A stretch of DNA of 64,000 nt. Source: Onthophagus taurus. Lineage: Eukaryota > Arthropoda > Insecta > Coleoptera > Scarabaeidae. The stretch lies in assembly GCF_036711975.1 (NCBI RefSeq), contig NC_091973.1:16120001-16184000 (forward strand), read 5' to 3'. Both the position numbers and the translations under genes were made by a program. Shown piece after piece: positions 1 through 64,000 of the stretch. Each line of letters begins with the position of its first letter. Positions within the stretch are counted from its first letter, which is position 1. The notes under the pieces were generated by a model that worked only from the letters and a program-made list of their open reading frames with translations, was not told where the DNA came from and did no database searches.

Positions 1-324
1 CTTTACTAAAGATATGAGTAAAAGTCTTACTTAGTGTCCTCGAAATAATGAAAACTTGCAATAAACACTTTTGCTATATTTTTTCTTGAATTAAAGAACT
101 TAATGAAAGAGTCGAAATGAAACACAAAACTTGAACTGAACTCTCTGTATTCTCGAAGAAGAATGTGTATTTTTGAAAACAAGTTTCGGAGGTCTAAAAA
201 TAAATCGCTCGATGAACCTCAAAAGGAGAGAAACATTATTACTTAATATTACTATGTACACAACTTAAATCTAACTATATACATCAATAAATGTCACTAA
301 AAGAAATAAAATTTATTTGAATTG
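1..324. other. Left flank, no gene seen
   Basis: AT-rich sequence without a supported coding region or repeat. It ends in AATTG (320-324), the left copy of the target-site duplication of the Bel-Pao element that follows. Confidence 0.6.
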
Positions 325-665
325 TGTTCAAAGTTTTTATAATTTAAGTTAATTAGTCGGCCGTTCCGTATTTTATTCGTTATTGTTATTCAGTTGTTCT
401 CACGAGTTGTTGTAGTTGACATAAAAAAGCGTAATAAATCGTTCCGTGTAATTTTCGTTAAAAAGTAGTTTCAATCGTGTTAATACACACGTTCGATAGA
501 AGCACTACGGCTTTTATTTGCTATTCGAAGAGATACTTCTACTTATTCTACAAGAACAGTAAGATTTTTCCTTTTTGACAGTTTTTTTCTAACACCCGCG
601 TTTTTAAGTAACTTTCTATAAGCGTCTCAGATTTTTCCCGCGCCGGTCTCGACTATTTCTTAACA
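325..665 (+). repeat. 5' LTR of Bel-Pao copy 1
   Basis: 341-bp terminal repeat beginning TGTTCAAAG and ending CTTAACA, nearly identical to 6160-6500. As the left repeat it should hold the promoter. I see no reliable TATA box. Confidence 0.95.
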
Positions 666-670
666 TTTTT

Positions 671-688
671 TGGTCCTTCGAGCCGGAT
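671..688 (+). promoter_or_regulatory. Primer binding site, tRNA-Tyr type
   Basis: TGGTCCTTCGAGCCGGAT lies five bases after the 5' LTR. It is complementary to the 3' end of metazoan tRNA-Tyr (acceptor stem ending TCGAAGGA plus CCA), recalled from the known tRNA. The same 18 bases recur at 44874-44891 in the third Bel-Pao element of this window, which supports both calls. Confidence 0.85.
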
Positions 689-781
689 ATAACCGGAAGT
701 GCGGAGAGAAGGCCGAGATTTTTTGAGACGTTTTGAGTATTTTTCGATTTTTCATTTTCGTTATTGTGTGTTTACGTTACC

Positions 782-3700
782 ATGGCGACCGCTCGTGAAA
801 TTGACTTAAACCCGATTTTCGAACGGCAAAATGACATTCACGGGTTAATTTCTCGGACAATAGATAATTTGAAAAAGCTCGCGATCGCTAAACGTACTCG
901 CGGAAACATTCAAAGTCGTTTAGAACGACTTGAGACTAATTGGGATGAGTTTAATAATGCTCATAAATAATTAATTCAGTATCGCGACAAGTATTCGGAT
1001 AGGATATATTTCACCGAGGACATTTTTTCTGAATGTGAGGAAGCTTATTTCGATGCTAAGGGGACATTGCTTGATTTGTTAAATCCTCTTCCGCTGTCTC
1101 CGACCCCGGAAGTTGATACAAAACTAGTTTCAAACGTCAGTCATTCGTCATCGCGTTCGCGTCATTTACCGAAATTTGATCTTCCAACTTTCGACGGTAA
1201 ATACGCCAATTGGGCTCAATGTCAGGACTTGTGTTCTACGATGGTCAATGACAATGAAGACCTTACCGATGTCGAACGTCTTCAATATTTAAAAATGAGT
1301 TTGACCGGTGAACCCGCTCAGTTATTAAAAAACATTTCTGTTACCGGTGATAACTTTTCAAGATCGTGGCAAATATTGATTGACCGGTATGAAAATCGAC
1401 GGTTATTAATTGAGACTCAATTATCGATTTTATTTTCCGCGCGTGCCGTAAAGAGTGATTCTTCTAGCGAACTTAAACGTCTTGTCGGGGAAATTAAAGA
1501 AGCTTTCCGTGCCTTAAAAGTATTGAAGTGTCCGATTCAGCATTGGGACTATATTCTCGTATATTTAATTGTACGAAAATTAGATACAGACGCCGTTAAA
1601 GAATGGGAGAGATCGATTGGAAATCATCGCGATCCGTCAACGTTCGATGAGCTTGAGGACTTTCTGATGAACCGTATTCACACCTTGGAAGCTGTCGAAA
1701 GTCTTCAATCTAGCCGTAAAGTGCATTCCATTTCAACGGATTCTAAAGTCTCTAGTGTAAAAGCTCATAATGCTTCTTCTCCTGTAAATGGTTGTGTTAT
1801 GTGCAACTCAGCGCATTACATTTCATCATGTCCGGCTTACCTTTCAAAAAGCCCGGCAGAACGGCAGGATTTTGTGATATCCCGAAAATTATGCTTCAAT
1901 TGTCTTGGTTCACACACCGTCAACAAATGTCGCGTTTCTAAACGATGTCGTGTTTGTCGCAAATCTCACCATACGTCTCTTCACGACGCGCCACTACGCT
2001 CAACTTCAACTAGAATACAATCTTCAGTTGAACCTTCAAAGTCATTAACAGTTTTCGCGCCCATACAAGAACAACCCAGCATCACCGCTAATGACTTAAC
2101 CGTATCGAATCATCTTTTACATTCGCACCACATTCATGCTCCGGTACTGTTGGCTGCAGCTTTAGTACGGATTGAATCATCGCGTGGACATTCCGTCATC
2201 GTTCGAGCCCTTATTGATCAAGGATCCGACGTTTCTTTCATCACCGAGTCACTTGTACAACAGCTTCAACTTCCGCGAAAATCAGCAAGTATTTCAAACG
2301 GAATTGTTACAGTTCAATTAAGTTCGCAATTCAATCCATTTCTTTCATTCAACGAAGAAGCGTTAATATTGCCGAAATTAACCGCTTATTTACCTCAAAA
2401 ATATTCTGCTCAGTTACCGATTGAGCTACTGAATTTACCGTTAGCCGATTCAGATATCTCATCATCAAAAAGAATTGATTTGATTCTTGGTGTGAGTTTA
2501 TATTCTAAAATTCTTCAAAATGGTGTTAAACGAAGTAGTGAGTTCTTTGATTGCTCAGCAAACCGCGTTTGGATGGATTCTTTCCGGCGTACTGTCGAAT
2601 CAATCACAATCAAACTTCAACCCGTATGGATTTCAGTGTTCGATAGATCGTGAATTCGCGGATTTAATGCAAAAGTTCTGGACGATAGAAGAAGAATCAA
2701 GTACTAAGCCGTGTTTATCTACCGACGAAATTGATTGTGAAAAACATTTCGTCAATTCACATTCGCGTGACAGCTCTGGACGTTTTATTGTTCGTTTACC
2801 ATTTCGAAAGTCTCCGCGTGAATTGGGAAATTCTTATATGATCGCTGTTAAGACTTTTTCTCGTTCCGAGTTAAGATTCGCGCGGGATGAAAGCTTCAAG
2901 ACCGCGTATAGCAAATTTATGCGCGAATATCTCGATTTAAATCATATGCGTCCCGTTACAGTGCCAGTCGAATCACCCAACTTCTATCTTCCGCATCACG
3001 GGGTGATTCGCGAATCTAGTACGACTAAGATCTGGGATAACGATCTGGATTATCGTTAAACGATTGTCTTCATACTGGTCCGAAACTTCAAAGTGAACTT
3101 GTTGATGTTCTTCTAAGGTGGAGACGCCATCCCGTCGCGTTCGCGTGTGACTTAGAGAAAATGTATCGTCAGATTGACGTTCATCAAGATGATTGGCAGT
3201 TTCAACGAATCGTCTGGCGTAAAAATCCTTCGGAACCTCTTCAAAGTTACGATCTGACAACGGTAACGTACGGACTTTCATGCGCGCCGTATCTCGCAAT
3301 TCGTTGTATTCGACAGTTAGCGGAAGAACATGTTGAAGAGCAGCCTCTCGGTTCTTCTGCTCTTTTTCGCGACACTTACGTGGACGATATCATTTCCGGT
3401 GCTAATGACATTGATGAAGTTCAAGAATTAATCTTTCAATTAAATCGAGTTTTAACGGCGGGCGGTTTCCTAGCGCGAAAGTGGATTTCAAATGTTTCAG
3501 AAGCGCTCGCATATGTTCCTTCAGACCTTCTATCCGATACAGAAACGTTGCGTGTTCAAGATGACAATTCCCCTCGCGCATTGGGTATTCTTTGGAACAA
3601 TTCGACCGATGACTTTCTATTTTGTTTCAATAATGACGATTTTGACTTCCGAGAACTTACTAAGCGTAAAGTTCTATCATTCATTGCGCGTTTATTCGAC

Positions 3701-5926
3701 CCCCTCGGGTGGCTTTCTCCGATCATTGTAACTGCGAAGATTTTTATGCAAAATTTGTGGACTTGCAATCTCGAATGGGACGAAATCCTTCCACATGACC
3801 TTTCTCTTCAATGGAACGAATACGCTAAATCTTTTCAGACCTGTCCGGTAATTCGCATTCCGAGATGGCTTGGAATTACTCGCGATTGTTCTTCGATTGA
3901 ATTGCACGGGTTCGCGGATGCTTCGACTAGTGCCTTTGGTGCGGTAGTGTATCTTCGCGTTTCAAGAGCTGATGATGTTCGCGTTTCTCTTCTTTTTTCT
4001 AAAACGAAAGTGGCACCTCTTAAACGCGTAACCATTCCGCGACTTGAATTGTGCGCCGCCGTGTTGTTAGTTCGGATGATAAAACGCGTTCGGGCAACAC
4101 TGGATTTCAACGAAGTTCCAATTTTTCTATGGAGCGATTCTACGGTGACACTTTCTTGGATCTGCAGTCATCCTTCAAGATGGAAAGATTTCGTCCGGAA
4201 TAGAGTAACCGAAATTCAGGAGCTTTCTCATGTTCATTTTCGCTACGTTCCGACGAAAGAAAACCCGGCCGATTTGTCTTCAGTGACGAAACTTGAAGCC
4301 GAAACGTTATGGTGGAATGGACCGTCTTGGCTTCGCTCACCACCCTCAGAATGGCCATCTCTTCGGCCCAATTCGGATGCCAAAGAAATTCTAGAAGCAC
4401 GTTCTATTCATACATCCAACACCGCAACTGCTATGAAAAAAGGATGGGATTTAAAGTTGAAATATTCGTCGTTGAACAAGCTTCTGCGAGTCACTGCTTG
4501 GTGTAAGAGATTTTTTCATAAAGTAAAGACTAATTCAAAGTTTTCAGACATACTTTCTCCTGATGAACTGAACGACTCTTTAATGTTCTGGGTGCGCGAG
4601 TGTCAACAACTTCATTTCTCGGACGAAATTCAAATACTAACGGACGGCCGTGTAGTGCCGCGTTCAAGTTCTCTTTTCCGACTTTCTCCGTTCATAGACG
4701 GTAAAGGTTTTCTACGAGTGACCGGGCGCCTTCGATTTTCAAATTTGGATTGGAATGAGAAGCATCCAATCATCCTTCCAAAAGATTCGACAATTACGAT
4801 TCTTCTGATCGACAAACATCATCGAGCTACGTTGCATGGAGGAACTCAACTAACTTTATATTCAATCCGACGCCATTTCTGGATCGTTGGAGGGTGAGTA
4901 CCTGTCCGTTCGTTCATTCATCGATGTATGATTTGTGCGAAACAACGAGCAGTTATCAGCCAGCAGTTGATGGGCCAACTTCCGCCTTCAAAAGTCATAT
5001 CATCCCGCCCGTTTCTACACACCGGTGTTGATTACGCCGGACCTTTTCATCTGAAGCATCTTCGAGGACGTGGTAGTAAGACGTATAAAGGTTATCTTAT
5101 TCTGTTTGTTTGTTTAGCCACTTCAGCCGTCCATTTAGAAGTGGCCACAGATTATTCTACTTCAGGATTTCTTGCTGCGTACAAGCGATTTTCCGGAAGA
5201 AGAGGTATCAGTGAATGCCTCTACAGCGACTGTGGCACGAATCTTGTTGGAGCTGACCGTGAGCTGCGTTCCATGTTTTCCGCAGCGTCCAAAGAATGGA
5301 AAGAAATGGCTAGTCTCTTGAGCGGCGACGGCACCCGATGGAAGTTCAATCCTCCCGGAGCACCACATTTCGGTGGAAAGTGGGAGGCAGGAGTAAAATC
5401 CGTTAAAGGCCATCTTCGAAAAATTGTCGGATCGACACTTCTTACGTATGAAGAATTCAACACCGTTTTGATTCAAATTGAGGCCGTGCTAAATTCAAGA
5501 CCTCTATGTTCAATATCTGACGATCCGAACAATTTTGATGTTCTGACTCCGGCTCACTTTCTCATCGGTAACGCTCTCACCGTTGTTCCGGAGCCATCCG
5601 TCTTCGATGAAAAGATATCGAGACTCTCTCGATGGCAGCTTCTTCGTCGTATGGTCGAAGATTTCTGGAAGATTTGGGAAAAGTTTTACTTACAATCTAT
5701 GCAGAACGCTACGAAATGGTTCAATCAACAAAATCTTCCTCAAATTGGACAGCTTGTACTCATCCGAGATGAAAGATTACCTCCGGCGAAATGGTCTCTA
5801 GCAAGAATTCTTCAAATTCATTCCGGTGCCGATGGCCACGCTCGCGTCGCAACGCTCAAAACCGCAAATTCAACGCTTGTTCGTCCGTTCGCTAAGTTAA
5901 GCATTTTGCCAGATTGTACAAATTAG
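782..5926 (+). pseudogene. Bel-Pao gag-pol polyprotein, broken
   Basis: Encodes capsid, protease, reverse transcriptase, RNase H and integrase for copying the element through RNA. In order: gag with a DUF1759-like region; cysteine/histidine knuckles about 1793-1990; aspartic protease with LIDQGSD near 2210; RT with YVDD at about 3376-3387; RNase H with GFADAS near 3909; integrase zinc finger about 4830-4960; integrase core about 5020-5600; C-terminal tail to the stop at 5924-5926. Breaks seen: in-frame TAA at 968-970; a frame change near 2515-2520 between protease and RT; a deletion plus frame change near 3030-3045 in the RT fingers; in-frame TGA at 4895-4897 before the integrase. Reading resumes in the expected family frame after each. 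The start at 782 (ATGGCGACC) is preferred to an upstream in-frame ATG at 764 on context. Confidence 0.92.
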
Positions 5927-6159
5927 TAATGTTATTCAATTGCAGTTATTTTTCACATTTCATTTCATTTACATTTAATTCAGTCTTTTTATTGTTAATT
6001 TCTTTCTAAATATTTTCTTATTTTATTTAATGTAAAAGTTTGTTTTCCTGCGGTCATTTTTACTTATTTAGTTTGTAATCATTTCAGTTAGGGTCAATTT
6101 TCAAATTATTGTATATTTTTTTTAAATTTTCTGTTGCCATTCGGCAAGGCGGGCGGTAA

Positions 6160-6500
6160 TGTTCAAAGTTTTTATAATTTAAGTTAATTAGTCGGCCGTT
6201 CCGTATTTTATTCGTTATTGTTATTCAGTTGTTCTCACGAGTTGTTGCAGTTGACATAAAAAAGCGTAATAAATCGTTCCGTGTAATTTTCGTTAAAAAG
6301 TAGTTTCAATCGTGTTAATACACACGTTCGATAGAAGCACTTCGGCTTTTATTTGCTATTCAAAGAGATACTTCTACTTATTCTACAAGAACAGTAAGAT
6401 TTTTCCTTTTTGACAGTTTTTTTCTAACACCCGCGTTTTTAAGTAACTTTCTATAAGCGTCTCAGATTTTTCCCGCGCCGGTCTCGACTATTTCTTAACA
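6160..6500 (+). repeat. 3' LTR of Bel-Pao copy 1
   Basis: Partner of 325-665. It is followed directly by AATTG, the right target duplication, and preceded by a G/A-rich tract that probably primed plus-strand synthesis. Confidence 0.95.
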
Positions 6501-6505
6501 AATTG

Positions 6506-6817
6506 AAACTTTAAACACTACCAACTCATCATGCTTTAACAGGAGAGCCTCAACCTGGACACCACAGTTCACGAAGTACCGTACGTATAAACTCTAAATA
6601 CAATAATAATAAGTAGCAATAACAACTCTGTAACAACAAAATAAAGATAAAGCTCTGTCAACAATTAACAGTTAAATAAAAACTCTATAAATAAAATAAG
6701 TAAAGTAACATTTGTATCACAATAACAGTACTCTAAAACAAAATAAAATACAGATGACAACACCAATAAATAATTAAAAATGTAAATATAAACACAATCA
6801 AAACAACACCCCGGACA
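6506..6817 (-). other. 3' untranslated region of the LINE
   Basis: A/T-rich stretch with many AATAA and AAATAAA runs, downstream (minus strand) of the LINE stop codon at 6818. No other coding signal seen. Confidence 0.6.
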
Positions 6818-7795
6818 TCAGCACTCTCTTCGACGGATTGTAAAAACTTCATCAATAAACGTTTTAAAAATATCAAATTTGTTTTTGTTAGACAGTAACC
6901 TTTCAAGCCTGACACTCATCCAATCATTTACACATAGTTTCCTCAGACACTCCCTCCTTTCATTCACATATTTTTGACACTCACCCATAATATGATATAT
7001 TGTCTCAACAGCACCACACGAACAACCGTCACTATCCTCCAACCCCAGTTTGTGGAGACTCTGTCTCATCGGACCATGGCCCGTGAGCGCGAAACCCATA
7101 TGTAATCCAATACGCAACCAATCCGGCCACCTATGTCTCACCTCCGGCACAAATCGGAAGGTCACTCTACCATGGTCGCCCATTTCCCATTCTCTCTGCC
7201 AATGTTGCATTATTTGTAACTCCATGAATTTCTTCCTTTTCAGGTTTGAACTCCCTGCAGCCGCGCCGCAGAAACCCAGCAATGGCCTTGTCTCGCCTAA
7301 CCTCTCCCAATAGTCCGTATATCTCGCAGCCGCCACCAGATACAACGGAGGACAACCCGTCAGAACCTGTAGGGACACGTTTGACGTCGTACGACATACC
7401 GGCAGCATCCCAAGAAGCATCGTCCGCTGCAACGAGACTAATTTTCTTTTGAAATGTACATTACTTACCCGGTCCCCGCAGACCTGTACACCATAGAGAC
7501 AGACCCCCAGAAACAGCCCGTCATACACGGCAGCCATCGCGCTGCGTCCCAAACCCCACTCCGTCCGCATCACTCGCCTCAGTCTTTCGACGAACACGAG
7601 AACTTTGTCTCTGACTCGGGCCAGGTGGGGCAGGAACGTCCACTTCTCATCGATGATGACCCCTAGGTATTTGATTTCGCGTTTGTAGGCAATACTGTCC
7701 CATCCAAGGCGCAGAATTGGATTCCGAGCAAGCCGGCCCTTAAGGAGGACCATGCATGTCCCTAGTCCATTCGTCCACGCGTAGCAGCGCCGCAT
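6818..7795 (-). pseudogene. LINE reverse transcriptase C-terminal part
   Basis: About 320 codons downstream of the RT palm, covering thumb and connection, then a zinc-knuckle-like motif CSCGAVETIYHIMGEC about 60 residues from the end. That motif is typical of R1-like LINE ORF2 C-termini and is thought to bind nucleic acid. This reading is in a different frame from the upstream RT at 7740-9665. The two overlap at about 7740-7795, so one indel near 7765 separates them in what was once a single ORF2. Otherwise the segment is open to its stop. Confidence 0.85.
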
Positions 7796-10160
7796 TTCCT
7801 CTTCTCTCTAGTTCGGCACGACTGTCGGCGGCGACCAGCAGCATCACGTCGTCGGCGTAGGCCACCATCTCTACCCCATCAGCCTCGTATCCCAGCAGCT
7901 CGTCCAGAACGATGTTCCAGAACCGTGGTCCCAGTACCGATCCCTGTGGGCATCCTCTGGTAACCAACTTCTCCACAGATCCCACGTCCGACGACATAAC
8001 CATCCGCCTCCCCCGGAAGTAGTCGCGAACTACCTCATACGCGTTCCCCGGCACCCGCGCTCGCCGCAAGCGTTTCAACACCGCCGGCCAGGGCAAGTTG
8101 TCAAACGCCGCCGCAATGTCCATACAAACACCGAGGACATATTTGTTTGTCGAACAGGTAACGACACGCCTCACCGCGCACAGCGCGTCAACCGTCCCCA
8201 TCCCCTTTTTGAAGCCAAATTGACGCGGGCTATGGTCGACGTTCGCCTCATAGCGACACTCGATTTTGGACCATAGTATTTTTTCTAGCAGCTTCCCCAA
8301 AACCGGTAACAGCGATATGATACCGTAAGACTTCGGCTCCGTAGCCGGTTTCGATCTGTCTTTAAGGAGCATAACCGCCACCGCACGCTTCCATTGCGTT
8401 GGAAAACGTTTGTACTCGAAACACATGTTGTACAGATCCTTCAGCACGCCCGGTTTAACTGCCCAGAGCTGCCTTACGTAGTCAGGATAAATTCCATCAT
8501 ACCCCGGGGACTTTCCGCACTTCATCGCGTTCACCGCGTCATTTACGTCGCTCATCCGCACCCACTCATCCGGCACCTTCGCACAATACGTTTCGCGCTC
8601 AATAACTCCCACCTCACTCGCGTCGTACCGTATTAGGGCGTCAAGAACGCACCTTCCCGTTTCCACCCACCCCATCACCTCTGACCCGTTAAAAGTTACC
8701 GGCGATAGCAGGTTACGCACGGGCACTTTGTCCATCACGACCTTGTACACTATGCCCCACGGATCGTCGCGGTTCTTTTCTACAAATTTGGCGTAGATGA
8801 TTGGCTGCAGACCAATCATCGTCCTCCATGTCGTTGGGTCCACCTCCATTATAACATTACTGCACCCCTCGCGTTTAGACAGCCGCGTAATCACTCTCGC
8901 ACTTTCTGCAAAACTCTTCCTATCACATCCTGTATCCACCAAATTGCGGTCGTACACGTTTGCAACTATTTCGGCATCTGTGAGGTCACACGCGACGTCA
9001 AATATTTGCACAGTTGGCCGTAGCCTTTTTGGTCTTTCAGTCCGGAAACCGTGTTCTGCGATCGTTTTACAGTCCCGAATTTTTGTCGCCTCGGCTAGGT
9101 CGGCCGCCTCGATCAACACGCCGGCATTTTTCGTAGTCCGAATACCCTTCACTTTAACCGCGCGTAATTCATTCCGAAGGACTTTGCACACGGCTTCTTT
9201 GATAACCTCACTACTCGCGATTTTAGAGCCTTCCACAGGTTTTACTAATATTTCGTTCTTTTTTTCTGTTTCAGGTATCGGTAACTTCCCGCGCGCACCA
9301 CCTCCCGAAGCACGAACCACGCCACCAGCCGCCACCGTCGCACTAGCAGCAACAGCCGCATAGGAAATGGAGCGAGAACCCGCATCCCCCGTCGCACTAT
9401 CCGCCGGAGCGTTCTTCAACAGCCGCAAATATTTCAACTCCTCGCGTAGCCTAATAACATCGACTATTGTGTCCCGCAAAGAGTCCTCGAGAACGTTCCA
9501 CGATCGTAGGATTACCGCGGACGCATCCTTACTGACCTTCGACGCGGACAGCAGCAGGTACTGTTGTAGAGCCGACCTCTCACGTTTAACGACCTCGATT
9601 TTTTCACGTTCCAGATCAACCGGATCCGCGCGATTGCCCTTGGCCGCTCCAACAAACACAGACACGCCACTCCTACCTATCTTTGTGGTCGACTCCCTGT
9701 CGTCGTCGCTGTCACTACCACGTTACCGTTTCCCGTACTCCTCCATGATAGTAGACTCGCCCGCCTCCGACGCCCTCGAACTGATGACCGATGCCGAGTC
9801 CATCGCCCAGTCCACCGGGTCGCCGCCCCGCGGTGTGACCTCCACCTCCAGCGCCCTACCAACGGACTGCCTCGCCTCTTCGGCCCTCTTCTTCCCATCC
9901 TCTTCCTTCTTGCTTTCACCTTCCTTCTTCTTCTTCATCTCGCCTTCCTTCTTCCTTTGCTGTTGCTGTTCCTTCTTTTCCATTTCCTTGACTTTCTCAA
10001 CAACACTCTTTTCCGCTTCCCCGCCAACTACCTCACTGGACTCGCCCGTTACTTTTCTGGTCCCATCCGGCGCGCGGGACCCGACAGGAGACCTCGCCAA
10101 CACTTGGGATGGTTTGAAGACCTTCTCGCCAGAGTCCTTTTTGCTCATGGCAACCCGCAC
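7740..10160 (-). pseudogene. LINE ORF1 fused to ORF2 reverse transcriptase
   Basis: Minus strand from an ATG region near 10160-10148. The N-terminal part is highly charged (Lys/Glu-rich, about 10040-9890). An in-frame TAA at 9725-9723 breaks it, and the frame then stays open from about 9665 to 7740. The first half resembles the ORF1/gag-like protein of R1-type LINEs. At about 8795-8815 the text changes directly to the ORF2 pre-RT linker (KNRDDPWGIVYK), followed by the RT domain with QFGFKKGMGT, GCPQGSVLGP and YADDVMLLV. The ORF1 zinc knuckles and the whole apurinic-type endonuclease are absent, so a deletion joined ORF1 to the RT in frame. Catalytic YADD is kept, but without the endonuclease and with the frame break near 7765 the copy should be inactive. 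Confidence 0.85.
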
Positions 10161-10559
10161 AAGCCCTTTTCAGGGCTACCCGATCAGAAAAGGTCACTTC
10201 CGGTATTTCCGAGAGTGCACGACCGGAGCCAAAACGACCGGGAAAAACTGGTGTGAAGTTATCCACAAATCCCAGCAATAAACTTAAAACATTAATAATT
10301 CCGTAACTAATACGATTTGGGTAACCAAATTTCACACAGAGGTCACTCTTACCCTCGAGAACAGCTTACCACCCCCATTTGGTAAAAAAAATTTGTTTCA
10401 ACCCCCACCCCCGAAAAAGGGATGTTTTCGCCCTGATGAGCACCTTCGAATTAAACCAAATTCTACCACATAATAGAACACAGTTCTAAGTATTTTTATC
10501 AATTTTCAAAACACAGTAAGCCCTAACGGTTTTCGAGAAAAAAAATCATTCTTATAAAC

Positions 10560-11056
10560 CGCGGATGGGAGTTTAGGGGTGAATTTGACCCCGTTGGGCA
10601 CCTCCAAAATTGATGAAATTTTAGGATGATTTAGAGGATGCCTTTAGCGATTTATATCGACCATCCAAACACCGTAAGGTATAACGGTTTCCGAGAAAAA
10701 AAATTTGTTATTAGACTATAGGTATACAGCGCGGCGCGGACTTTGGGGGTGAATTTGACCCCGTTGGGCACCTCTAAAATTGATGAAATTTTAGGATGAT
10801 TTAGAGGATGCCTTTAGCGATTTAAATCGACCATCCAAACACCGTAAGGTATAACGGTTTCCGAGAAAAAAAATTTGTTATTAGACTATAGGTATACAGC
10901 GCGGCGCGGATTTTGGGGGTGAATTTGACCCCGTTGGGCACCTCCAAAATTGATGAAATTTTAGGATGATTTAGAGGATGCCTTTGGCGATTTAAATCGA
11001 CCATCCAAACACCGTAAGGTATAGCGGTTTCCGAGAAAAAAAATTTGTTATTAGAC
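10560..11056. repeat. 170-bp tandem repeats, left arm
   Basis: The marker GAATTTGACCCCGTTGGGCA occurs at 10581, 10751 and 10921, giving an exact 170-bp period. Units differ by scattered substitutions. Short open frames here (for example 10822-11070 on the minus strand) are translations of the repeat, not genes. Confidence 0.9.
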
Positions 11057-11985
11057 GTAGCATTCGGCAAAAATTACTATCGCCCAAAAACAGTAATTTC
11101 GTCGGCATCTTCACTGGTCACTGGTTTTAACAAGGGATAAGCAGAACAACTGATCTCTGCAATAGCTGAGGAATCTTTATATATTATTAAGTTCTTACCT
11201 GTGTTACAGTAATACCCATGGCTATGATTGGTCAAAGCCGGTGTAAGTGTACTTACAATGCACTAACTCGTAAGCCACGTACCTGCTTAAGTGACCTTTT
11301 TACTGAAAAGAAGTTAAAAAGGAATTCCCTGTACATTTATTAACATCAAAAATAAGTTTCTGAATATCACTATTTCTTTATTAACTTCGCGCTTCTAAAT
11401 GAGGACGTCGTTACCTCGGCAAAATATTAATATATATATATTATATATTTAATTAAATATAACTATGTTTGTAATTTATAATTTATATTATATATAAATA
11501 TAATAACTTATTTATACACAATATATTATATACACAAAAATATTAACGAAAATATCGAAGCAGATTGATTCTAAAGAGAACCGATAAAATATCCATAAAG
11601 CGCGAACTACAGCAAAATATATCAACTAGTGATCTCCGTCCCCAATAGAATAGTTTAAGCACATTTATAAGTTTACTCCTCACCCTTCTGGCAAAATCTA
11701 AAAAATGTGTATAACGCTCTAAAACAACGCCGAATAAGTCGGCAACTATTTTCCCGGAATGCACTTATAATGCAAAAAATATGGACATATTTTTTCCTTA
11801 ATACCTGCGCCTTTTGTAACTGCACGTGGCGGAGTTCTTACCCTTTGTCAGTAACGACTAAAAGCTCATAAAACTACAAAATGCCTTTCTTAACAAAATT
11901 TATTTTTTCCATGAAATATTAAGAGTTTCGCAGTTTTCATAATCTATTAAAATCGCTAAAGGCACCTGCTATCTGGTCTACATAC
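11057..11985. other. Spacer of the foldback element, no gene seen
   Basis: Unique sequence between the arms, with an AT-rich stretch near 11430-11540 (TATATA runs). From about 11885 rightwards there are weak traces of a further degenerate repeat unit. No convincing coding region. Confidence 0.5.
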
Positions 11986-11989
11986 GTGT

Positions 11990-12480
11990 ACAATTTAATA
12001 ACAAATTTTTTTCTCTGAAGCCGTTGAGGGTTACGGTGTCTTGACGGTCGATTTAAATCGCTAAAGGCATCCTCTAAATCATCCTAAAATTTCATCAATT
12101 TTGGAGGTGCTTAACGCGGTCAAATTCACCCCCAAAGTCCGCGCCGCGCTGTATACCTATAGTCTAATAACAAATTTTTTTCTCGGAAACCGTTATACCT
12201 TACGGTGTTTGGATGGTCGATTTAAATCGTCAAAGGCATCCTCTAAATCATCCTAAAATTTCATCAATTTTGGAGGTGCTCAACGGGGTCAAATTCACCC
12301 CCAAAGTCCGCGCCGCGCTGTATACCTATAGTCTAATAACAAATTTTTTTTCTCGGAAACCGTTATACCTTACGGTGTTTGGATGGTCGATTTAAATCGC
12401 TAAAGGCATCCTCTAAATCATCCTAAAATTTCATCAATTTTGGAGGTGCCCAACGGGGTCAAATTCACCCCTAAAGTCCC
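11990..12480. repeat. 170-bp tandem repeats, right arm
   Basis: Inverted counterpart of 10560-11056. The marker AAATTCACCC occurs at about 12122, 12291 and 12461, a spacing of 169-170 bp. The leftmost unit is more diverged. Confidence 0.88.
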
Positions 12481-12799
12481 ATCCGCGGTTTATAAGAATG
12501 ATTTTTTTTCTCGAAAACCGTTAGGGCTTACGGTGTTTTGAAAATTGATAAAAATACTTAGAACTGTGTTCTATTATGTGGTAGAATTTGGTTTAATTCG
12601 AAGGTGCCCATCAGGGCGAAAACATCCCTTTTTCGGGGGTGGGGGTTGAAACAAATTTTTTTACCAAATGGGGGTGGTAAGCTGTTCTTGAGGGTAAGAG
12701 TGACCTCTGTGTGAAATTTGGTTACCCAAATCGTATTAGTTACGGAATTATTAATGTTTTAAGTTTATTGCTGGGATTTATGGATAACTTCACACCAGT

Positions 12800-13190
12800 C
12801 CGGGGAAAGCCCCCCGAGGGCGACAACGTTTCCCGCACTCCTCTACGACACTCCGTTCCCGAGTTACGGGCAAAAACGTCCACTTCCGATTCGACCGGAA
12901 GTGCCCCGACCCGCCACGAAAGTCACTCACAACCCCCTGCACACAACGGTCTTTTCCCCGCTTCAATCAGACGAACCGTTCCTGAGTTAGTGACCCACTT
13001 CCGGTCGGACCGGAAGTGCACCCAACCCAAATGTTCCCTTCCCAAAGCTGGGGAATTTATAAGGGGGGCAAAACCACCCTCAGAATTTCTCTCCTTGCTT
13101 CCGTTTGCTAGTTACGGCCGTTTTTTCACTTCGCCACACGGTATAATAAAATTAACTGTGCTCACCCAGTATATGTTCGCCCGCTGACGT
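12800..13190. other. GC-rich leader-like block with paired palindromes
   Basis: GC-rich sequence resembling the LINE 5' end at 10190-10246. It contains two degenerate units, each with a near-perfect palindrome: 12881-12903 and 12996-13018 (CACTTCCGGTC, one base, GACCGGAAGTG in the second). The left side has a related CACTTCCGGT...GACCGG. I infer this is the remainder of the LINE 5' leader displaced by the foldback element. The open frame 12711-13187 crosses the junction and is not a gene. Confidence 0.5.
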
Positions 13191-13415
13191 CACGTCAAGA
13201 AATTTCCAAGCGGTCCTTTTACATGCTTTTCCCTGTCGCACAGAGACCTTTTTCGTCGCACACTGACTCGAAGCCAGTGAGCGACTCTAGTCCTTACGTA
13301 CACCCGACACAAAACTTAATCACTAAAACGTTAATAACTTTCACAAAACTTAACTAATTAACACCTAACTAACTTTAAACTATCACTACTAAGGTCCTTA
13401 ACGTCGGCCCTGACG

Positions 13416-14115
13416 AAACACGAATAAAATCGCAAGCATCTATCAAAGGAGTGCAAAACTAATATCAAGTGCAGAAGATGCCTCCAGCGACATGCAACGA
13501 CAGTATGCGAGCGAAGAAAACTAAGTGACGCGAGGTGTACAGACGACGAGGATACAGAGACAAAGTCAACAAGTTTGCTAACAAACGGCCAACTGGGCAA
13601 AGTGTATTTACAGACAGCGTGGGCACAAATAGTAACGAAAGATGACAACGCAACGATAAGATTGGTGCTGGACGGCAGTAGCCAACTCACATTCATAAGA
13701 GAATGTATCTCTCGTCAATTAGGACTAAAAGTTATTGGCAAGCATAAGATATCTATTCAACCATTTGGCGAAAGAGATCGAACACCAACGAAGTTATGCA
13801 ATCGAGTGCAAGCAAACCTCAAATGCCTGAATACAGGAAACATAACTCAGATTAATGCAATAGAAGTTCCTGAAATTTGTTTTGATACACTGAATCCACC
13901 TACATTAAACGAACCAGCGATCAGACAATTTGCAGCAAAGTATCAGCTGGCTGATAGTTCTGAAGAAGGACAGTGTAACGGAATTGTGCTTTTGACTGGC
14001 GCAGACTATTATTGGCAGCTTGTCACGGGCGAAGTAAAACAACTGGCCAATGGATTGACAGCAGTAAATTCCACATTAGGGTGGACAATACACGGACCAA
14101 GCAGTTGTAATGTAT
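13416..14115 (+). pseudogene. Bel-Pao copy 2: gag zinc knuckle and protease remnant
   Basis: Starts inside the cysteine/histidine knuckle region (about 13416-13530, with CRRCLQRHATTVC) and continues into the retropepsin-like protease, where LDGSSQLTFI marks the active-site region (canonical D-G/S-G/S altered to DGS). It runs to the GWTIHGPSS region that normally precedes the RT. The gag N-terminal part, 5' LTR and primer site are missing, so the copy is 5'-truncated at the junction with LINE-like sequence. Plus strand, continuous in one frame until about 14115. Confidence 0.85.
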
Positions 14116-14585
14116 CCAAATTCATTATTGTTTAAGTAAATTACAAAACGTTTAACTATAAAATGTAGGCTCAGCAACTTAATTAATAAGTATCTGGTCA
14201 TCGTCCGTTGAACCGTATCACCGTGGTAAGCATTATTGCTGTAATACTTTAAAATTGATTACGCTTTTGTAAGCATCAGAATTGTACGAACCTTTGGGTA
14301 AAATACATTCACATGTAGTTGGGAAGAAACTCTTTTATTTAAAAAAACCTAAAACCCTTCAACGATACCACACAGTGTAGCTAATCAATACGACTTCATG
14401 GTCAACTTTAACACAGCGACGGTTCTACATGCACAAGTGTAATGGTTTATAATAAACACTTCGCTTCATAATAAACTAAACTTTATTCTCACTTAATTTA
14501 CATGTCTTTTTACCATCTTATTTCTTGACGCTTTTATAACCGACTCCTTCTCCTGATACTCCTAATCACCCAAACCTGTTTGCAG
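14116..14585. other. Intervening segment in Bel-Pao copy 2
   Basis: About 470 bp without retroelement coding separate the protease end from the RT start. Homologous elements have only a short linker here, so this is probably a small insertion or degraded stretch. It is AT-rich. TTTGCAG just before 14588 resembles a splice acceptor, but no matching donor is obvious. No terminal repeats recognised. Confidence 0.4.
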
Positions 14586-14587
14586 TC

Positions 14588-16642
14588 ATGCGCATTCAAG
14601 TTCTCTATACATTACAACAAGTAACAAGCGATTCTATGGACTTGAAACGCTTTTGGTCAATGGAAACTCGCGGTATAAACGCGACCGCGAACGTGCAAAG
14701 TGATTTTACAACGAGTTTTAAAAACAAATACATAAACTGGCGAGACGGGCGGTATGAACTGTCGTTACTGTGGAAAATTGATCAATTTTTAGATTCAAAT
14801 TTCGCTCGAGTTCTAGCGAGACTAAAAGCACTAACGTCTAAACTACATAAAAGCGGAAAGTTAAATGAGTATGACGTAGCAATGCGCGAATACCTAAAAG
14901 ACAATTGTGCAGAAGAGGTAACTAACGAGACAGACGCGAACCGGAAATACTATATGCCACACAGGGCTGTCTACCGCGACGATAAAGACACAAGTAAAGT
15001 TCGTGTAGTGTTTGACGCATCCGCGCATGCGCCGGGTTTCGAATCGCTTAATGAACAATTGCACTGCGGAGACAATTTAATTCCTGATTTATTACAAATG
15101 TTATTGAATTTCCGTATAGGTGCAATAGGTGTAACTTCTGACATCGAAAAGGCGTTTCTACAAACGCCATCGATAAACGACAACGATCGCGACGTGCTTT
15201 ATTCCTGTGGTATAAAGATCCAGTACCTGAAAACTTGACGTCAGCGATGGAACTATCAAACATAACGACATACCGCATGAAGCGAGTAACGTTCGGGATC
15301 ATTAGCAGTCCATTCCTTTTGGCAGCAACATTGCGTAAACATTTCGAAGACCAGCCAGATAAGTTACAAAATACAGCGTCAATTTTGTCCAAGTCATTTT
15401 ACGTCGATGATTTAGTGACGGCAGCAAGTACCCTGGACCAAGCTCAGAACTTATATAGCGAGTCGATGCAAATTCTGCACGCTGCAAATATGAATTTAAG
15501 AAAGTGGTGCTCTAATGATGCAACAATGATGGCAGTGTTTCAAACAAATGAAAAGGTAACCAGACAAGGTGAGCGAAAGGTATTGGGCATATTGTGGCAT
15601 ACATTACATGATGAATTAGGAGTAAGTGCACAGTCAGAGGAAGAAGACACAGTACCGACAAAGCGTAAAGTTCTGAAAACAGTAGCGACGATTTACGACC
15701 CATTAGGATTACTTGAACCATGCACAGTAAAATCGAAAATTCTACTGCAAACCTTGTGGAAGAAAAAACTGAATTGGGATGATGTATTGGACTCAGAACA
15801 AAGCGGAGAATGGTCAAAATGGTGTAAAGAACTAAATGACTTGTCTGAGCTAAGAGTGCCCAGGTGTATTATTCAAAACAAAACGGACAACGTAGATCTT
15901 GAGAGACGCAAGTCCATATGCATATGGAGCAGTAGCTTACATAAGATGCCTATAAAACAACGAATGCAACTATGTGACGTCAAAAAACAGAGTTGCTCCA
16001 ATAGACAAATCAGGTCAAAGGGAACTTACATTACCTAAGTTAGAACTGACAGCAGCTTTATGTGCAGCGAGACTTCAAAATTACATTACAAAAAATATGA
16101 AGATCCTGATCCAGAAGACGACTCTGTGGTCAGATTCAAAGATATCCTTATATTGGATTAGAGGAAAATCCAAGAAATGGAAACCTTACGTACAAAATCG
16201 TGTAAACGAAATACACAAATTGAGCGATAGTGTATGGAGATATTGTCCGGGAAAAGAAAATCCTGCAGACCTATTAACGAGAGGAATTTCAGCCAAAACA
16301 TTAATAGAATTTAACTTATGGTTACGAGGCCCTAAATGGCTGAAGGATGAAGAGAATTGGTTGAGCGATGAATATTTTGAACCAGATGTGGATCAAGTTA
16401 GCAGTTTGTTAACTATACAACGAAACGAATCCACACCGGAAGCACAGCCCATATTTCCATTGGAAAACTATGGAACATATGAGAAAATTATGCGAATCAC
16501 GGCTTATGTTATAAGATTTATTAAATTAACAAAGAAGATGTACAAATCAAAGCGATTATCGACACAAGATCTAAATGAAGCAGATACTTATTGGATAAAA
16601 TATATACAAGAAAAGGATTTTCCGAACGAGTTGAAAGCTTGA
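14588..16642 (+). pseudogene. Bel-Pao copy 2: reverse transcriptase and RNase H, broken
   Basis: RT core begins near 14640 (DLKRFWSMETRGI), reaches the VRVVFDAS region at about 15000, and carries the catalytic FYVDD at about 15395-15412. RNase H remnants follow near 15910-16060, and the connection region runs to 16642. Breaks: a frame change near 15205-15235, a frame change plus an in-frame stop in the RNase H between about 15900 and 15975, and loss of the first RNase H Asp context. Codon use is more A-rich than in copy 1, so it is a different family. Without a full frame it cannot supply its own RT. Confidence 0.85.
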
Positions 16643-16926
16643 AAAAATTATAAGGAAATGTCATGAGGGGGTAAATCATTATGGAGTAAATGCGACTTTA
16701 GCTGAACTGAGAAAAAGATTTTGGGTTCCGCAAGGACGTCAGAAAGTTAAAGCAATCCTTAACCAATGTTTGAAATGTAAACGATTGAAAGGAAAACCTG
16801 GAAACGAAGAATGTGCTCCACTACCAAAGACTCGCGTAACTATGACAAATCCATTTAATATAACAGGCATTGATTTTGCTGGTCCACTATACGCCAACGT
16901 CGCAGGTCAACGAACAAAAACATATA
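16637..16926 (+). pseudogene. Bel-Pao copy 2: integrase, left part
   Basis: Contains the integrase zinc-binding region (HEGVNHYGV ... CLKCKRLKG, about 16660-16790) and the start of the catalytic core with GIDFAGPLY (about 16864-16890), whose Asp is the first of the catalytic triad. Interrupted at 16926 by the mariner insertion. The rest lies at 18397-19057. Confidence 0.85.
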
Positions 16927-18396
16927 CCGATTGGTAACTTTAATTTTAGGAGATACACCCAACACGGACGTACGTATAAGTATACTTGTGTGTGTGCATA
17001 TGCGCTCGGAGTATGTTTGTGGGAGGGGAATCGCAAGAGTAGTGGATCGGAGAGCAGTCAGTCGTTTGACATCGTTCAATGATAAGAAATATTATAAAAA
17101 TAATAACTAATATAATAAATGAAATTCAAATAAGACAAAGCAAATTCTTAATTCTAAAAATAAAAACAATTCGTAAGTAACTGAAATAAACTTTGTAAAA
17201 CAACAAATAAAACAAAAAACTATAGAAATAAAATATTTTTATATTAGGTGTTCAAATAAACCAAACATTGGGCCAAAAATTGGGCTAAACAATAGCCCAA
17301 TCTATCGTAAAAAGTTCGCCTTACATTCGCTAGTATATCGGGACTAATATCCTGTATACAATTGCGAATTTTTGTTTGTAAGTCATCCAGATTGGTTGTC
17401 CTTTCTTCATCAAAACCATAAATTTTCGATTTTAAATATCCCCATAGAAAAAAATCATTGGGGGCTAAATCTGGTGATCTAGGCGGCCAAGTTAACGTTC
17501 CGCAAATAGATATTACACGATTTGGAAATTGTGCGTTAAGATACTCTTTAACTTGCCGGCTGTTGTGAGCCGGGCAACCATCTTGTTGGAACCAGATACT
17601 TCCAAATTGAACATTGTCTAATTGTTGAAGCGATGGGATTACGTCATTTTACAAAATGTTTAAATACTTATGACCATTTAAATTTCCTTCTATGAAAAAA
17701 GGACCGATAATATGGTCACCTACTAAGCCAGCCCAAACATTTAATTTTTGGGGATATTGTGTACGAGCCGCATAAACTTTGTGTTCATTGTCACGACTCC
17801 AATATCGAGCAACGCTAAATAAAATGTTTTTTATAAAATCAACATTTCCGTTGGCCATTTCCATCATAGTAAAGCAAAATTCCGCCCTTGTAATATTATC
17901 GTTCTCGCAGAGTTCCTGACTTTTTTGTACCTTGTACGACCTGTACCCGTGTTTCTTTAATGTTTTTAGGACGGCAACATGGCTGATAGCAAACGTCTCC
18001 GCAACTTGTCTGCTTGACTGATTTTTATTGCGTTCAACATCAGCACATATCATCGTATCACGTAACTCATCTCTTTTACCCCTTCGTAATTTGTGTTTCT
18101 GTGGAGACACACATCCATGTCGCTCAAAGTTTTTAATAATATTTGAAATTGTTCCGCGACTAGGAATTGATCTGTTTTCATAGGCCACAGGAAACAATCT
18201 TAGTTTTTTTTTGCTAGGGTTAACTGCAAAGCGATGCGACCAACTTCGCCTGTCAACAATCTATGAACGATTCAATTTGTGCATTACCCCTACGCTTGTT
18301 TATCCCCCACTTAACGACACCGAATATACACACACACGTATACTTATACGTACGTCCGTGTTGGGTGTATCTCCTAAAATTAAAGTTACCAATCGG
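16927..18396 (-). mobile_element. DD41D mariner, copy 1
   Basis: 1470-bp DNA transposon with inverted ends of about 70 bp starting CCGATTGGTAACTTTAATTT and flanked by TA (16925-16926 and 18397-18398). Taking TA as the duplication and removing the element puts the surrounding integrase back in its expected frame, so the boundaries are well supported. About 98% similar by eye to copy 2 at 28928-30472, but it lacks about 77 bp covering the transposase start. Confidence 0.95.
17244..18197 (-). pseudogene. DD41D mariner transposase, copy 1
   Basis: Would cut and paste the element at TA sites. Visible: second helix-turn-helix (RQVAETFAISHVAVLKTLKK), then WFQQDGCPAHNS and WPPRSPDLAPNDFFLWG. From the Asp of QQD to the Asp of PND there are 41 intervening residues, the DD41D spacing. 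Lesions: the start codon and first 27 or so residues are deleted (present in copy 2 at 30267-30190). An in-frame TAA at 17651-17649 sits where copy 2 has CAA. The first catalytic Asp region is missing: LFS runs directly into VARYWS where relatives have about 20 more residues with LFSDE. The C-terminus also differs from copy 2. Confidence 0.92.
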
Positions 18397-19057
18397 TATA
18401 ATGTTATTTACGTGTGCGGTTATAAGAGCAGTCCATCTGGAATTGGTTCCAGATTTGACAACTGAATGTTGTATAAGAGGGTTGAGAAGGTTCATTGCCA
18501 GAAGGGGCGTTCCTGATGTTGTATACTCTGATAATGCCAAAACGTTTAAGAGAACAGATCTTGAATTAAGAAAATTATCCGCTATCTTGGAATCAAAAAA
18601 GATTCAGGTTTTAGTTAGAAAGCAGCGAAAAAGCAGCGATTCATTGGAGGTTTATAGCGGAAAGAGCTCCATGGTGGGGTGGCTTTTGGGAGAGAATGGT
18701 AAAAACCGTTAAAAACGCATTAAAAATAACTTTAGGTAGAGCATACGTCGAACGAGACGAATTAGAAACTATTTTAATAGAAATCGAGGCGACAATAAAT
18801 TGTCGTCCACTTACGTATATCAGTGATGACTGGACAGATTTGACTATATTATATCCTTCTCATTTTTGACTGGAAAGACTGAAGTAGGATTTTGTATGAA
18901 TTTAACCTCGAAGAAGATAAGTAGATCTGAAATATTGAAAAGGTGGAGAGATAGAGAGAAAACGTTGAAAAGATTTTGGGACAGGTGGCGTTCCGATTAT
19001 TTACAATTGCGGACAGCGCATCTAAGAAAATCGATAAATGCCAAATTCTTTAATTAA
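18397..19057 (+). pseudogene. Bel-Pao copy 2: integrase, right part
   Basis: Resumes the integrase core after the mariner: [13 protein letters not shown], then [10 protein letters not shown] with the second catalytic Asp (about 18515-18545), a frame-shifted stretch 18600-18860 and the C-terminal tail LKRWRDREKTLKRFWDRW typical of Bel-Pao DUF5641. Several indels are needed to read through. The sequence ends without a 3' LTR, next to the Tc1 relic. Confidence 0.82.
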
Positions 19058-19259
19058 AACAAAAGGTGATGGCACACAATAAATTGCTGTTTTTATATCT
19101 ATGCAACTTTATAATACACTGTTGGAAATGATTCACGAGCACACCCTGTATAATCTGAATGCGTGTGTCTAGCGCAGTAAAATTTGGTATGGAAGTAGTA
19201 CTAAAGTAGTGTAACTTACTCTCACATGGAGAGCGGCACAACTCTGCTGGGGGAGAAAC

Positions 19260-20260
19260 ATCAATAGCGAGAGTGTCCCCCGCGAGCTTCGCGTACCATC
19301 GCTTCACGACGTGGCATGGAGTTTATAAGTCGCTGTATTGCAGCGAGAGGGATGGCCAACCATGCCACCTCAACTCGCCTCCATAGTTCTTCAACGTTAA
19401 CCGGGGAAGCCGGATAATACTTTGAAGTCTCCGACCAGTCATGTCCCAAACATGTTCGATCCGATTCAGATCCGAAAAACGAGCTGGCCATGGAAGCATT
19501 CGTATACGGTGCTCTTCCACAAAGGTCTGTACAACACGCCCGATGTGCGGTCGGACGTTGTTGTGCACGTATAGCAGATCTGAGCGTCGCCGAACGTAGG
19601 GAAGCACAACGGACCGTAGCACCTCATCTACGTATCGTTCACCCGTCATGGTCTGCTATACACGCAGCAGACGTGTACGTCCACCATGTGTAATCGCACC
19701 CCATACCATAATGCTCGGTTGTCAGTGAATAGGGCGTTCTTGCACGCACTGCTCGAGTAGACGATCACCACGTCTCCGACGAACTAAAATTTGCGCATCA
19801 CCGGTGCTCAATTCGAATCTTGATTCGTCGGAAAACAAAATGACCCTCTACTCGGCAACCCACTAATGCCTAGCGTCGACCCACGGGTGTTACTGGAATC
19901 CGCTGTATCGCACGACGCGTGCGCAATCCACTATCTACCAAACGCCGCCATACGGTTTGCGTAGTAAGTGCGCCTTCCCCTGCCGGTGGCCAAACAGCTC
20001 CAAGTTGCCTTGAGGAGAACGCACACGACGCTAAAGCGCTAAGCACAAGAGCGTGATCCGCGTGTGCTGGGGTCGCGCAGGGTCGTCCCGGCCGCGACTG
20101 ATGGTACCTATGTCCTACCTCAGACCATTCTCGCCATGCCCGTTGCACTGCCGATAACGACCGCTCGAGACGACGCTCAATTTCGCGGAACGATACACCT
20201 TCAATGTGCATACCCAGAAACATCCCTCGCTCAAACTCGGTTAAGTAACAAGATCACCCA
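19260..20260 (-). pseudogene. Tc1-like (DD34E) transposase relic
   Basis: Minus strand. The N-terminal DNA-binding part (19870-20223) has FREIERRLERSLSAVQRAW and SRPGRPCAT, a helix-turn-helix plus GRPR-like hook. The middle (about 19650-19869) is frame-shifted but shows FSDESRFEL with the first catalytic Asp and VWGAITHGGR. The end (19323-19649) has VHNNVRPH ... SDLNRIEHVW. Spacing from the first Asn of HNN, where Asp is expected, to the final Glu is 34 residues, giving DD34E. That second catalytic Asp is changed to Asn, so the protein would be dead even without the stops. Terminal repeats not identified. Confidence 0.85.
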
Positions 20261-20429
20261 TCCATTGCACACAGAGTACGATAACATTGTGGTCCCTCAC
20301 ACCACACTAGCAACAACCGGTATTTTCCATCCACTTCGGTCTCCATAGCGACGGAATGTCCCACTTGTAAGGGCGCCTCAGTCAACAATGCCGCGACGGA
20401 ACAACGGGATTATAAAAACCCTTCTTGAT

Positions 20430-21940
20430 TGCAATCCCTAATTTAAAGAAAATTGGCAAGTAATATTAGTTTTTAGATTTTTAATTAAAAACTAATATAA
20501 TTGTTATAATTTTAACAATAAAACCTACTACAATATATGCTACAATATCAAATTGAATGGTAGTTAAATGCATGTTGTCTAAGTTCGCAACGTCTATAAT
20601 ACCCAGTATTTCAATTTCATCATTTTTCTTTTTGAGTATTGATTAACAATTTAAAATATTAGTATGTTCTTATAATACAATTGCATTTCCAGATTCTGCC
20701 CCTTTACTGCCTGTATGTACTAATAGTTTTTTGTATGCTTGTTCAAATTGTAGTGCAGTAGGATTGTTACAATACCCACAACGTCGCCTAACTGCACTAA
20801 AAAATCTCTAAATGGTTTTGTGACAATTTTTTTTTCTGTTTAGGAAACTGAAATCATTTTGAATGAAATCTTTTTTAAGAAAAATATACCGTATTTTTCG
20901 GGCGATAAGACACACCTCAAATTTAAAGACAATTTATTGAAAAAAATACGCACAAGTCTTGTTTACTTAGGAGACAGTTGTTCTTTTATTAGAGTTTGGT
21001 AAACATGAATAAACATTAATCAGGTAAATTTATTTTCAGGGAAACCATAAAAAAGATTGGACTATTCGGGAATACTCGGTGATCGTCGGCCGGACGGTCC
21101 GATCTCAGCGCGTTCCTTTCTGGACTGATTGGAAACAGTGACATGATTATTAACAGGGTGTGGGCACGCTGGTGCCCTAAACAAAATCGTTGATTTTTAA
21201 GGCGAAGATCTCACTAGATGTCGCTGACGGGTAAAGCCTGGTGTGAAACTGTTCTTTTAGTTGTAATCTATTTCAATAGATAGCGTATTAATCGCAAAAT
21301 AGTGCACTTTTCGTAATCGTAAATAAATATGGTAAAATAACCTACAAATTTATTGTTGTAATCTTATAATTAGTAATACCGATGTGATAGTTCCGATTAA
21401 AAATGGTGTAATTCGAAAATGGAATATGCATATAGAAGAAGGTAAATTTTTGGAAGGATTTTATAAAAAATATTGCCTTTAGAATTAATAACAATTTTTT
21501 TAATAAGTGAAAAAGATAATCGAAAAGTGTGAAGAAAGAAACTTTTACAATTTTTTAAAACTCACAGAGTAGCTAAAAGTTTGGTGTTCTAAAATTAGAA
21601 TCGAAGACCTTTTGGAATGCAGAACCTCTTGAACTTTGGGGTCTTTCAAAATAAGTTTTAAGTCTTTCATTCCTTTGCTGTTTGTTGCTTGAGTATTACT
21701 CTTGTCCTCAATAGTTTGGTCCCTCCTGTGTTTATTCTTGGTTTATATTATTTTTAGTGTGTTTTCATAAGTTAATAGTTCTTTTTTATAGCAGTTATTA
21801 TTTATAGTCATAGTTTCTTTTTTAATAGTAGTTATTTTTTGTAGTTAATAGTTCCTTTTTTAATAGTAGTTCTTAGTATATATCCTATCCTAGTAGTAAT
21901 TGTAATACCATTCCATTGTAGTATAAATTAGTTTTAGAGA
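20430..21940. other. AT-rich interval, no gene seen
   Basis: No supported coding region. It includes a phrase at about 20888-20920 (CCGTATTTTTCGGGCGATAA) reminiscent of DNA-transposon ends, and imperfect short repeats of TTAATAGTTCTTTTTTATAG type at about 21765-21900. Confidence 0.5.
21201..21235 (+). repeat. Short direct repeat, left copy
   Basis: GGCGAAGATCTCACTAGATG and following bases match 24451-24485 in the same orientation with several mismatches. The pair brackets the P-type transposase relic. Confidence 0.5.
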
Positions 21941-21963
21941 TTATGAACAAACTTTTTTGCAGT

Positions 21964-24105
21964 GTTATTCATCAAAACTTCAAAATGAAGAGATGTATTC
22001 AGAAGTATCGCAATTGTGCGGTTTTTGGGTGTACCGACACTACTTCTACCCGACATATGTTCCCAAATCCACAGAAGAAAGAACATTTGTTCAATGAATG
22101 GGTTTCAAGATGTGGTAATCAGAAAATATCTAATCTACCACCACAGATTGTGTGCAGATCACATCGTGTTTGTCATAATCATTTCAAGGAATGTGATCGA
22201 AGCAGCAGTATTTGAAACCGAACACCATACCTACTCTTCATTTGCCAACAAAAGGTATAAATTACATTAGACACCTATTGGTTGCCTGTTAATTAAAAGT
22301 AATATTATATAGGTATTTAAATTACTAAATTTATTTTTTTTTAGATTTTACGTTTCTGATGCTATGTTTCTAAAGCAATCATTATTGTTTCACGATTATA
22401 TTCGCCAACCATTTGAAGATGAAATGGAATCTCATAGAACCGATACAACCCGGGATATATCTCATACATATCAAACGATGCTTCCCTAAGAGTTTCGTAC
22501 TATACACTTATAACTATATTGGGCTTTAACAATGTATCTTAACCTAATATATTTTTTATTATCGCCATTAAGGGGGTCATTTTTAGTTTGAAGAAAGCTA
22601 TAATAATATGCTATTAATTATAAACAGTGTTGTATTTGAGGGGCAAGTATGTGTTATTAATATGGTTCTTATAAAATCATTTTATTTCTATTAGTTTTGT
22701 ATTATTTCTTACTCTTTATAATACATGTAACTCCTTCAAAATTTAGAGAAGAGTTTTTAAGGATTTATATGTGTATGCTTATAGATTTTAATTAAAGAAC
22801 TAATACTGGAATTGCACTTTTTTAGCACCTGTATCAGGATTATTGGCAGCAATTGGTGTTCAAATTTTTTGATCAGCTATTTGATAGTGTTAATGGGGGA
22901 AGCTGTAGGCCAACTCCTGGAAAGCAATTACGCGGTGCAGTAACTCAGCGGTCAAAACACATCAGTTTTTGGATGGATGCAAAAGGTAATTATAACGCAT
23001 TAATGTATGAAACAAACTAAGATGAATATTATAAAATATTATGTACTATAATTTAAATGAAATTTACAAAAAATAACATAATTTACAAATTTGCAATGGT
23101 TAAAAATCCAAGTTTTAATTAAAGTTTATGGTTTTTTGTTTTAGAGAAAATGAGGAACATGTTTTTTCAACAGGAAGGAAGTAATGAAAAAGTTATCCCA
23201 CCCAGTTTAAAAAACTTTATTTTGAATTTGGAGGGAATCCAATGCATTGGATTCATTGACCTCAGCCAAGTACTATTTTCACATGGGGCGTCCTATTATT
23301 TTCCACGGTGTCTCAACCAAGACCCTCTGGAAAACTTTTTCGGTCAGGTGTGTCAGCATAGACGTCGAAACACCAATCCCACGCCAAAACAGTTCATGGA
23401 AACATTTAAAAGTCTGTTGATAAGAAAAATGGTTAGCACCCATTCAGTGGGTGCTAACTGTGAGGAAGATTTCGACTCTTCCTTATTTCAATTAAGGGAA
23501 TACACAAAAGCAACTTCTGCACAAAATACTGTCCAGGAAGAACTTGTAGAAAACGATAATGTCTACACAATAATAAACAATATAGAAAAAAAGACAGATA
23601 GATTCCGCGGCTATTGGATATGTAAGCGGTTTCATCACAAAAAAAGTTATTGCAAACAGTTTTCTGCAACTTTTGCAAACTACACATCCTCATTAACCAA
23701 AGTCGTGATGCAAATACTACATACCATACATTTATAAAAGAAAAAGAATTATGTAAATATCGAAGTTTGCAATATTGTCAGGTATCCTTTATTGAAGACA
23801 TAGAAAAATGTTATTGTATTAGTAAGAGTATAATTCTAAATTCGCTATTTAGTAGAAATATTAAAAAAAATATTATTTTTTATTTACAAAAACATGTGCA
23901 ATTTACTTTTATGTGTCAACATAAAGACGAGATTGTAAATTTAATTTTAAATAATATTGTAATAATAACAATACACTGCCTTTGTACCGGAATAAACCGT
24001 ATTATGGCTGGTAAGGATACAAGGCAGTGTGTTTTTACTTCTCATTTGTATAAACAAGCACAACATATATACAACAGTAATAAGAATAGATATAGGTTAT
24101 CTTAA
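21964..24105 (+). pseudogene. P-element-type (THAP) transposase, broken
   Basis: N-terminal THAP zinc finger at about 21985-22215: C-x4-C (CAVFGC) and C-x2-C/H positions, ending in TLHLP in a shifted frame before a likely donor (GTATAAA near 22254). Later exons show FDQLFDSVNGG and RGAVTQRSKH (about 22860-22980, acceptor TTTTTTAG, donor GTAATT), then LNQDPLENFFGQV (about 23310-23350), the signature of P/THAP9 transposases, and GYVSGFITKKV in another frame near 23605. The C-terminal FMCQHKDEI ... INRIMAGKD region runs to 24105. Frame changes near 22205 and 23605-23740 and missing middle exons make it non-functional. P transposases normally bind inverted ends through THAP and use GTP. No element ends were found here. 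Confidence 0.82.
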
Positions 24106-24450
24106 AATAAATTTATTGATTTAACTTTTATATAAATGAAAATATTATTGTAACTTTTATTTTATGATTTTTATATAATATATGTAATGCCTAATGATAG
24201 AAGCAGAATTTGGATAAATATATAATATATATATAATTAACTGCTTAATTTTTGCCCCTGGACCCATTGTTCTATATTGTCTGTGTAATTCGCAAAATGT
24301 GTAACTTATTATTTTTTTGTTATACTTATTTTTTTTTAAGTGTAACAAAAATAATATGAAGTTGCGGATTTTGCGAATTAGACCGACATGGCAATTTATA
24401 AAATAAAAATAATATCAAATCAAGATGGCTACCAATAGTTTCAAAACGAC

Positions 24451-24485
24451 GGCGAAGATCTCGTTAGATAGCGCTTACGCGGTAA
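24451..24485 (+). repeat. Short direct repeat, right copy
   Basis: GGCGAAGATCTCGTTAGATA and following bases, related to 21201-21235. Too long and diverged for a target duplication. Confidence 0.5.
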
Positions 24486-24489
24486 CAAA

Positions 24490-25397
24490 AACTTGCTGGT
24501 AAGTTGCATATCTATTATACCTTTATCTATGATTATTAACTAGACTGTGCGTTCCGCATAGTTCCCGTGTAAAAGAGTGGTGCCAATAGGCTAGGCAACC
24601 AACAGTGACCATTGTAGGCAAAAGCGACCGGCCACACAGCAAGGTTAATGCTATTGCGGGGCTGATAAATGCGCAAATAAGAAAAATACCCTTCTACTAT
24701 GGGTATTTTCTGACCTACAGCAGGTCAGAGCTTTGTCAGTGACAAAATGACAAAGTACCTGTTTTTGAAAATCATTTTTTTAAATATTTTAATAATAACA
24801 TTTTAAAATATTTTAATAATGTCATTTTAGATATTCACATGAACCAACTTGCTCATACTTGTCTTATTATGCTATTTTAGTAAGAGCGCTTTCTTATGGC
24901 GCGGCCCGGCTTCTGCCTACAATGACAAATATTGGTTGCATACCCTACTGGCATCACTCTATTCGGCAGCAGTCCAGTTGATAACCATGTCACTGATTGA
25001 AAACGTAAACAAAACACATCGAACGCTGGCTTCAACTTTTGGTGTTTATACAATGTGTTAATTAATTATCGTAACCATATATATACTATCTTCTATATCG
25101 CTGACTAAGGCAGCAAAAGAGTGTAAACACTAGAGTGCAGATATATATATATCTGTCTCTGTCGTGCCCCCGTCTACTCAAGAGACATGCGTGAACACGT
25201 GGTGAGTACGCTTTTATCTTATTGGACGGTAAATTAAAAATTAATAGCAGCTGATGACCTTGATGTTTATAAAACACCAAATAAATGTTTGACATAAACA
25301 TAACCTAAAATCTAAATATTTAGTTATATATATTATAGGTTTCATGTGTATAATAACATAATTATTAACATATTTTAGGACTAAGCAATTTAAAATG
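24490..25397. other. Interval without a gene, with dispersed repeat traces
   Basis: No coding region supported. Hairpins occur at about 24690-24740 (GGTATTTT, GACCT...AGGTC). A phrase at 25041-25065 (GTGTTAATTAATTATCGTAA) recurs inverted at about 28325-28345. The stretch 25070-25175 resembles, inverted, 26825-26950. Confidence 0.5.
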
Positions 25398-25399
25398 TA

Positions 25400-26212
25400 G
25401 GGTAAACCTACCAGTTGTTGGACACCTGCGAGCTATTGGACATCCCAATTATTTCAGCTGAAAATAAGAATTCTGTATTCAGTAGTTTGCTTAGTTTTGT
25501 TGAGATGGTCCCATTGTACTATTAGTATCGATATTGACATAAAAATAATTACCTATCATGTGATAGCTGCAAGAAAAGAATTCACCGACGATGTGTTCCG
25601 AAAAAATATAATGAACATGTTCCTGAAGAAGGTGATGAGGATTTATTCTTGTGTCACATGTGTTTCACTGAGGAAAGTGATGATGATGATATTTCAGAAA
25701 TAGAAAATGAAGGAGGAATCAAAACAGACGATCAAATAAAACCTGACAGCAAAATGTGTGAGGAACCAAAAATGGGAAGTGAAGAAGATTCGGAAGACTA
25801 TGGAACAGAACATGACGACTTGGAAGTCGAAGAACTATTTAATATGTACGAAAATGAAATGAAAAATAGGTACACACAAGTGATTAGTTTTAAGTTAATA
25901 AATGTTTTGAACACTGATTTCAATTTTTTATTTGCTTTTAATCATTACTTTGCCAGTGTCCAATAACTGAAAATATTGTGTCTAGTAATTGAATTTTTTG
26001 TCCAATAACTAACTTTTTGGAACCCTTTCAAGTTTTTTAAAATTTTCTGAAAGAACTGTAATATTAGAAATATTTAAAACCCGTTAGCTTAAAATAGGAT
26101 ATATGTACTAAGATCTGGCATAGGCAGAATAATATCCGTTGAAAAATAATCCAGTGGTAGCGACCTGAAATTGAAAAAAAGCTTAACTGTCCAATAACTG
26201 GTATGTTTACCC
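25400..26212 (+). mobile_element. Small TA-flanked DNA transposon, pogo-like, internally deleted
   Basis: Inverted ends of 25 bp (25400-25424 and 26188-26212, GGGTAAAC.TACCAGTT.TTGG, 23 of 25 matching) flanked by TA (25398-25399 and 26213-26214). Subterminal copies of TCCAATAACT occur near 25965, 26008 and 26190. At 813 bp it is too short for a full transposase. It keeps a fragment resembling the C-terminus of pogo/Tigger-type transposases. Confidence 0.85.
25557..25870 (+). pseudogene. Transposase C-terminal fragment with PHD-like finger
   Basis: In one frame from 25557: CDSCKKRIHRRCV, then LFLCHMCFTEE, giving the C-x2-C ... H-x2-C ... C-x2-C spacing of a PHD/zinc-ribbon-like motif, then a strongly acidic tail (EESDDDDISEIENE and further Glu/Asp clusters). 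Such a finger plus acidic tail is known at the C-terminus of some insect pogo/Tigger-type transposases. No DDE domain remains and the upstream frame is closed by stops. It lies wholly inside the small TA-flanked element and is its last coding trace. Confidence 0.55.
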
Positions 26213-26214
26213 TA

Positions 26215-27239
26215 ATTATTATTTGTTAAGAAAGTGAAGAAAATTTGTTAAAAGTAAAATAAAAAAGAAAAAGAGTAGGGGAGATATTTTTGGGGCCTAA
26301 AAATTGGTTGAGCAGGTAGAAGGAAAGATCTCAGTGTAATAAAAAAGAATCCAAAGCCCTCCTTTTCTTGAAACATTTTTCTTAAAAATTTAATTAATAA
26401 TTACATCGATATGATGAAAATTTTATGATAGAATATTATGTACATTAAATAGTAAGTACCCTAAGTACATATTTTATATCTTTAATTAATGTAACAACTT
26501 CATTAAAAGGCGTATGCTCACAAATTATGTTAAAAATTAATAACTATATTTTGGTACACATTTTTAATAATTACTATGTATATATGTATTAATTTAATTT
26601 TAAAGAATATAATGTTTAATGAACAACCTACATAAAGTTGATATTTAAAGCAATATTCAACGTCAATTTCGCACAAAAGTACATATATTCTAATTTATTT
26701 GATGCATCTACGATAATTTATAATTAAAGTCAATTATCTACAATAATTGCATTTCAAAGCTGCATAAAATACGCGCGAAACACTTCAAACTCTTTAAAAT
26801 TTACGATTCGCGCAAGCACCTTCACGACATGGGGGCACGACAAAGACAAAACATATATCATTCCGTCTGCTTTTGATGGAAACGCTCGCCACTCATTGCT
26901 TAGATAGGGAGTCAGCGATATAGGAGGTAGTATATATATGATCGTAACCGACAAAGTATGCAACCAATATCACAAATTGGTATTGCAACGCGACGAAACT
27001 TACAAAAAACGATGGCGGCAATTCATTAACTTTAAAAGCCGTTTAAAATATATTTAGATATATTTTAATAATTAAAAAAATATTTAAAAAAAAAGTTTTA
27101 ACTTTCTGTCCTTTTATTTAAAATAATTTTTAGTGTACACATAGTTTGAAATTAATGTTGAAAGTAGTGCTTTTCTTATTTATTTATTAAAAAAAATAAT
27201 TATTACATTATTAATATTACAATAAAAAAAAAGGAAATT
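26215..27239. other. AT-rich interval, no gene seen
   Basis: No supported coding. 26825-26950 is an inverted, diverged relative of 25070-25175 (shared GTCGTGCCCCC and CTATATCGCTGACT). Confidence 0.5.
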
Positions 27240-28020
27240 TACAGTATGTGTTGGAAATGCTGTCCATTGTTTTCTAAACAAACATTTATTCTTCTCCGTA
27301 AATTACCAAAGACTCGCTGTAACTCTTCTACTGTTATATTATTAATTTCTTCTCTAATTGCTCCAGATTCTGAGGTCTATTTTTATAAACTTTATTTTTT
27401 AAATTTCTAAACAAATAGAAATCAACCAGAGTTAGATCTGGTGACCGCGGTGGCCATCGATTTGTGTTTATGGTTCTATCCACAAAGTACTCCGAGAAAT
27501 ACTGTATGGTTTCCTTCGCTGTGTGGGGCGGTGCATTGTCTTGTTGGAAATATCCATACTGTAGCTTGTCATCGTGGAGATGTTCTATAAAATTGCTCAA
27601 AATTTCTCGGTATCGTGCCCCGTTAATTGAATCATAGAAAAAGATTGGTCCAATAATTCGTCGTCTTGACATTGCGACCCATATGCCAACCTTTATTGGA
27701 TCCGTTTCCACAAATTGATTTGGGTTTTCGGTGGGCCAGGTTCTGTACTTTTTGAAATTGACATATCCCGATAAATGAAACCACGCTTCATCACTAAAAA
27801 AGGTTCTATCCAGTACGTGATCCAGGTTTTTGTTTACAAATGCAACTTTGGTCTTCAAAACGACTTACAACTACATGTTTCCTATGCTTAAAAGTGTCAT
27901 AATCAACGTCAATGTCTGGAAAACGTTGGTTGAATTGCTGGATGCAACTTTGCATGGAATAAACCCAACTACCGTTCTCATCTGCGTACCACTTGGATCA
28001 TGTTCCGGTGTGAAGACCAT
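27240..28020 (-). pseudogene. Mariner-type transposase, broken
   Basis: Minus strand, start MVFTPEHD at 28020. A helix-turn-helix type N-terminal region follows in shifted frames (WVYSMQSCIQQFNQRFPDID, about 27960-27870). After a deletion the catalytic domain continues at 27858: FFSDEAWFHLSG with the first Asp, GYFQQDNAPPHT with the second, and WPPRSPDLTLVDFYLF with the third, 38 residues after the second. A final frame change near 27340 precedes the C-terminal end at 27240 (ENNGQHFQHIL). All three acidic residues are visible, but the linker between N-terminal and catalytic domains is lost. Terminal repeats not identified. Confidence 0.8.
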
Positions 28021-28419
28021 AACGAAAAAAATGAAAATCTAAAAGAAATTTTCACTGAACGTTTTCGTTATTTTGATTTGTTTATTGACTTACCGCTTAA
28101 CGCAACTGCTAGAAACAACGATAGTTCTAAAAAGAACTGATTCGAAAAATATAAAGGCAGCAAAAATCGGTTAAAGAACAAAGAAAATACGGAAACTCAC
28201 AAAGGGTACGACAATCCCAACAATAACGTTCGATCAGCTGTCAACATCTGGTTATTTATTTAAAATTATGCAAGCTACCACACTCATTGAGATATGCAGC
28301 CACTATTACACATGTTAGGTGGGTTACGATAATTAATTAACACAGTGTATGTGCTTCTAGTTATACAATTTCATTGGTTATAAATGTAATACTCCTCATA
28401 TAAATCCATTGCCTTAATT

Positions 28420-28925
28420 AATGTTACGAAAATCGGTTTTGTGACTATGCGATTCAAGGTGTTTAAAAACAGCTGAAGATTCCTTTGTTAAGTGTTCTTT
28501 AAATCTAATTTTGAGATGTCTGCCCGCCTGTTCAATGTAAAACATATTGCAGTTAAAGCACTAAATCCTATAAACTCCATTCGACTCATCGATTCCGAAT
28601 CTATGTTTAGTATTATTAATACTATGAATACTATTCAATTTTTGAAGGTTATTTTTAAATTTGAGCTCAAGTGAAGGTATAAAAGGAACAGAGATGTATC
28701 TTGAAAGTGAAGTGAAATGGGGATATATCATTTTATTACTACAAGAATTGTGGGTTGTTTAATTTATTATGTTTATTATGTTTTTTAATTCTGAATTATA
28801 GTTATCTTCATTAGGAGGAATATTAAATAGCCTGTTAAAAAAAATCTGAATGCAGCTTCTTTGTACTGTTGGTAATTGAACGAGTTTTTTTTAGGATTAT
28901 AGCGGCGGTGGTAGTCGATTTTCTA
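28420..28925 (-). pseudogene. Penelope-like element: RT end and GIY-YIG nuclease
   Basis: Minus strand. From 28925 downwards the text matches the C-terminal RT region of Penelope-like elements (YRKSTTT, then FNRLFNIPP). It then shows a GIY-YIG endonuclease pattern: GVYRI, a stop where Gln is expected, CFNCNMFYIEQAGRHLKIR, KEHLT (about 28580-28480). Several stops and frame changes are present. The upstream part of the RT lies at 30475-30650, separated by the mariner insertion. Confidence 0.78.
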
Positions 28926-28927
28926 TA

Positions 28928-30472
28928 CCGATTGGTAACATTAATTTTAGGAGATACACCCAACACGGACGTACGTATAAGTATACTTGTGTGTGTGCAT
29001 ATGCGCGCGGAGTATGTTTGTGGGAGGGGAATCGCAAGAGTAGTGGATCGGAGAGCAGTCAGTCGTTTGACATCGTTCAATGATAAGAAATATTATAAAA
29101 ATAATAACTAATATAATAAATGAAATTCAAATAAGACAAAGCAAATTCTTAATTCTAAAAATAAAAACAATTCGTAAGTAACTGAAATAAACTTTGTAAA
29201 ACAACAAATAAAACAAAAAACTATAAAAATAAAATATTTTTTATATTAGGTGTTCAAATAAACCAGCATTCTGTGCTAAACAATAGCCCAATCTATCGTA
29301 AAAAGTTCGCCTTACATTCGCTAGTATATCGGGACTAATATCCTGTATACAATTGCGAATTTTTGTTTGTAAGTCATCCAGATTGGTTGTCCTTTCTTCA
29401 TCAAAACCATAAATTTTCGATTTTAAATATCCCCATAGAAAAAAATCATTGGGGGCTAAATCTGGTGATCTAGGCGGCCAAGTTAACGTTCCGCAAATAG
29501 ATATTACACGATTTGGAAATTGTGCGTTAAGATACTTTTTAACTTGCCGGCTGTTGTGAGCCGGGCAACCATCTTGTTGGAACCAGATACTTCCAAATTG
29601 AACATTGTCTAATTGTTGAAGCGATGGGATTACGTCATTTTGCAAAATGTTTAAATACTTATGACCATTTAAATTTCCTTCTATGAAAAAAGGACCGATA
29701 ATATGGTCACCTACTAAGCCAGCCCAAACATTTAATTTTTGGGGATATTGTGTACGAGCCGCATAAACTTTGTGTTCATTGTCACGACTCCAATATCGAG
29801 CAACGCTAAATAAAATGTTTTTTATAAAATCAACATTTCCGTTGGCCATTTCCATCATAGTAAAGCAAAATTCCGCCCTTGTAATATTATCGTTCTCGCA
29901 GAGTTCCTGACTTTTTTGTACCTTGTACGACCTGTACCCGTGTTTCTTTAATGTTTTTAGGACGGCAACATGGCTGATAGCAAACGTCTCCGCAACTTGT
30001 CTGCTTGACTGATTTTTATTGCGTTCAACATCAGCACATATCATCGTATCACGTAACTCATCTCTTTTACCCTTTTCGTAATTTGTGTTTCTGTGGAGAC
30101 ACACATCCATGTCGCTCAAAGTTTTTAATAATATTTGAAATTGTTCCGCGACTAAGAATTGATCTGTTTTCATAGGCCACAGGAAACAAATTAATTATTT
30201 GTGCTACAGAATTGCCACCATAAAACCATTTTATAATCTGTACCTTTTCCGCTACAGTAAACAACATCTTAGTTTTTTTTTGCTAGGGTTAACTGCAAAG
30301 CACGACCAACTTCGCCTCTCAACAATCTATGAACGATAATGAACGATTCAATTTGTGCATTACCCTTACGCTTGTTTATCCCCCACTTAACGACACCGAA
30401 TATACACACACACGTATACTTATACGTACGTCCGTGTTGGGTGTATCTCCTAAAATTAAAGTTACCAATCGG
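28928..30472 (-). mobile_element. DD41D mariner, copy 2
   Basis: 1545 bp, inverted ends of about 70 bp identical in type to copy 1 (CCGATTGGTAAC), flanked by TA (28926-28927 and 30473-30474). Removing it with one TA joins the Penelope reading frame on both sides, so the insertion was precise and the host element was already present. Confidence 0.95.
29241..30267 (-). pseudogene. DD41D mariner transposase, copy 2
   Basis: Start ATG at 30267 (MLFTVAEKVQIIKWFYGG). N-terminal helix-turn-helix, then a 1-bp insertion at about 30070-30075 (KLRKG then stop) shifts the frame. The rest stays open to 29241, ending AGLFEHLI. Second and third catalytic Asp are present in QQDGCPAH and PNDFFLW with 41 residues between. 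As in copy 1, the segment carrying the first Asp is missing: LFSVARYWSRD instead of a LFSDE-type stretch. So even with the frame corrected it would not be catalytic, though it keeps the DNA-binding region. Minus strand relative to the window. Confidence 0.93.
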
Positions 30473-30474
30473 TA

Positions 30475-30650
30475 TATGTTGAAATTGAGAAGGTTATTGA
30501 TAAGGTTCCTAGTTATCGTGAGATCTAAGAAGTTCAAACTATTTTGGTTTTCCATTTCTATTGTAAATTGTAGGTTACTTAAATTGTTAAAAATATTTGA
30601 ATTTGAAACAGTGTCACACTGAAAGATTCTGTTAATAAATATTTCTCATC
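30475..30650 (-). pseudogene. Penelope-like RT fragment, upstream part
   Basis: Minus-strand reading with LQFTIEMENQNSLNFLDLTI, a motif of the Penelope RT region (in-frame LNFLDLTI type), continuing across the mariner into 28925. 5'-truncated at about 30650. Confidence 0.7.
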
Positions 30651-30759
30651 GTAAACCATTGGTTGATTATTTTTAGAATAGTCGGTGTTGGGCTACCCAA
30701 TATCCAAATTAGCCAAGAAAGTCGCACACCCAATAACCGCAAAAAATTTGAGGAAAGCT

Positions 30760-30950
30760 TACCTGGAGAGAGATCCTTCTATAACGGCCTCATCCCGATA
30801 ATGTTGACCTAACTCAATTCCAACGGCCGTTATTCCATCAAGTTCGTGAATGAGAGTTTGTACATTTTGCCCATTCAATGTACCATCAATAAAGAAAGGG
30901 TCAATTAAAGTGTCGCCTGTAATCCCACACAACACATTGATTACCCAATG
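30760..30950 (-). pseudogene. Mariner-family transposase fragment
   Basis: Minus-strand translation shows WVINVLCGITGDTLIDPFFI followed by DGTLNGQ, the central catalytic region of mariner/IS630 transposases. Only about 60 codons remain. The gypsy element has inserted at its left edge in reading sense (30954). Confidence 0.65.
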
Positions 30951-30953
30951 TAG

Positions 30954-31164
30954 TGTAGTGCACTTATTGAAGTGTAAGCATCGACCTCAATTCGTATTGA
31001 GTAAAGGTAGTTTGTAGCGATAATAGCAGTAGAGTTGACGACAGTCAACGATACGTTACGCAAGTAGTCAGTAAGAAGTTATTGTAAGAAGTACTTATAA
31101 AATAGACGAATGATTTGAAAGGCGTTTAAGAGTTTAAATTCATTAACCCTTACCAACCACTTCA
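30954..31164 (+). repeat. 5' LTR of gypsy element
   Basis: 211 bp, TGTAGTGCACTTATTG...CCAACCACTTCA. Identity with the 3' LTR implies recent insertion. Carries the promoter by position. AGTCAGTAAG near 31065 could act as an initiator. Confidence 0.95.
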
Positions 31165-31180
31165 TGGCGACCGTGACACG
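31165..31180 (+). promoter_or_regulatory. Primer binding site, tRNA-Arg
   Basis: TGGCGACCGTGACACG starts directly after the LTR. The first 14 bases are complementary to the 3' end of arthropod tRNA-Arg (…TGTCACGGTCG-CCA). Confidence 0.85.
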
Positions 31181-31221
31181 TTTATTTTGGATAATAAAAT
31201 AGAACAGAAAAAAGGAAGAAA

Positions 31222-31461
31222 ATGGGCAATACGAAAAGTAAAGAAGCTACTGCAAACCAGGAACTTACGGAAACAGGAGCCGTAAATGCGAATTTTATGT
31301 TACAAGAACAACAAATAAGAGTTGATGTAGATGTGAAGATAATGTTGTATATCATGTTTGCAATAATGATCCTGAATTTCATTATGAAAGCATTGAAAGA
31401 ATACTCCAGACGCATTAAGAAGAGGACTGTCAGAAGGGCTGCTTCCCAATCGTTAGTTTAA
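31222..31461 (+). CDS. Leader micro-ORF, predicted myristoylated membrane protein
   Basis: 79 codons in the gypsy leader between primer site and gag, in good start context (AAGAAAATGG). The protein starts MGNTKSKE, fitting the N-myristoylation consensus (Gly2, Ser6). It has one strongly hydrophobic stretch of about 19 residues (IMLYIMFAIMILNFIMKAL, residues about 40-58), and ends in a basic tail (RRIKKRTVRRAA). Seen: an intact ORF inside a young element. Inference: it may attach to membranes and could help particle or RNA trafficking, or act as an uORF regulating gag. I do not recognise a named family. Some mdg1/412-group elements have short leader ORFs. Confidence 0.6.
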   Translation: MGNTKSKEATANQELTETGAVNANFMLQEQQIRVDVDVKIMLYIMFAIMILNFIMKALKEYSRRIKKRTVRRAASQSLV

Positions 31462-31637
31462 AAAGAAAAATCTGCTACCACAAGAAAAGGTACGTCCCAG
31501 AGAGAGGTGTTCAATCGGGTCATCGTGGATCAACGCCCGGAAACAATTTCTGCTGAGTTGGTGATTACTAATTACACAAACAGATTACAAATAAAAATAA
31601 CGTAAGCAATAATTTAATTTAGAAATATGTACGCGTT

Positions 31638-32873
31638 ATGTCATTAAAATGGGATCAATTAGAGCAATTATTTACAACTATTAAATTAGAACATTATAGG
31701 GAATCTAAACGAGCGATTAAAACAAATCCGCCGAAACAGCAATCAGTTCGTAATGATATTAGAGATAATTTAGTAATTCAATTTAACGATTTTTCAGATC
31801 TTGCAAATAATTATGGGAATAAACTTTCAATTGATCATAAAAAGTGGGTTAATGATTCTTTTTCTAATTTAAGAGATCGAACAGTAAAAGCTTTTGCCAA
31901 ATTAGACGTAAAATACATTGTTCCCCGTGATCCAATTAAACAAATAAACATCGTGTTAACAACTGCTGAGTCAGATAACGACGACTCAGATAACGAAATT
32001 ATTCAACTTGATACCATGGCGTCATTAAATGAGTTCATAAATTTTGCTGACAAAATATTACCGAAAAATTTTGACGGTAACCCTTCTGCGCTTATTTCTT
32101 TTATAGACGCAGTAACTATCTTAAAAGAAAATTGTGCTGGACATGAAGTCACAGCTTTAAGTTTAATTAAAACCAGGTTAACGGGTAAAGCTAGAGTTGC
32201 AATAACATCTGATGTTGTAGATTTAGAAGGAGTAATTACCGTTTTAAAATATAAATGTAAAGGTGAAAAGTCACACGTTATAGAGGCTAAATTAGCTAAT
32301 GTAAAGCAGCATGGTAAAGACGCGACCGTATTTACTAAAGAAATTGATGAAATTTCTGCAAATTTACTTTTAGCGTATATTTCGGAAGGCGTTCGTGAAG
32401 ATACGGCCGAGACGTTCGTTAAAAGTCGCGCAATTAAAGCAATGGCATCGAACGCGCGTTCCGAAAAAACTAAATTTGTCATGGAGGCAGGTTCCTATGA
32501 GACCTTGCAAGATGCTATTACTAAATTTCTTACAGTTGACACAGAAACAAATAATTCACCAAATGTCTTCTATGCAAATTATCAAAGAAACCGTAGAGGA
32601 AATTCCCATACACGCGGAAACTGCGCATATTTTTCTGGAAACCGCGGACATAATAGAAATAATGGTTATCGAAATAATCAAAATTTTAATAATAATCAAA
32701 ACCTTAATGATAATCAAAATTACCGAAATTCAAATTTTCAACAAAATTCAAATAGAAATTTTCGAGGTAATTACAGAGGAAACTTTAATAATTCCCAAAA
32801 TTCGGCGAGTGTAAGAATGTGTAATTCGGGAAACGACACTCGCCCCCAGCCAACACGGATGGGGGAATTGTAA
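31638..32873 (+). CDS. gag: Gypsy Gag (capsid/nucleocapsid)
   Basis: 411 codons, no interruption. The first two thirds are a helical capsid-like region (for example PKNFDGNPSALISFIDAV at about residues 135-155, typical of retrotransposon gag). The C-terminus is rich in Asn, Arg, Gly and Gln (about residues 315-395) and lacks a CCHC knuckle, so RNA binding probably depends on the basic low-complexity tail. Start ATG at 31638. Ends TAA at 32871-32873. Pol follows in the -1 frame. The region just before the stop has a run of five G (near 32861-32865), but I see no canonical slippery heptamer. Confidence 0.88.
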   Translation: MSLKWDQLEQLFTTIKLEHYRESKRAIKTNPPKQQSVRNDIRDNLVIQFNDFSDLANNYGNKLSIDHKKWVNDSFSNLRDRTVKAFAKLDVKYIVPRDPIKQINIVLTTAESDNDDSDNEIIQLDTMASLNEFINFADKILPKNFDGNPSALISFIDAVTILKENCAGHEVTALSLIKTRLTGKARVAITSDVVDLEGVITVLKYKCKGEKSHVIEAKLANVKQHGKDATVFTKEIDEISANLLLAYISEGVREDTAETFVKSRAIKAMASNARSEKTKFVMEAGSYETLQDAITKFLTVDTETNNSPNVFYANYQRNRRGNSHTRGNCAYFSGNRGHNRNNGYRNNQNFNNNQNLNDNQNYRNSNFQQNSNRNFRGNYRGNFNNSQNSASVRMCNSGNDTRPQPTRMGEL

Positions 32874-32884
32874 ACATAATAAAT

Positions 32885-35800
32885 TTGTCATATTCAAATT
32901 TTGTTACACTTGATCTGGAAATTTCTTCAGAAGAATGTACTTTTTTAGTTGATTCAGGAGCAGATATTTCACTAATCAAAGAAAGTTGTATTGTTACGAA
33001 TAATTACATATATTTCAAAAATTATAGCATTCGTGGTATTACGGATTCTTGCGTAAAATCTTCATAAGCGATATCAACAAAAATTTTCTTAAAAAACAAT
33101 AACTATGTAACACAAGAATTCGTAGTAGTTGATGATTCTTTTCCTATACCTTCACACGGAATCCTTGGTAGAGACTTTTTGACTCGCTATAAATGTATAG
33201 TAGATTACGACAAATGGACCTTAACTATCAATTTAGCTAAAACTTGCAGTTTTATGCCTATAACAACTGGTCCAGAAGAGAATTGTTTCATATTTCCAGC
33301 ATGGTCAGAAGTCACTCGATTAATTTCAATAAAAGAACCATATAAATACGTTTTTGTTCCCAGTCAGGAAGTTGCACCCGGTGTTTTTACTCAACGTACT
33401 ATAACACAGTCATCAAAAGCGTTAATAACTTTCATTAATACAAATACAACTAATGTCACTATTCAAAATTTAAAATTAAAAAATGAAAATTTAGATAATT
33501 ATAATATTTATTCAATCGAAAATGAAAATCATAACAGGGAATTCGAACTTTTACAAAATTTAAACACTAATGATGTACCAAAATTTGTCGTTAAAAATGT
33601 GACTGATTTGTGTAAGGAATTTTCAGATATATTTGCTTTACAGAATGATAAGTTGACACACAATAATTTTTATCAACAAACACTACAAACCACGGATACC
33701 ATTCCAGTTTATGTAAAAAATTATAGAATACCTCATTCGCAAAAGGCGGAGATAAATAGCCAAATTTCGAAAATGTTAAAAAATGATATTATTGAACCCT
33801 CAATAAGTTCTTACAATTCTCCAGTCTTATTAGTACCTAAAAAATCAAACACCACGGAGAAAAAATGGAGGCTGGTTGTTGATTTTAGGCAAGTGAATAA
33901 AAAATTAATAGCAGACCGTTACCCTTTACCACGCGTAGATGATATTTTAGATCATCTAGGTAGAGCAAAATGGTTTAGTGTGTTAGATTTGATGTCAGGG
34001 TTTCATCAGATACCGTTGGATACCAGTTCGCGTAATATAACTAGTTTTACAGCAGATGCTGGAACGTTTCGTTTTAAAAGGCTGCCATTTGGTTTATCGG
34101 TTAGCCCAAACAGTTTTCAGCGAATGATGAGTATTGCTTTTGCTGCACTTTCACCGGAGAAAGCATTCATGTACATGGATGATTTAATTGTGATAGGGTG
34201 TTCAGAAAATCATCATTTAAAAAATTTGAGATCGGTGTTTGCTACCTGTAGAAAATATTGCTTAAAATTAAACCCAGGAAAATGTCAATTTTTTAGAAAA
34301 GATGTAACTTATTTGGGACATCATATTACTGATAAGGGAATTCTACCAGATCAATCCAAATTTGATGTAATAAAAAATTATCCGAGACCTAAAGATGCAG
34401 ATTCCGTAAAAGGATTCGTAGCTTTTTGTAATTATTACCGGCGATTCATTCAAAATTTTGCAATGTACAGTTATCCTTTAAATAAATTAACTCGTAAAAA
34501 AGCGCAGTTTCAGTGGACCGATGAATGTGAAAACTCATTTCAACTATTAAAGAATGCCTTAATGAATCCACCTATTCTACAATATCCGCAATTTGATAAA
34601 CCGTTTATTATTACAACAGACGCTGCAAAATTTGCGGTCGGAGCCATACTCAGTCAGATGCATGATGATCAGGAACTTCCAATAGCTTACGCATCCAGAA
34701 GTTTCACGAAAGGAGAAATAAATAAATCAACAATTGAAAAAGAATTAAGTGCAATTCATTGGGCAATTATGCATTTTAGACCGTATGTTTATGGAACTAA
34801 ATTTATCGTTAAATCAGATCATCGCCCTTTGATTTATTTATTTTCTATGAAAAACCTTAGCTCGAAGCTTACGCGTATGAGATTGGATCTTGAGGAATTT
34901 AATTTTCACGTAGAGTATATCAAAGGTAAACATAATGTAGGTAGTGACGCGTTATCGAGAATAGATATTCAACAGTTAAAAGACACGAATGTCTCAACAG
35001 CTGAAATATTTGCTGTACAAACAAGGTCAATGGCTAAGAAATACGATATAGAAACTAAGAATCACAATAACGACAATACTACTAATGTAGAATTGAATAT
35101 TTACGAAGTAATAGAGAATTTTGAAGCTTTTCAGTTACCCAAGTTACATTTTATATTAAATACGGAAATTCCTAGGTTAGAAGTAAAAATAAATAAAGAA
35201 AAGCGCGCGCGAATAGTAATTGAATTAGGCAGAAACTTCATTAATGGAAAATTTGCATTAGAGCAAGTTATTTCTAGGCTAGATAATAAAGCCGGTGAAG
35301 AAGGGATAACAAGAATGAGACTCGAGTCAAATAATAATCTTTTTAATTATATCCCACTGTCAGAATTTAAATGTAGGGTTAGCAAAGAGCTTAAATTCTT
35401 AAAAATACTACTCACAAAACCGATAAAAACAATTACCGATAACGACGAGAAACAACAATTACTTCAAATGTTTCATATTAATCCAGTTTTAGGTGGTCAT
35501 TGCGGTAGAAAACGATTACTAGCTAAATTAAAATCATATTATTTTTGGAGAAAAATGAGTAAAGATGTATCAATTTTTCTAAAAACATGTAAACAATGTC
35601 AATTAAATAAACCTAAATTTAAAACTAAACAACCTCTTTGTGTAACGAATACTTCGCAAACAGCTTTTGATTTGGTTTTGATAGACACTGTAGGACCACT
35701 TCCAAAAACAATGAATAATAACGTTTATATTGTTACTATGCAATGCGATCTCACAAAATATTTGATAACAGCACCCGTACCATCTAAAGATTCAAAAACA

Positions 35801-36493
35801 ATAGCTAAGGCGATTTTTGACAGTTTTATACTCAAATATGGGCCTATGAAAGAGATACGCACAGACATAGGTACCGAATACGTCAATGAAACCTTTTCGG
35901 AAATAACTAAAATGTTGGATATTGGTCATAAAACTTCAACCGCTTATAGACCTCAAACGATAGGGTCAATCGAACGAAACCATAGAGTATTAAATGAATA
36001 TTTACGGATGTACATTAATGATCATAAGAATGATTGGGATGAGTGGGTCCAATATTTCGCCTATTGTTACAATACCACTCCCTCCTCAGTACATCAGTAC
36101 TGTCCCTTTGAATTAGTGTTTGGGAAAGCTCGTACATTACCGAAAAATCTTTCCCAAAATTCAGGAAACATCAATCCACTGTATAATATTGATTCTTATG
36201 CTACAGAAGTTAAGTATAGATTGCAAATTGCACTATCTCGGTCCAGTAAATATTTGCAAGATATTAAAGAGAAACGAAAGAATTATTTTGATGTAAACTT
36301 AAACCCTTTAAATGTTAAAAAAGGCGATTTAGTGTTACTAACAGACGAAACTAGACATAAGTTAGATTCCATTTATAAAGGACCGTTTATTGTAGAAAAT
36401 ATTGAAGAACATAATTGTATTGTTAAGGATAATAAAGGAAAATTAAATAAGGTACATAAGAATAGGTTAGTTAAATATTATAATTATGTATAA
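32885..36493 (+). CDS. pol: Gypsy Pol (protease, RT, RNase H, integrase), one internal stop
   Basis: One frame from the protease to the stop at 36491-36493, broken only by TAA at 33065-33067. Protease: LVDSGADISLI at about 32947-32980 and GILGRDFL at about 33161-33184. RT: YPLPRVDDIL, FSVLDLMSGFHQIPL, YMDDLIVIG (about 34171-34197). RNase H: TTDAAKFAVGAILSQ (about 34615). Integrase: HCGRKRLLAK ... CKQC zinc finger (about 35498-35600), then catalytic Asp in LIDTVGP, Asp in RTDIGTEY and Glu in GSIERNH. The -1 frame relative to gag implies translation by frameshift or reinitiation. The stop, near the end of the protease, would block a full Gag-Pol unless read through. Everything downstream is open for about 1,140 codons, which fits a very recent mutation. 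Confidence 0.93.
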
Positions 36494-36648
36494 GTAAGCT
36501 AAGTAGAATACGAAGAAATTGGCCAATTTCAAGAAAAAAAAAAAAAAAAAAAAAAAAAGATGAATTTATATACATTAATTAGATAAAAACGTAAGTTGTA
36601 GATGAAATTTTTAAGGGGGTAGGTATATGGGATATAAAATAATCTTTT

Positions 36649-36660
36649 AAAAGGGGAAGG
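36649..36660 (+). promoter_or_regulatory. Polypurine tract
   Basis: AAAAGGGGAAGG immediately before the 3' LTR, the expected plus-strand primer. An A-tract at about 36534-36559 lies further upstream, within the 3' untranslated part. Confidence 0.85.
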
Positions 36661-36871
36661 TGTAGTGCACTTATTGAAGTGTAAGCATCGACCTCAATTC
36701 GTATTGAGTAAAGGTAGTTTGTAGCGATAATAGCAGTAGAGTTGACGACAGTCAACGATACGTTACGCAAGTAGTCAGTAAGAAGTTATTGTAAGAAGTA
36801 CTTATAAAATAGACGAATGATTTGAAAGGCGTTTAAGAGTTTAAATTCATTAACCCTTACCAACCACTTCA
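36661..36871 (+). repeat. 3' LTR of gypsy element
   Basis: Identical by eye to the 5' LTR. Followed by GTAG, the right target duplication. Confidence 0.95.
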
Positions 36872-36875
36872 GTAG

Positions 36876-37500
36876 TATTATGACGACATCTAGCGGCAGA
36901 ATTGTAGAACGCTCACGTGTTAACGAGTGCAACGACGACCAAGGACAGTTAACACACGACCACCAACTGAGAAGCATCACCTAGCGTGATATACATAGTT
37001 TAAGTGAAACCAAACTGTTTAAGCATTTAAGTTGTTTTATGTTAATAAACATTATAACATAGTTTTGAACATTTTAATTGTGCTTTATTATAACAAATAA
37101 TAATACCACACCCAAGATCGTTGATAATTCATTTCACGTAACTAATAAGGATTTTCTACTGACCAGCAATGGATGTTTGCGCCCAACGACAAAATGAAAT
37201 TGGGCTTTAGAAATCATTCTCGTGAAGCTCTTGATACAAGGGTAAAGTACGAGCGAGAAGAGACATGTTGATTATAGCGATTATTGATGGCGTAAGGTCA
37301 TAAGGTGGGAGAACGCACCATTATCGATAATCTATAACCGTCAATAAACAGCCAACCTAACCCTGTTCACACAGTGAAACTCCCTAAAGGCGAAAAAGAG
37401 AGAAAGACGACGCCGTATGTTGTCCGAAGAGAGACCAACATAACAAGATGAAAAATCCTTCACCAAAATACAAAATGTGTACCTACTTAAAGTTATTAAG
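36876..37500. other. Interval without a recognised gene
   Basis: Mixed AT-rich sequence with AATAAA-like signals near 37040-37060. No coding region or repeat partner recognised in the window. Confidence 0.5.
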
Positions 37501-37587
37501 AATCATGATATGATATTTCGTTGCAACGTCCAGCATCTGCGGCTAGCCGCGACGTCCGACAATCAAGAACTGTTTCAAGTGTTTTTA

Positions 37588-37638
37588 AATTCGAGTGAAT
37601 TCGATAATGCGCGCCGCATTATCGAATTCACTCGAATT
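37588..37638. repeat. Perfect 24-bp-stem palindrome
   Basis: Arms 37588-37611 and 37615-37638 are exact inverted copies (ATTCGAGTGAATTCGATAAT plus GCG) around a CGC centre. Lies in the terminal region of Harbinger A. Could form a hairpin or cruciform. Confidence 0.92.
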
Positions 37639-37806
37639 CGATAATGACGACGGCGCGAATCGACGCGCCGTCTTGGCGGCTCAAAATGGCGAGACGTCAA
37701 CGGTTGCGTCTCGACTGGTACGGTACCAGTCAAACGCCAAGGCTTTGTACAAACGCCTATCAAATTTAACCAATTGAGTAGAACGTTCATTAGGATAATC
37801 ATAAAA

Positions 37807-37960
37807 ATGTCGCAAAAATGTTCTCGTATTAACGACGAACAGTTGGTTGAACAAGTGCGTGAATATCCATGCATTTATGGCCATGAAAATAAAGATTTTA
37901 GGGATTTTCAGATACGAGAAAATGCATGGAATCAAATTTCTAGTATATTATCGAAGAATC
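37807..37960 (+). pseudogene. Harbinger A MADF protein, exon 1
   Basis: ATG at 37807, then a MADF-type start: DEQLVEQVREYPCIYGH and ENAWNQISSIL. The exon ends one base into a codon at 37960, before the donor GTAAGT at 37961. MADF (Myb/SANT-like) proteins encoded by PIF/Harbinger elements bind DNA and help import the transposase. The next exon is 2.6 kb away at 40591, with transposase exon 2 (minus strand) lying in the intron. Confidence 0.82.
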
Positions 37961-38102
37961 GTAAGTATAAATAAATTATTTAATACTACCAACATGCAAT
38001 TACTTATTAGAGAATATTCATATATTTTTATTTTTATTTCATTTATTTCATTTTAATGATTTTATTTAATTTACAATAAATACGAAGCAAATAATTTTAT
38101 TA

Positions 38103-38638
38103 TTAACTACTTAATCTAAAAACACGTTTGTTTTGCCATTGGGTTGCGTCTTCTTCATTAAAACAGTCTGCAAACTGGTCTCTTACTTCCAATCCATTTG
38201 CATTTGCAAATTCTCCTCTCGCTACTAATGGAGTTATATTTTTCGGCATTTCTACATCGGATTCATATGCGTAAAATGGCTTTTTTCCAAATATGCGTCT
38301 CGTAATAAGTTGTGTAAACAACAAGTTGCTATGATTAGCTTATCGCATGACTGGTTTTATAGCTTTCGGTGTATAGTAAATGTGAAAAATTTTACATAAT
38401 AATCCGAATGCGTTTTCAGTTACTCGTTCATAACCGAGAATTGTAAATTTTCTTCCTTTTATCAGATTTAACTGATAACTTGCTGTATGGCTTCATTAAA
38501 TGTCGGTGTAGTCTAAACGCTTCATCGCCAACTACGACGTATGGTAGCTTTCTATTTGAATTAGGAAGAACTTCATCTTCTGGAAATAATTTGCCGGAAT
38601 ATACTTGATTACCTATTTTCGAGCTAGAAAATATGGTA
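38103..38638 (-). pseudogene. Harbinger A transposase, C-terminal part of exon 2
   Basis: Minus strand. After the solo LTR the DDE_Tnp_4 nuclease continues: SKIGNQVYSGKLF, PYVVVGDEAFRLHRHLMKPY, then, frame-shifted, VTENAFG with the third acidic residue (Glu) at about 38440-38420. The C-terminal end is KPFYAYESDVEMPKNITPL to the stop at 38103. Stops and frame changes lie near 38440-38330. Confidence 0.85.
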
Positions 38639-38642
38639 CTAT

Positions 38643-40329
38643 TGTTACAGTCTAATTTATTCCAATGTTTTGTATTTATGTTACTTGTAAATTTTTTTTA
38701 TATTGTAATTTTTTTAAGCGACAGAATCTGGAGATCCTTTTTTCCCTTCCTATTATTCCTTCATTTGTACGGAATTATAATTATAAATTTTCTTTTCTTT
38801 CCATTCTTTTCTTATATTTCGCCTTCTCTTTAATAGATGTCATTTTCTTAATTCTTTACTTATTTTAAATTTCATACGGAAAAGTTATTGCGCGCAGGTC
38901 GAGTTTTTTTTTTTCGAAATTGGATTTAGGTTTTGGAAGAGGAAGTCTCACTCTTTTTGGTGGCACGAGACTCAACGTGTAACGTCGTTGTGTAGGCGTT
39001 TTGGTTGACATTTGAGTGATTCATTTGGTCATAATTTGATTTAACGCATCCGAATTAATCGGGATCATCACATCGACAATTTATTTGAGAACAAGTTTAA
39101 GTTCTTTCTTACGGTTAACCCGGCTATTTTGCGTTTTGAGTCGATTTACCTTTCACACGTGCGAGGCCTTTAACATCTGAGGTATGTGATAGTAATTTAA
39201 TAGAAATTTAATCATTCAATCATTTATTCAGACACAATCAATACTTATAATATTTGATAATTTCAAAAAAAAAAAAAAATTGTTTAACTTAATAATTTAA
39301 TAATTCTTTTTCTTTCTTCTCTTTCTCCTTCTTTTTTAATTTTTTGTATCGTCCTTTTACTAATTTTTAGGCCTCCTATTTTGGGATATTATTATTCCGG
39401 GAATAGTTTCTTTGGATTTTTACATTGGGATTTTTCCATTCCAAAAGGAAAAAAAAAATCAAATAATATAATTGTATGGTGGAGTGCCACCCCTCTGCCG
39501 ACTCCGAATACTTTCCCTCTCCAGAGGAATCGCTGCATAAAGAAGAATCTTACCCGTATCAAGGTCAGAACGTATATGTAAAGTTATTTTGTGTTCATTA
39601 ATGTGTTGAATCGCTATAAAAAAAAAGTTAATAATACTTACATTTGAGAATTTACTATAAACATTTAAAAATTTTACTTACCTTGCAAATAAATTATTGC
39701 AGATTGTAAGGGTAAAACCTAAATTTTGGGGTGATTTTTTTTTATTTTTTTTTCTCGTCGAATTTTTTTTGGTTTTACTACGTTTCAAAAGACAAGCTTG
39801 TACTTTAAACAAAACGTATCGGGATCAATTTGTTTCAATTTCTTTTGTTGAATTTTTTTTATTACCGAATATTTTCTACAGTTTTTTTTTATTTTCATTT
39901 TAAAGTTAATTTTAACTTCTCCCAAAACAGTGGGTTTCCCATTTATTTAAATTTGAGTTATGTTATAATACTTTAGTTTATATTTTCGAATCTTCATTTT
40001 TTTATTATTCAATTTCTTTCTACAATTCAATTTTTTTGTTTTAATAAACCAACTTATTTTTTTGTAATATCAGGTGTTTTATAGAAATTTTGTATATGTG
40101 ATCCTTGTGTGCCTATTCCTATTCCGGAACATCTACATTTCATAATTGATGGACATCGCTGTAATAAATTACGTGGCGCCAGATATAAATTAACGAACCT
40201 CCCCGTCTTCACTGAGCTAGTTGAGGTTCGGCGATGTTTTCATTTTTTTGGGTTGGCACGGAAGGGTTAAGGGAAAACCATCTTGGTCAAAAATTTTTTT
40301 TGTTGATTCCGGTACGTAACGGCGTTATA
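38643..40329. mobile_element. Solo LTR, 1.69 kb, in Harbinger transposase
   Basis: Begins TGTTACAG, ends GGCGTTATA, flanked by CTAT (38639-38642 and 40330-40333). The Harbinger transposase reading continues directly across when it is ignored, so it is an insertion. No internal coding. Homologous to the LTR at 41024-42749: both share CAAGGTCAGAACGTAT (39560-39575 and 42034-42049), a GTGGCGCCA motif followed by similar text (about 40172 and 42621), T-rich tracts and splice-like sites. Inference: recombination between the two LTRs of a former element left one copy. Confidence 0.82.
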
Positions 40330-40566
40330 CTATCTCCTTCTTTGCCGTAAGCACCAACATCCACAAACAAAAATTTGCAATTTGCGTCTACCATAGCAAG
40401 TAGAACTATCGAAAAATACTCTTTATAGTTAAAAAATAGAGAGCCACTCTTCTTGGGACAAAATATTCGGACATGCTTGCCATCAACACCTGCGACACAA
40501 TTCGGAAAGTTCCACTTATTCCAAAAATCTAATGCTTTCTCTTTCATATTTATTGACGTTTTTGTG
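40330..40566 (-). pseudogene. Harbinger A transposase, N-terminal part of exon 2
   Basis: Minus strand: [27 protein letters not shown] (first catalytic Asp), [13 protein letters not shown] (second Asp). About 45 codons expected at the exon start (present in element C at 63710-63850) are deleted. The exon is cut at the GDS codons by the solo LTR. Confidence 0.88.
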
Positions 40567-40590
40567 CTTTTCTTATTATTATTTTTGTAG

Positions 40591-40715
40591 CTGAAGACTG
40601 TAAAGGTCGCTGGAAAAGTATCCGCGATAACTATTTACAACAAAAAAGAAGACAGAAATTGGGGACCGGTTCAGCAGCGTTTTTAATTTCTAAATGGTGT
40701 AAAATTTGAACGGAG
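40591..40715 (+). pseudogene. Harbinger A MADF protein, exon 2
   Basis: Acceptor ATTTTTGTAG at 40581-40590. The codon phase matches exon 1. It encodes [20 protein letters not shown], the core of a MADF domain. Compared with element C it lost about a dozen codons near 40695-40705, which shifts the frame. Donor GTTTAA at 40716. Confidence 0.8.
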
Positions 40716-40771
40716 GTTTAACTTAACAGTTCATGTATGTTTCAAAGATATCTTATTTGTTATTATTGTAG

Positions 40772-41023
40772 CCGCCATGAAAGTTTTGAATGTCCGAATC
40801 CCAACGAAGCAAACGAAGAAAACTTTGTCACTGATTTGGAAGATGGAAATAACGTTGGATCACCGGAGAGCGATTTTCCTGTACATGTACATAACGTTGG
40901 ATCACCGGAAAACGATATTCCTGTACATGTACCTAACGTTGGATGACCGGAAAGCGATATTCCTGTACATGTAAATGAACCAAAAAACAAAAACGTGCTG
41001 CTAGTATAAATCGCTCGGGTACT
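40772..41023 (+). pseudogene. Harbinger A MADF protein, exon 3 with 42-bp repeat
   Basis: Acceptor TTATTGTAG ends at 40771, same phase as in element C. Acidic linker (NEANEENFVTDLEDG), then three tandem copies of a 14-residue unit NVGSPESDFPVHVH (40851-40976). The third copy has TGA for Cys/Ser-type TCA at 40944-40946. The exon is interrupted at 41024 by an LTR element. Its continuation with the BESS region is at 43752-44016. Confidence 0.78.
40851..40976 (+). repeat. Three 42-bp coding tandem repeats
   Basis: Units start AACGTTGGATCACCGGA at 40851, 40893 and 40935. Element C has a single counterpart (DVGSPDS), so the array expanded in A. Confidence 0.92.
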
Positions 41024-42749
41024 TGTTACCTTTTTTGTTTCCTTTTTTTTATCCTTCCCAATTTTCTTTCTTTTATTTAATTCTATTTAGAGATGCAAAG
41101 TTTTTTTTTAATTTGTAGAGAATATGTTTTTTTTTTTTTTTACAGTGACGATATTCACGGCGGTGCAGAGTCCTATTTTTCTGTAGTTACCCTTTCCAAA
41201 AATGGCTGTCTCTGATAAGATTTTTTTTTTAAATTATTCAATTTAGTTAGTCTATCGTTTCTCTAATTCAGTTCTTTTCACTTTTCAATTTCATTTATTT
41301 AATTTTATTAGAATTTTAAATTAAAGTTTCATAAATTTCACATAGTAATTTTTAATAAACAAATTTATTCTGAACATATTTTGATTTTGTTGGTACCAGA
41401 TGTGACGTTAAGTTCGCATTTTTTTTATTCGGTATTTAAAGAAATCCGGATATGAGATTCTCTCTCTTTTACCAAGTCAGTCGTTAAAGACATATCTAGT
41501 GAACTTGTTGCCAAAATTTTTGAGTTTTGTGATTTAACTTTTGGATTATTTTGGGCATATCCGCTGTTAGCGAAGTCATCACGAAGATATTCATTTTATT
41601 TATAATTCCTGACGGAATATAAATTTACGGAGTTATTCCGGAGTTAATTATTTTAACGAAAATTAAACAGTTTTTTTACTGACTAAGGCCTCGAAGATCG
41701 GAGGTAGGTTTCATCTAGTTTTTTTTAACTTTTATTAAAGTCATTTAATTTACCTTTAATCCATTTACATTTGTGATCAAATTTAAATATTTTTTTTTTG
41801 CTTAATTAAATCTAATACATCGTTTTCGATTTTCTTTCCACTTTAGGCTTTTAATTTTGGGGTAATTCATATCCTATTTAAAAGGAGCAAAAATTAGACA
41901 GTTTGTGAAATCTAAGACCTAAGCCATTACAATAATCATTGTCCTTTCACGAAGAAGGATTACTGCTACTACTGTGGAGATCGTCCCTGGAGGATATCAC
42001 TTTTTTTTGGAAAACATATCGTCAACAAAATTTCAAGGTCAGAACGTATCAATTTTCTTTTGGAATCAACGATTTTTGTAGGGAAATGAACATATTTTTT
42101 TTGTTGTTCAAAAGTTTTGTAAGAAAATGTAAACAAACCTTTGTTATAATTTATTTTTTTTTAATTTAATTCGTTCAACTTAACTTTTTTTCTTAAAGAA
42201 AGATAAATAAATAAATAGATAACTTTTTTTAAATAAATACTTACACAGTTAGATTTAAACTTAATTATTTTCGTTTGTTAAAAGACTTAAAATTGGGATT
42301 AGTTAGTCGTTTTTATTATTTTTTTTTAATTTGATTTAAACGTTTTTCCCTGACAAGCTTGTAGAGGGGGGGGGCGAATCATTAAGTTTCGCGATATTTT
42401 TGTTATTTGTTTTTTTTTTTGTTTCCCATTTTATCTCTTATAAAAAGAATTTGATGTGTGATTTTTTTTTATCTTTCATATTAACTTTTTTTTTTTTTGT
42501 GTTACCTTTGCATCTCTTGAATAGAATTGTTTATATCGTTATTTTGATTTTAAATTTCCTTTTCCCTCTCTTTTTCCAACAACCCACTTCACCATTAGTG
42601 TGGATCAAGGGATTTCAATGGTGTGGCGCCAAATAAATGAACTACCCCTCCAACCCTGAACTAGCCTCATATTATTTAGATTGGGAATTAGGAATCAATT
42701 TATTTTTGTTTTGTATCTTCTTTTCTCAATTTGTTTTGAAGGCGTAACA
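41024..42749 (+). repeat. 5' LTR, 1.73 kb, T-rich
   Basis: Very T-rich. Carries possible splice sites at positions corresponding to those in the solo LTR: donor GTAGGT at 41705 (39182 GTATGT), acceptor TTTAG at 41846 (39370), donor-like GTCAG at 42038 (39564). The boundary with the primer site is clear. Confidence 0.75.
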
Positions 42750-42752
42750 TTT

Positions 42753-42770
42753 TGGCGCCCAACGTGGGGC
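42753..42770 (+). promoter_or_regulatory. Primer binding site, tRNA-Lys type
   Basis: TGGCGCCCAACGTGGGGC three bases after the LTR. This is the well-known complement of tRNA-Lys(1,2). Confidence 0.9.
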
Positions 42771-42911
42771 CACAAATAAATAAATATATACAAAATTTTC
42801 TTTTCCAGTGTATATTTTCTTGTGATCATATTATATTGATTTTGTTAGTTTTTTTTTTAATAATTATCACATTTATTATATTACGTAAAGCAGAAGTCAA
42901 ATTCAATTATC

Positions 42912-43751
42912 ATGGATGTGAACAGGTTGAATGTCGACGAGTTAAACTACGAATTAGCTATCCGAGGGATTACAGGGAAATTTTCTTGCGATGAAATGAG
43001 ACATACTCTTAGAAAACTTCGAAAGATGGAAAAAGATTCAAGTTTTGAATGGCCCACATATCCATTTACTTATGAAGAGGATTCAAAAGCTGTGGACGAT
43101 AAAATCAACACACTCACACCGTTAGTTGATGATTTTACAGGAAGTAAGGCTTCAAATAATTACAAAAAGTTAGATAGTCGACTTACTCATCTCTTAGATA
43201 GAGCTACACGAATAAAACCTACAACTAAAGCAGAACAGGATAATAAATTAAAATTAATATCTACGATTGTTTCTTTAATTTCACGATTGGAAGTTAAAGG
43301 GAAAGCTCACACTTCGACACCTACGAAATCAGTAGCTGAATTAAGTTTAATGGCAGGAAATTCTTCGTCAGGAGAAGAGACAAGTGATTCAACTGATGAT
43401 GCTAAAGAAATTATGTGTATGAAACCAATTCCTGTGACGAAATGGGGAATTAAATTTACAGGAGAACCAACACGTTCCTTGAGCGCATTCCTGGAGAGAG
43501 TTAAAGAATTGAGCGTTGCGAGGAGGGTGTTTCGAAACGCATTATTTTTGTCAGCGATTGATTTGTTCAAAGGTAAAGCCTTGATATGGTATAGAGCCAA
43601 TAGAGACTCGTTTACGAGTTGGGAAGAATTGGTTGAAGGATTACGTTTAGACTATGATGGTAGATTGTTGGAAGAAATTCGTAAGAGAACTCAAGCATCA
43701 AGTGAAACCATCGGTATTTATATAGCAACTATGAAAAATAACATACTCCCG
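42912..43751 (+). pseudogene. gag: LTR element Gag, 3'-truncated
   Basis: Open from ATG at 42912 (MDVNRLNVDELNYELAIRGI). N-terminal helical region similar to a SAP-like motif (ELNYELAIRGI), a charged linker, then a capsid domain of the Arc/Ty3 gag type: WGIKFTGE, SLSAFLERVKEL, LFKGKALIWYRANRD, SWEELVEGLR, IGIYIATMKNN (about 43437-43745). The C-terminal part of the capsid, the knuckles and all of pol are absent because Harbinger sequence takes over at about 43752. Confidence 0.85.
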
Positions 43752-44016
43752 TATCAAGAAGATCCACACCGAGCATTTCAACAAAATCTAAACTGCTCCG
43801 TAATATTGAAGAGCGTTCAAACCAGCGCTTACAAATGTTAACACAATTAACACAATAAAAAGAGGACGATGATGTTGATTCATGAAAAGTATAGCCTTAA
43901 TGGTAAAAAAACTACCGCCCCGTTTGGTTAACCAAGCGAAATTGCAAATCCTAACTTTGGTTAGTAACATGCAAGACTCTGCTGCATCATCTAATGTTAA
44001 TGTTTCACAAACTTAA
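43752..44016 (+). pseudogene. Harbinger A MADF protein, BESS-domain end
   Basis: In the frame SRRSTPS ... KLLRNIEERSNQRL, an in-frame TAA near 43857 interrupts it. Then DDDVDSFMKSIALMVKKLPP follows, which is a BESS motif (protein interaction), ending NVNVSQT and TAA at 44014-44016. Matches the final exon of element C (62792-63398). Confidence 0.82.
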
Positions 44017-44107
44017 AACATTATAATTTCGTTAATAAATAAGACAACTGTAAATGATAATAATTATATTGAATCTGGTATAAATAGTGTTTAAAAGTTT
44101 TTCTTAC

Positions 44108-44416
44108 CTTAATGTTAATGCTAATTTTCCTCTGCAGAAATTGGGATTTTCATACTATTTGTGGACTGTTTAGTTAAATCTGTATCGATAACATTCAACA
44201 CAAAATTAAACTGATCTTTATTTAGTCTAAAAAAACTGCGAAACTTTTCATCGTCAGAATTTAAATGGCTTTTTATAAGTATTTGGTATATCCCTCTTGA
44301 TTCCGAGATTTGTAAATCTCATTAGTTTCTTCACGTGTGGATAGCAAGAGTCTCATGTAATCGTCATCATCTTCTTCTTCTAACAAAATTAATGTAGCTA
44401 AAGTTTTCTTATCCAT
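44108..44416 (-). pseudogene. Harbinger A transposase, exon 1
   Basis: Minus strand, ATG at 44416: DKKTLATLILLEEEDDD, then RSFFRLNKDQFNFVL, the N-terminal region of PIF/Harbinger transposases. Contains a frame change near 44285 and a 1-bp loss near 44115. Donor GTAAG after 44108 matches element C. The next exon is at 40566, so MADF exons 2 to 4 lie in this intron on the other strand. Confidence 0.82.
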
Positions 44417-44559
44417 TTTGAAAAGGTATGTTTCACGTTAGAACTATGATGGATACAACTGCCGAAACGCACACGATAACATTTGATTTTTTGACATCGT
44501 AGGATTTAAATCAATTAAAACACTTTTTATAATTAATTATTATTTATTCTATTAGTTTC

Positions 44560-44871
44560 GGGGACTAATTATCCCTGTCCGTTCCGCATAAAACTCTCTC
44601 ATTCAAATTCGTCTTGTTTTGTTAATCGCACCCCCACCACGAGCGCCCGTGTTTAAATTGTATTACACCGTTAAACTCGCCCTCTTTCATGTTGTCACCG
44701 TCGTGATTGAAGGGTCGAGCAAGAGAACCGGTTACCGCGCGTGTAATAAAGACACGGTAAGAACTTTTAAAATTTATTGTTTAAATTTACATAATTTATG
44801 GTCCTTCGATAATAAATTAGAATCAGCACCGATTTAAAATTTAGAACATCTGATTTTTATTAGCGTGTTCA
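44560..44871 (+). repeat. Probable 5' LTR of Bel-Pao copy 3
   Basis: Sequence directly upstream of a Bel-Pao primer site. No second LTR is in the window, so the left boundary is uncertain. AATAAA-like ATAATAAATT near 44810. Confidence 0.4.
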
Positions 44872-44873
44872 GT

Positions 44874-44891
44874 TGGTCCTTCGAGCCGGAT
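44874..44891 (+). promoter_or_regulatory. Primer binding site, tRNA-Tyr type
   Basis: TGGTCCTTCGAGCCGGAT, identical to 671-688. Confidence 0.85.
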
Positions 44892-45274
44892 CCTCTTCAC
44901 GGTTGTCGATAGCCATTTTATGCATGTTTTCAACGTGTGCTGTTTAAGCGTTAATTTCAGTTTCTTTTTGTTCCCCTTGGAATTTTTAAATTTTTTCTTA
45001 TTTTTTCAGTTCTCCCTTGAGAACTTATTCCCCGTGGAATATTTTTCTTTTCGAATTTTTGGAATCATTTATTTTTATTTCCTTGAGAATTTATTCCCCT
45101 GAAATACATTTCTTATCTTAACACTCTTACTATAAGAGAGATACATTTTAATTTAATTTTTTTTTCTTCTAAATTTTTTTTTTTCGTTGTCTCCTTGGCT
45201 GCCTAATATTCTTTTACGTATATATCCTTATATATATTTACACCTCTCCTCGATTCTTCCAATTTTCCTTAAAA

Positions 45275-46501
45275 ATGGAGAAGCTTGCGAAACTAAAGCT
45301 ACGTCGAGACGTCCTTCAGAATCGTCTTTTTGAAGCTCGAGATAGTGGTCGCAGTCTTTCTGATGATCAAACCGAACGATTAATATTTCTGGAACAATCC
45401 AAAAATGCTGACGATACTTACTAAGAATTTAACACGATACATAATCAGATTATCGGACGCATTGATGAGACCGACTTCAATTCTCAAGATGATATTCGCC
45501 GAGAGGGTGATTTGGCTTATTTTACAATTAAAGCTATCTTTAATCAACTACAGCCCAGCTCCAATGCAACCTCCGGAACAGTTCAATCAACGTCGTCACC
45601 CAAATTAAATAAAATTACCATTCCAATATTTGATGGAAATCATGAATGAATTCATGAAAATGACTCCTTATCACTTATAGCAAAATATCAATAGTTACTA
45701 ACCTCTTTAAAAGGAGAACCTTTCAATCTACTAAAGGGCTTTCCTGTCACCAATGACAACTACTCGATTGCATACAACACCTTAAAAGGAATGTATCACA
45801 ATAAACGTCATTTAGCAACGCTGTATTTTAATGAAATTTTTAACCTAAAAGCTATTCGTGATGAATCATCAAAATCAATAACATTTCTTATCGATACGTT
45901 CAAAGAAAACGTTGAGGGTTTTCGCGCGCTGGGTTTTCCAGTTGACGAATGGGATTTTCTCTTGTTCAACATTCTTCTTTTGAAGCATCGATTCAAATCC
46001 CAACATATGTTCAATTAATGGATTTCTTGGAAAAACAAGCATTGGAGTCAGTTGTGCTTACCTCAAATGAGAAAACGTTTAATCAATCGAAATTCCATCA
46101 AAATCCTCGTAGTAAGTTCAAGGTTTAAATGTTGTCTTCAGTGTTAAATGTTTAAGGCAAAATCACCAGCAGAACGATTATCAATTGCTAGAGATAACAA
46201 CCTATGTCGTAATTGTCTTAACAAATCTCACCAGACCAATATCTGTATATCGACGCATTGTTGCAAGATTTGCCATCAAAAGCATCATACTTCTCTACAT
46301 TTCGAATCAACTAAATCATCACCAGTTCCCGTTGGAACTACGGCTTGTTACGTTAACCAACCGAACAATGATTTAAACCATCAAGTAATTTTACCTATTG
46401 CTTTCCTGTACGTCAAGGGTCAATTTGGCAAATTACACCTCGTTCGAGCACTAATTTATTCAGGGAGTATGTCTAACTTCGCTACGATCCTGTTGCTGTA
46501 G
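45275..46501 (+). pseudogene. Bel-Pao copy 3: gag and protease start, broken
   Basis: ATG at 45275 (MEKLAKLKLRRDVLQNRL) opens a gag N-terminus with stops after 45423 and near 45648. A DUF1759-like region follows (45791-46018: KSITFLIDTFKENVEGF). Zinc knuckles 46148-46310 show NLCRNCLNKSHQTNICISTHC and CKICHQKHHTSLH. The protease is cut just after its active-site region (RALIYSGSMSNF, where DSGS is expected), with Asp changed to Tyr. Frame changes separate these blocks. Confidence 0.82.
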
Positions 46502-47953
46502 AGTCTATATTCGGATGGTTACTTATGCCACGTTTATCATCGTCATCCTCGGCATCACCAACAACTTGCCTGTCAACTCTTTCCTCGTCACTCTCTCTAG
46601 ATAATACTATCCAGAAATTTTGGGAAATTGAATCCATTCCCGTAAAATCTTTGAATACTTCGGAAGAAGAAACATGTGAAAAACATTTTCGAGATACTGA
46701 CAAACGCATCACTAATGGTAGATTCGTCGTTTCTTTACCTTTTAAATCTAGCAAACCTTCCTTAGGAGACTCCTACCAAACCGCTATTAGAAGATTCAAA
46801 TCCTTAGAAAATCGCCTTCTAAAAAATCCCTCCTTACACCAAGATTACATATTATTTATGTCTGATTACCTCCTATCTGGCCATACGAGTTTGATCGCCA
46901 CTAATCCATTTCTCTCCTCTACTTCATATTATTTACCTCACCACTGTGTCACACGCGCAGAAGGCGCATCTACCAAAATTCGAGTAGTCTTCGATGCATC
47001 AGCTGTCACTTCAAATGGAGAATCGTTAAATGACAATTTATTTATTGGTCCTAAATTGCAACAGGATATCGTCAAAGTCTTACTTAATTTTCGTTACCAT
47101 CAATTTGCCTTTACCTGCGATATTCAACAAATGTATCGACAGATTTTGATTTCGGAAAATCACCGGAATTATTAAAAAATTCTATAGCGATTCTCACCTG
47201 ATGATCCCATTGAAGAATATATACCCTGACTTATGGCGTTTCGTCAGCACCTTTTTTGGCGATCAGAACAATTATTGAACTTTCACGTTTATATTCTGAT
47301 GAATTTCCGAAAGCTTCAAAGATTCTACAAAATGATACTTATGTAGATGACATTGTCACAGGAGCGAGTTCTTTAATAGATATCGTTATTGCGAAAAGGA
47401 GGTTTCGAACTGAAAAATGGGCGAGTAATTGTCCAGATCTTCTACAAGATCTTGCGGAGACTGATTTACAAAGGCCAATATCCATGGATTATGGAGAATT
47501 TAATTGCGTAAAGGTTTTAGGCCTTCAATGGGACCCCAAAAGAGATCTATTTACTTACTCCTTCACTCCCATACATAAATCCTGTACCAAACGTTCTATA
47601 CTATCTGACATTGCCCGAGTATATGATCCTCTTGGATTTTTAACGCCATGCACACTTAAAACAAAAACTTTCATGCAACAATTGTGGCAATTGAAATTAT
47701 CCTGGGACGACACGCCTCCATTGTTCATTTCTGAAAATAGGAAAATCTTTAAGAATGAGCTCATTCAATTATCTAATTTAAATTTACCTCGATTAGTTAT
47801 TCCGAATAACTCTGAGTCCATACAATTGCATCTTTTCTCTGATGCCTCTCAAGTTGGACACTGTGCTGTTGCTTATTTACGCTGTCAAGTCCATGGTACT
47901 GTTGAATCTTCGCTTTTATGCGCAAAGGCTCGTGTAGCCCCTAGTCTTTATTA
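46502..47953 (+). pseudogene. Bel-Pao copy 3: reverse transcriptase, truncated in RNase H
   Basis: RT begins with FWEIESIPVK (about 46620), shows KIRVVFDASAV (about 46977), a frame change near 47175-47256, then NDTYVDDIVTGAS with the catalytic YVDD at about 47338-47352. RNase H starts LHLFSDASQVGHCAVAYL (about 47830). Sequence homologous to the family ends near 47945 (KARVAP), with no integrase or 3' LTR. Most of the protease between gag and RT is deleted. Confidence 0.85.
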
Positions 47954-47997
47954 AGATCAAGTTGGCATGTCATCGAAAAGAACCGTAACACTATCAT

Positions 47998-49412
47998 GGA
48001 TACTCCGAAGAGAAAACTTGGTAAGTTATGTATAGAAGAAAAGTAAGAATTTTGAACATTTTCAGGACTCACCAGGAATATCCAACATCAACAGTAAATA
48101 GCGTACAATTTACTGTAAAAGCCGCAGGTAACTATATTGTATATCGCATCGTGCTTCCAATTCAATTTGTAACTAAGGTAGGACTAAGAGGAATAAATTT
48201 TAATTACAATTTAAATACAATTTTGATCATAATGTAATTTTTTAAAGTGACGTTGGAAATTTTGATTATGAAACGGAGCGTAAATTTTATTTCATTTGAC
48301 ATTTCAATGTGATTAACCCAAAATGGATAATATAATATTTAGAAATCATATCATACTCCAATTGCAAATGTAATTGATAGCACGGTATTACAATAAATAA
48401 TTATTTTGTTGTATTTTTGTAGAAGTGTCGGAGAGGACCGTATATAATATTTTAAGGGAAGTCAACGAAAATGGTCACGTTTTACCCCCGAAGATATACC
48501 ATAGAGCAAGGGGAGTCTTGGACAAAATTTGTGAGGAACAAAAAGGTATTATTCGTAGAATAATTCATTCTTACTTTTTTAGGAACATATGTCCAACAGT
48601 ACAGAAATTAGTAGCAGATATTGAAAGTAACGAAGATTTGCCAGATCTTAAAAGAACCTCTTTAAGTACACTATTGCATAAAATGAATTTTAGGTAAGTG
48701 TTTTAAAATCTGCAGTAAATAAAAATCTATTACATTTCTTATAGGTATGTTAAAAGGGGAAAAATGCAATGCAGGACGCAGGACGCACTGTGGGTAAGAT
48801 TTGTACAGATATGTCAGTTAATTCGGACAGACAAACTTTTAGTGTATTATGTAGTAGATGGTTTGTCCACAGGTTTAAGGAGTCCATCCGGGAAAGGAAA
48901 GGACAGTTGGTCTTCCAATCGAAGAAATCTGGAGATTACCACGATGAAATGAATTCAACGCATTTTGAAGAATGATTTGTTAGCATATTGGAGAAGTTGA
49001 AGGAGAATGCGGTAATTGTAATGGACAATGCCCCGTATCATAGCAGGAAACTGGATAAGCGCCCAACGACATCGGACAAAAAGGCAACAATACAAGATTG
49101 GTTGAAGAAGAAGAATGTTTCGTACGAAGAAAACATGTTGAAAAGTGATCTACTACGTCTTGTTAAAGAAAACGCAACGACAACTTCGTATGCAGTAGAT
49201 GAATTAGCAAAAAATTAGTTCATTCTTCGTTTTGCGATTGCCTCCGTATCACTGTGAGTTAAACACAATAGAGCTCATATGGGCTCAAATAAATGGATAT
49301 GTTGCTCGCGCTAATACTTTTAAAATTGCAGATGTTTTGAAATTATTCCATGAAGCATTAACCCACGTAAGTACAGAAGATTGGAAGAAGTCGAATCATA
49401 ATAAAGATTCAT
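47998..49412 (+). pseudogene. Intron-containing DDE-type (IS630-like) transposase relic
   Basis: Possible exon 1 with ATG near 47996 and donor GTAAGTT at about 48016. Exon 2 starts after TTTTTGTAG at 48421 (SERTVYNILREVNENG, a helix-turn-helix) and ends at a donor, GTAAGT at 48694. The 51-bp intron ends ATAG at 48744 and reading continues YVKRGK. The catalytic part has VIVMDNAPYHSRKL (second Asp) and LPPYHCELNTIELIWAQI (third acidic Glu) after a frame change near 49220. The spacing between them is about 80 residues, longer than in Tc1 or mariner. The region with the first Asp is deleted near 48775. Insect genomes carry many copies of this DDE_3-like family. I give it no family name. Confidence 0.75.
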
Positions 49413-49511
49413 AATAAACCAACTTTGAGAAGAACTGCTATCGAACTAGAAGCTGTAACCAAAGGATTGCCTAAAGAAACAGAGCAAAACATTATGATTG
49501 ATTTTAATATT

Positions 49512-49612
49512 CCCATCATCAGGCTAATAAATTTCTTACCTAAAGAAACAACGAATTACAAAATTAAACGTTACTATAATTACTTTTACACACAAAAAAA
49601 CACATTTATTTT
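49512..49612. repeat. Left arm of Penelope-associated inverted repeat
   Basis: About 90-100 bp (around AATTTCTTACCTAAAGAAAC) matching 50102-50213 inverted, nearly perfectly. Fits the terminal repeats of Penelope-like elements, which may be direct or inverted. Confidence 0.85.
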
Positions 49613-49859
49613 CTTACACTTAAACCACAACATGCAGAATATGATTCTTACCCAACAACATTTCATCAATTTTATAATTATTGATCGTCTTTTATTATAC
49701 TTTTCTTGATATACGTTCAATATACATTCTTAACACGTTCAGGTCTTTTTACTAATTCATAACACGGTCAATTGCAATTCTATTCTTTGTCGGAAACCTG
49801 TTTTCATCTCCCTCACTCCATCATAGAACTAATTTATTTCAAATATCAGCATGATGCGC

Positions 49860-50090
49860 CTTTTCGTCCCACATCAGTTTTAAAATTAACTGTTTTATTA
49901 ATGTTTTTTGTTATGAAGATTGACTCTAAATTTTTCCTTATTGGTATGTTTTTATTTGTTGTTAATATGTTGGGATTTTCAAAATCAAACTTATGATTTA
50001 AAGTTACCGAATGTTGGCATAAAGCTGTTTTGTTTTGTGTTTTTATTTGTTTAGTATCGTATTTAAATACGATATAATATTTATACACTT
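49860..50090 (-). pseudogene. Penelope-like GIY-YIG C-terminal tail
   Basis: Minus-strand frame with CQHSVTLNHKFDFENPNIL and RKNLESIFITKN, the conserved tail after the GIY-YIG core in Penelope-like proteins. The catalytic core itself is absent. Belongs to a minus-strand copy whose 3' end is the left inverted-repeat arm. Confidence 0.7.
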
Positions 50091-50101
50091 ATTACATTTA
50101 T

Positions 50102-50213
50102 TATAAAATATGTTTTTTATTTGTGTAAAAGTAATTATAGTAACGTTTAATTTTGTAATTCGTTGTTTCTTTAGGTAAGAAATTTATTAAAGCCTGATGA
50201 GTCATCATTCCAG
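50102..50213. repeat. Right arm of Penelope-associated inverted repeat
   Basis: Inverted match of 49512-49612, running into a hammerhead-like motif at its right end. Confidence 0.85.
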
Positions 50214-50250
50214 TCATCAGTGATGACTGGAATAGTTCCCGAAACGTCTA
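50190..50250 (+). ncRNA. Hammerhead-ribozyme-like motif of Penelope element
   Basis: Core box CTGATGA at 50194-50200 and GAAAC at 50241-50245, separated by a strong hairpin (11-bp arms 50207-50217 and 50223-50233). Penelope-like elements are known to carry hammerhead motifs in their terminal repeats. Pairing directly next to the boxes is weak by hand, so activity is not established. Confidence 0.5.
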
Positions 50251-50339
50251 CTTATTTTTAATGGTTTAGAAATAAACATTTTAAAGGACGAAATTGATAT
50301 CGTATTTCATATATTAAAATAATAATAAAGCCTCCATAT

Positions 50340-51046
50340 ACAAGAAATTATAAATTATGATTGATCTCCAACAAATTCTCATCAAAGAAGAAACAAAAAA
50401 AAGAAGAAGACAACAGAAGGAAAAGTATACGAAGAAAGAAGAAAACAAGAAATGAAGACCTTACAATCAATTCAAAACAAAAAAGGAGGTCAAATTATTG
50501 TTACTAAAGGAGATAAAAAATGCAGGTTTGATATTTATTAACAAAATAGATTACATTCAAAAAACAGAAAATTTTTTAAAAGATAAGAATTTCAAAATTA
50601 TACAAAGAAACCCCACAACAACTTATAATAATTTAAATAAAAACATTTAAATGATAGTAAGTTTATCCTAGCTAAATATAATCAACAACCAAATTTCTTA
50701 TTACCAATGAACCCCAGAACACCAAGATTATACTCCATGATCAAACCTCATAAAGAAAATAAACCAGTCAGACCCATTATTTCATCTAACAACTCAAGCA
50801 CTTATAAAATATCAAAATTTTTGTTAAATATCCTTAATACAAAATTAAATTTGAAACCTAACTATACCATTAAAAATAGAGATCAACTCTTAGTGGAACT
50901 TAATAACATAAATCTTCCTAATTCATTTATCCTCGCCTCATATGATATTGTAAATCTATACACTAACATACCCACTCAACAAACGGTAGGGATCATAAAA
51001 GAAATGTTAATAACCGAAAACGGTAATAATGAAGATACAGTAATCC
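50340..51046 (+). pseudogene. Penelope-like reverse transcriptase, N-terminal half
   Basis: Plus strand. Early part frame-shifted (lysine-rich start near 50356), then open 50707-51060: RLYSMIKPHKENKPVRPIIS, and LASYDIVNLYTNIPT, which carries the first RT catalytic Asp. The second half with YADD is missing. The frame is interrupted by the hAT element. A GIY-YIG end in the same orientation lies beyond it at 54690-55150. Confidence 0.82.
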
Positions 51047-51370
51047 CAGTAAACAAATTTGCGTTTCAGAAACATTTCTGGTACATATTATTGAAACATG
51101 AAATGTTTCTTCGACATATTTCTGAAACATAGTTGAAACGTGTCTGAAACTGCTAATGTCCGGCCCTTTTTATGTTTCATTGAAACGTTTCTATTAAAAC
51201 GTTTCTGCAACATACAGCTGACAATTACGGTATGTTACTAAAATGTTTCATTAACGGTTTTGAATTATTTCTGAAATGTTTTGTTTACGTTTACATTACA
51301 TTACTAGTATGTATCATAAACATTTAAAAATAATTTCTGAAAGGTTTCGTTGACATTTGAGAAAACCCGA
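51047..51370. repeat. Left subterminal GAAACAT cluster
   Basis: More than ten copies of GAAACAT, GAAACGT or ATGTTTC in both orientations within about 320 bp. Confidence 0.8.
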
Positions 51371-52229
51371 AGATATAATTTCGTTGGCGTTTAACATCTG
51401 CATCGCGGACAACATGCTCATACATGCTTCCTCAGAAGAAATGCATATGCTGAGGAAGCAATTCTGAGCAAACCACCCGGGGCGCAGACGGTAGATGCTG
51501 ATGAATTTTTTTTATTAACAACTATCAGTATTACAAAATAACTGACCAAAAACAGTTACATGACAATTTGCATGTCAGATAATACAATAAAACAAGTAAT
51601 GTACCACAAAAGATATACTAAAGTTGTGGAATTGTTTTTTTTTTTCGTTTTTCTTATTTTGTTATACTGACACTTTTTTTCTTGATAAAAAGACTTTTAC
51701 AACATGTAGTCTCACTTATAACAACAACATTTATAAAAAATAAATAGGTGTTCTTTACTTGTAGTCATATGTGTTTTAATTGAAACATAGTTGAGAAGAG
51801 AATTTTTTATGATTGTTCAAGACTAAGAAATTTTACTAAAATTTGAATAACTTACATAAAAGTACAAAACTACATAAAATATACATACAGGGTGTGGCAT
51901 TTAACGTGAGACAAGCGATTATCTCGAAAACCGTTCATTTTACATAAAAATGAACCAAATGAAAGTTGTTCTGTGCGAAGGGGAAAACCATATGACGATA
52001 ACATTTTTTTACCTTGACCTTATTTTCAAGGTGTTATGAAGGTCACGACTAATTTTTTAAACGGCACCCTATGTTTTTTATTGCAAAATCTAAATCTATG
52101 GATAAAAGTAAAATATAAAAAAAAAAAAAATACCGTATGGTTTTTCCAGTACGACGGTGAAACATCTTTTGCAGCCACATATTTTGTCTTTCTTCCCTGC
52201 CCAAATCTACAGGTCACGTTGGTAAGACG

Positions 52230-52899
52230 TCATCTAAAAATTTCGGTACTTCTCCCCATTCAGCATACCATCAATAAAGTATAGACCGATAAATTTATCA
52301 CCAATTATGCCACACAAAACATTAACCGACCAAGGTCGTTAATGTTCTACTTCACGCAACCATCAATTTTCACGTTCCTATAAAGCATGTTATGTCTATT
52401 GACTTGTCCTTTGTTTGTAAAAGTAAACTCATCCGAGAATAGCACGTTGACAAAATATTAATCGATTTTCGAAATCACCTGCATAAAGTTATTGGTGCAA
52501 TGAAATGTGGTATGGGTGATATTTGTTGCGCTTTAATATTCTTAAAATACTGGTCTTCGATATTCCAGCGTCAATTGCACGCCATGGAGTGCTAACTTAA
52601 GGATTTACCTCAACGCTAGCTAATACCGCAATTTCCTTTTCTTCCGTAGTTACAGTTGCTCGCCGAGTTCGTTTTCTTGATTCCATATTTCCAGTGTAAG
52701 TGAAATCATTCTCAACTCTGTAAAAGGTACTTCTCGAAGACGTATTTCGATCAGGAAAACGTTTTCGATACAAAGCTATACTATCAGCACCTTTTCTGCC
52801 ACTTTCTCCATAAATAAAAATCATTTCGACCTTTTTTGCCACACTTAGAGTATCCATGATGAGGTAAAAGTATGAAATGAATTCAGAATTTGTTGCCAA
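52230..52899 (-). pseudogene. Mariner-type transposase relic inside the hAT
   Basis: Minus strand. N-terminal helix-turn-helix open at 52597-52899 (LSVAKKVEMIFIYGESGRK, RFPDRNTSSRSTFYRVENDF, KKR-like nuclear signal RKRTRRATVT). Then, with stops and shifts, VLFSDEFTFTNKGQVNRHN (first catalytic Asp) near 52440 and CGIIGDKFIG-type text near 52300. The part holding the second and third acidic residues is missing. CAGGGTGTGGCATTTAACGT at 51897 could be an old terminal repeat. Confidence 0.75.
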
Positions 52900-53244
52900 G
52901 CAGTTTTTATGACGTATAAATCATTTAATCACGTATAAAACCTGAATTTGCTAGAACTTAATACACCAACTAATGAATCATATTTTAATACATTCAATTA
53001 AACAACATGTATAACATGGAAAACGTATATTCAATAATACACAGAAGTTTGTATACATGACATAGTTCCTATTTATACAAGACCTATGTCATAGGTAAAA
53101 ATAAATAATTTATATCAAAAACGAACTATAAAATATAAAAAAATAAAAGTACATTTCTAGTATTCAAGTATAAAAAAATAAAGGTACATTCTTTGTTATT
53201 GAAATAAAAACTTAACAACGTAAAAAATATGAATTAAAACAACA

Positions 53245-53517
53245 TTAATCCCTACTGTTTAAGTTGTAGCTTAAAAATACCACTTGAGCTATTTTGTTCG
53301 TCGTTAGACGCTCACGTTTTTCGCTTACAATTTGCCCTGCTTTGGAGAAAATTCTTTCACAAGGAACGGATGTTGCCATAACGCACATTTGTTTCTTCAT
53401 TATTTGAAATAAATTTGGATAAATATGCTTTCGCTGATGCCACCACACTAATGGATCTTGTATCACACCGTAAATATCTTTTCTTGCTAGTAAGGGTTCC
53501 TCTATATATTTATCCAT
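53245..53517 (-). pseudogene. hAT transposase C-terminal dimerisation domain
   Basis: Minus-strand frame of 90 codons with PLVWWHQRKHIYPNL and TSVPCERIFSKAGQIVSEKR, the conserved hAT family C-terminal dimerisation motif, ending before YNLNSRD and stop. The zinc finger and RNase H-like catalytic parts are not found between 51370 and 54048, so the element is a deletion derivative. Confidence 0.88.
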
Positions 53518-53839
53518 TTCTTTTTTAACAATGTCGCTTGTGTCCTGTGGAGTTAGATGATTTAGAAAAATTTTGAAATTTTGTAAAATTCTTTACATAC
53601 GGTCTCTTTCTTTAAATAGTGTTCACCAGCCGTATTTTCATTAACTAAATCTGGTGGTGATATATAAAAAAACTTATACAAAACTTACCTGCGCCATTCT
53701 AAACCAATATTCGAACCATTCGAACGATTCGACTTGATTCGAACTGAGAACAGAACGCTAGAACAAGATTGAACAAGATATGACAAGACGCTAACGCGTC
53801 ACCGCGTCTTGGCACATGCGCATACGTTCACAGGCGCTG

Positions 53840-54048
53840 ATGAGCGAAATGTTTCAAATGAAATGTTTCTGCTACATATTTTAATGATATTTCATAAATA
53901 TTTCTACTGAAATGTATTTGATACATATCTTTACATACGTTTCGTAAAAATCGTATTTGTCACGTATATGAAACATAGTTATAAGATATTTCCTTTAATT
54001 TACTGTACGTTAAAATTGAAATGTTTCACAGATGTTTCTTGTTTACTG
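53840..54048. repeat. Right subterminal GAAACAT cluster
   Basis: Counterpart of 51047-51370. Repeated ATGTTTC/GAAACAT and TACATAT motifs up to CTTGTTTACTG. Confidence 0.75.
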
Positions 54049-54685
54049 GGATGCTATATGAATTATTCAAACTTTTGCGAGTATTGATTCTATATTCATC
54101 GTTAGAGTAATTAAATATTAATGAAACATTGTAAGTTGGTTTAAACTTTGAGTAAACATTTATTTATTTCAGCTATCGGTGCTATCAATTGTTTCGAATG
54201 CTTAGCATTCCTCTTTAGGCACGAGTACAAAAATGCGTTTACATTAATCGTCTTAAAGTTAATAGTACAAGTTGCGTTTGTTTACCGTCATAGACTAAAA
54301 TTGAAACAGAAAGATTTCCATATTTAAGCTGTATGGTCTTTAAATGCATTCCGTCAAAAGCTACGAATTTTTTAGCTATTATAATAAACAATTTATTCTA
54401 TAAATTAAAACATATAACTTTACGTAATACTAACACATTTTTAATAGTAACACTCACCTTGTTTTTATTTTAAATTATTTGTTTTCAATATATATTATTT
54501 AATATTGTTCCCTATTTCCAATTATAATTGCGACGACTGTAATAGATTTTGTATTGGACGGACTGGCAGTAATTTAATATTATATTGATAATATATTGAT
54601 AATTTTAATATTATCAAAGAAATTGCAATAATAAATTTCCAATAAATATCATTACCAAAATTATCAATAGACAAACTTACAAAAG
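54049..54685. other. AT-rich interval, no gene seen
   Basis: No coding signal recognised. Low-complexity ATATTGATAATATTATC text at about 54570-54660. Confidence 0.5.
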
Positions 54686-54689
54686 CCAA

Positions 54690-55150
54690 TTAAACAATAG
54701 TTTATCATTAACACATGAAACTAACAATAACGAAGAAACTAAATACAGAACTATACGATCCCCGGGTCACTTTTGTCTTAAGATTAAAAAAGTATTTCAA
54801 AGGAACAACATCAAACGTACAATCAAAACTTATTTGTTTTGACATCAATAACAACCTCAACATCAAAACATCAATAACAACCTAATCAACAACAAAGAGC
54901 CAATCAAATTCATGGACGGGAATGGAGTGTACAAATTGGAATGTGCAACTTGTTCAGCCACCTATATAGAGGAAACAGGGAGAGCATTACACACGAGAAT
55001 AAAAGAACATTTAACACGAAACAACTCTAACTTTGGCAAACACATCATGTTTAATACAGCACATGAATTTGATAAAAACACTTGACTTTGATCATGTCGT
55101 TGAAGTTGGCAACGAATTCAGAAACGAAATTCACATTTTTACAACGGACC
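54690..55150 (+). pseudogene. Penelope-like GIY-YIG nuclease end
   Basis: Plus-strand frame with GNGVYKLECATCSATYIEET, then GRALHTRIKEHL at about 54910-55015, matching GIY-YIG with Gly-x-Tyr and Tyr-Ile and the downstream Arg and Glu of the nuclease. Upstream text about 54700-54870 is frame-shifted linker. Probably the 3' half of the element starting at 50190. Confidence 0.78.
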
Positions 55151-55159
55151 AAACAAATA

Positions 55160-56000
55160 GTGTACTCTATCTATAATTTCGTATTTATTAGTGATAACAA
55201 CTAAAAAACATCAAAATTAGCATTACGGAGACAATAAAATAGAAAATCCCTTCAAAACGATACTACTATGTATAACGAAAATTAATTATTATTAAATAAA
55301 AATGTGGGATCGAAATCAACCTCTCATTATGTGAAAAATTCATATTATTGAAAAAGCTTGATGATCCATTAATATCACTCCAAATATCAAAATCATTATT
55401 TCGAATAACATATCTAAGAACCACCCGGAAATTCAGAGGATAAGGGTTTCAAAATCACCCCCGAAATACGTAAAAAATTGATAACTTTGTCTAAAAATTT
55501 TGTGACACCTCCAAACTCAGTCCAAAGATCGAAAATAACGTTTCGAATAACATATATTATCTATGAGACACGCGGAAATTATGTTGATAAGGGGTGTATA
55601 ATAATAAATGGGGAGTTATAGTAAAGTAAATTCACACCAAAAAAATTGGCGATTTATTCGCTATTTACGACAAAAATTAAGAAAAATAAAATGACAGTTA
55701 AATTTATGGTACCGTCGACCGAGACTACTACCCTTATTAGGAGCCGTTCGTTTATTGCCGGTTGGGTAATAAACCAATAGACCAGGTGTGCAGTGATCGG
55801 TATCTAAATGAATTTTGGTAATTATCTCCTTGGTGACGTCGATTAAAATTTTAATATAATCTTTTTGTTGAAAAGGTTAAAAGATATGATTACCGTTTTT
55901 AACTGGACGAAATTTTTACCTAATCTGTAGAAAATTAAACAACAATATTAATAATAAAAAGTTCTTTTATTTTAAATAACATGTTCGAAATGTATATATA
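55160..56000. other. Interval with two degenerate repeat units, no gene
   Basis: Two related stretches (about 55360-55455 and 55505-55605, shared TTTCGAATAACATAT and CGGAAATT) suggest an old tandem repeat. No coding region seen. Confidence 0.5.
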
Positions 56001-56011
56001 TATAATTGTAA

Positions 56012-57629
56012 TTAAAACTGAATTTGGTCTAATGTGTAGTGATCTGAATAAACATGATTCCTTTCCGTAATATCATAAAGCGTTTTATATTGCTCAAACA
56101 AGCTTGCTTCGTCGTTCATTCCGTAATATTTACGTATAATTTTTAAATTCAGAAATCCTAGAAGAACATATTTCACAAATGCCTTGTCTGGTATATTGGT
56201 TGTTGACACTATCTTTCTACATATATAGACTGCCGCACTAAATGATATAAACGGAGTTGACATATCCCATTTCAAATGGTACTCTGGTTTATCAACAGAA
56301 CGGTACCGCTCACAAAAATCGTTTGTATCTCTGGTATTGTATATTTCTTGTAACTCGTTTTTGTAATGAATAACAAAATATTTTAGAGACATATATAGGT
56401 ATCTATAGAAATTACATTAGATATGTTCGAGCAACGATCTATATGAAACCATCTGTTACATAAGTTGCAGCCTACATAATTTTCCTGTGATCCTATACCA
56501 CGTTTAAAACATTTATCATACATAACGTGAGATGACAGTAATAAAACATTTTGTAAAAAAATTCTGAAAAGATCAGGATTAAAATTACTCTGTAATAATG
56601 ATGTTGACAAATATTGCAGTGTCTCACTTTTTGCAAAACCATCATGTACATAGACTCCACAATTGATTGAATCCTCAGTCTCTTGGGTAGGATATGCTAT
56701 TATTGTTAGTTTCCACTTCCTAGCATTTAGTTTGTCTTCGTGTAGGTGTAGACGGTCTCTAGTGGGAAATAGTCTTTTAACCTTTTTTATAATTTCCTCG
56801 TGTGATATACGATAATATTTACCAGGATTCAAAATACAAATAGAGTTAGTAGTCAAATCTAATATAATTAATATCCAATGATTGTTGTTACAATTTAAGT
56901 GATTTTATAAAAGGTAAAAATTTAGACAAATTCTTTATCTGATCTGAAGACAAAATTTGGACGGATAATGTGTCGATGTAATAAATATCTTCGCGGTCTT
57001 TAAAAAAGGTAAATGCCAGAGAATCTATGCAATAATCTGCAACCCATGAACTTGTGTACATCTTGGACGAAGAACAAATCATGTTTTCGGTTGATATTAG
57101 CGTTCTAAAGTCAGAGCTACTTAATGAAATCGTTTGTCCATTATATGAATATTGTCCCAAGATAAAATCTGTTTGGAAAGCTGCGAACATATAAAAATCA
57201 TGATCAAAGAACAGACCATTTGAAAGGGCTCGTTGATCTGGCTGATCAAGGATACAGTTCAAAGAGCAAGACTGTATATCCCCCTCCATCAACATTTTCT
57301 GGTTGGATTGGGTTGGTCCGCCTTATGATCTCCTCTTCAACCTTTTCTGGTGGGACGATTAAATTCATTACCACTTCATCATCTATTTTGTTATTTTCAT
57401 CATTTACGTTAATTTTGTCAGTTAAGTAAACATTATGGCAATACCGTTTTCGTTTCTTTGATTTTGTCCACGTTTCTTGAGCATCCGGGTTATCAATTTC
57501 ATGTCGTACATCTGATTTTGTTGAGATTATTTTTTTCCTCTTCGGCTTTTTACCAATTTCTAAATCTATAGCTTTTATGTTACTTATAATTCGTGAATTA
57601 AGCAGGTTTACAAATCGCCCTACTTTCAA
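56012..57629 (-). pseudogene. Ulp1-like cysteine protease with PHD finger, broken
   Basis: Minus strand, four overlapping open blocks. A basic N-terminal part (57629-57290: KPKRKK, KSKKRKRYC). A block 57295-56890 with SSWVADYCIDSLAFTFFKD, similar to the Ulp1/C48 substrate region. After a frame change near 56896, NNNHWILIILD (catalytic His-Trp) and YPTQETEDSINCGVYV with Gln and catalytic Cys. Then a PHD-like finger CDKCF-type: C ... C-x2-C (CNLC) ... H-x2-C (WFHIDRC), ending near 56385. A last block 56392-56012 is unassigned. The usual catalytic Asp position reads Asn (ILNP). Frame changes near 57290 and 56896 make it a pseudogene. Ulp1-like genes are carried by several DNA transposons, which fits the setting, but host origin is not excluded. 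Confidence 0.6.
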
Positions 57630-57784
57630 ATTTGGTTTGTTCTCTAGTATTTCTTGCTTGACAATTTTAAACCATATTATTATATGAATCCATGTTGCAA
57701 GTTGGGTATTATAAAATTTAGTTGTAATAATATTAAAAATTAAACCTTCTTACTTGCTTTAATCAATTTATTTTTTCGGTACCG

Positions 57785-57808
57785 GTTTCGCTGTTATACC
57801 ATCATCAG
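57785..57808 (-). ncRNA. Hammerhead-like motif at a Penelope 3' end
   Basis: On the minus strand CTGATGA (57808-57802) is followed by a 12-base loop/stem and GAAAC (57789-57785). It lies downstream of the minus-strand GIY-YIG segment, where Penelope-like elements carry such motifs. Confidence 0.45.
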
Positions 57809-58254
57809 CCGAATCTACATCAAACGCAGTAATTAAATAGTGATATAAAAAGTCAAATACAGTTAAGAATTACAAAATATCAGTTATCACTTACCGTCAT
57901 AAAATCTTCACAAAGTTGGTTTCATAAAATAACATGAATAACAAAGAAAATTTTCTTAAAAAACACATATATAACATAAATTATTTAAGACAATTACAGT
58001 TAAGGATCTTTTCACTTAGTCGTCTAAAACCAGATTTTATAAACGCGTTCACGTATAGATGTCAAATGCATTGTGACAACAGAGGGTTTAAAAATACAAA
58101 TTTATTTCAAGACAACCGGTTATTAAGATGGATAGCAGTGAATAAAAATAACAAATCAAAACGGATACAGAATTAAAGTGAAACACGAAAAACTGATAGG
58201 GTGAAACAAATATTAAAAAATAAAACCTATTTAATTATTTAATATATGAGAACA

Positions 58255-58551
58255 AAGACTATCATAGCTCTCTAGTTGATCATTTAGAAGGTTATAATTT
58301 TTTTCTTTAATAAGTTTCATTATTTCATACATCTCCAGTAGATTCATTTTAAAGCCCTTTTAACATGCATGTATCAATTTGGTATCCTTATAATTAATTT
58401 GGTGTCCAGTTTCCAACTTATGTTGGTATATGTTTGACTGAAGTTTGGATTTATGTTCATGTAACCGTGTCCCTAATTTTCACCCTGTTTGCCCTATATA
58501 TATGCCATTGCAGTTATTACAACTAACTGAGTAAGTTCCAGATTTTTCCAT
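58255..58551 (-). pseudogene. Penelope-like GIY-YIG nuclease
   Basis: Minus-strand frame from 58551: GTYSVSCNNCNGIYIGQTG, a stop in place of Arg, then KLGTRLHEHKSK, NIYQHKLETGHQI. These are the GIY-YIG core (GTY, YIG) with CxxC between and the downstream Arg, His and Glu. A second stop lies near 58360. The RT is not present upstream, so the copy is 5'-truncated. Confidence 0.8.
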
Positions 58552-58619
58552 AATACTTTCATTGTTGTTTTTATGATTTGAGAGTAGATTTAGCAAACTG
58601 TTATTGTTGGAAAAAGCCA

Positions 58620-59570
58620 GAGATACATTGTACTATCGACCAAACCTTATTCACTACATGGCGTAAGGGACAGAAAACAAATCCCCCGCACGGTCGCTTT
58701 GCCGAGTACGGCCGAAGAATCGAAGACTGGAGGGGCGTACTCATTTTCTCTCGAACCTTTGCTCTAGCCTTGTCGTCTCTTCAACCCTGAAGTGCCGGGC
58801 GCCCGATGCCAGCTTAAAATCGAGCGCGCCTTGGATTCGAACAAAAATACACAATTTCGTTTTTACAATTCAAATAACTGTACCAATGTAATGACGTAGT
58901 CGATTTTAAAAATTCATAAAATAGTCAAATATATTCATTAAAATAAAATAATTGAACTTTAATAAGTGAAAAAAATTGTTTCTTAATTTTAAATACGTTT
59001 CTGTACTGTATATCTTCGTAAAGTTAAAGAATTTAGTTAAAATTCGATGTAAAAATCGTCTCTTAATTTCCATTAGTAATATTTTTTTTCTAATCTCATT
59101 TAAAATGGCATTTTAACCGTTTAATATTATAGAAAGTCTTAATAATTTCAAGCCATTTACGACCATTAATGCGTTTACGCACCGTTTCCTCACATTTTTT
59201 TGCGTATTTTTGACATAAGGCTTTTGCGAATTTTTTTTTCTTGAGTTGATATATTTTTTTTGTAATAAGTCTTAAAATTTTACAATAATTTCTCACCTTC
59301 ATCGTAAATGGATAAACAATAAACTTTTTATTTTTTGTACACTTTAGTAATGTTAAAAAATTTATTACCTTATTCATATAAGGTAATATAAAATTTCTGT
59401 TGAAACTACCTGTAAACTGAATTTTATAGATTGTTATTTATGAGCATGATAATATTCCATATTATAATGAAAAACCATTTGATTTTGAGTATATAATTCA
59501 TTTATTTACAAAGAAAATTTTATTAATAATAAAACATTTTATTATATATATATATATATTTTTTTTTTTG
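58620..59570. other. Interval without a recognised gene
   Basis: A GC-richer patch at about 58680-58830 is followed by AT-rich text. The minus-strand open frame 59096-59377 is lysine-rich low-complexity and not convincing. TA dinucleotide run near 59540-59565. Confidence 0.5.
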
Positions 59571-59770
59571 CGCAGAGGAGGGGAAAATGCCTTACGCACC
59601 CCGGCCTACTGATGGCGCCTATAGTTCGTGGGTCGGAAAAATCGTATTTCGGCCGGGAGTGTGGGACTACAATTAATTAGCACCTGCTACCCACTAAAAA
59701 CCCCCCCTTCTTCTCCCGGACCACCCGGATTTCTGCGGAAGTCGTTATATCCAGGATTCAATTGCAAGAA
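59571..59770. other. GC-rich island, possible non-LTR 3' remnant
   Basis: About 200 bp of GC-rich sequence after a T-tract, resembling 3' regions of some insect non-LTR elements. Not assignable to a family from this window alone. Confidence 0.3.
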
Positions 59771-59834
59771 AAAAAATATTGATGGTTAATATTAATTTTA
59801 TTAAGGTTGTCTCAACTTACCGGCTTTGGAAGGG

Positions 59835-59860
59835 ACTCTTCATCCCGCGGGATGAAGAGT
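59835..59860. repeat. Perfect 26-bp palindrome
   Basis: ACTCTTCATCCCG followed by its exact reverse complement. On the minus strand the surrounding 59815-59905 is open and followed by GTAAGTTGAG, so it may lie in a small exon. Confidence 0.9.
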
Positions 59861-60029
59861 TTTATCTTTTTCGTCTTGAGGACCACAGCCAGGTATGCGC
59901 TTATTGTTTCTCACTTGGTTTTGTCGGTCAGCATTGAAAAAATTAAAAAGATTTCATCAAATATTAAGAACACTTTAATAATAAAAATTATACCTACTTA
60001 ATAATGAATAAAATTTGTTATGTCAAAAT

Positions 60030-61554
60030 TTAATAATGGGTGTATAACCCGTTATTATTTTGACATTCTTCTAATCGGGATGTCATTGAGCCGACCAATC
60101 GCTGACATAAATCCCCGCCACGAAGACTATCCCATTTCCGCATAACGTATTCTTCTAAAATAGCTCGGTCCCGAAATCGTTCGTCAAATTCCCACCCGCG
60201 TACCATATAACCCCACACCTCTTCAATGGGATTTAAATCGGGCAAGCGTGGAGGCCATTTTAATCGTTCTACGTTATTATTGTCTTGAAACCACTCCTCG
60301 ACTAACCGAGCGGTATGGATGGGGCTGTTGTCTTGTACAAATGTTAGAACCTCCACCTCATCCTCAGGATATGCTGCCCTCACACTTGGAATAAAAATCT
60401 CTTCCAAAACCCCAACATAATGCCGAGCAGTAAATGTTGGGGGCGAAACTTTAACCAACGCTCCAGGCCCGGCATCGCTCATCCAACCCCATACACCTGA
60501 TAAACAGTTATTGTGGTAATTGTAGTAATTCGTCAGATATCATCATCATAGAGTAGTTACAAGGTTCTAGAGCTTACCAAGTGAGACTCGTCCACAGGTT
60601 GCCATCGTAACGACATTTTCGGCGTCATATCTCGTCCCACTACGACGCCCAACTCGCTGTTTCGAATTTTGGGATGACAAAAACGTCTTTTCATCCGAAA
60701 ATATGACACCTTGCCAATCCCGGTTTATATTTTCTTCACAAAATCTCAATCTGTGCTGGGCATTCTGGGGTGACAGCTGAATTTTTTCTGCCGGTATTCT
60801 AGCCCGCAAACCTATAAAATTATTAAAATTGTTTAGTCATTCTGCTATTTTCTATGTATTACTTTAAAATACCATTCTCGTTTAAACGGTTTCGAATGGT
60901 TTGAAGGGAGCAGTCGACTATTAATTCCTGCCGGATAGCTCTTGATGGGCAAGTTGGGTGCATACGAGCATAATTGACAATTCGCTCATCTTCATCGGTA
61001 GTTGTTTTTCTTGGCACTACTCGTGTGCTCTTTAAACCCCTCTCGCCATTCAAAGCGCCTCGCCTTATCCATTTGTTTACTGTCCATCTCTACCAACAAA
61101 GCGAAAAATAGAACCACAAAGAATTTCATGTTTTCAAAAATAATTCAAGTAACCCTTTTGATTAATGTATTCCATTATTCTTGGCAAATCAAAATGATTA
61201 TTATAGAGCTCCTTAAAATACAAACAAGTTTCATTTAAAATCGGACAAATTTTACTGCAAATTCACACAGATTTTATTGCCTTCTAAAAACAAAATTGAT
61301 GGGCAGATCAAAAGCACAAAATTATTTTATTAAAAGTTAAACTATTGTGTATTTACATTGTCAAAATAATTGTAATTGGTAGATGATAAAATCGGAATTA
61401 AGCTTACTATATAATCATAATATTCAAAATTATTCAATCTTACCGACAAATTCACTTGGTTGCAAATTTGATGAATGGGTATTCCGGCCTCGGCCAGAGC
61501 ACATATTCGTAGTCTTTGCGCAAAACTACTTTCCGGTTGACTTAACACCTTCAT
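60030..61554 (-). CDS. Tc1-like transposase, four exons, apparently intact
   Basis: Minus strand. Exons 61554-61444, 61089-60873, 60811-60578 and 60496-60030 join in consistent phase to 342 codons without a stop, the normal length of Tc1-type transposases. Introns of 354, 61 and 81 bp have GT...AG borders (donors GTAAGA, GTATTT, GTAAGC; acceptors GGTAG, TATAG, TCAG). Exons 1 and 2 encode two helix-turn-helix regions (RWTVNKWIRRGALNGERGLK; SRAIRQELIVDCSLQTIRNR). Exon 3 has FSDEKTFLSS with the first Asp. Exon 4 has VQDNSPIHTARLVEEWF (second Asp) and LPDLNPIEEVW (Glu), with 35 residues between. All three catalytic residues are present. Terminal repeats were not identified, so it may be an element or a captured host gene. 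Neighbours are unrelated transposon pieces. Confidence 0.87.
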
Positions 61555-61688
61555 CGTGAATACTTAACACTAAATTATCACTACCTTAATACTCTAATTT
61601 AACATTATCAAAAGCAAAAAAAAACAAGAAACCGCTACGAAAAATAACAATAAATTAATACTATCTTCATATAAAAATAACGCAGTCC

Positions 61689-62226
61689 TAAGACTATCAA
61701 AATCAAATATAAAGAAGAAAACGCTCAGCAAAAAATAGCAAAACACTATCAACAACCGCTCACGATCGCCAAAAGCAAAGTGATGTCCAAACGAAATATT
61801 TAAAAAAAAGTATTAAAAATATATTAAAAATAGTTTATTGTAATTATTATTGTAACGTTTCCTTTTGATTGAAAATTATTATCTGTCAAAATTTTACGGA
61901 ATTCCTTAATTAAATCATTCATAATAAAATACAACAAAATATTTATTTTCATTTTCGTTTAGAGTTTGTCAGTTGTTACCATCCAATTCTGGGAAACATC
62001 CCCGTCTCTTTAAATGTCGCGCGGTAAGATTTTACAAAGGGTTTGCGATGGTCATAAAAAAATGAGATAACGCAATCACCTAGAATTTTAATTTTTTGAT
62101 GGTATTTATTCTTTTAAGTTTCGTTTGGACATCACTTTGCTTTTGGCGATCGTGAGCGGTTGTTGATAGTGTTTTGCTATTTTTTGCTGAGCGTTTTCTT
62201 CTTTATATTTGATTTTGATAGTCTTA
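61689..62226. mobile_element. Inverted-repeat element with 108-bp arms
   Basis: 61689-61796 and 62119-62226 are perfect inverted copies by eye (outer end TAAGACTATCAAAATCAAAT), spacer about 320 bp without coding. It abuts Harbinger element C at 62229. Looks like a MITE or foldback. Target duplication unclear. Confidence 0.75.
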
Positions 62227-62385
62227 AGGTGGAATTTCGTTGCGACGTCCAGCGTTCGCGGCCCGCCGCGACGTCCAGCAGTAACGGCCAGCCGTTACGT
62301 TCGCGTGAATTTCGTTGGAACGTCTGAGTCTGTGCTTCGGCAGCATTTATGTTCATGCTTCTGTAGTGAAAGGTGCTTTTTAAAA

Positions 62386-62693
62386 ATGGATAGGAAGACG
62401 TTAGCGGCATTGATTTTGCTAGAAGAAGAAGAAGATGATGATATTAGGCTTTTGCTATCCATTCGTGAGGACACTAGCGAGTTATATAAATCTCGAAACC
62501 AAGAAGGGTATTTTGAAATACTTATAAGAAATCATCTCAATGCCGATGATGAAAAGTTTCGCAGTTTCTTCAGGCTAAATAAAGAGCAATTTAATTTTGT
62601 GTTGAATCTCGTTCATGCAGATTTGAAGAAACAATCCACAAATTGTGTGAAAAACCCAATTTCTCCTGAGGAAAAGTTAGCGTTGACCTTAAG
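62386..62693 (+). CDS. Harbinger C transposase, exon 1
   Basis: ATG at 62386 chosen because the protein start matches exon 1 of element A (DRKTLAALILLEEEEDDD against DKKTLATLILLEEEDDD). Acidic N-terminus, then RSFFRLNKEQFNFVLNLV, the usual start of the PIF/Harbinger helix-turn-helix region. Open throughout. The exon ends with two bases of a codon before the donor GTAAGG at 62694. Exon 2 starts at 63710 in matching phase. The 1016-bp intron holds two exons of the accessory gene on the other strand. Confidence 0.88.
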
Positions 62694-62791
62694 GTAAGGA
62701 TGTTTTCTTTGTAAAAAAATACAGATGTTTAAAAAAAAACCAACAATTTTATCAAAAATGCACGTTTAATTAACAAAAGCAATATATAAGT

Positions 62792-63398
62792 TTATTTCAT
62801 GTTGTAATAGTCGTTTGAATAGGGTGTCATAAACGTAGTGGGCGTATGATCGTCAGGTGTACTTGTATTATGGGAAGTATTGAGGGAAAATGTTGGAGTT
62901 GGTGCCTGTGGTTGGTGGGGTTGTGTCTGTGTATGTGGAATATTTATTATTGGGGAAGATGCTTGTAAATTAGTCACTAGTGTTAGGATTTGTAACTTTG
63001 CTTGCGATATTAAATTGGGAGGTAGCTTTTTTACCATTAGAGCGATGCTTCTCATGAATAAATCCACTTCATCTTCTTCCTTTTGGTGCGTTAATTGTGA
63101 TAGAACGTGAAGACGATGTTTAGACCGTTCTTCCAATTCGTGTAATAATTTCGCTTTTGCGTTGCTAGGTGTTGAACTGCTGCAAGTTGGCGTGTTTGAA
63201 CGGCTTCTATCGTCCATGTTTGTTCTTTTTAGTATTTTCGGATTTGGCTGATTTAAATGTATGGAATCTGGTGATCCTACGTCGTCTTTAATTATTCTTG
63301 ATTGCGATTCCGAATCAGTTTGAACATCTTCATCGCCGCTATCCTGAGTATTCTGAGATGATTCGGTGTTTTGCTGTACATTACAATTTTGAATGCGG
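62792..63398 (-). CDS. Harbinger C MADF/BESS protein, last exon
   Basis: Minus strand, acceptor TTATTGTAG before 63398, open to TAA at 62794-62792 (201 residues after the split codon). Contains the linker with DVGSPDSIHLN, a coiled-coil-prone stretch (KLLHELEERSKHRLHVLSQL) and a BESS motif (EVDLFMRSIALMVKKLPPNL), then a Pro/Thr/Ser-rich tail. BESS mediates protein contacts of MADF factors. Positioned wholly inside the transposase intron. Confidence 0.88.
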
Positions 63399-63457
63399 CT
63401 ACAATAATAAATAAATAAGAAAACTTAAAAAAACATAACTCAAAAGAGATAGTATAC

Positions 63458-63617
63458 CTTCGTTCAGATTTGAGAAGTTCCAAAAATGTTAGCTGTTCGT
63501 ATAAATGCCATTTTGATGGTCTTGTTGATGCTGCCGAACCAGTTCCTTGCTTTTGTTATCTTTTTTGTTTTAAGTAGTTATCGCGAATATTTTTCCATCG
63601 CAATTTACAATCCTCGG
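63458..63617 (-). pseudogene. Harbinger C MADF protein, middle exon with one stop
   Basis: Minus strand, acceptor TTTCCAG before 63617, donor GTATAC after 63458. The phase fits the last exon. Encodes EDCKLRWKNIRDNYLKQK of the MADF domain, then an in-frame TAA where element A has an Arg/Lys codon (near 63567-63565), then GTGSAAST. Exon 1 would lie beyond 64000, past transposase exon 2, by analogy with element A. Confidence 0.82.
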
Positions 63618-63709
63618 CTGGAAAAATAAAATAAGAATAGGTACATAATATAAAAACATGAAATTGTATCGTATCGTATCGAATGATGTTTTGATGTTCT
63701 TTTTTTTAG

Positions 63710-64000
63710 GTTTTTAGCTACAGGTGAAACATTTAAATCCCTTTCATTTGCCTTTCGTATCTCATCCAGCTACATTTCAATTGTTGTCCGAGAAACATTA
63801 GAAGTGCTATGTCTGCGTTTAGTTCCTATATTTCTACCACCACAAAATGAAATAGATATGAAGGAAAAAGCACAGGAATTTTGGAATAAGTGGAATTTTC
63901 CTAACTGCGTCGCAGGAGTTGATGGCAAACATATTCGAGTTTTTTGTCCCAGAAAAAGCGGATCGCTATTCTTCAATTACAAGGATTATTTCTCAATATT
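63710..64000 (+). CDS. Harbinger C transposase, exon 2 (cut by window end)
   Basis: Acceptor TTTTTTTAG ends at 63709. Open in phase with exon 1: FLATGETFKSLSFAFRISSS (DNA-binding region), FLPPQNEIDMKEKAQEFW, then GVDGKHIRVF with the first catalytic Asp (about 63917-63945). The second Asp and Glu lie past 64000. No lesion seen in the part present. Confidence 0.9.

Follow-up and report, generated by a model that had tools for sequence, protein, structure and literature searches.

The 64,000-nucleotide stretch of Onthophagus taurus DNA analysed here (the window) carries between 37.5 and 44.5 kb an element which, with a probability of roughly 0.8, is the decayed remnant of a PIF/Harbinger DNA transposon with two reciprocally nested genes, an old layout that is difficult to undo and holds the pair together. 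The transposase gene and the gene for its MADF-BESS DNA-binding partner face each other from opposite ends of the element: the catalytic exon of the transposase lies inside a MADF intron, and the MADF exons after the first lie inside the transposase intron. The resulting order, MADF exon 1 (+), transposase exon 2 (-), MADF exons 2-3 (+) and transposase exon 1 (-), is retained by intact relatives from the same genome, as modelled for families A, B and C, in intact copies of which exons of each gene are located inside the intron of the other. The first-pass annotation had proposed this mutual nesting, to be refuted by intact relatives in which the two genes do not overlap; alignment of the window to the intact relative L009 bears the proposal out, and the intact elements of families A, B and C all keep the nesting.

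Family B comprises six full-length copies of 3,022 bp, all six with both reading frames open. Five of them show 1-4 differences per 3,022 bp from the reference copy L010; the copying is recent. The terminal inverted repeat measures 56 bp (98%), and a TAA or TTA target duplication flanks all nine family B loci examined, two of which (L017 and L018) look like a single duplicated insertion; the combination of a 3-bp target duplication (TWA) with terminal inverted repeats is that of PIF/Harbinger elements. The family B transposase (408 aa) is HARBI1-like, matching the full DDE_Tnp_4 profile (Pfam PF13359, E=4.1e-26), and its predicted spliced form equals the 408-aa database protein P0009. The second gene encodes a MADF protein of 306 aa (Pfam PF10545, E=1.4e-21) with a BESS domain (PF02944, E=2.1e-4, 21.5 bits for a cut-off of 21), and a 324-aa protein of Hypothenemus hampei aligns over 98% of its predicted spliced form. 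Other database models from the same genome are partial: for MADF, P0138 covers no more than the final 141 residues of exon 3, and for the transposase, P0082 and P0112 are without exon 1 or most of it, so that these three lend the full predicted exon chains no support. Comparison of families A and B gave a dN/dS of 0.11 for the transposase and of 0.12 for MADF, the latter with a saturated dS (2.7). Four pairs of database proteins, each consisting of a transposase exon 2 and a MADF last exon, derive from contigs of equal size (2856, 2598, 2849 and 2323 bp), which suggests that the members of each pair share one contig but does not give their relative orientation. No relatives were found in viral and prokaryote collections. 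According to the available text of PMC9710019, a need for both proteins in transposition is indicated for rice and zebrafish elements.

The layout was followed across this single genome in 34 regions, found via transposase DNA similarity. The full four-part order is present in 25 of them, nine being near-identical family B copies, while four regions are partial but consistent, two are fragments, and three, which constitute family N, were set apart. Twenty-four of the 25 were recognised by a strict-order profile search and the remaining one, the window copy, by DNA alignment to L009, its transposase exon 1 lying just beyond the distance limit of the profile test. In none of the 34 regions was MADF found on the same strand as the transposase, and with 25 recurrences the order is more than chance. 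At the level of transposase groups, mostly 34-60% identical where the layout is full, 11 of 14 show the full and two a partial layout, the last having been set apart; the arrangement is therefore not peculiar to the "PIF/Harbinger A" to which it had been ascribed. A Mantel test shows that the distances between transposases are correlated with those between MADF proteins (r=0.853, p=0.0001) over 13 of the 15 labelled families, C' and K having too few MADF columns for inclusion.

In family N (L037, L040 and L041) all of the recognisable MADF domain precedes the transposase exon, and a 161-aa ORF, with 7.9 bits to the MADF profile and without a Pfam match, is located between the two transposase exons. 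As an interlock in this family depends on the weak reading of that ORF as the MADF end, its genes may lie side by side; interlocking with other intron positions is only weakly indicated.

The introns of families A, B and C are of the GT-AG type and have identical phases. The transposase intron (phase 2, between TL and R(F/Y)) is also the top-scoring junction in families D, F, G, J and L; for the MADF intron (phase 1) this holds in families E, G, J and L. A scan for in-frame GT-AG junctions returned none in family N, whether for MADF or for the transposase, and the top candidates that it gave were unconvincing for MADF in families D, F and H and for the transposase in families E and H; wherever junctions could be modelled, the predicted introns agree in position and phase. 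Transcripts and polyadenylation sites are predicted, as are the splice junctions, which derive from GT-AG sites, reading frames and database gene models. The coding exons of the two genes have zero overlap in families A, B and C, the three that were modelled in full, so that mature mRNAs should not pair and any double-stranded RNA would have to involve unspliced RNA or the untranslated ends; the "shared exons" mentioned in the first-pass annotation do not exist. Splicing would thus yield two non-complementary mRNAs, with each gene presumably terminating within the intron of the other. Both introns contain sense-strand AATAAA motifs, three to five per intron in families A, B and C; a depletion of this motif as a sign of selection was considered and rejected, as none was seen, and the sequence gives no visible sign that premature ends are avoided.

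The coding spans of family B overlap over approximately 1.8 of 3.0 kb, which, together with the persistence of the full layout in 11 diverged transposase groups, would fit a regulatory role, selection keeping the layout because converging transcription or nuclear, unspliced double-stranded RNA damps expression and averts transposase overproduction. We consider this unlikely, since the coding exons themselves do not overlap, inheritance and difficult reversal account for the same facts, and family N may have lost the interlock or never had it. According to the reading that we prefer, an old arrangement that is hard to undo, removal or inversion of the middle of the element would break both genes and the transposase would thereby be kept together with its partner. 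The two introns of family B, moreover, interrupt the DNA-binding regions of the respective proteins, and unspliced RNA could therefore yield neither protein in complete form. The first-pass annotation had suggested that the nesting could couple or antagonise expression; coupling through converging transcription is possible.

In ordinary nested genes, one gene sits on the opposite strand within an intron of a second gene. The beetle elements have the opposite-strand gene in an intron in common with them, but their nesting is mutual, each gene having exons inside the other's intron. With other PIF/Harbinger elements that have a Myb/SANT/MADF partner they share the DDE_Tnp_4 transposase, the MADF protein, the terminal inverted repeats and the TTA/TAA duplication; there the genes are neighbours, whereas in the beetle they are reciprocally nested on opposite strands. 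Being the prevailing layout in the sampled families of this genome, the interlock might be a common and already published property of animal Harbinger elements with a MADF or Myb partner. This is improbable in view of the literature, as far as the available text of each paper goes. The domesticated Anopheles pairs APLG1/APM1 and APLG2/APM2, each consisting, like the elements described here, of a transposase and a MADF gene thought to stem from one PIF insertion, are neighbouring host genes with spacings of 97 and 179 bp; one of the two pairs is annotated as a single transcript, and neither is interlocked (PMC9710019). The Medicago elements likewise combine an intron-bearing transposase (one or two introns) with orf1 in one element, but orf1 lies before or after the transposase (PMC2213677). 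Both layouts agree with the earlier expectation that relatives usually have separate neighbouring genes. In the main text of a survey of fish Harbinger elements the words orientation, opposite and overlap are absent (PMC9179366). No description of interlocking was found in the literature searched, which included PMC11893794, PMC5741667 and PMC12135582 and had older primary papers on animal Harbinger elements outside its scope. Side-by-side genes in some published relatives contrast with the interlock, which recurs in many distant element families of this one beetle genome.

The window copy, mapped by piecewise alignment to L009 (Table 1), is dead: it carries frameshifts and two insertions, has lost 182 bp in a deletion, and shows further small indels in both genes. 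No right inverted repeat was seen at 44.48 kb. The deletion, at 40553/40554 (L009 3907-4088), removed the transposase exon 2 start, the acceptor and the spacer. The exon positions proposed earlier agree with the alignment for the MADF exons, transposase exon 1 and the 38103 end of transposase exon 2; the opposite end, 40566, is not a splice site, as the similarity stops at 40553 where L009 sequence is missing, and the exon given as 40566-38103 is split by the first insertion. That insertion is possibly a solo LTR; the second contains a long ORF starting at 42864, which is putatively gag-like and had no match in a Pfam search. The long "introns" of the window copy therefore consist mostly of inserted DNA. 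Two large insertions and a deletion in one broken copy could suggest that later insertions, inversions or misassigned exons produced the nesting, but this is extremely improbable, as insertion-free intact copies show the same order, as do the 25 regions described above, and the intact copies rule out chance or decay as its cause. A second interlocked element, L017 of family B, lies at the window's end, inverted relative to the first; it is 99.8% identical to L010, and its transposase exon 2 has lost 31 bp.

Table 1. Parts of the two interlocked elements in the window.
Feature	Position	Strand	Remarks
Left terminal inverted repeat remnant	37510..37578	+	77% identity to L009 left end
MADF exon 1	37807..37960	+	L009 2804-2957; donor GTAAGT directly after
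Transposase exon 2, 3' part	38103..38642	-	L009 3130-3686; tblastn with family B transposase; deletions of 7, 2 and 8 bp break the frame
Insertion within transposase exon 2	~38643..40327		TACTAT or ACTAT at either border; missing from L009-L018
Transposase exon 2, middle part	40329..40553	-	92% to L009 3682-3906
MADF exon 2	40591..40715	+	L009 4127-4286; ~35 bp lost, frame broken
MADF exon 3, 5' part	40772..41023	+	Contains three 42-bp tandem units
Insertion within MADF exon 3	41024..~43743	+	TACT at either border
MADF exon 3, 3' part	~43744..44016	+	L009 from 4504 on; tblastn
Transposase exon 1	44108..44416	-	L009 5042-5352; single bases lost at 44124 and 44287
Second interlocked element (L017)	62226..64000	+	Runs on to ~65216 beyond the window

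Two-gene transposons must keep both genes together, and the interlock would be a simple structural answer: neither gene could survive a deletion or inversion of the middle on its own, and the layout spans deeply diverged families. A broader and more tentative proposal, which we consider unlikely, is that in insect PIF/Harbinger elements the nesting is an ancient design under active maintenance, acting as a topological lock by which both genes would be inherited, deleted and transcribed together. Such a lock may self-limit the transposase dose via converging transcription, and it may also occur, with other intron positions, in a separate lineage, provided that the weak interpretation of family N is right. 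The compact 3-kb element, with its near-identical intact copies, lends itself to experiments on converging transcription and splicing, and the interlock could bear on the frequent co-inheritance and co-domestication of the transposase and its MADF partner.

Close relatives of the Harbinger copy at 37.5-44.5 kb of the window were found by DNA search within the source genome of Onthophagus taurus (290.8 Mb, 33 contigs). The mutual nesting of a transposase and a MADF gene on opposite strands, which the first-pass annotation had proposed for the window copy, is present in intact elements of three transposon families, A, B and C. The recently copied family B, an element of 3,022 bp, was retrieved at nine loci (L010-L018), each with a TAA or TTA target duplication. 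Six of the nine copies are full-length, five of them differing from L010 at 1, 2, 4, 1 and 2 positions, and both modelled frames are open in all six. Lesions within the family comprise the loss of the donor of MADF intron 1 (L013), 68 bp missing from an intron (L016), and 31 bp missing from transposase exon 2 (L017 and L018). Family A is represented by an intact element with both frames open (L009), and family C by an intact element (L019) whose transposase is 56% identical to that of B. Between A and B, dN/dS is low (0.11 and 0.12, with dS saturated for MADF).

Coordinates of the family B genes (element numbering) and of the insertions in the window copy (window numbering)
Feature	Position	Strand	Product or flanks
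Family B MADF gene	242-395, 1631-1790, 1850-2456	+	306 aa
Family B transposase gene	2862-2555, 1538-620	-	408 aa
Insertion 1 in window copy	~38643-40327		short target-sequence repeats on both sides
Insertion 2 in window copy	~41024-43743		short target-sequence repeats on both sides

In A, B and C, MADF intron 1 contains transposase exon 2, and the transposase intron contains MADF exons 2-3. Adjacent opposite-strand exons are separated everywhere by gaps (172/78/169 bp in A, 224/92/98 bp in B and 581/208/360 bp in C), so that coding overlap is zero in all three. All introns are GT-AG, with phases 1 and 2 in MADF and phase 2 in the transposase. The family B proteins carry MADF, BESS and DDE_Tnp_4 domains according to Pfam, and the BESS motif lies at residues 214-246 of the L010 MADF protein; the pairing of MADF with BESS is also seen in host Adf-1-like factors. 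The family B introns interrupt the MADF domain (13-97, junction near 51) and, in the transposase, an HTH_Tnp_4 region (92-141, junction near 103) whose match is weak and below cut-off. Among database gene models, P0009 (408 aa) is identical to the spliced transposase, and a 324-aa Hypothenemus hampei protein covers 98% of the spliced MADF in alignment. Some models from the source genome are partial: P0138, a MADF model, is limited to the end of exon 3, and the transposase models P0082 and P0112 lack all or most of exon 1. Another O. taurus database protein corresponds to locus L022 (contig C11) at 100% over 324 residues.

Wider DNA searches, with transposase exons from C, G, a K-like locus and an additional fragment as queries, revealed many more loci in the source genome, of which a subset of 15 regions, then 7 more, was analysed. 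Profiles made from A-C together with 56 MADF proteins of the database, and from 17 transposases, were applied to the open frames. The interlocked order with all four parts (MADF exon 1, transposase exon 2, MADF exons 2-3, transposase exon 1) was found by this strict test at 24 of the 33 loci L009-L041. With the window copy, placed by alignment, the full interlock occurs in 25/34 regions, nine of the 25 being family B copies. Four regions (L022, L031, L036, L038) show a partial but consistent layout, two (L034, L039) only fragments, and the other three (L037, L040, L041) constitute family N; a MADF match on the transposase strand was found in none of the 34. The transposases form 14 groups at <85% identity, with group pairs 34-60% identical over DDE columns except A-B (83%) and C-C' (82%). 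The full layout is present in 11 of these groups (A, B, C, C', D, E, F, G, H, J, L) and seen in part in K and M, group N being counted in neither class.

A scan of in-frame GT-AG junctions, in which the best-scoring choice was taken, placed the same phase 2 transposase intron ('TL|RF/Y') in D, F, G, J and L, and the same phase 1 MADF intron in E, G, J and L; for the transposase in E, H and N, and for MADF in D, F, H and N, none of its junctions was convincing. For family N, the scan found no in-frame GT-AG junction in either gene. Its transposase is interrupted near profile position 152, versus ~104 elsewhere. The MADF domain of this family (Pfam 2e-15), which in L041 is not split, lies entirely ahead of the transposase catalytic exon. 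The space separating the two exons of the transposase gene holds, on the MADF strand, an ORF of 161 aa without any Pfam match, whose score against the MADF profile is only 7.9 bits. If this ORF is the end of the MADF protein, family N would be an interlock with other intron positions; it may equally consist of side-by-side genes.

Piecewise alignment with L009 bore out nearly all exon coordinates of the first-pass annotation for the window copy. Only position 40566 needs correcting: it is no splice site, since a 182-bp deletion at 40553/40554 took the start of transposase exon 2 together with its acceptor. Most of the apparent intron length is due to two insertions (see table), and additional small indels disrupt the two genes. 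A right inverted repeat was not seen, and the copy is dead. Close to its left end lies a perfect inverted repeat (37588-37638; 24-bp arms, 3-bp loop), about 31 bp of which has no counterpart in the L009 alignment. Within its MADF exon 3, a 42-bp unit is repeated three times in tandem (40843-40976), the extra units being absent from L009.

Other elements lie nearby. Immediately left of the Harbinger copy, 30953-36871 looks like a young LTR retrotransposon, with ORFs of 416 and 1141 aa between two identical 212-bp direct repeats. Two 1.5-kb copies with short inverted ends (16923-18405 and 28924-30480; 98% identity over 1,277 bp) are apparently another recently moved DNA element. The family B element L017 occupies 62226-64000 and continues to ~65216. 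It shares 99.9% identity across 5.1 kb with L018, at a distance of ~142 kb along the contig; since this stretch includes the flanks, the two look like one duplicated insertion, which may reflect either a segmental duplication of recent date or duplication in the assembly.

In the literature searched, as far as it was covered, no description of interlocked transposase and MADF genes was encountered, and an earlier one may exist; the layouts published in the portions consulted are side by side (PMC9710019; PMC2213677). Pairwise transposase and MADF distances correlate (Mantel r=0.853, p=0.0001) across 13 of the 15 labelled families, H and I both being counted though 97% alike, and C' and K excluded for too few MADF columns. 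Such a correlation would follow from infrequent exchange of partners. It fits a lock between the genes but is not specific to one, because fish Harbinger elements also show congruence, with no interlock stated in the part of that source consulted (PMC9179366).

The first-pass annotation had further suggested that nesting could couple or antagonise expression. Transcription would begin near each element end and run inward, so that the primary transcripts would overlap by at least 1.8 kb, the part common to both coding spans in B, and splicing would take out the complementary parts. Each stop codon has candidate polyadenylation signals no more than ~150 bp away, within the intron of the opposite gene; their support is weak, because AATAAA occurs at other intron sites too. 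Near the ends, the 9-mer GCGACGTCC occurs twice per family B end (positions 16-50 of the L010 element and their mirror at the other end), and GTGCGTCTGACGCA twice at the left and once at the right end of the family C element L019; located in the stretch from each end to the closest start codon, these repeats could be where the MADF protein binds. A regulatory role for the interlock is possible, though in our view less probable. Our preferred explanation is that the layout has been conserved since it is not reversible in one step and guarantees the joint inheritance of both genes.
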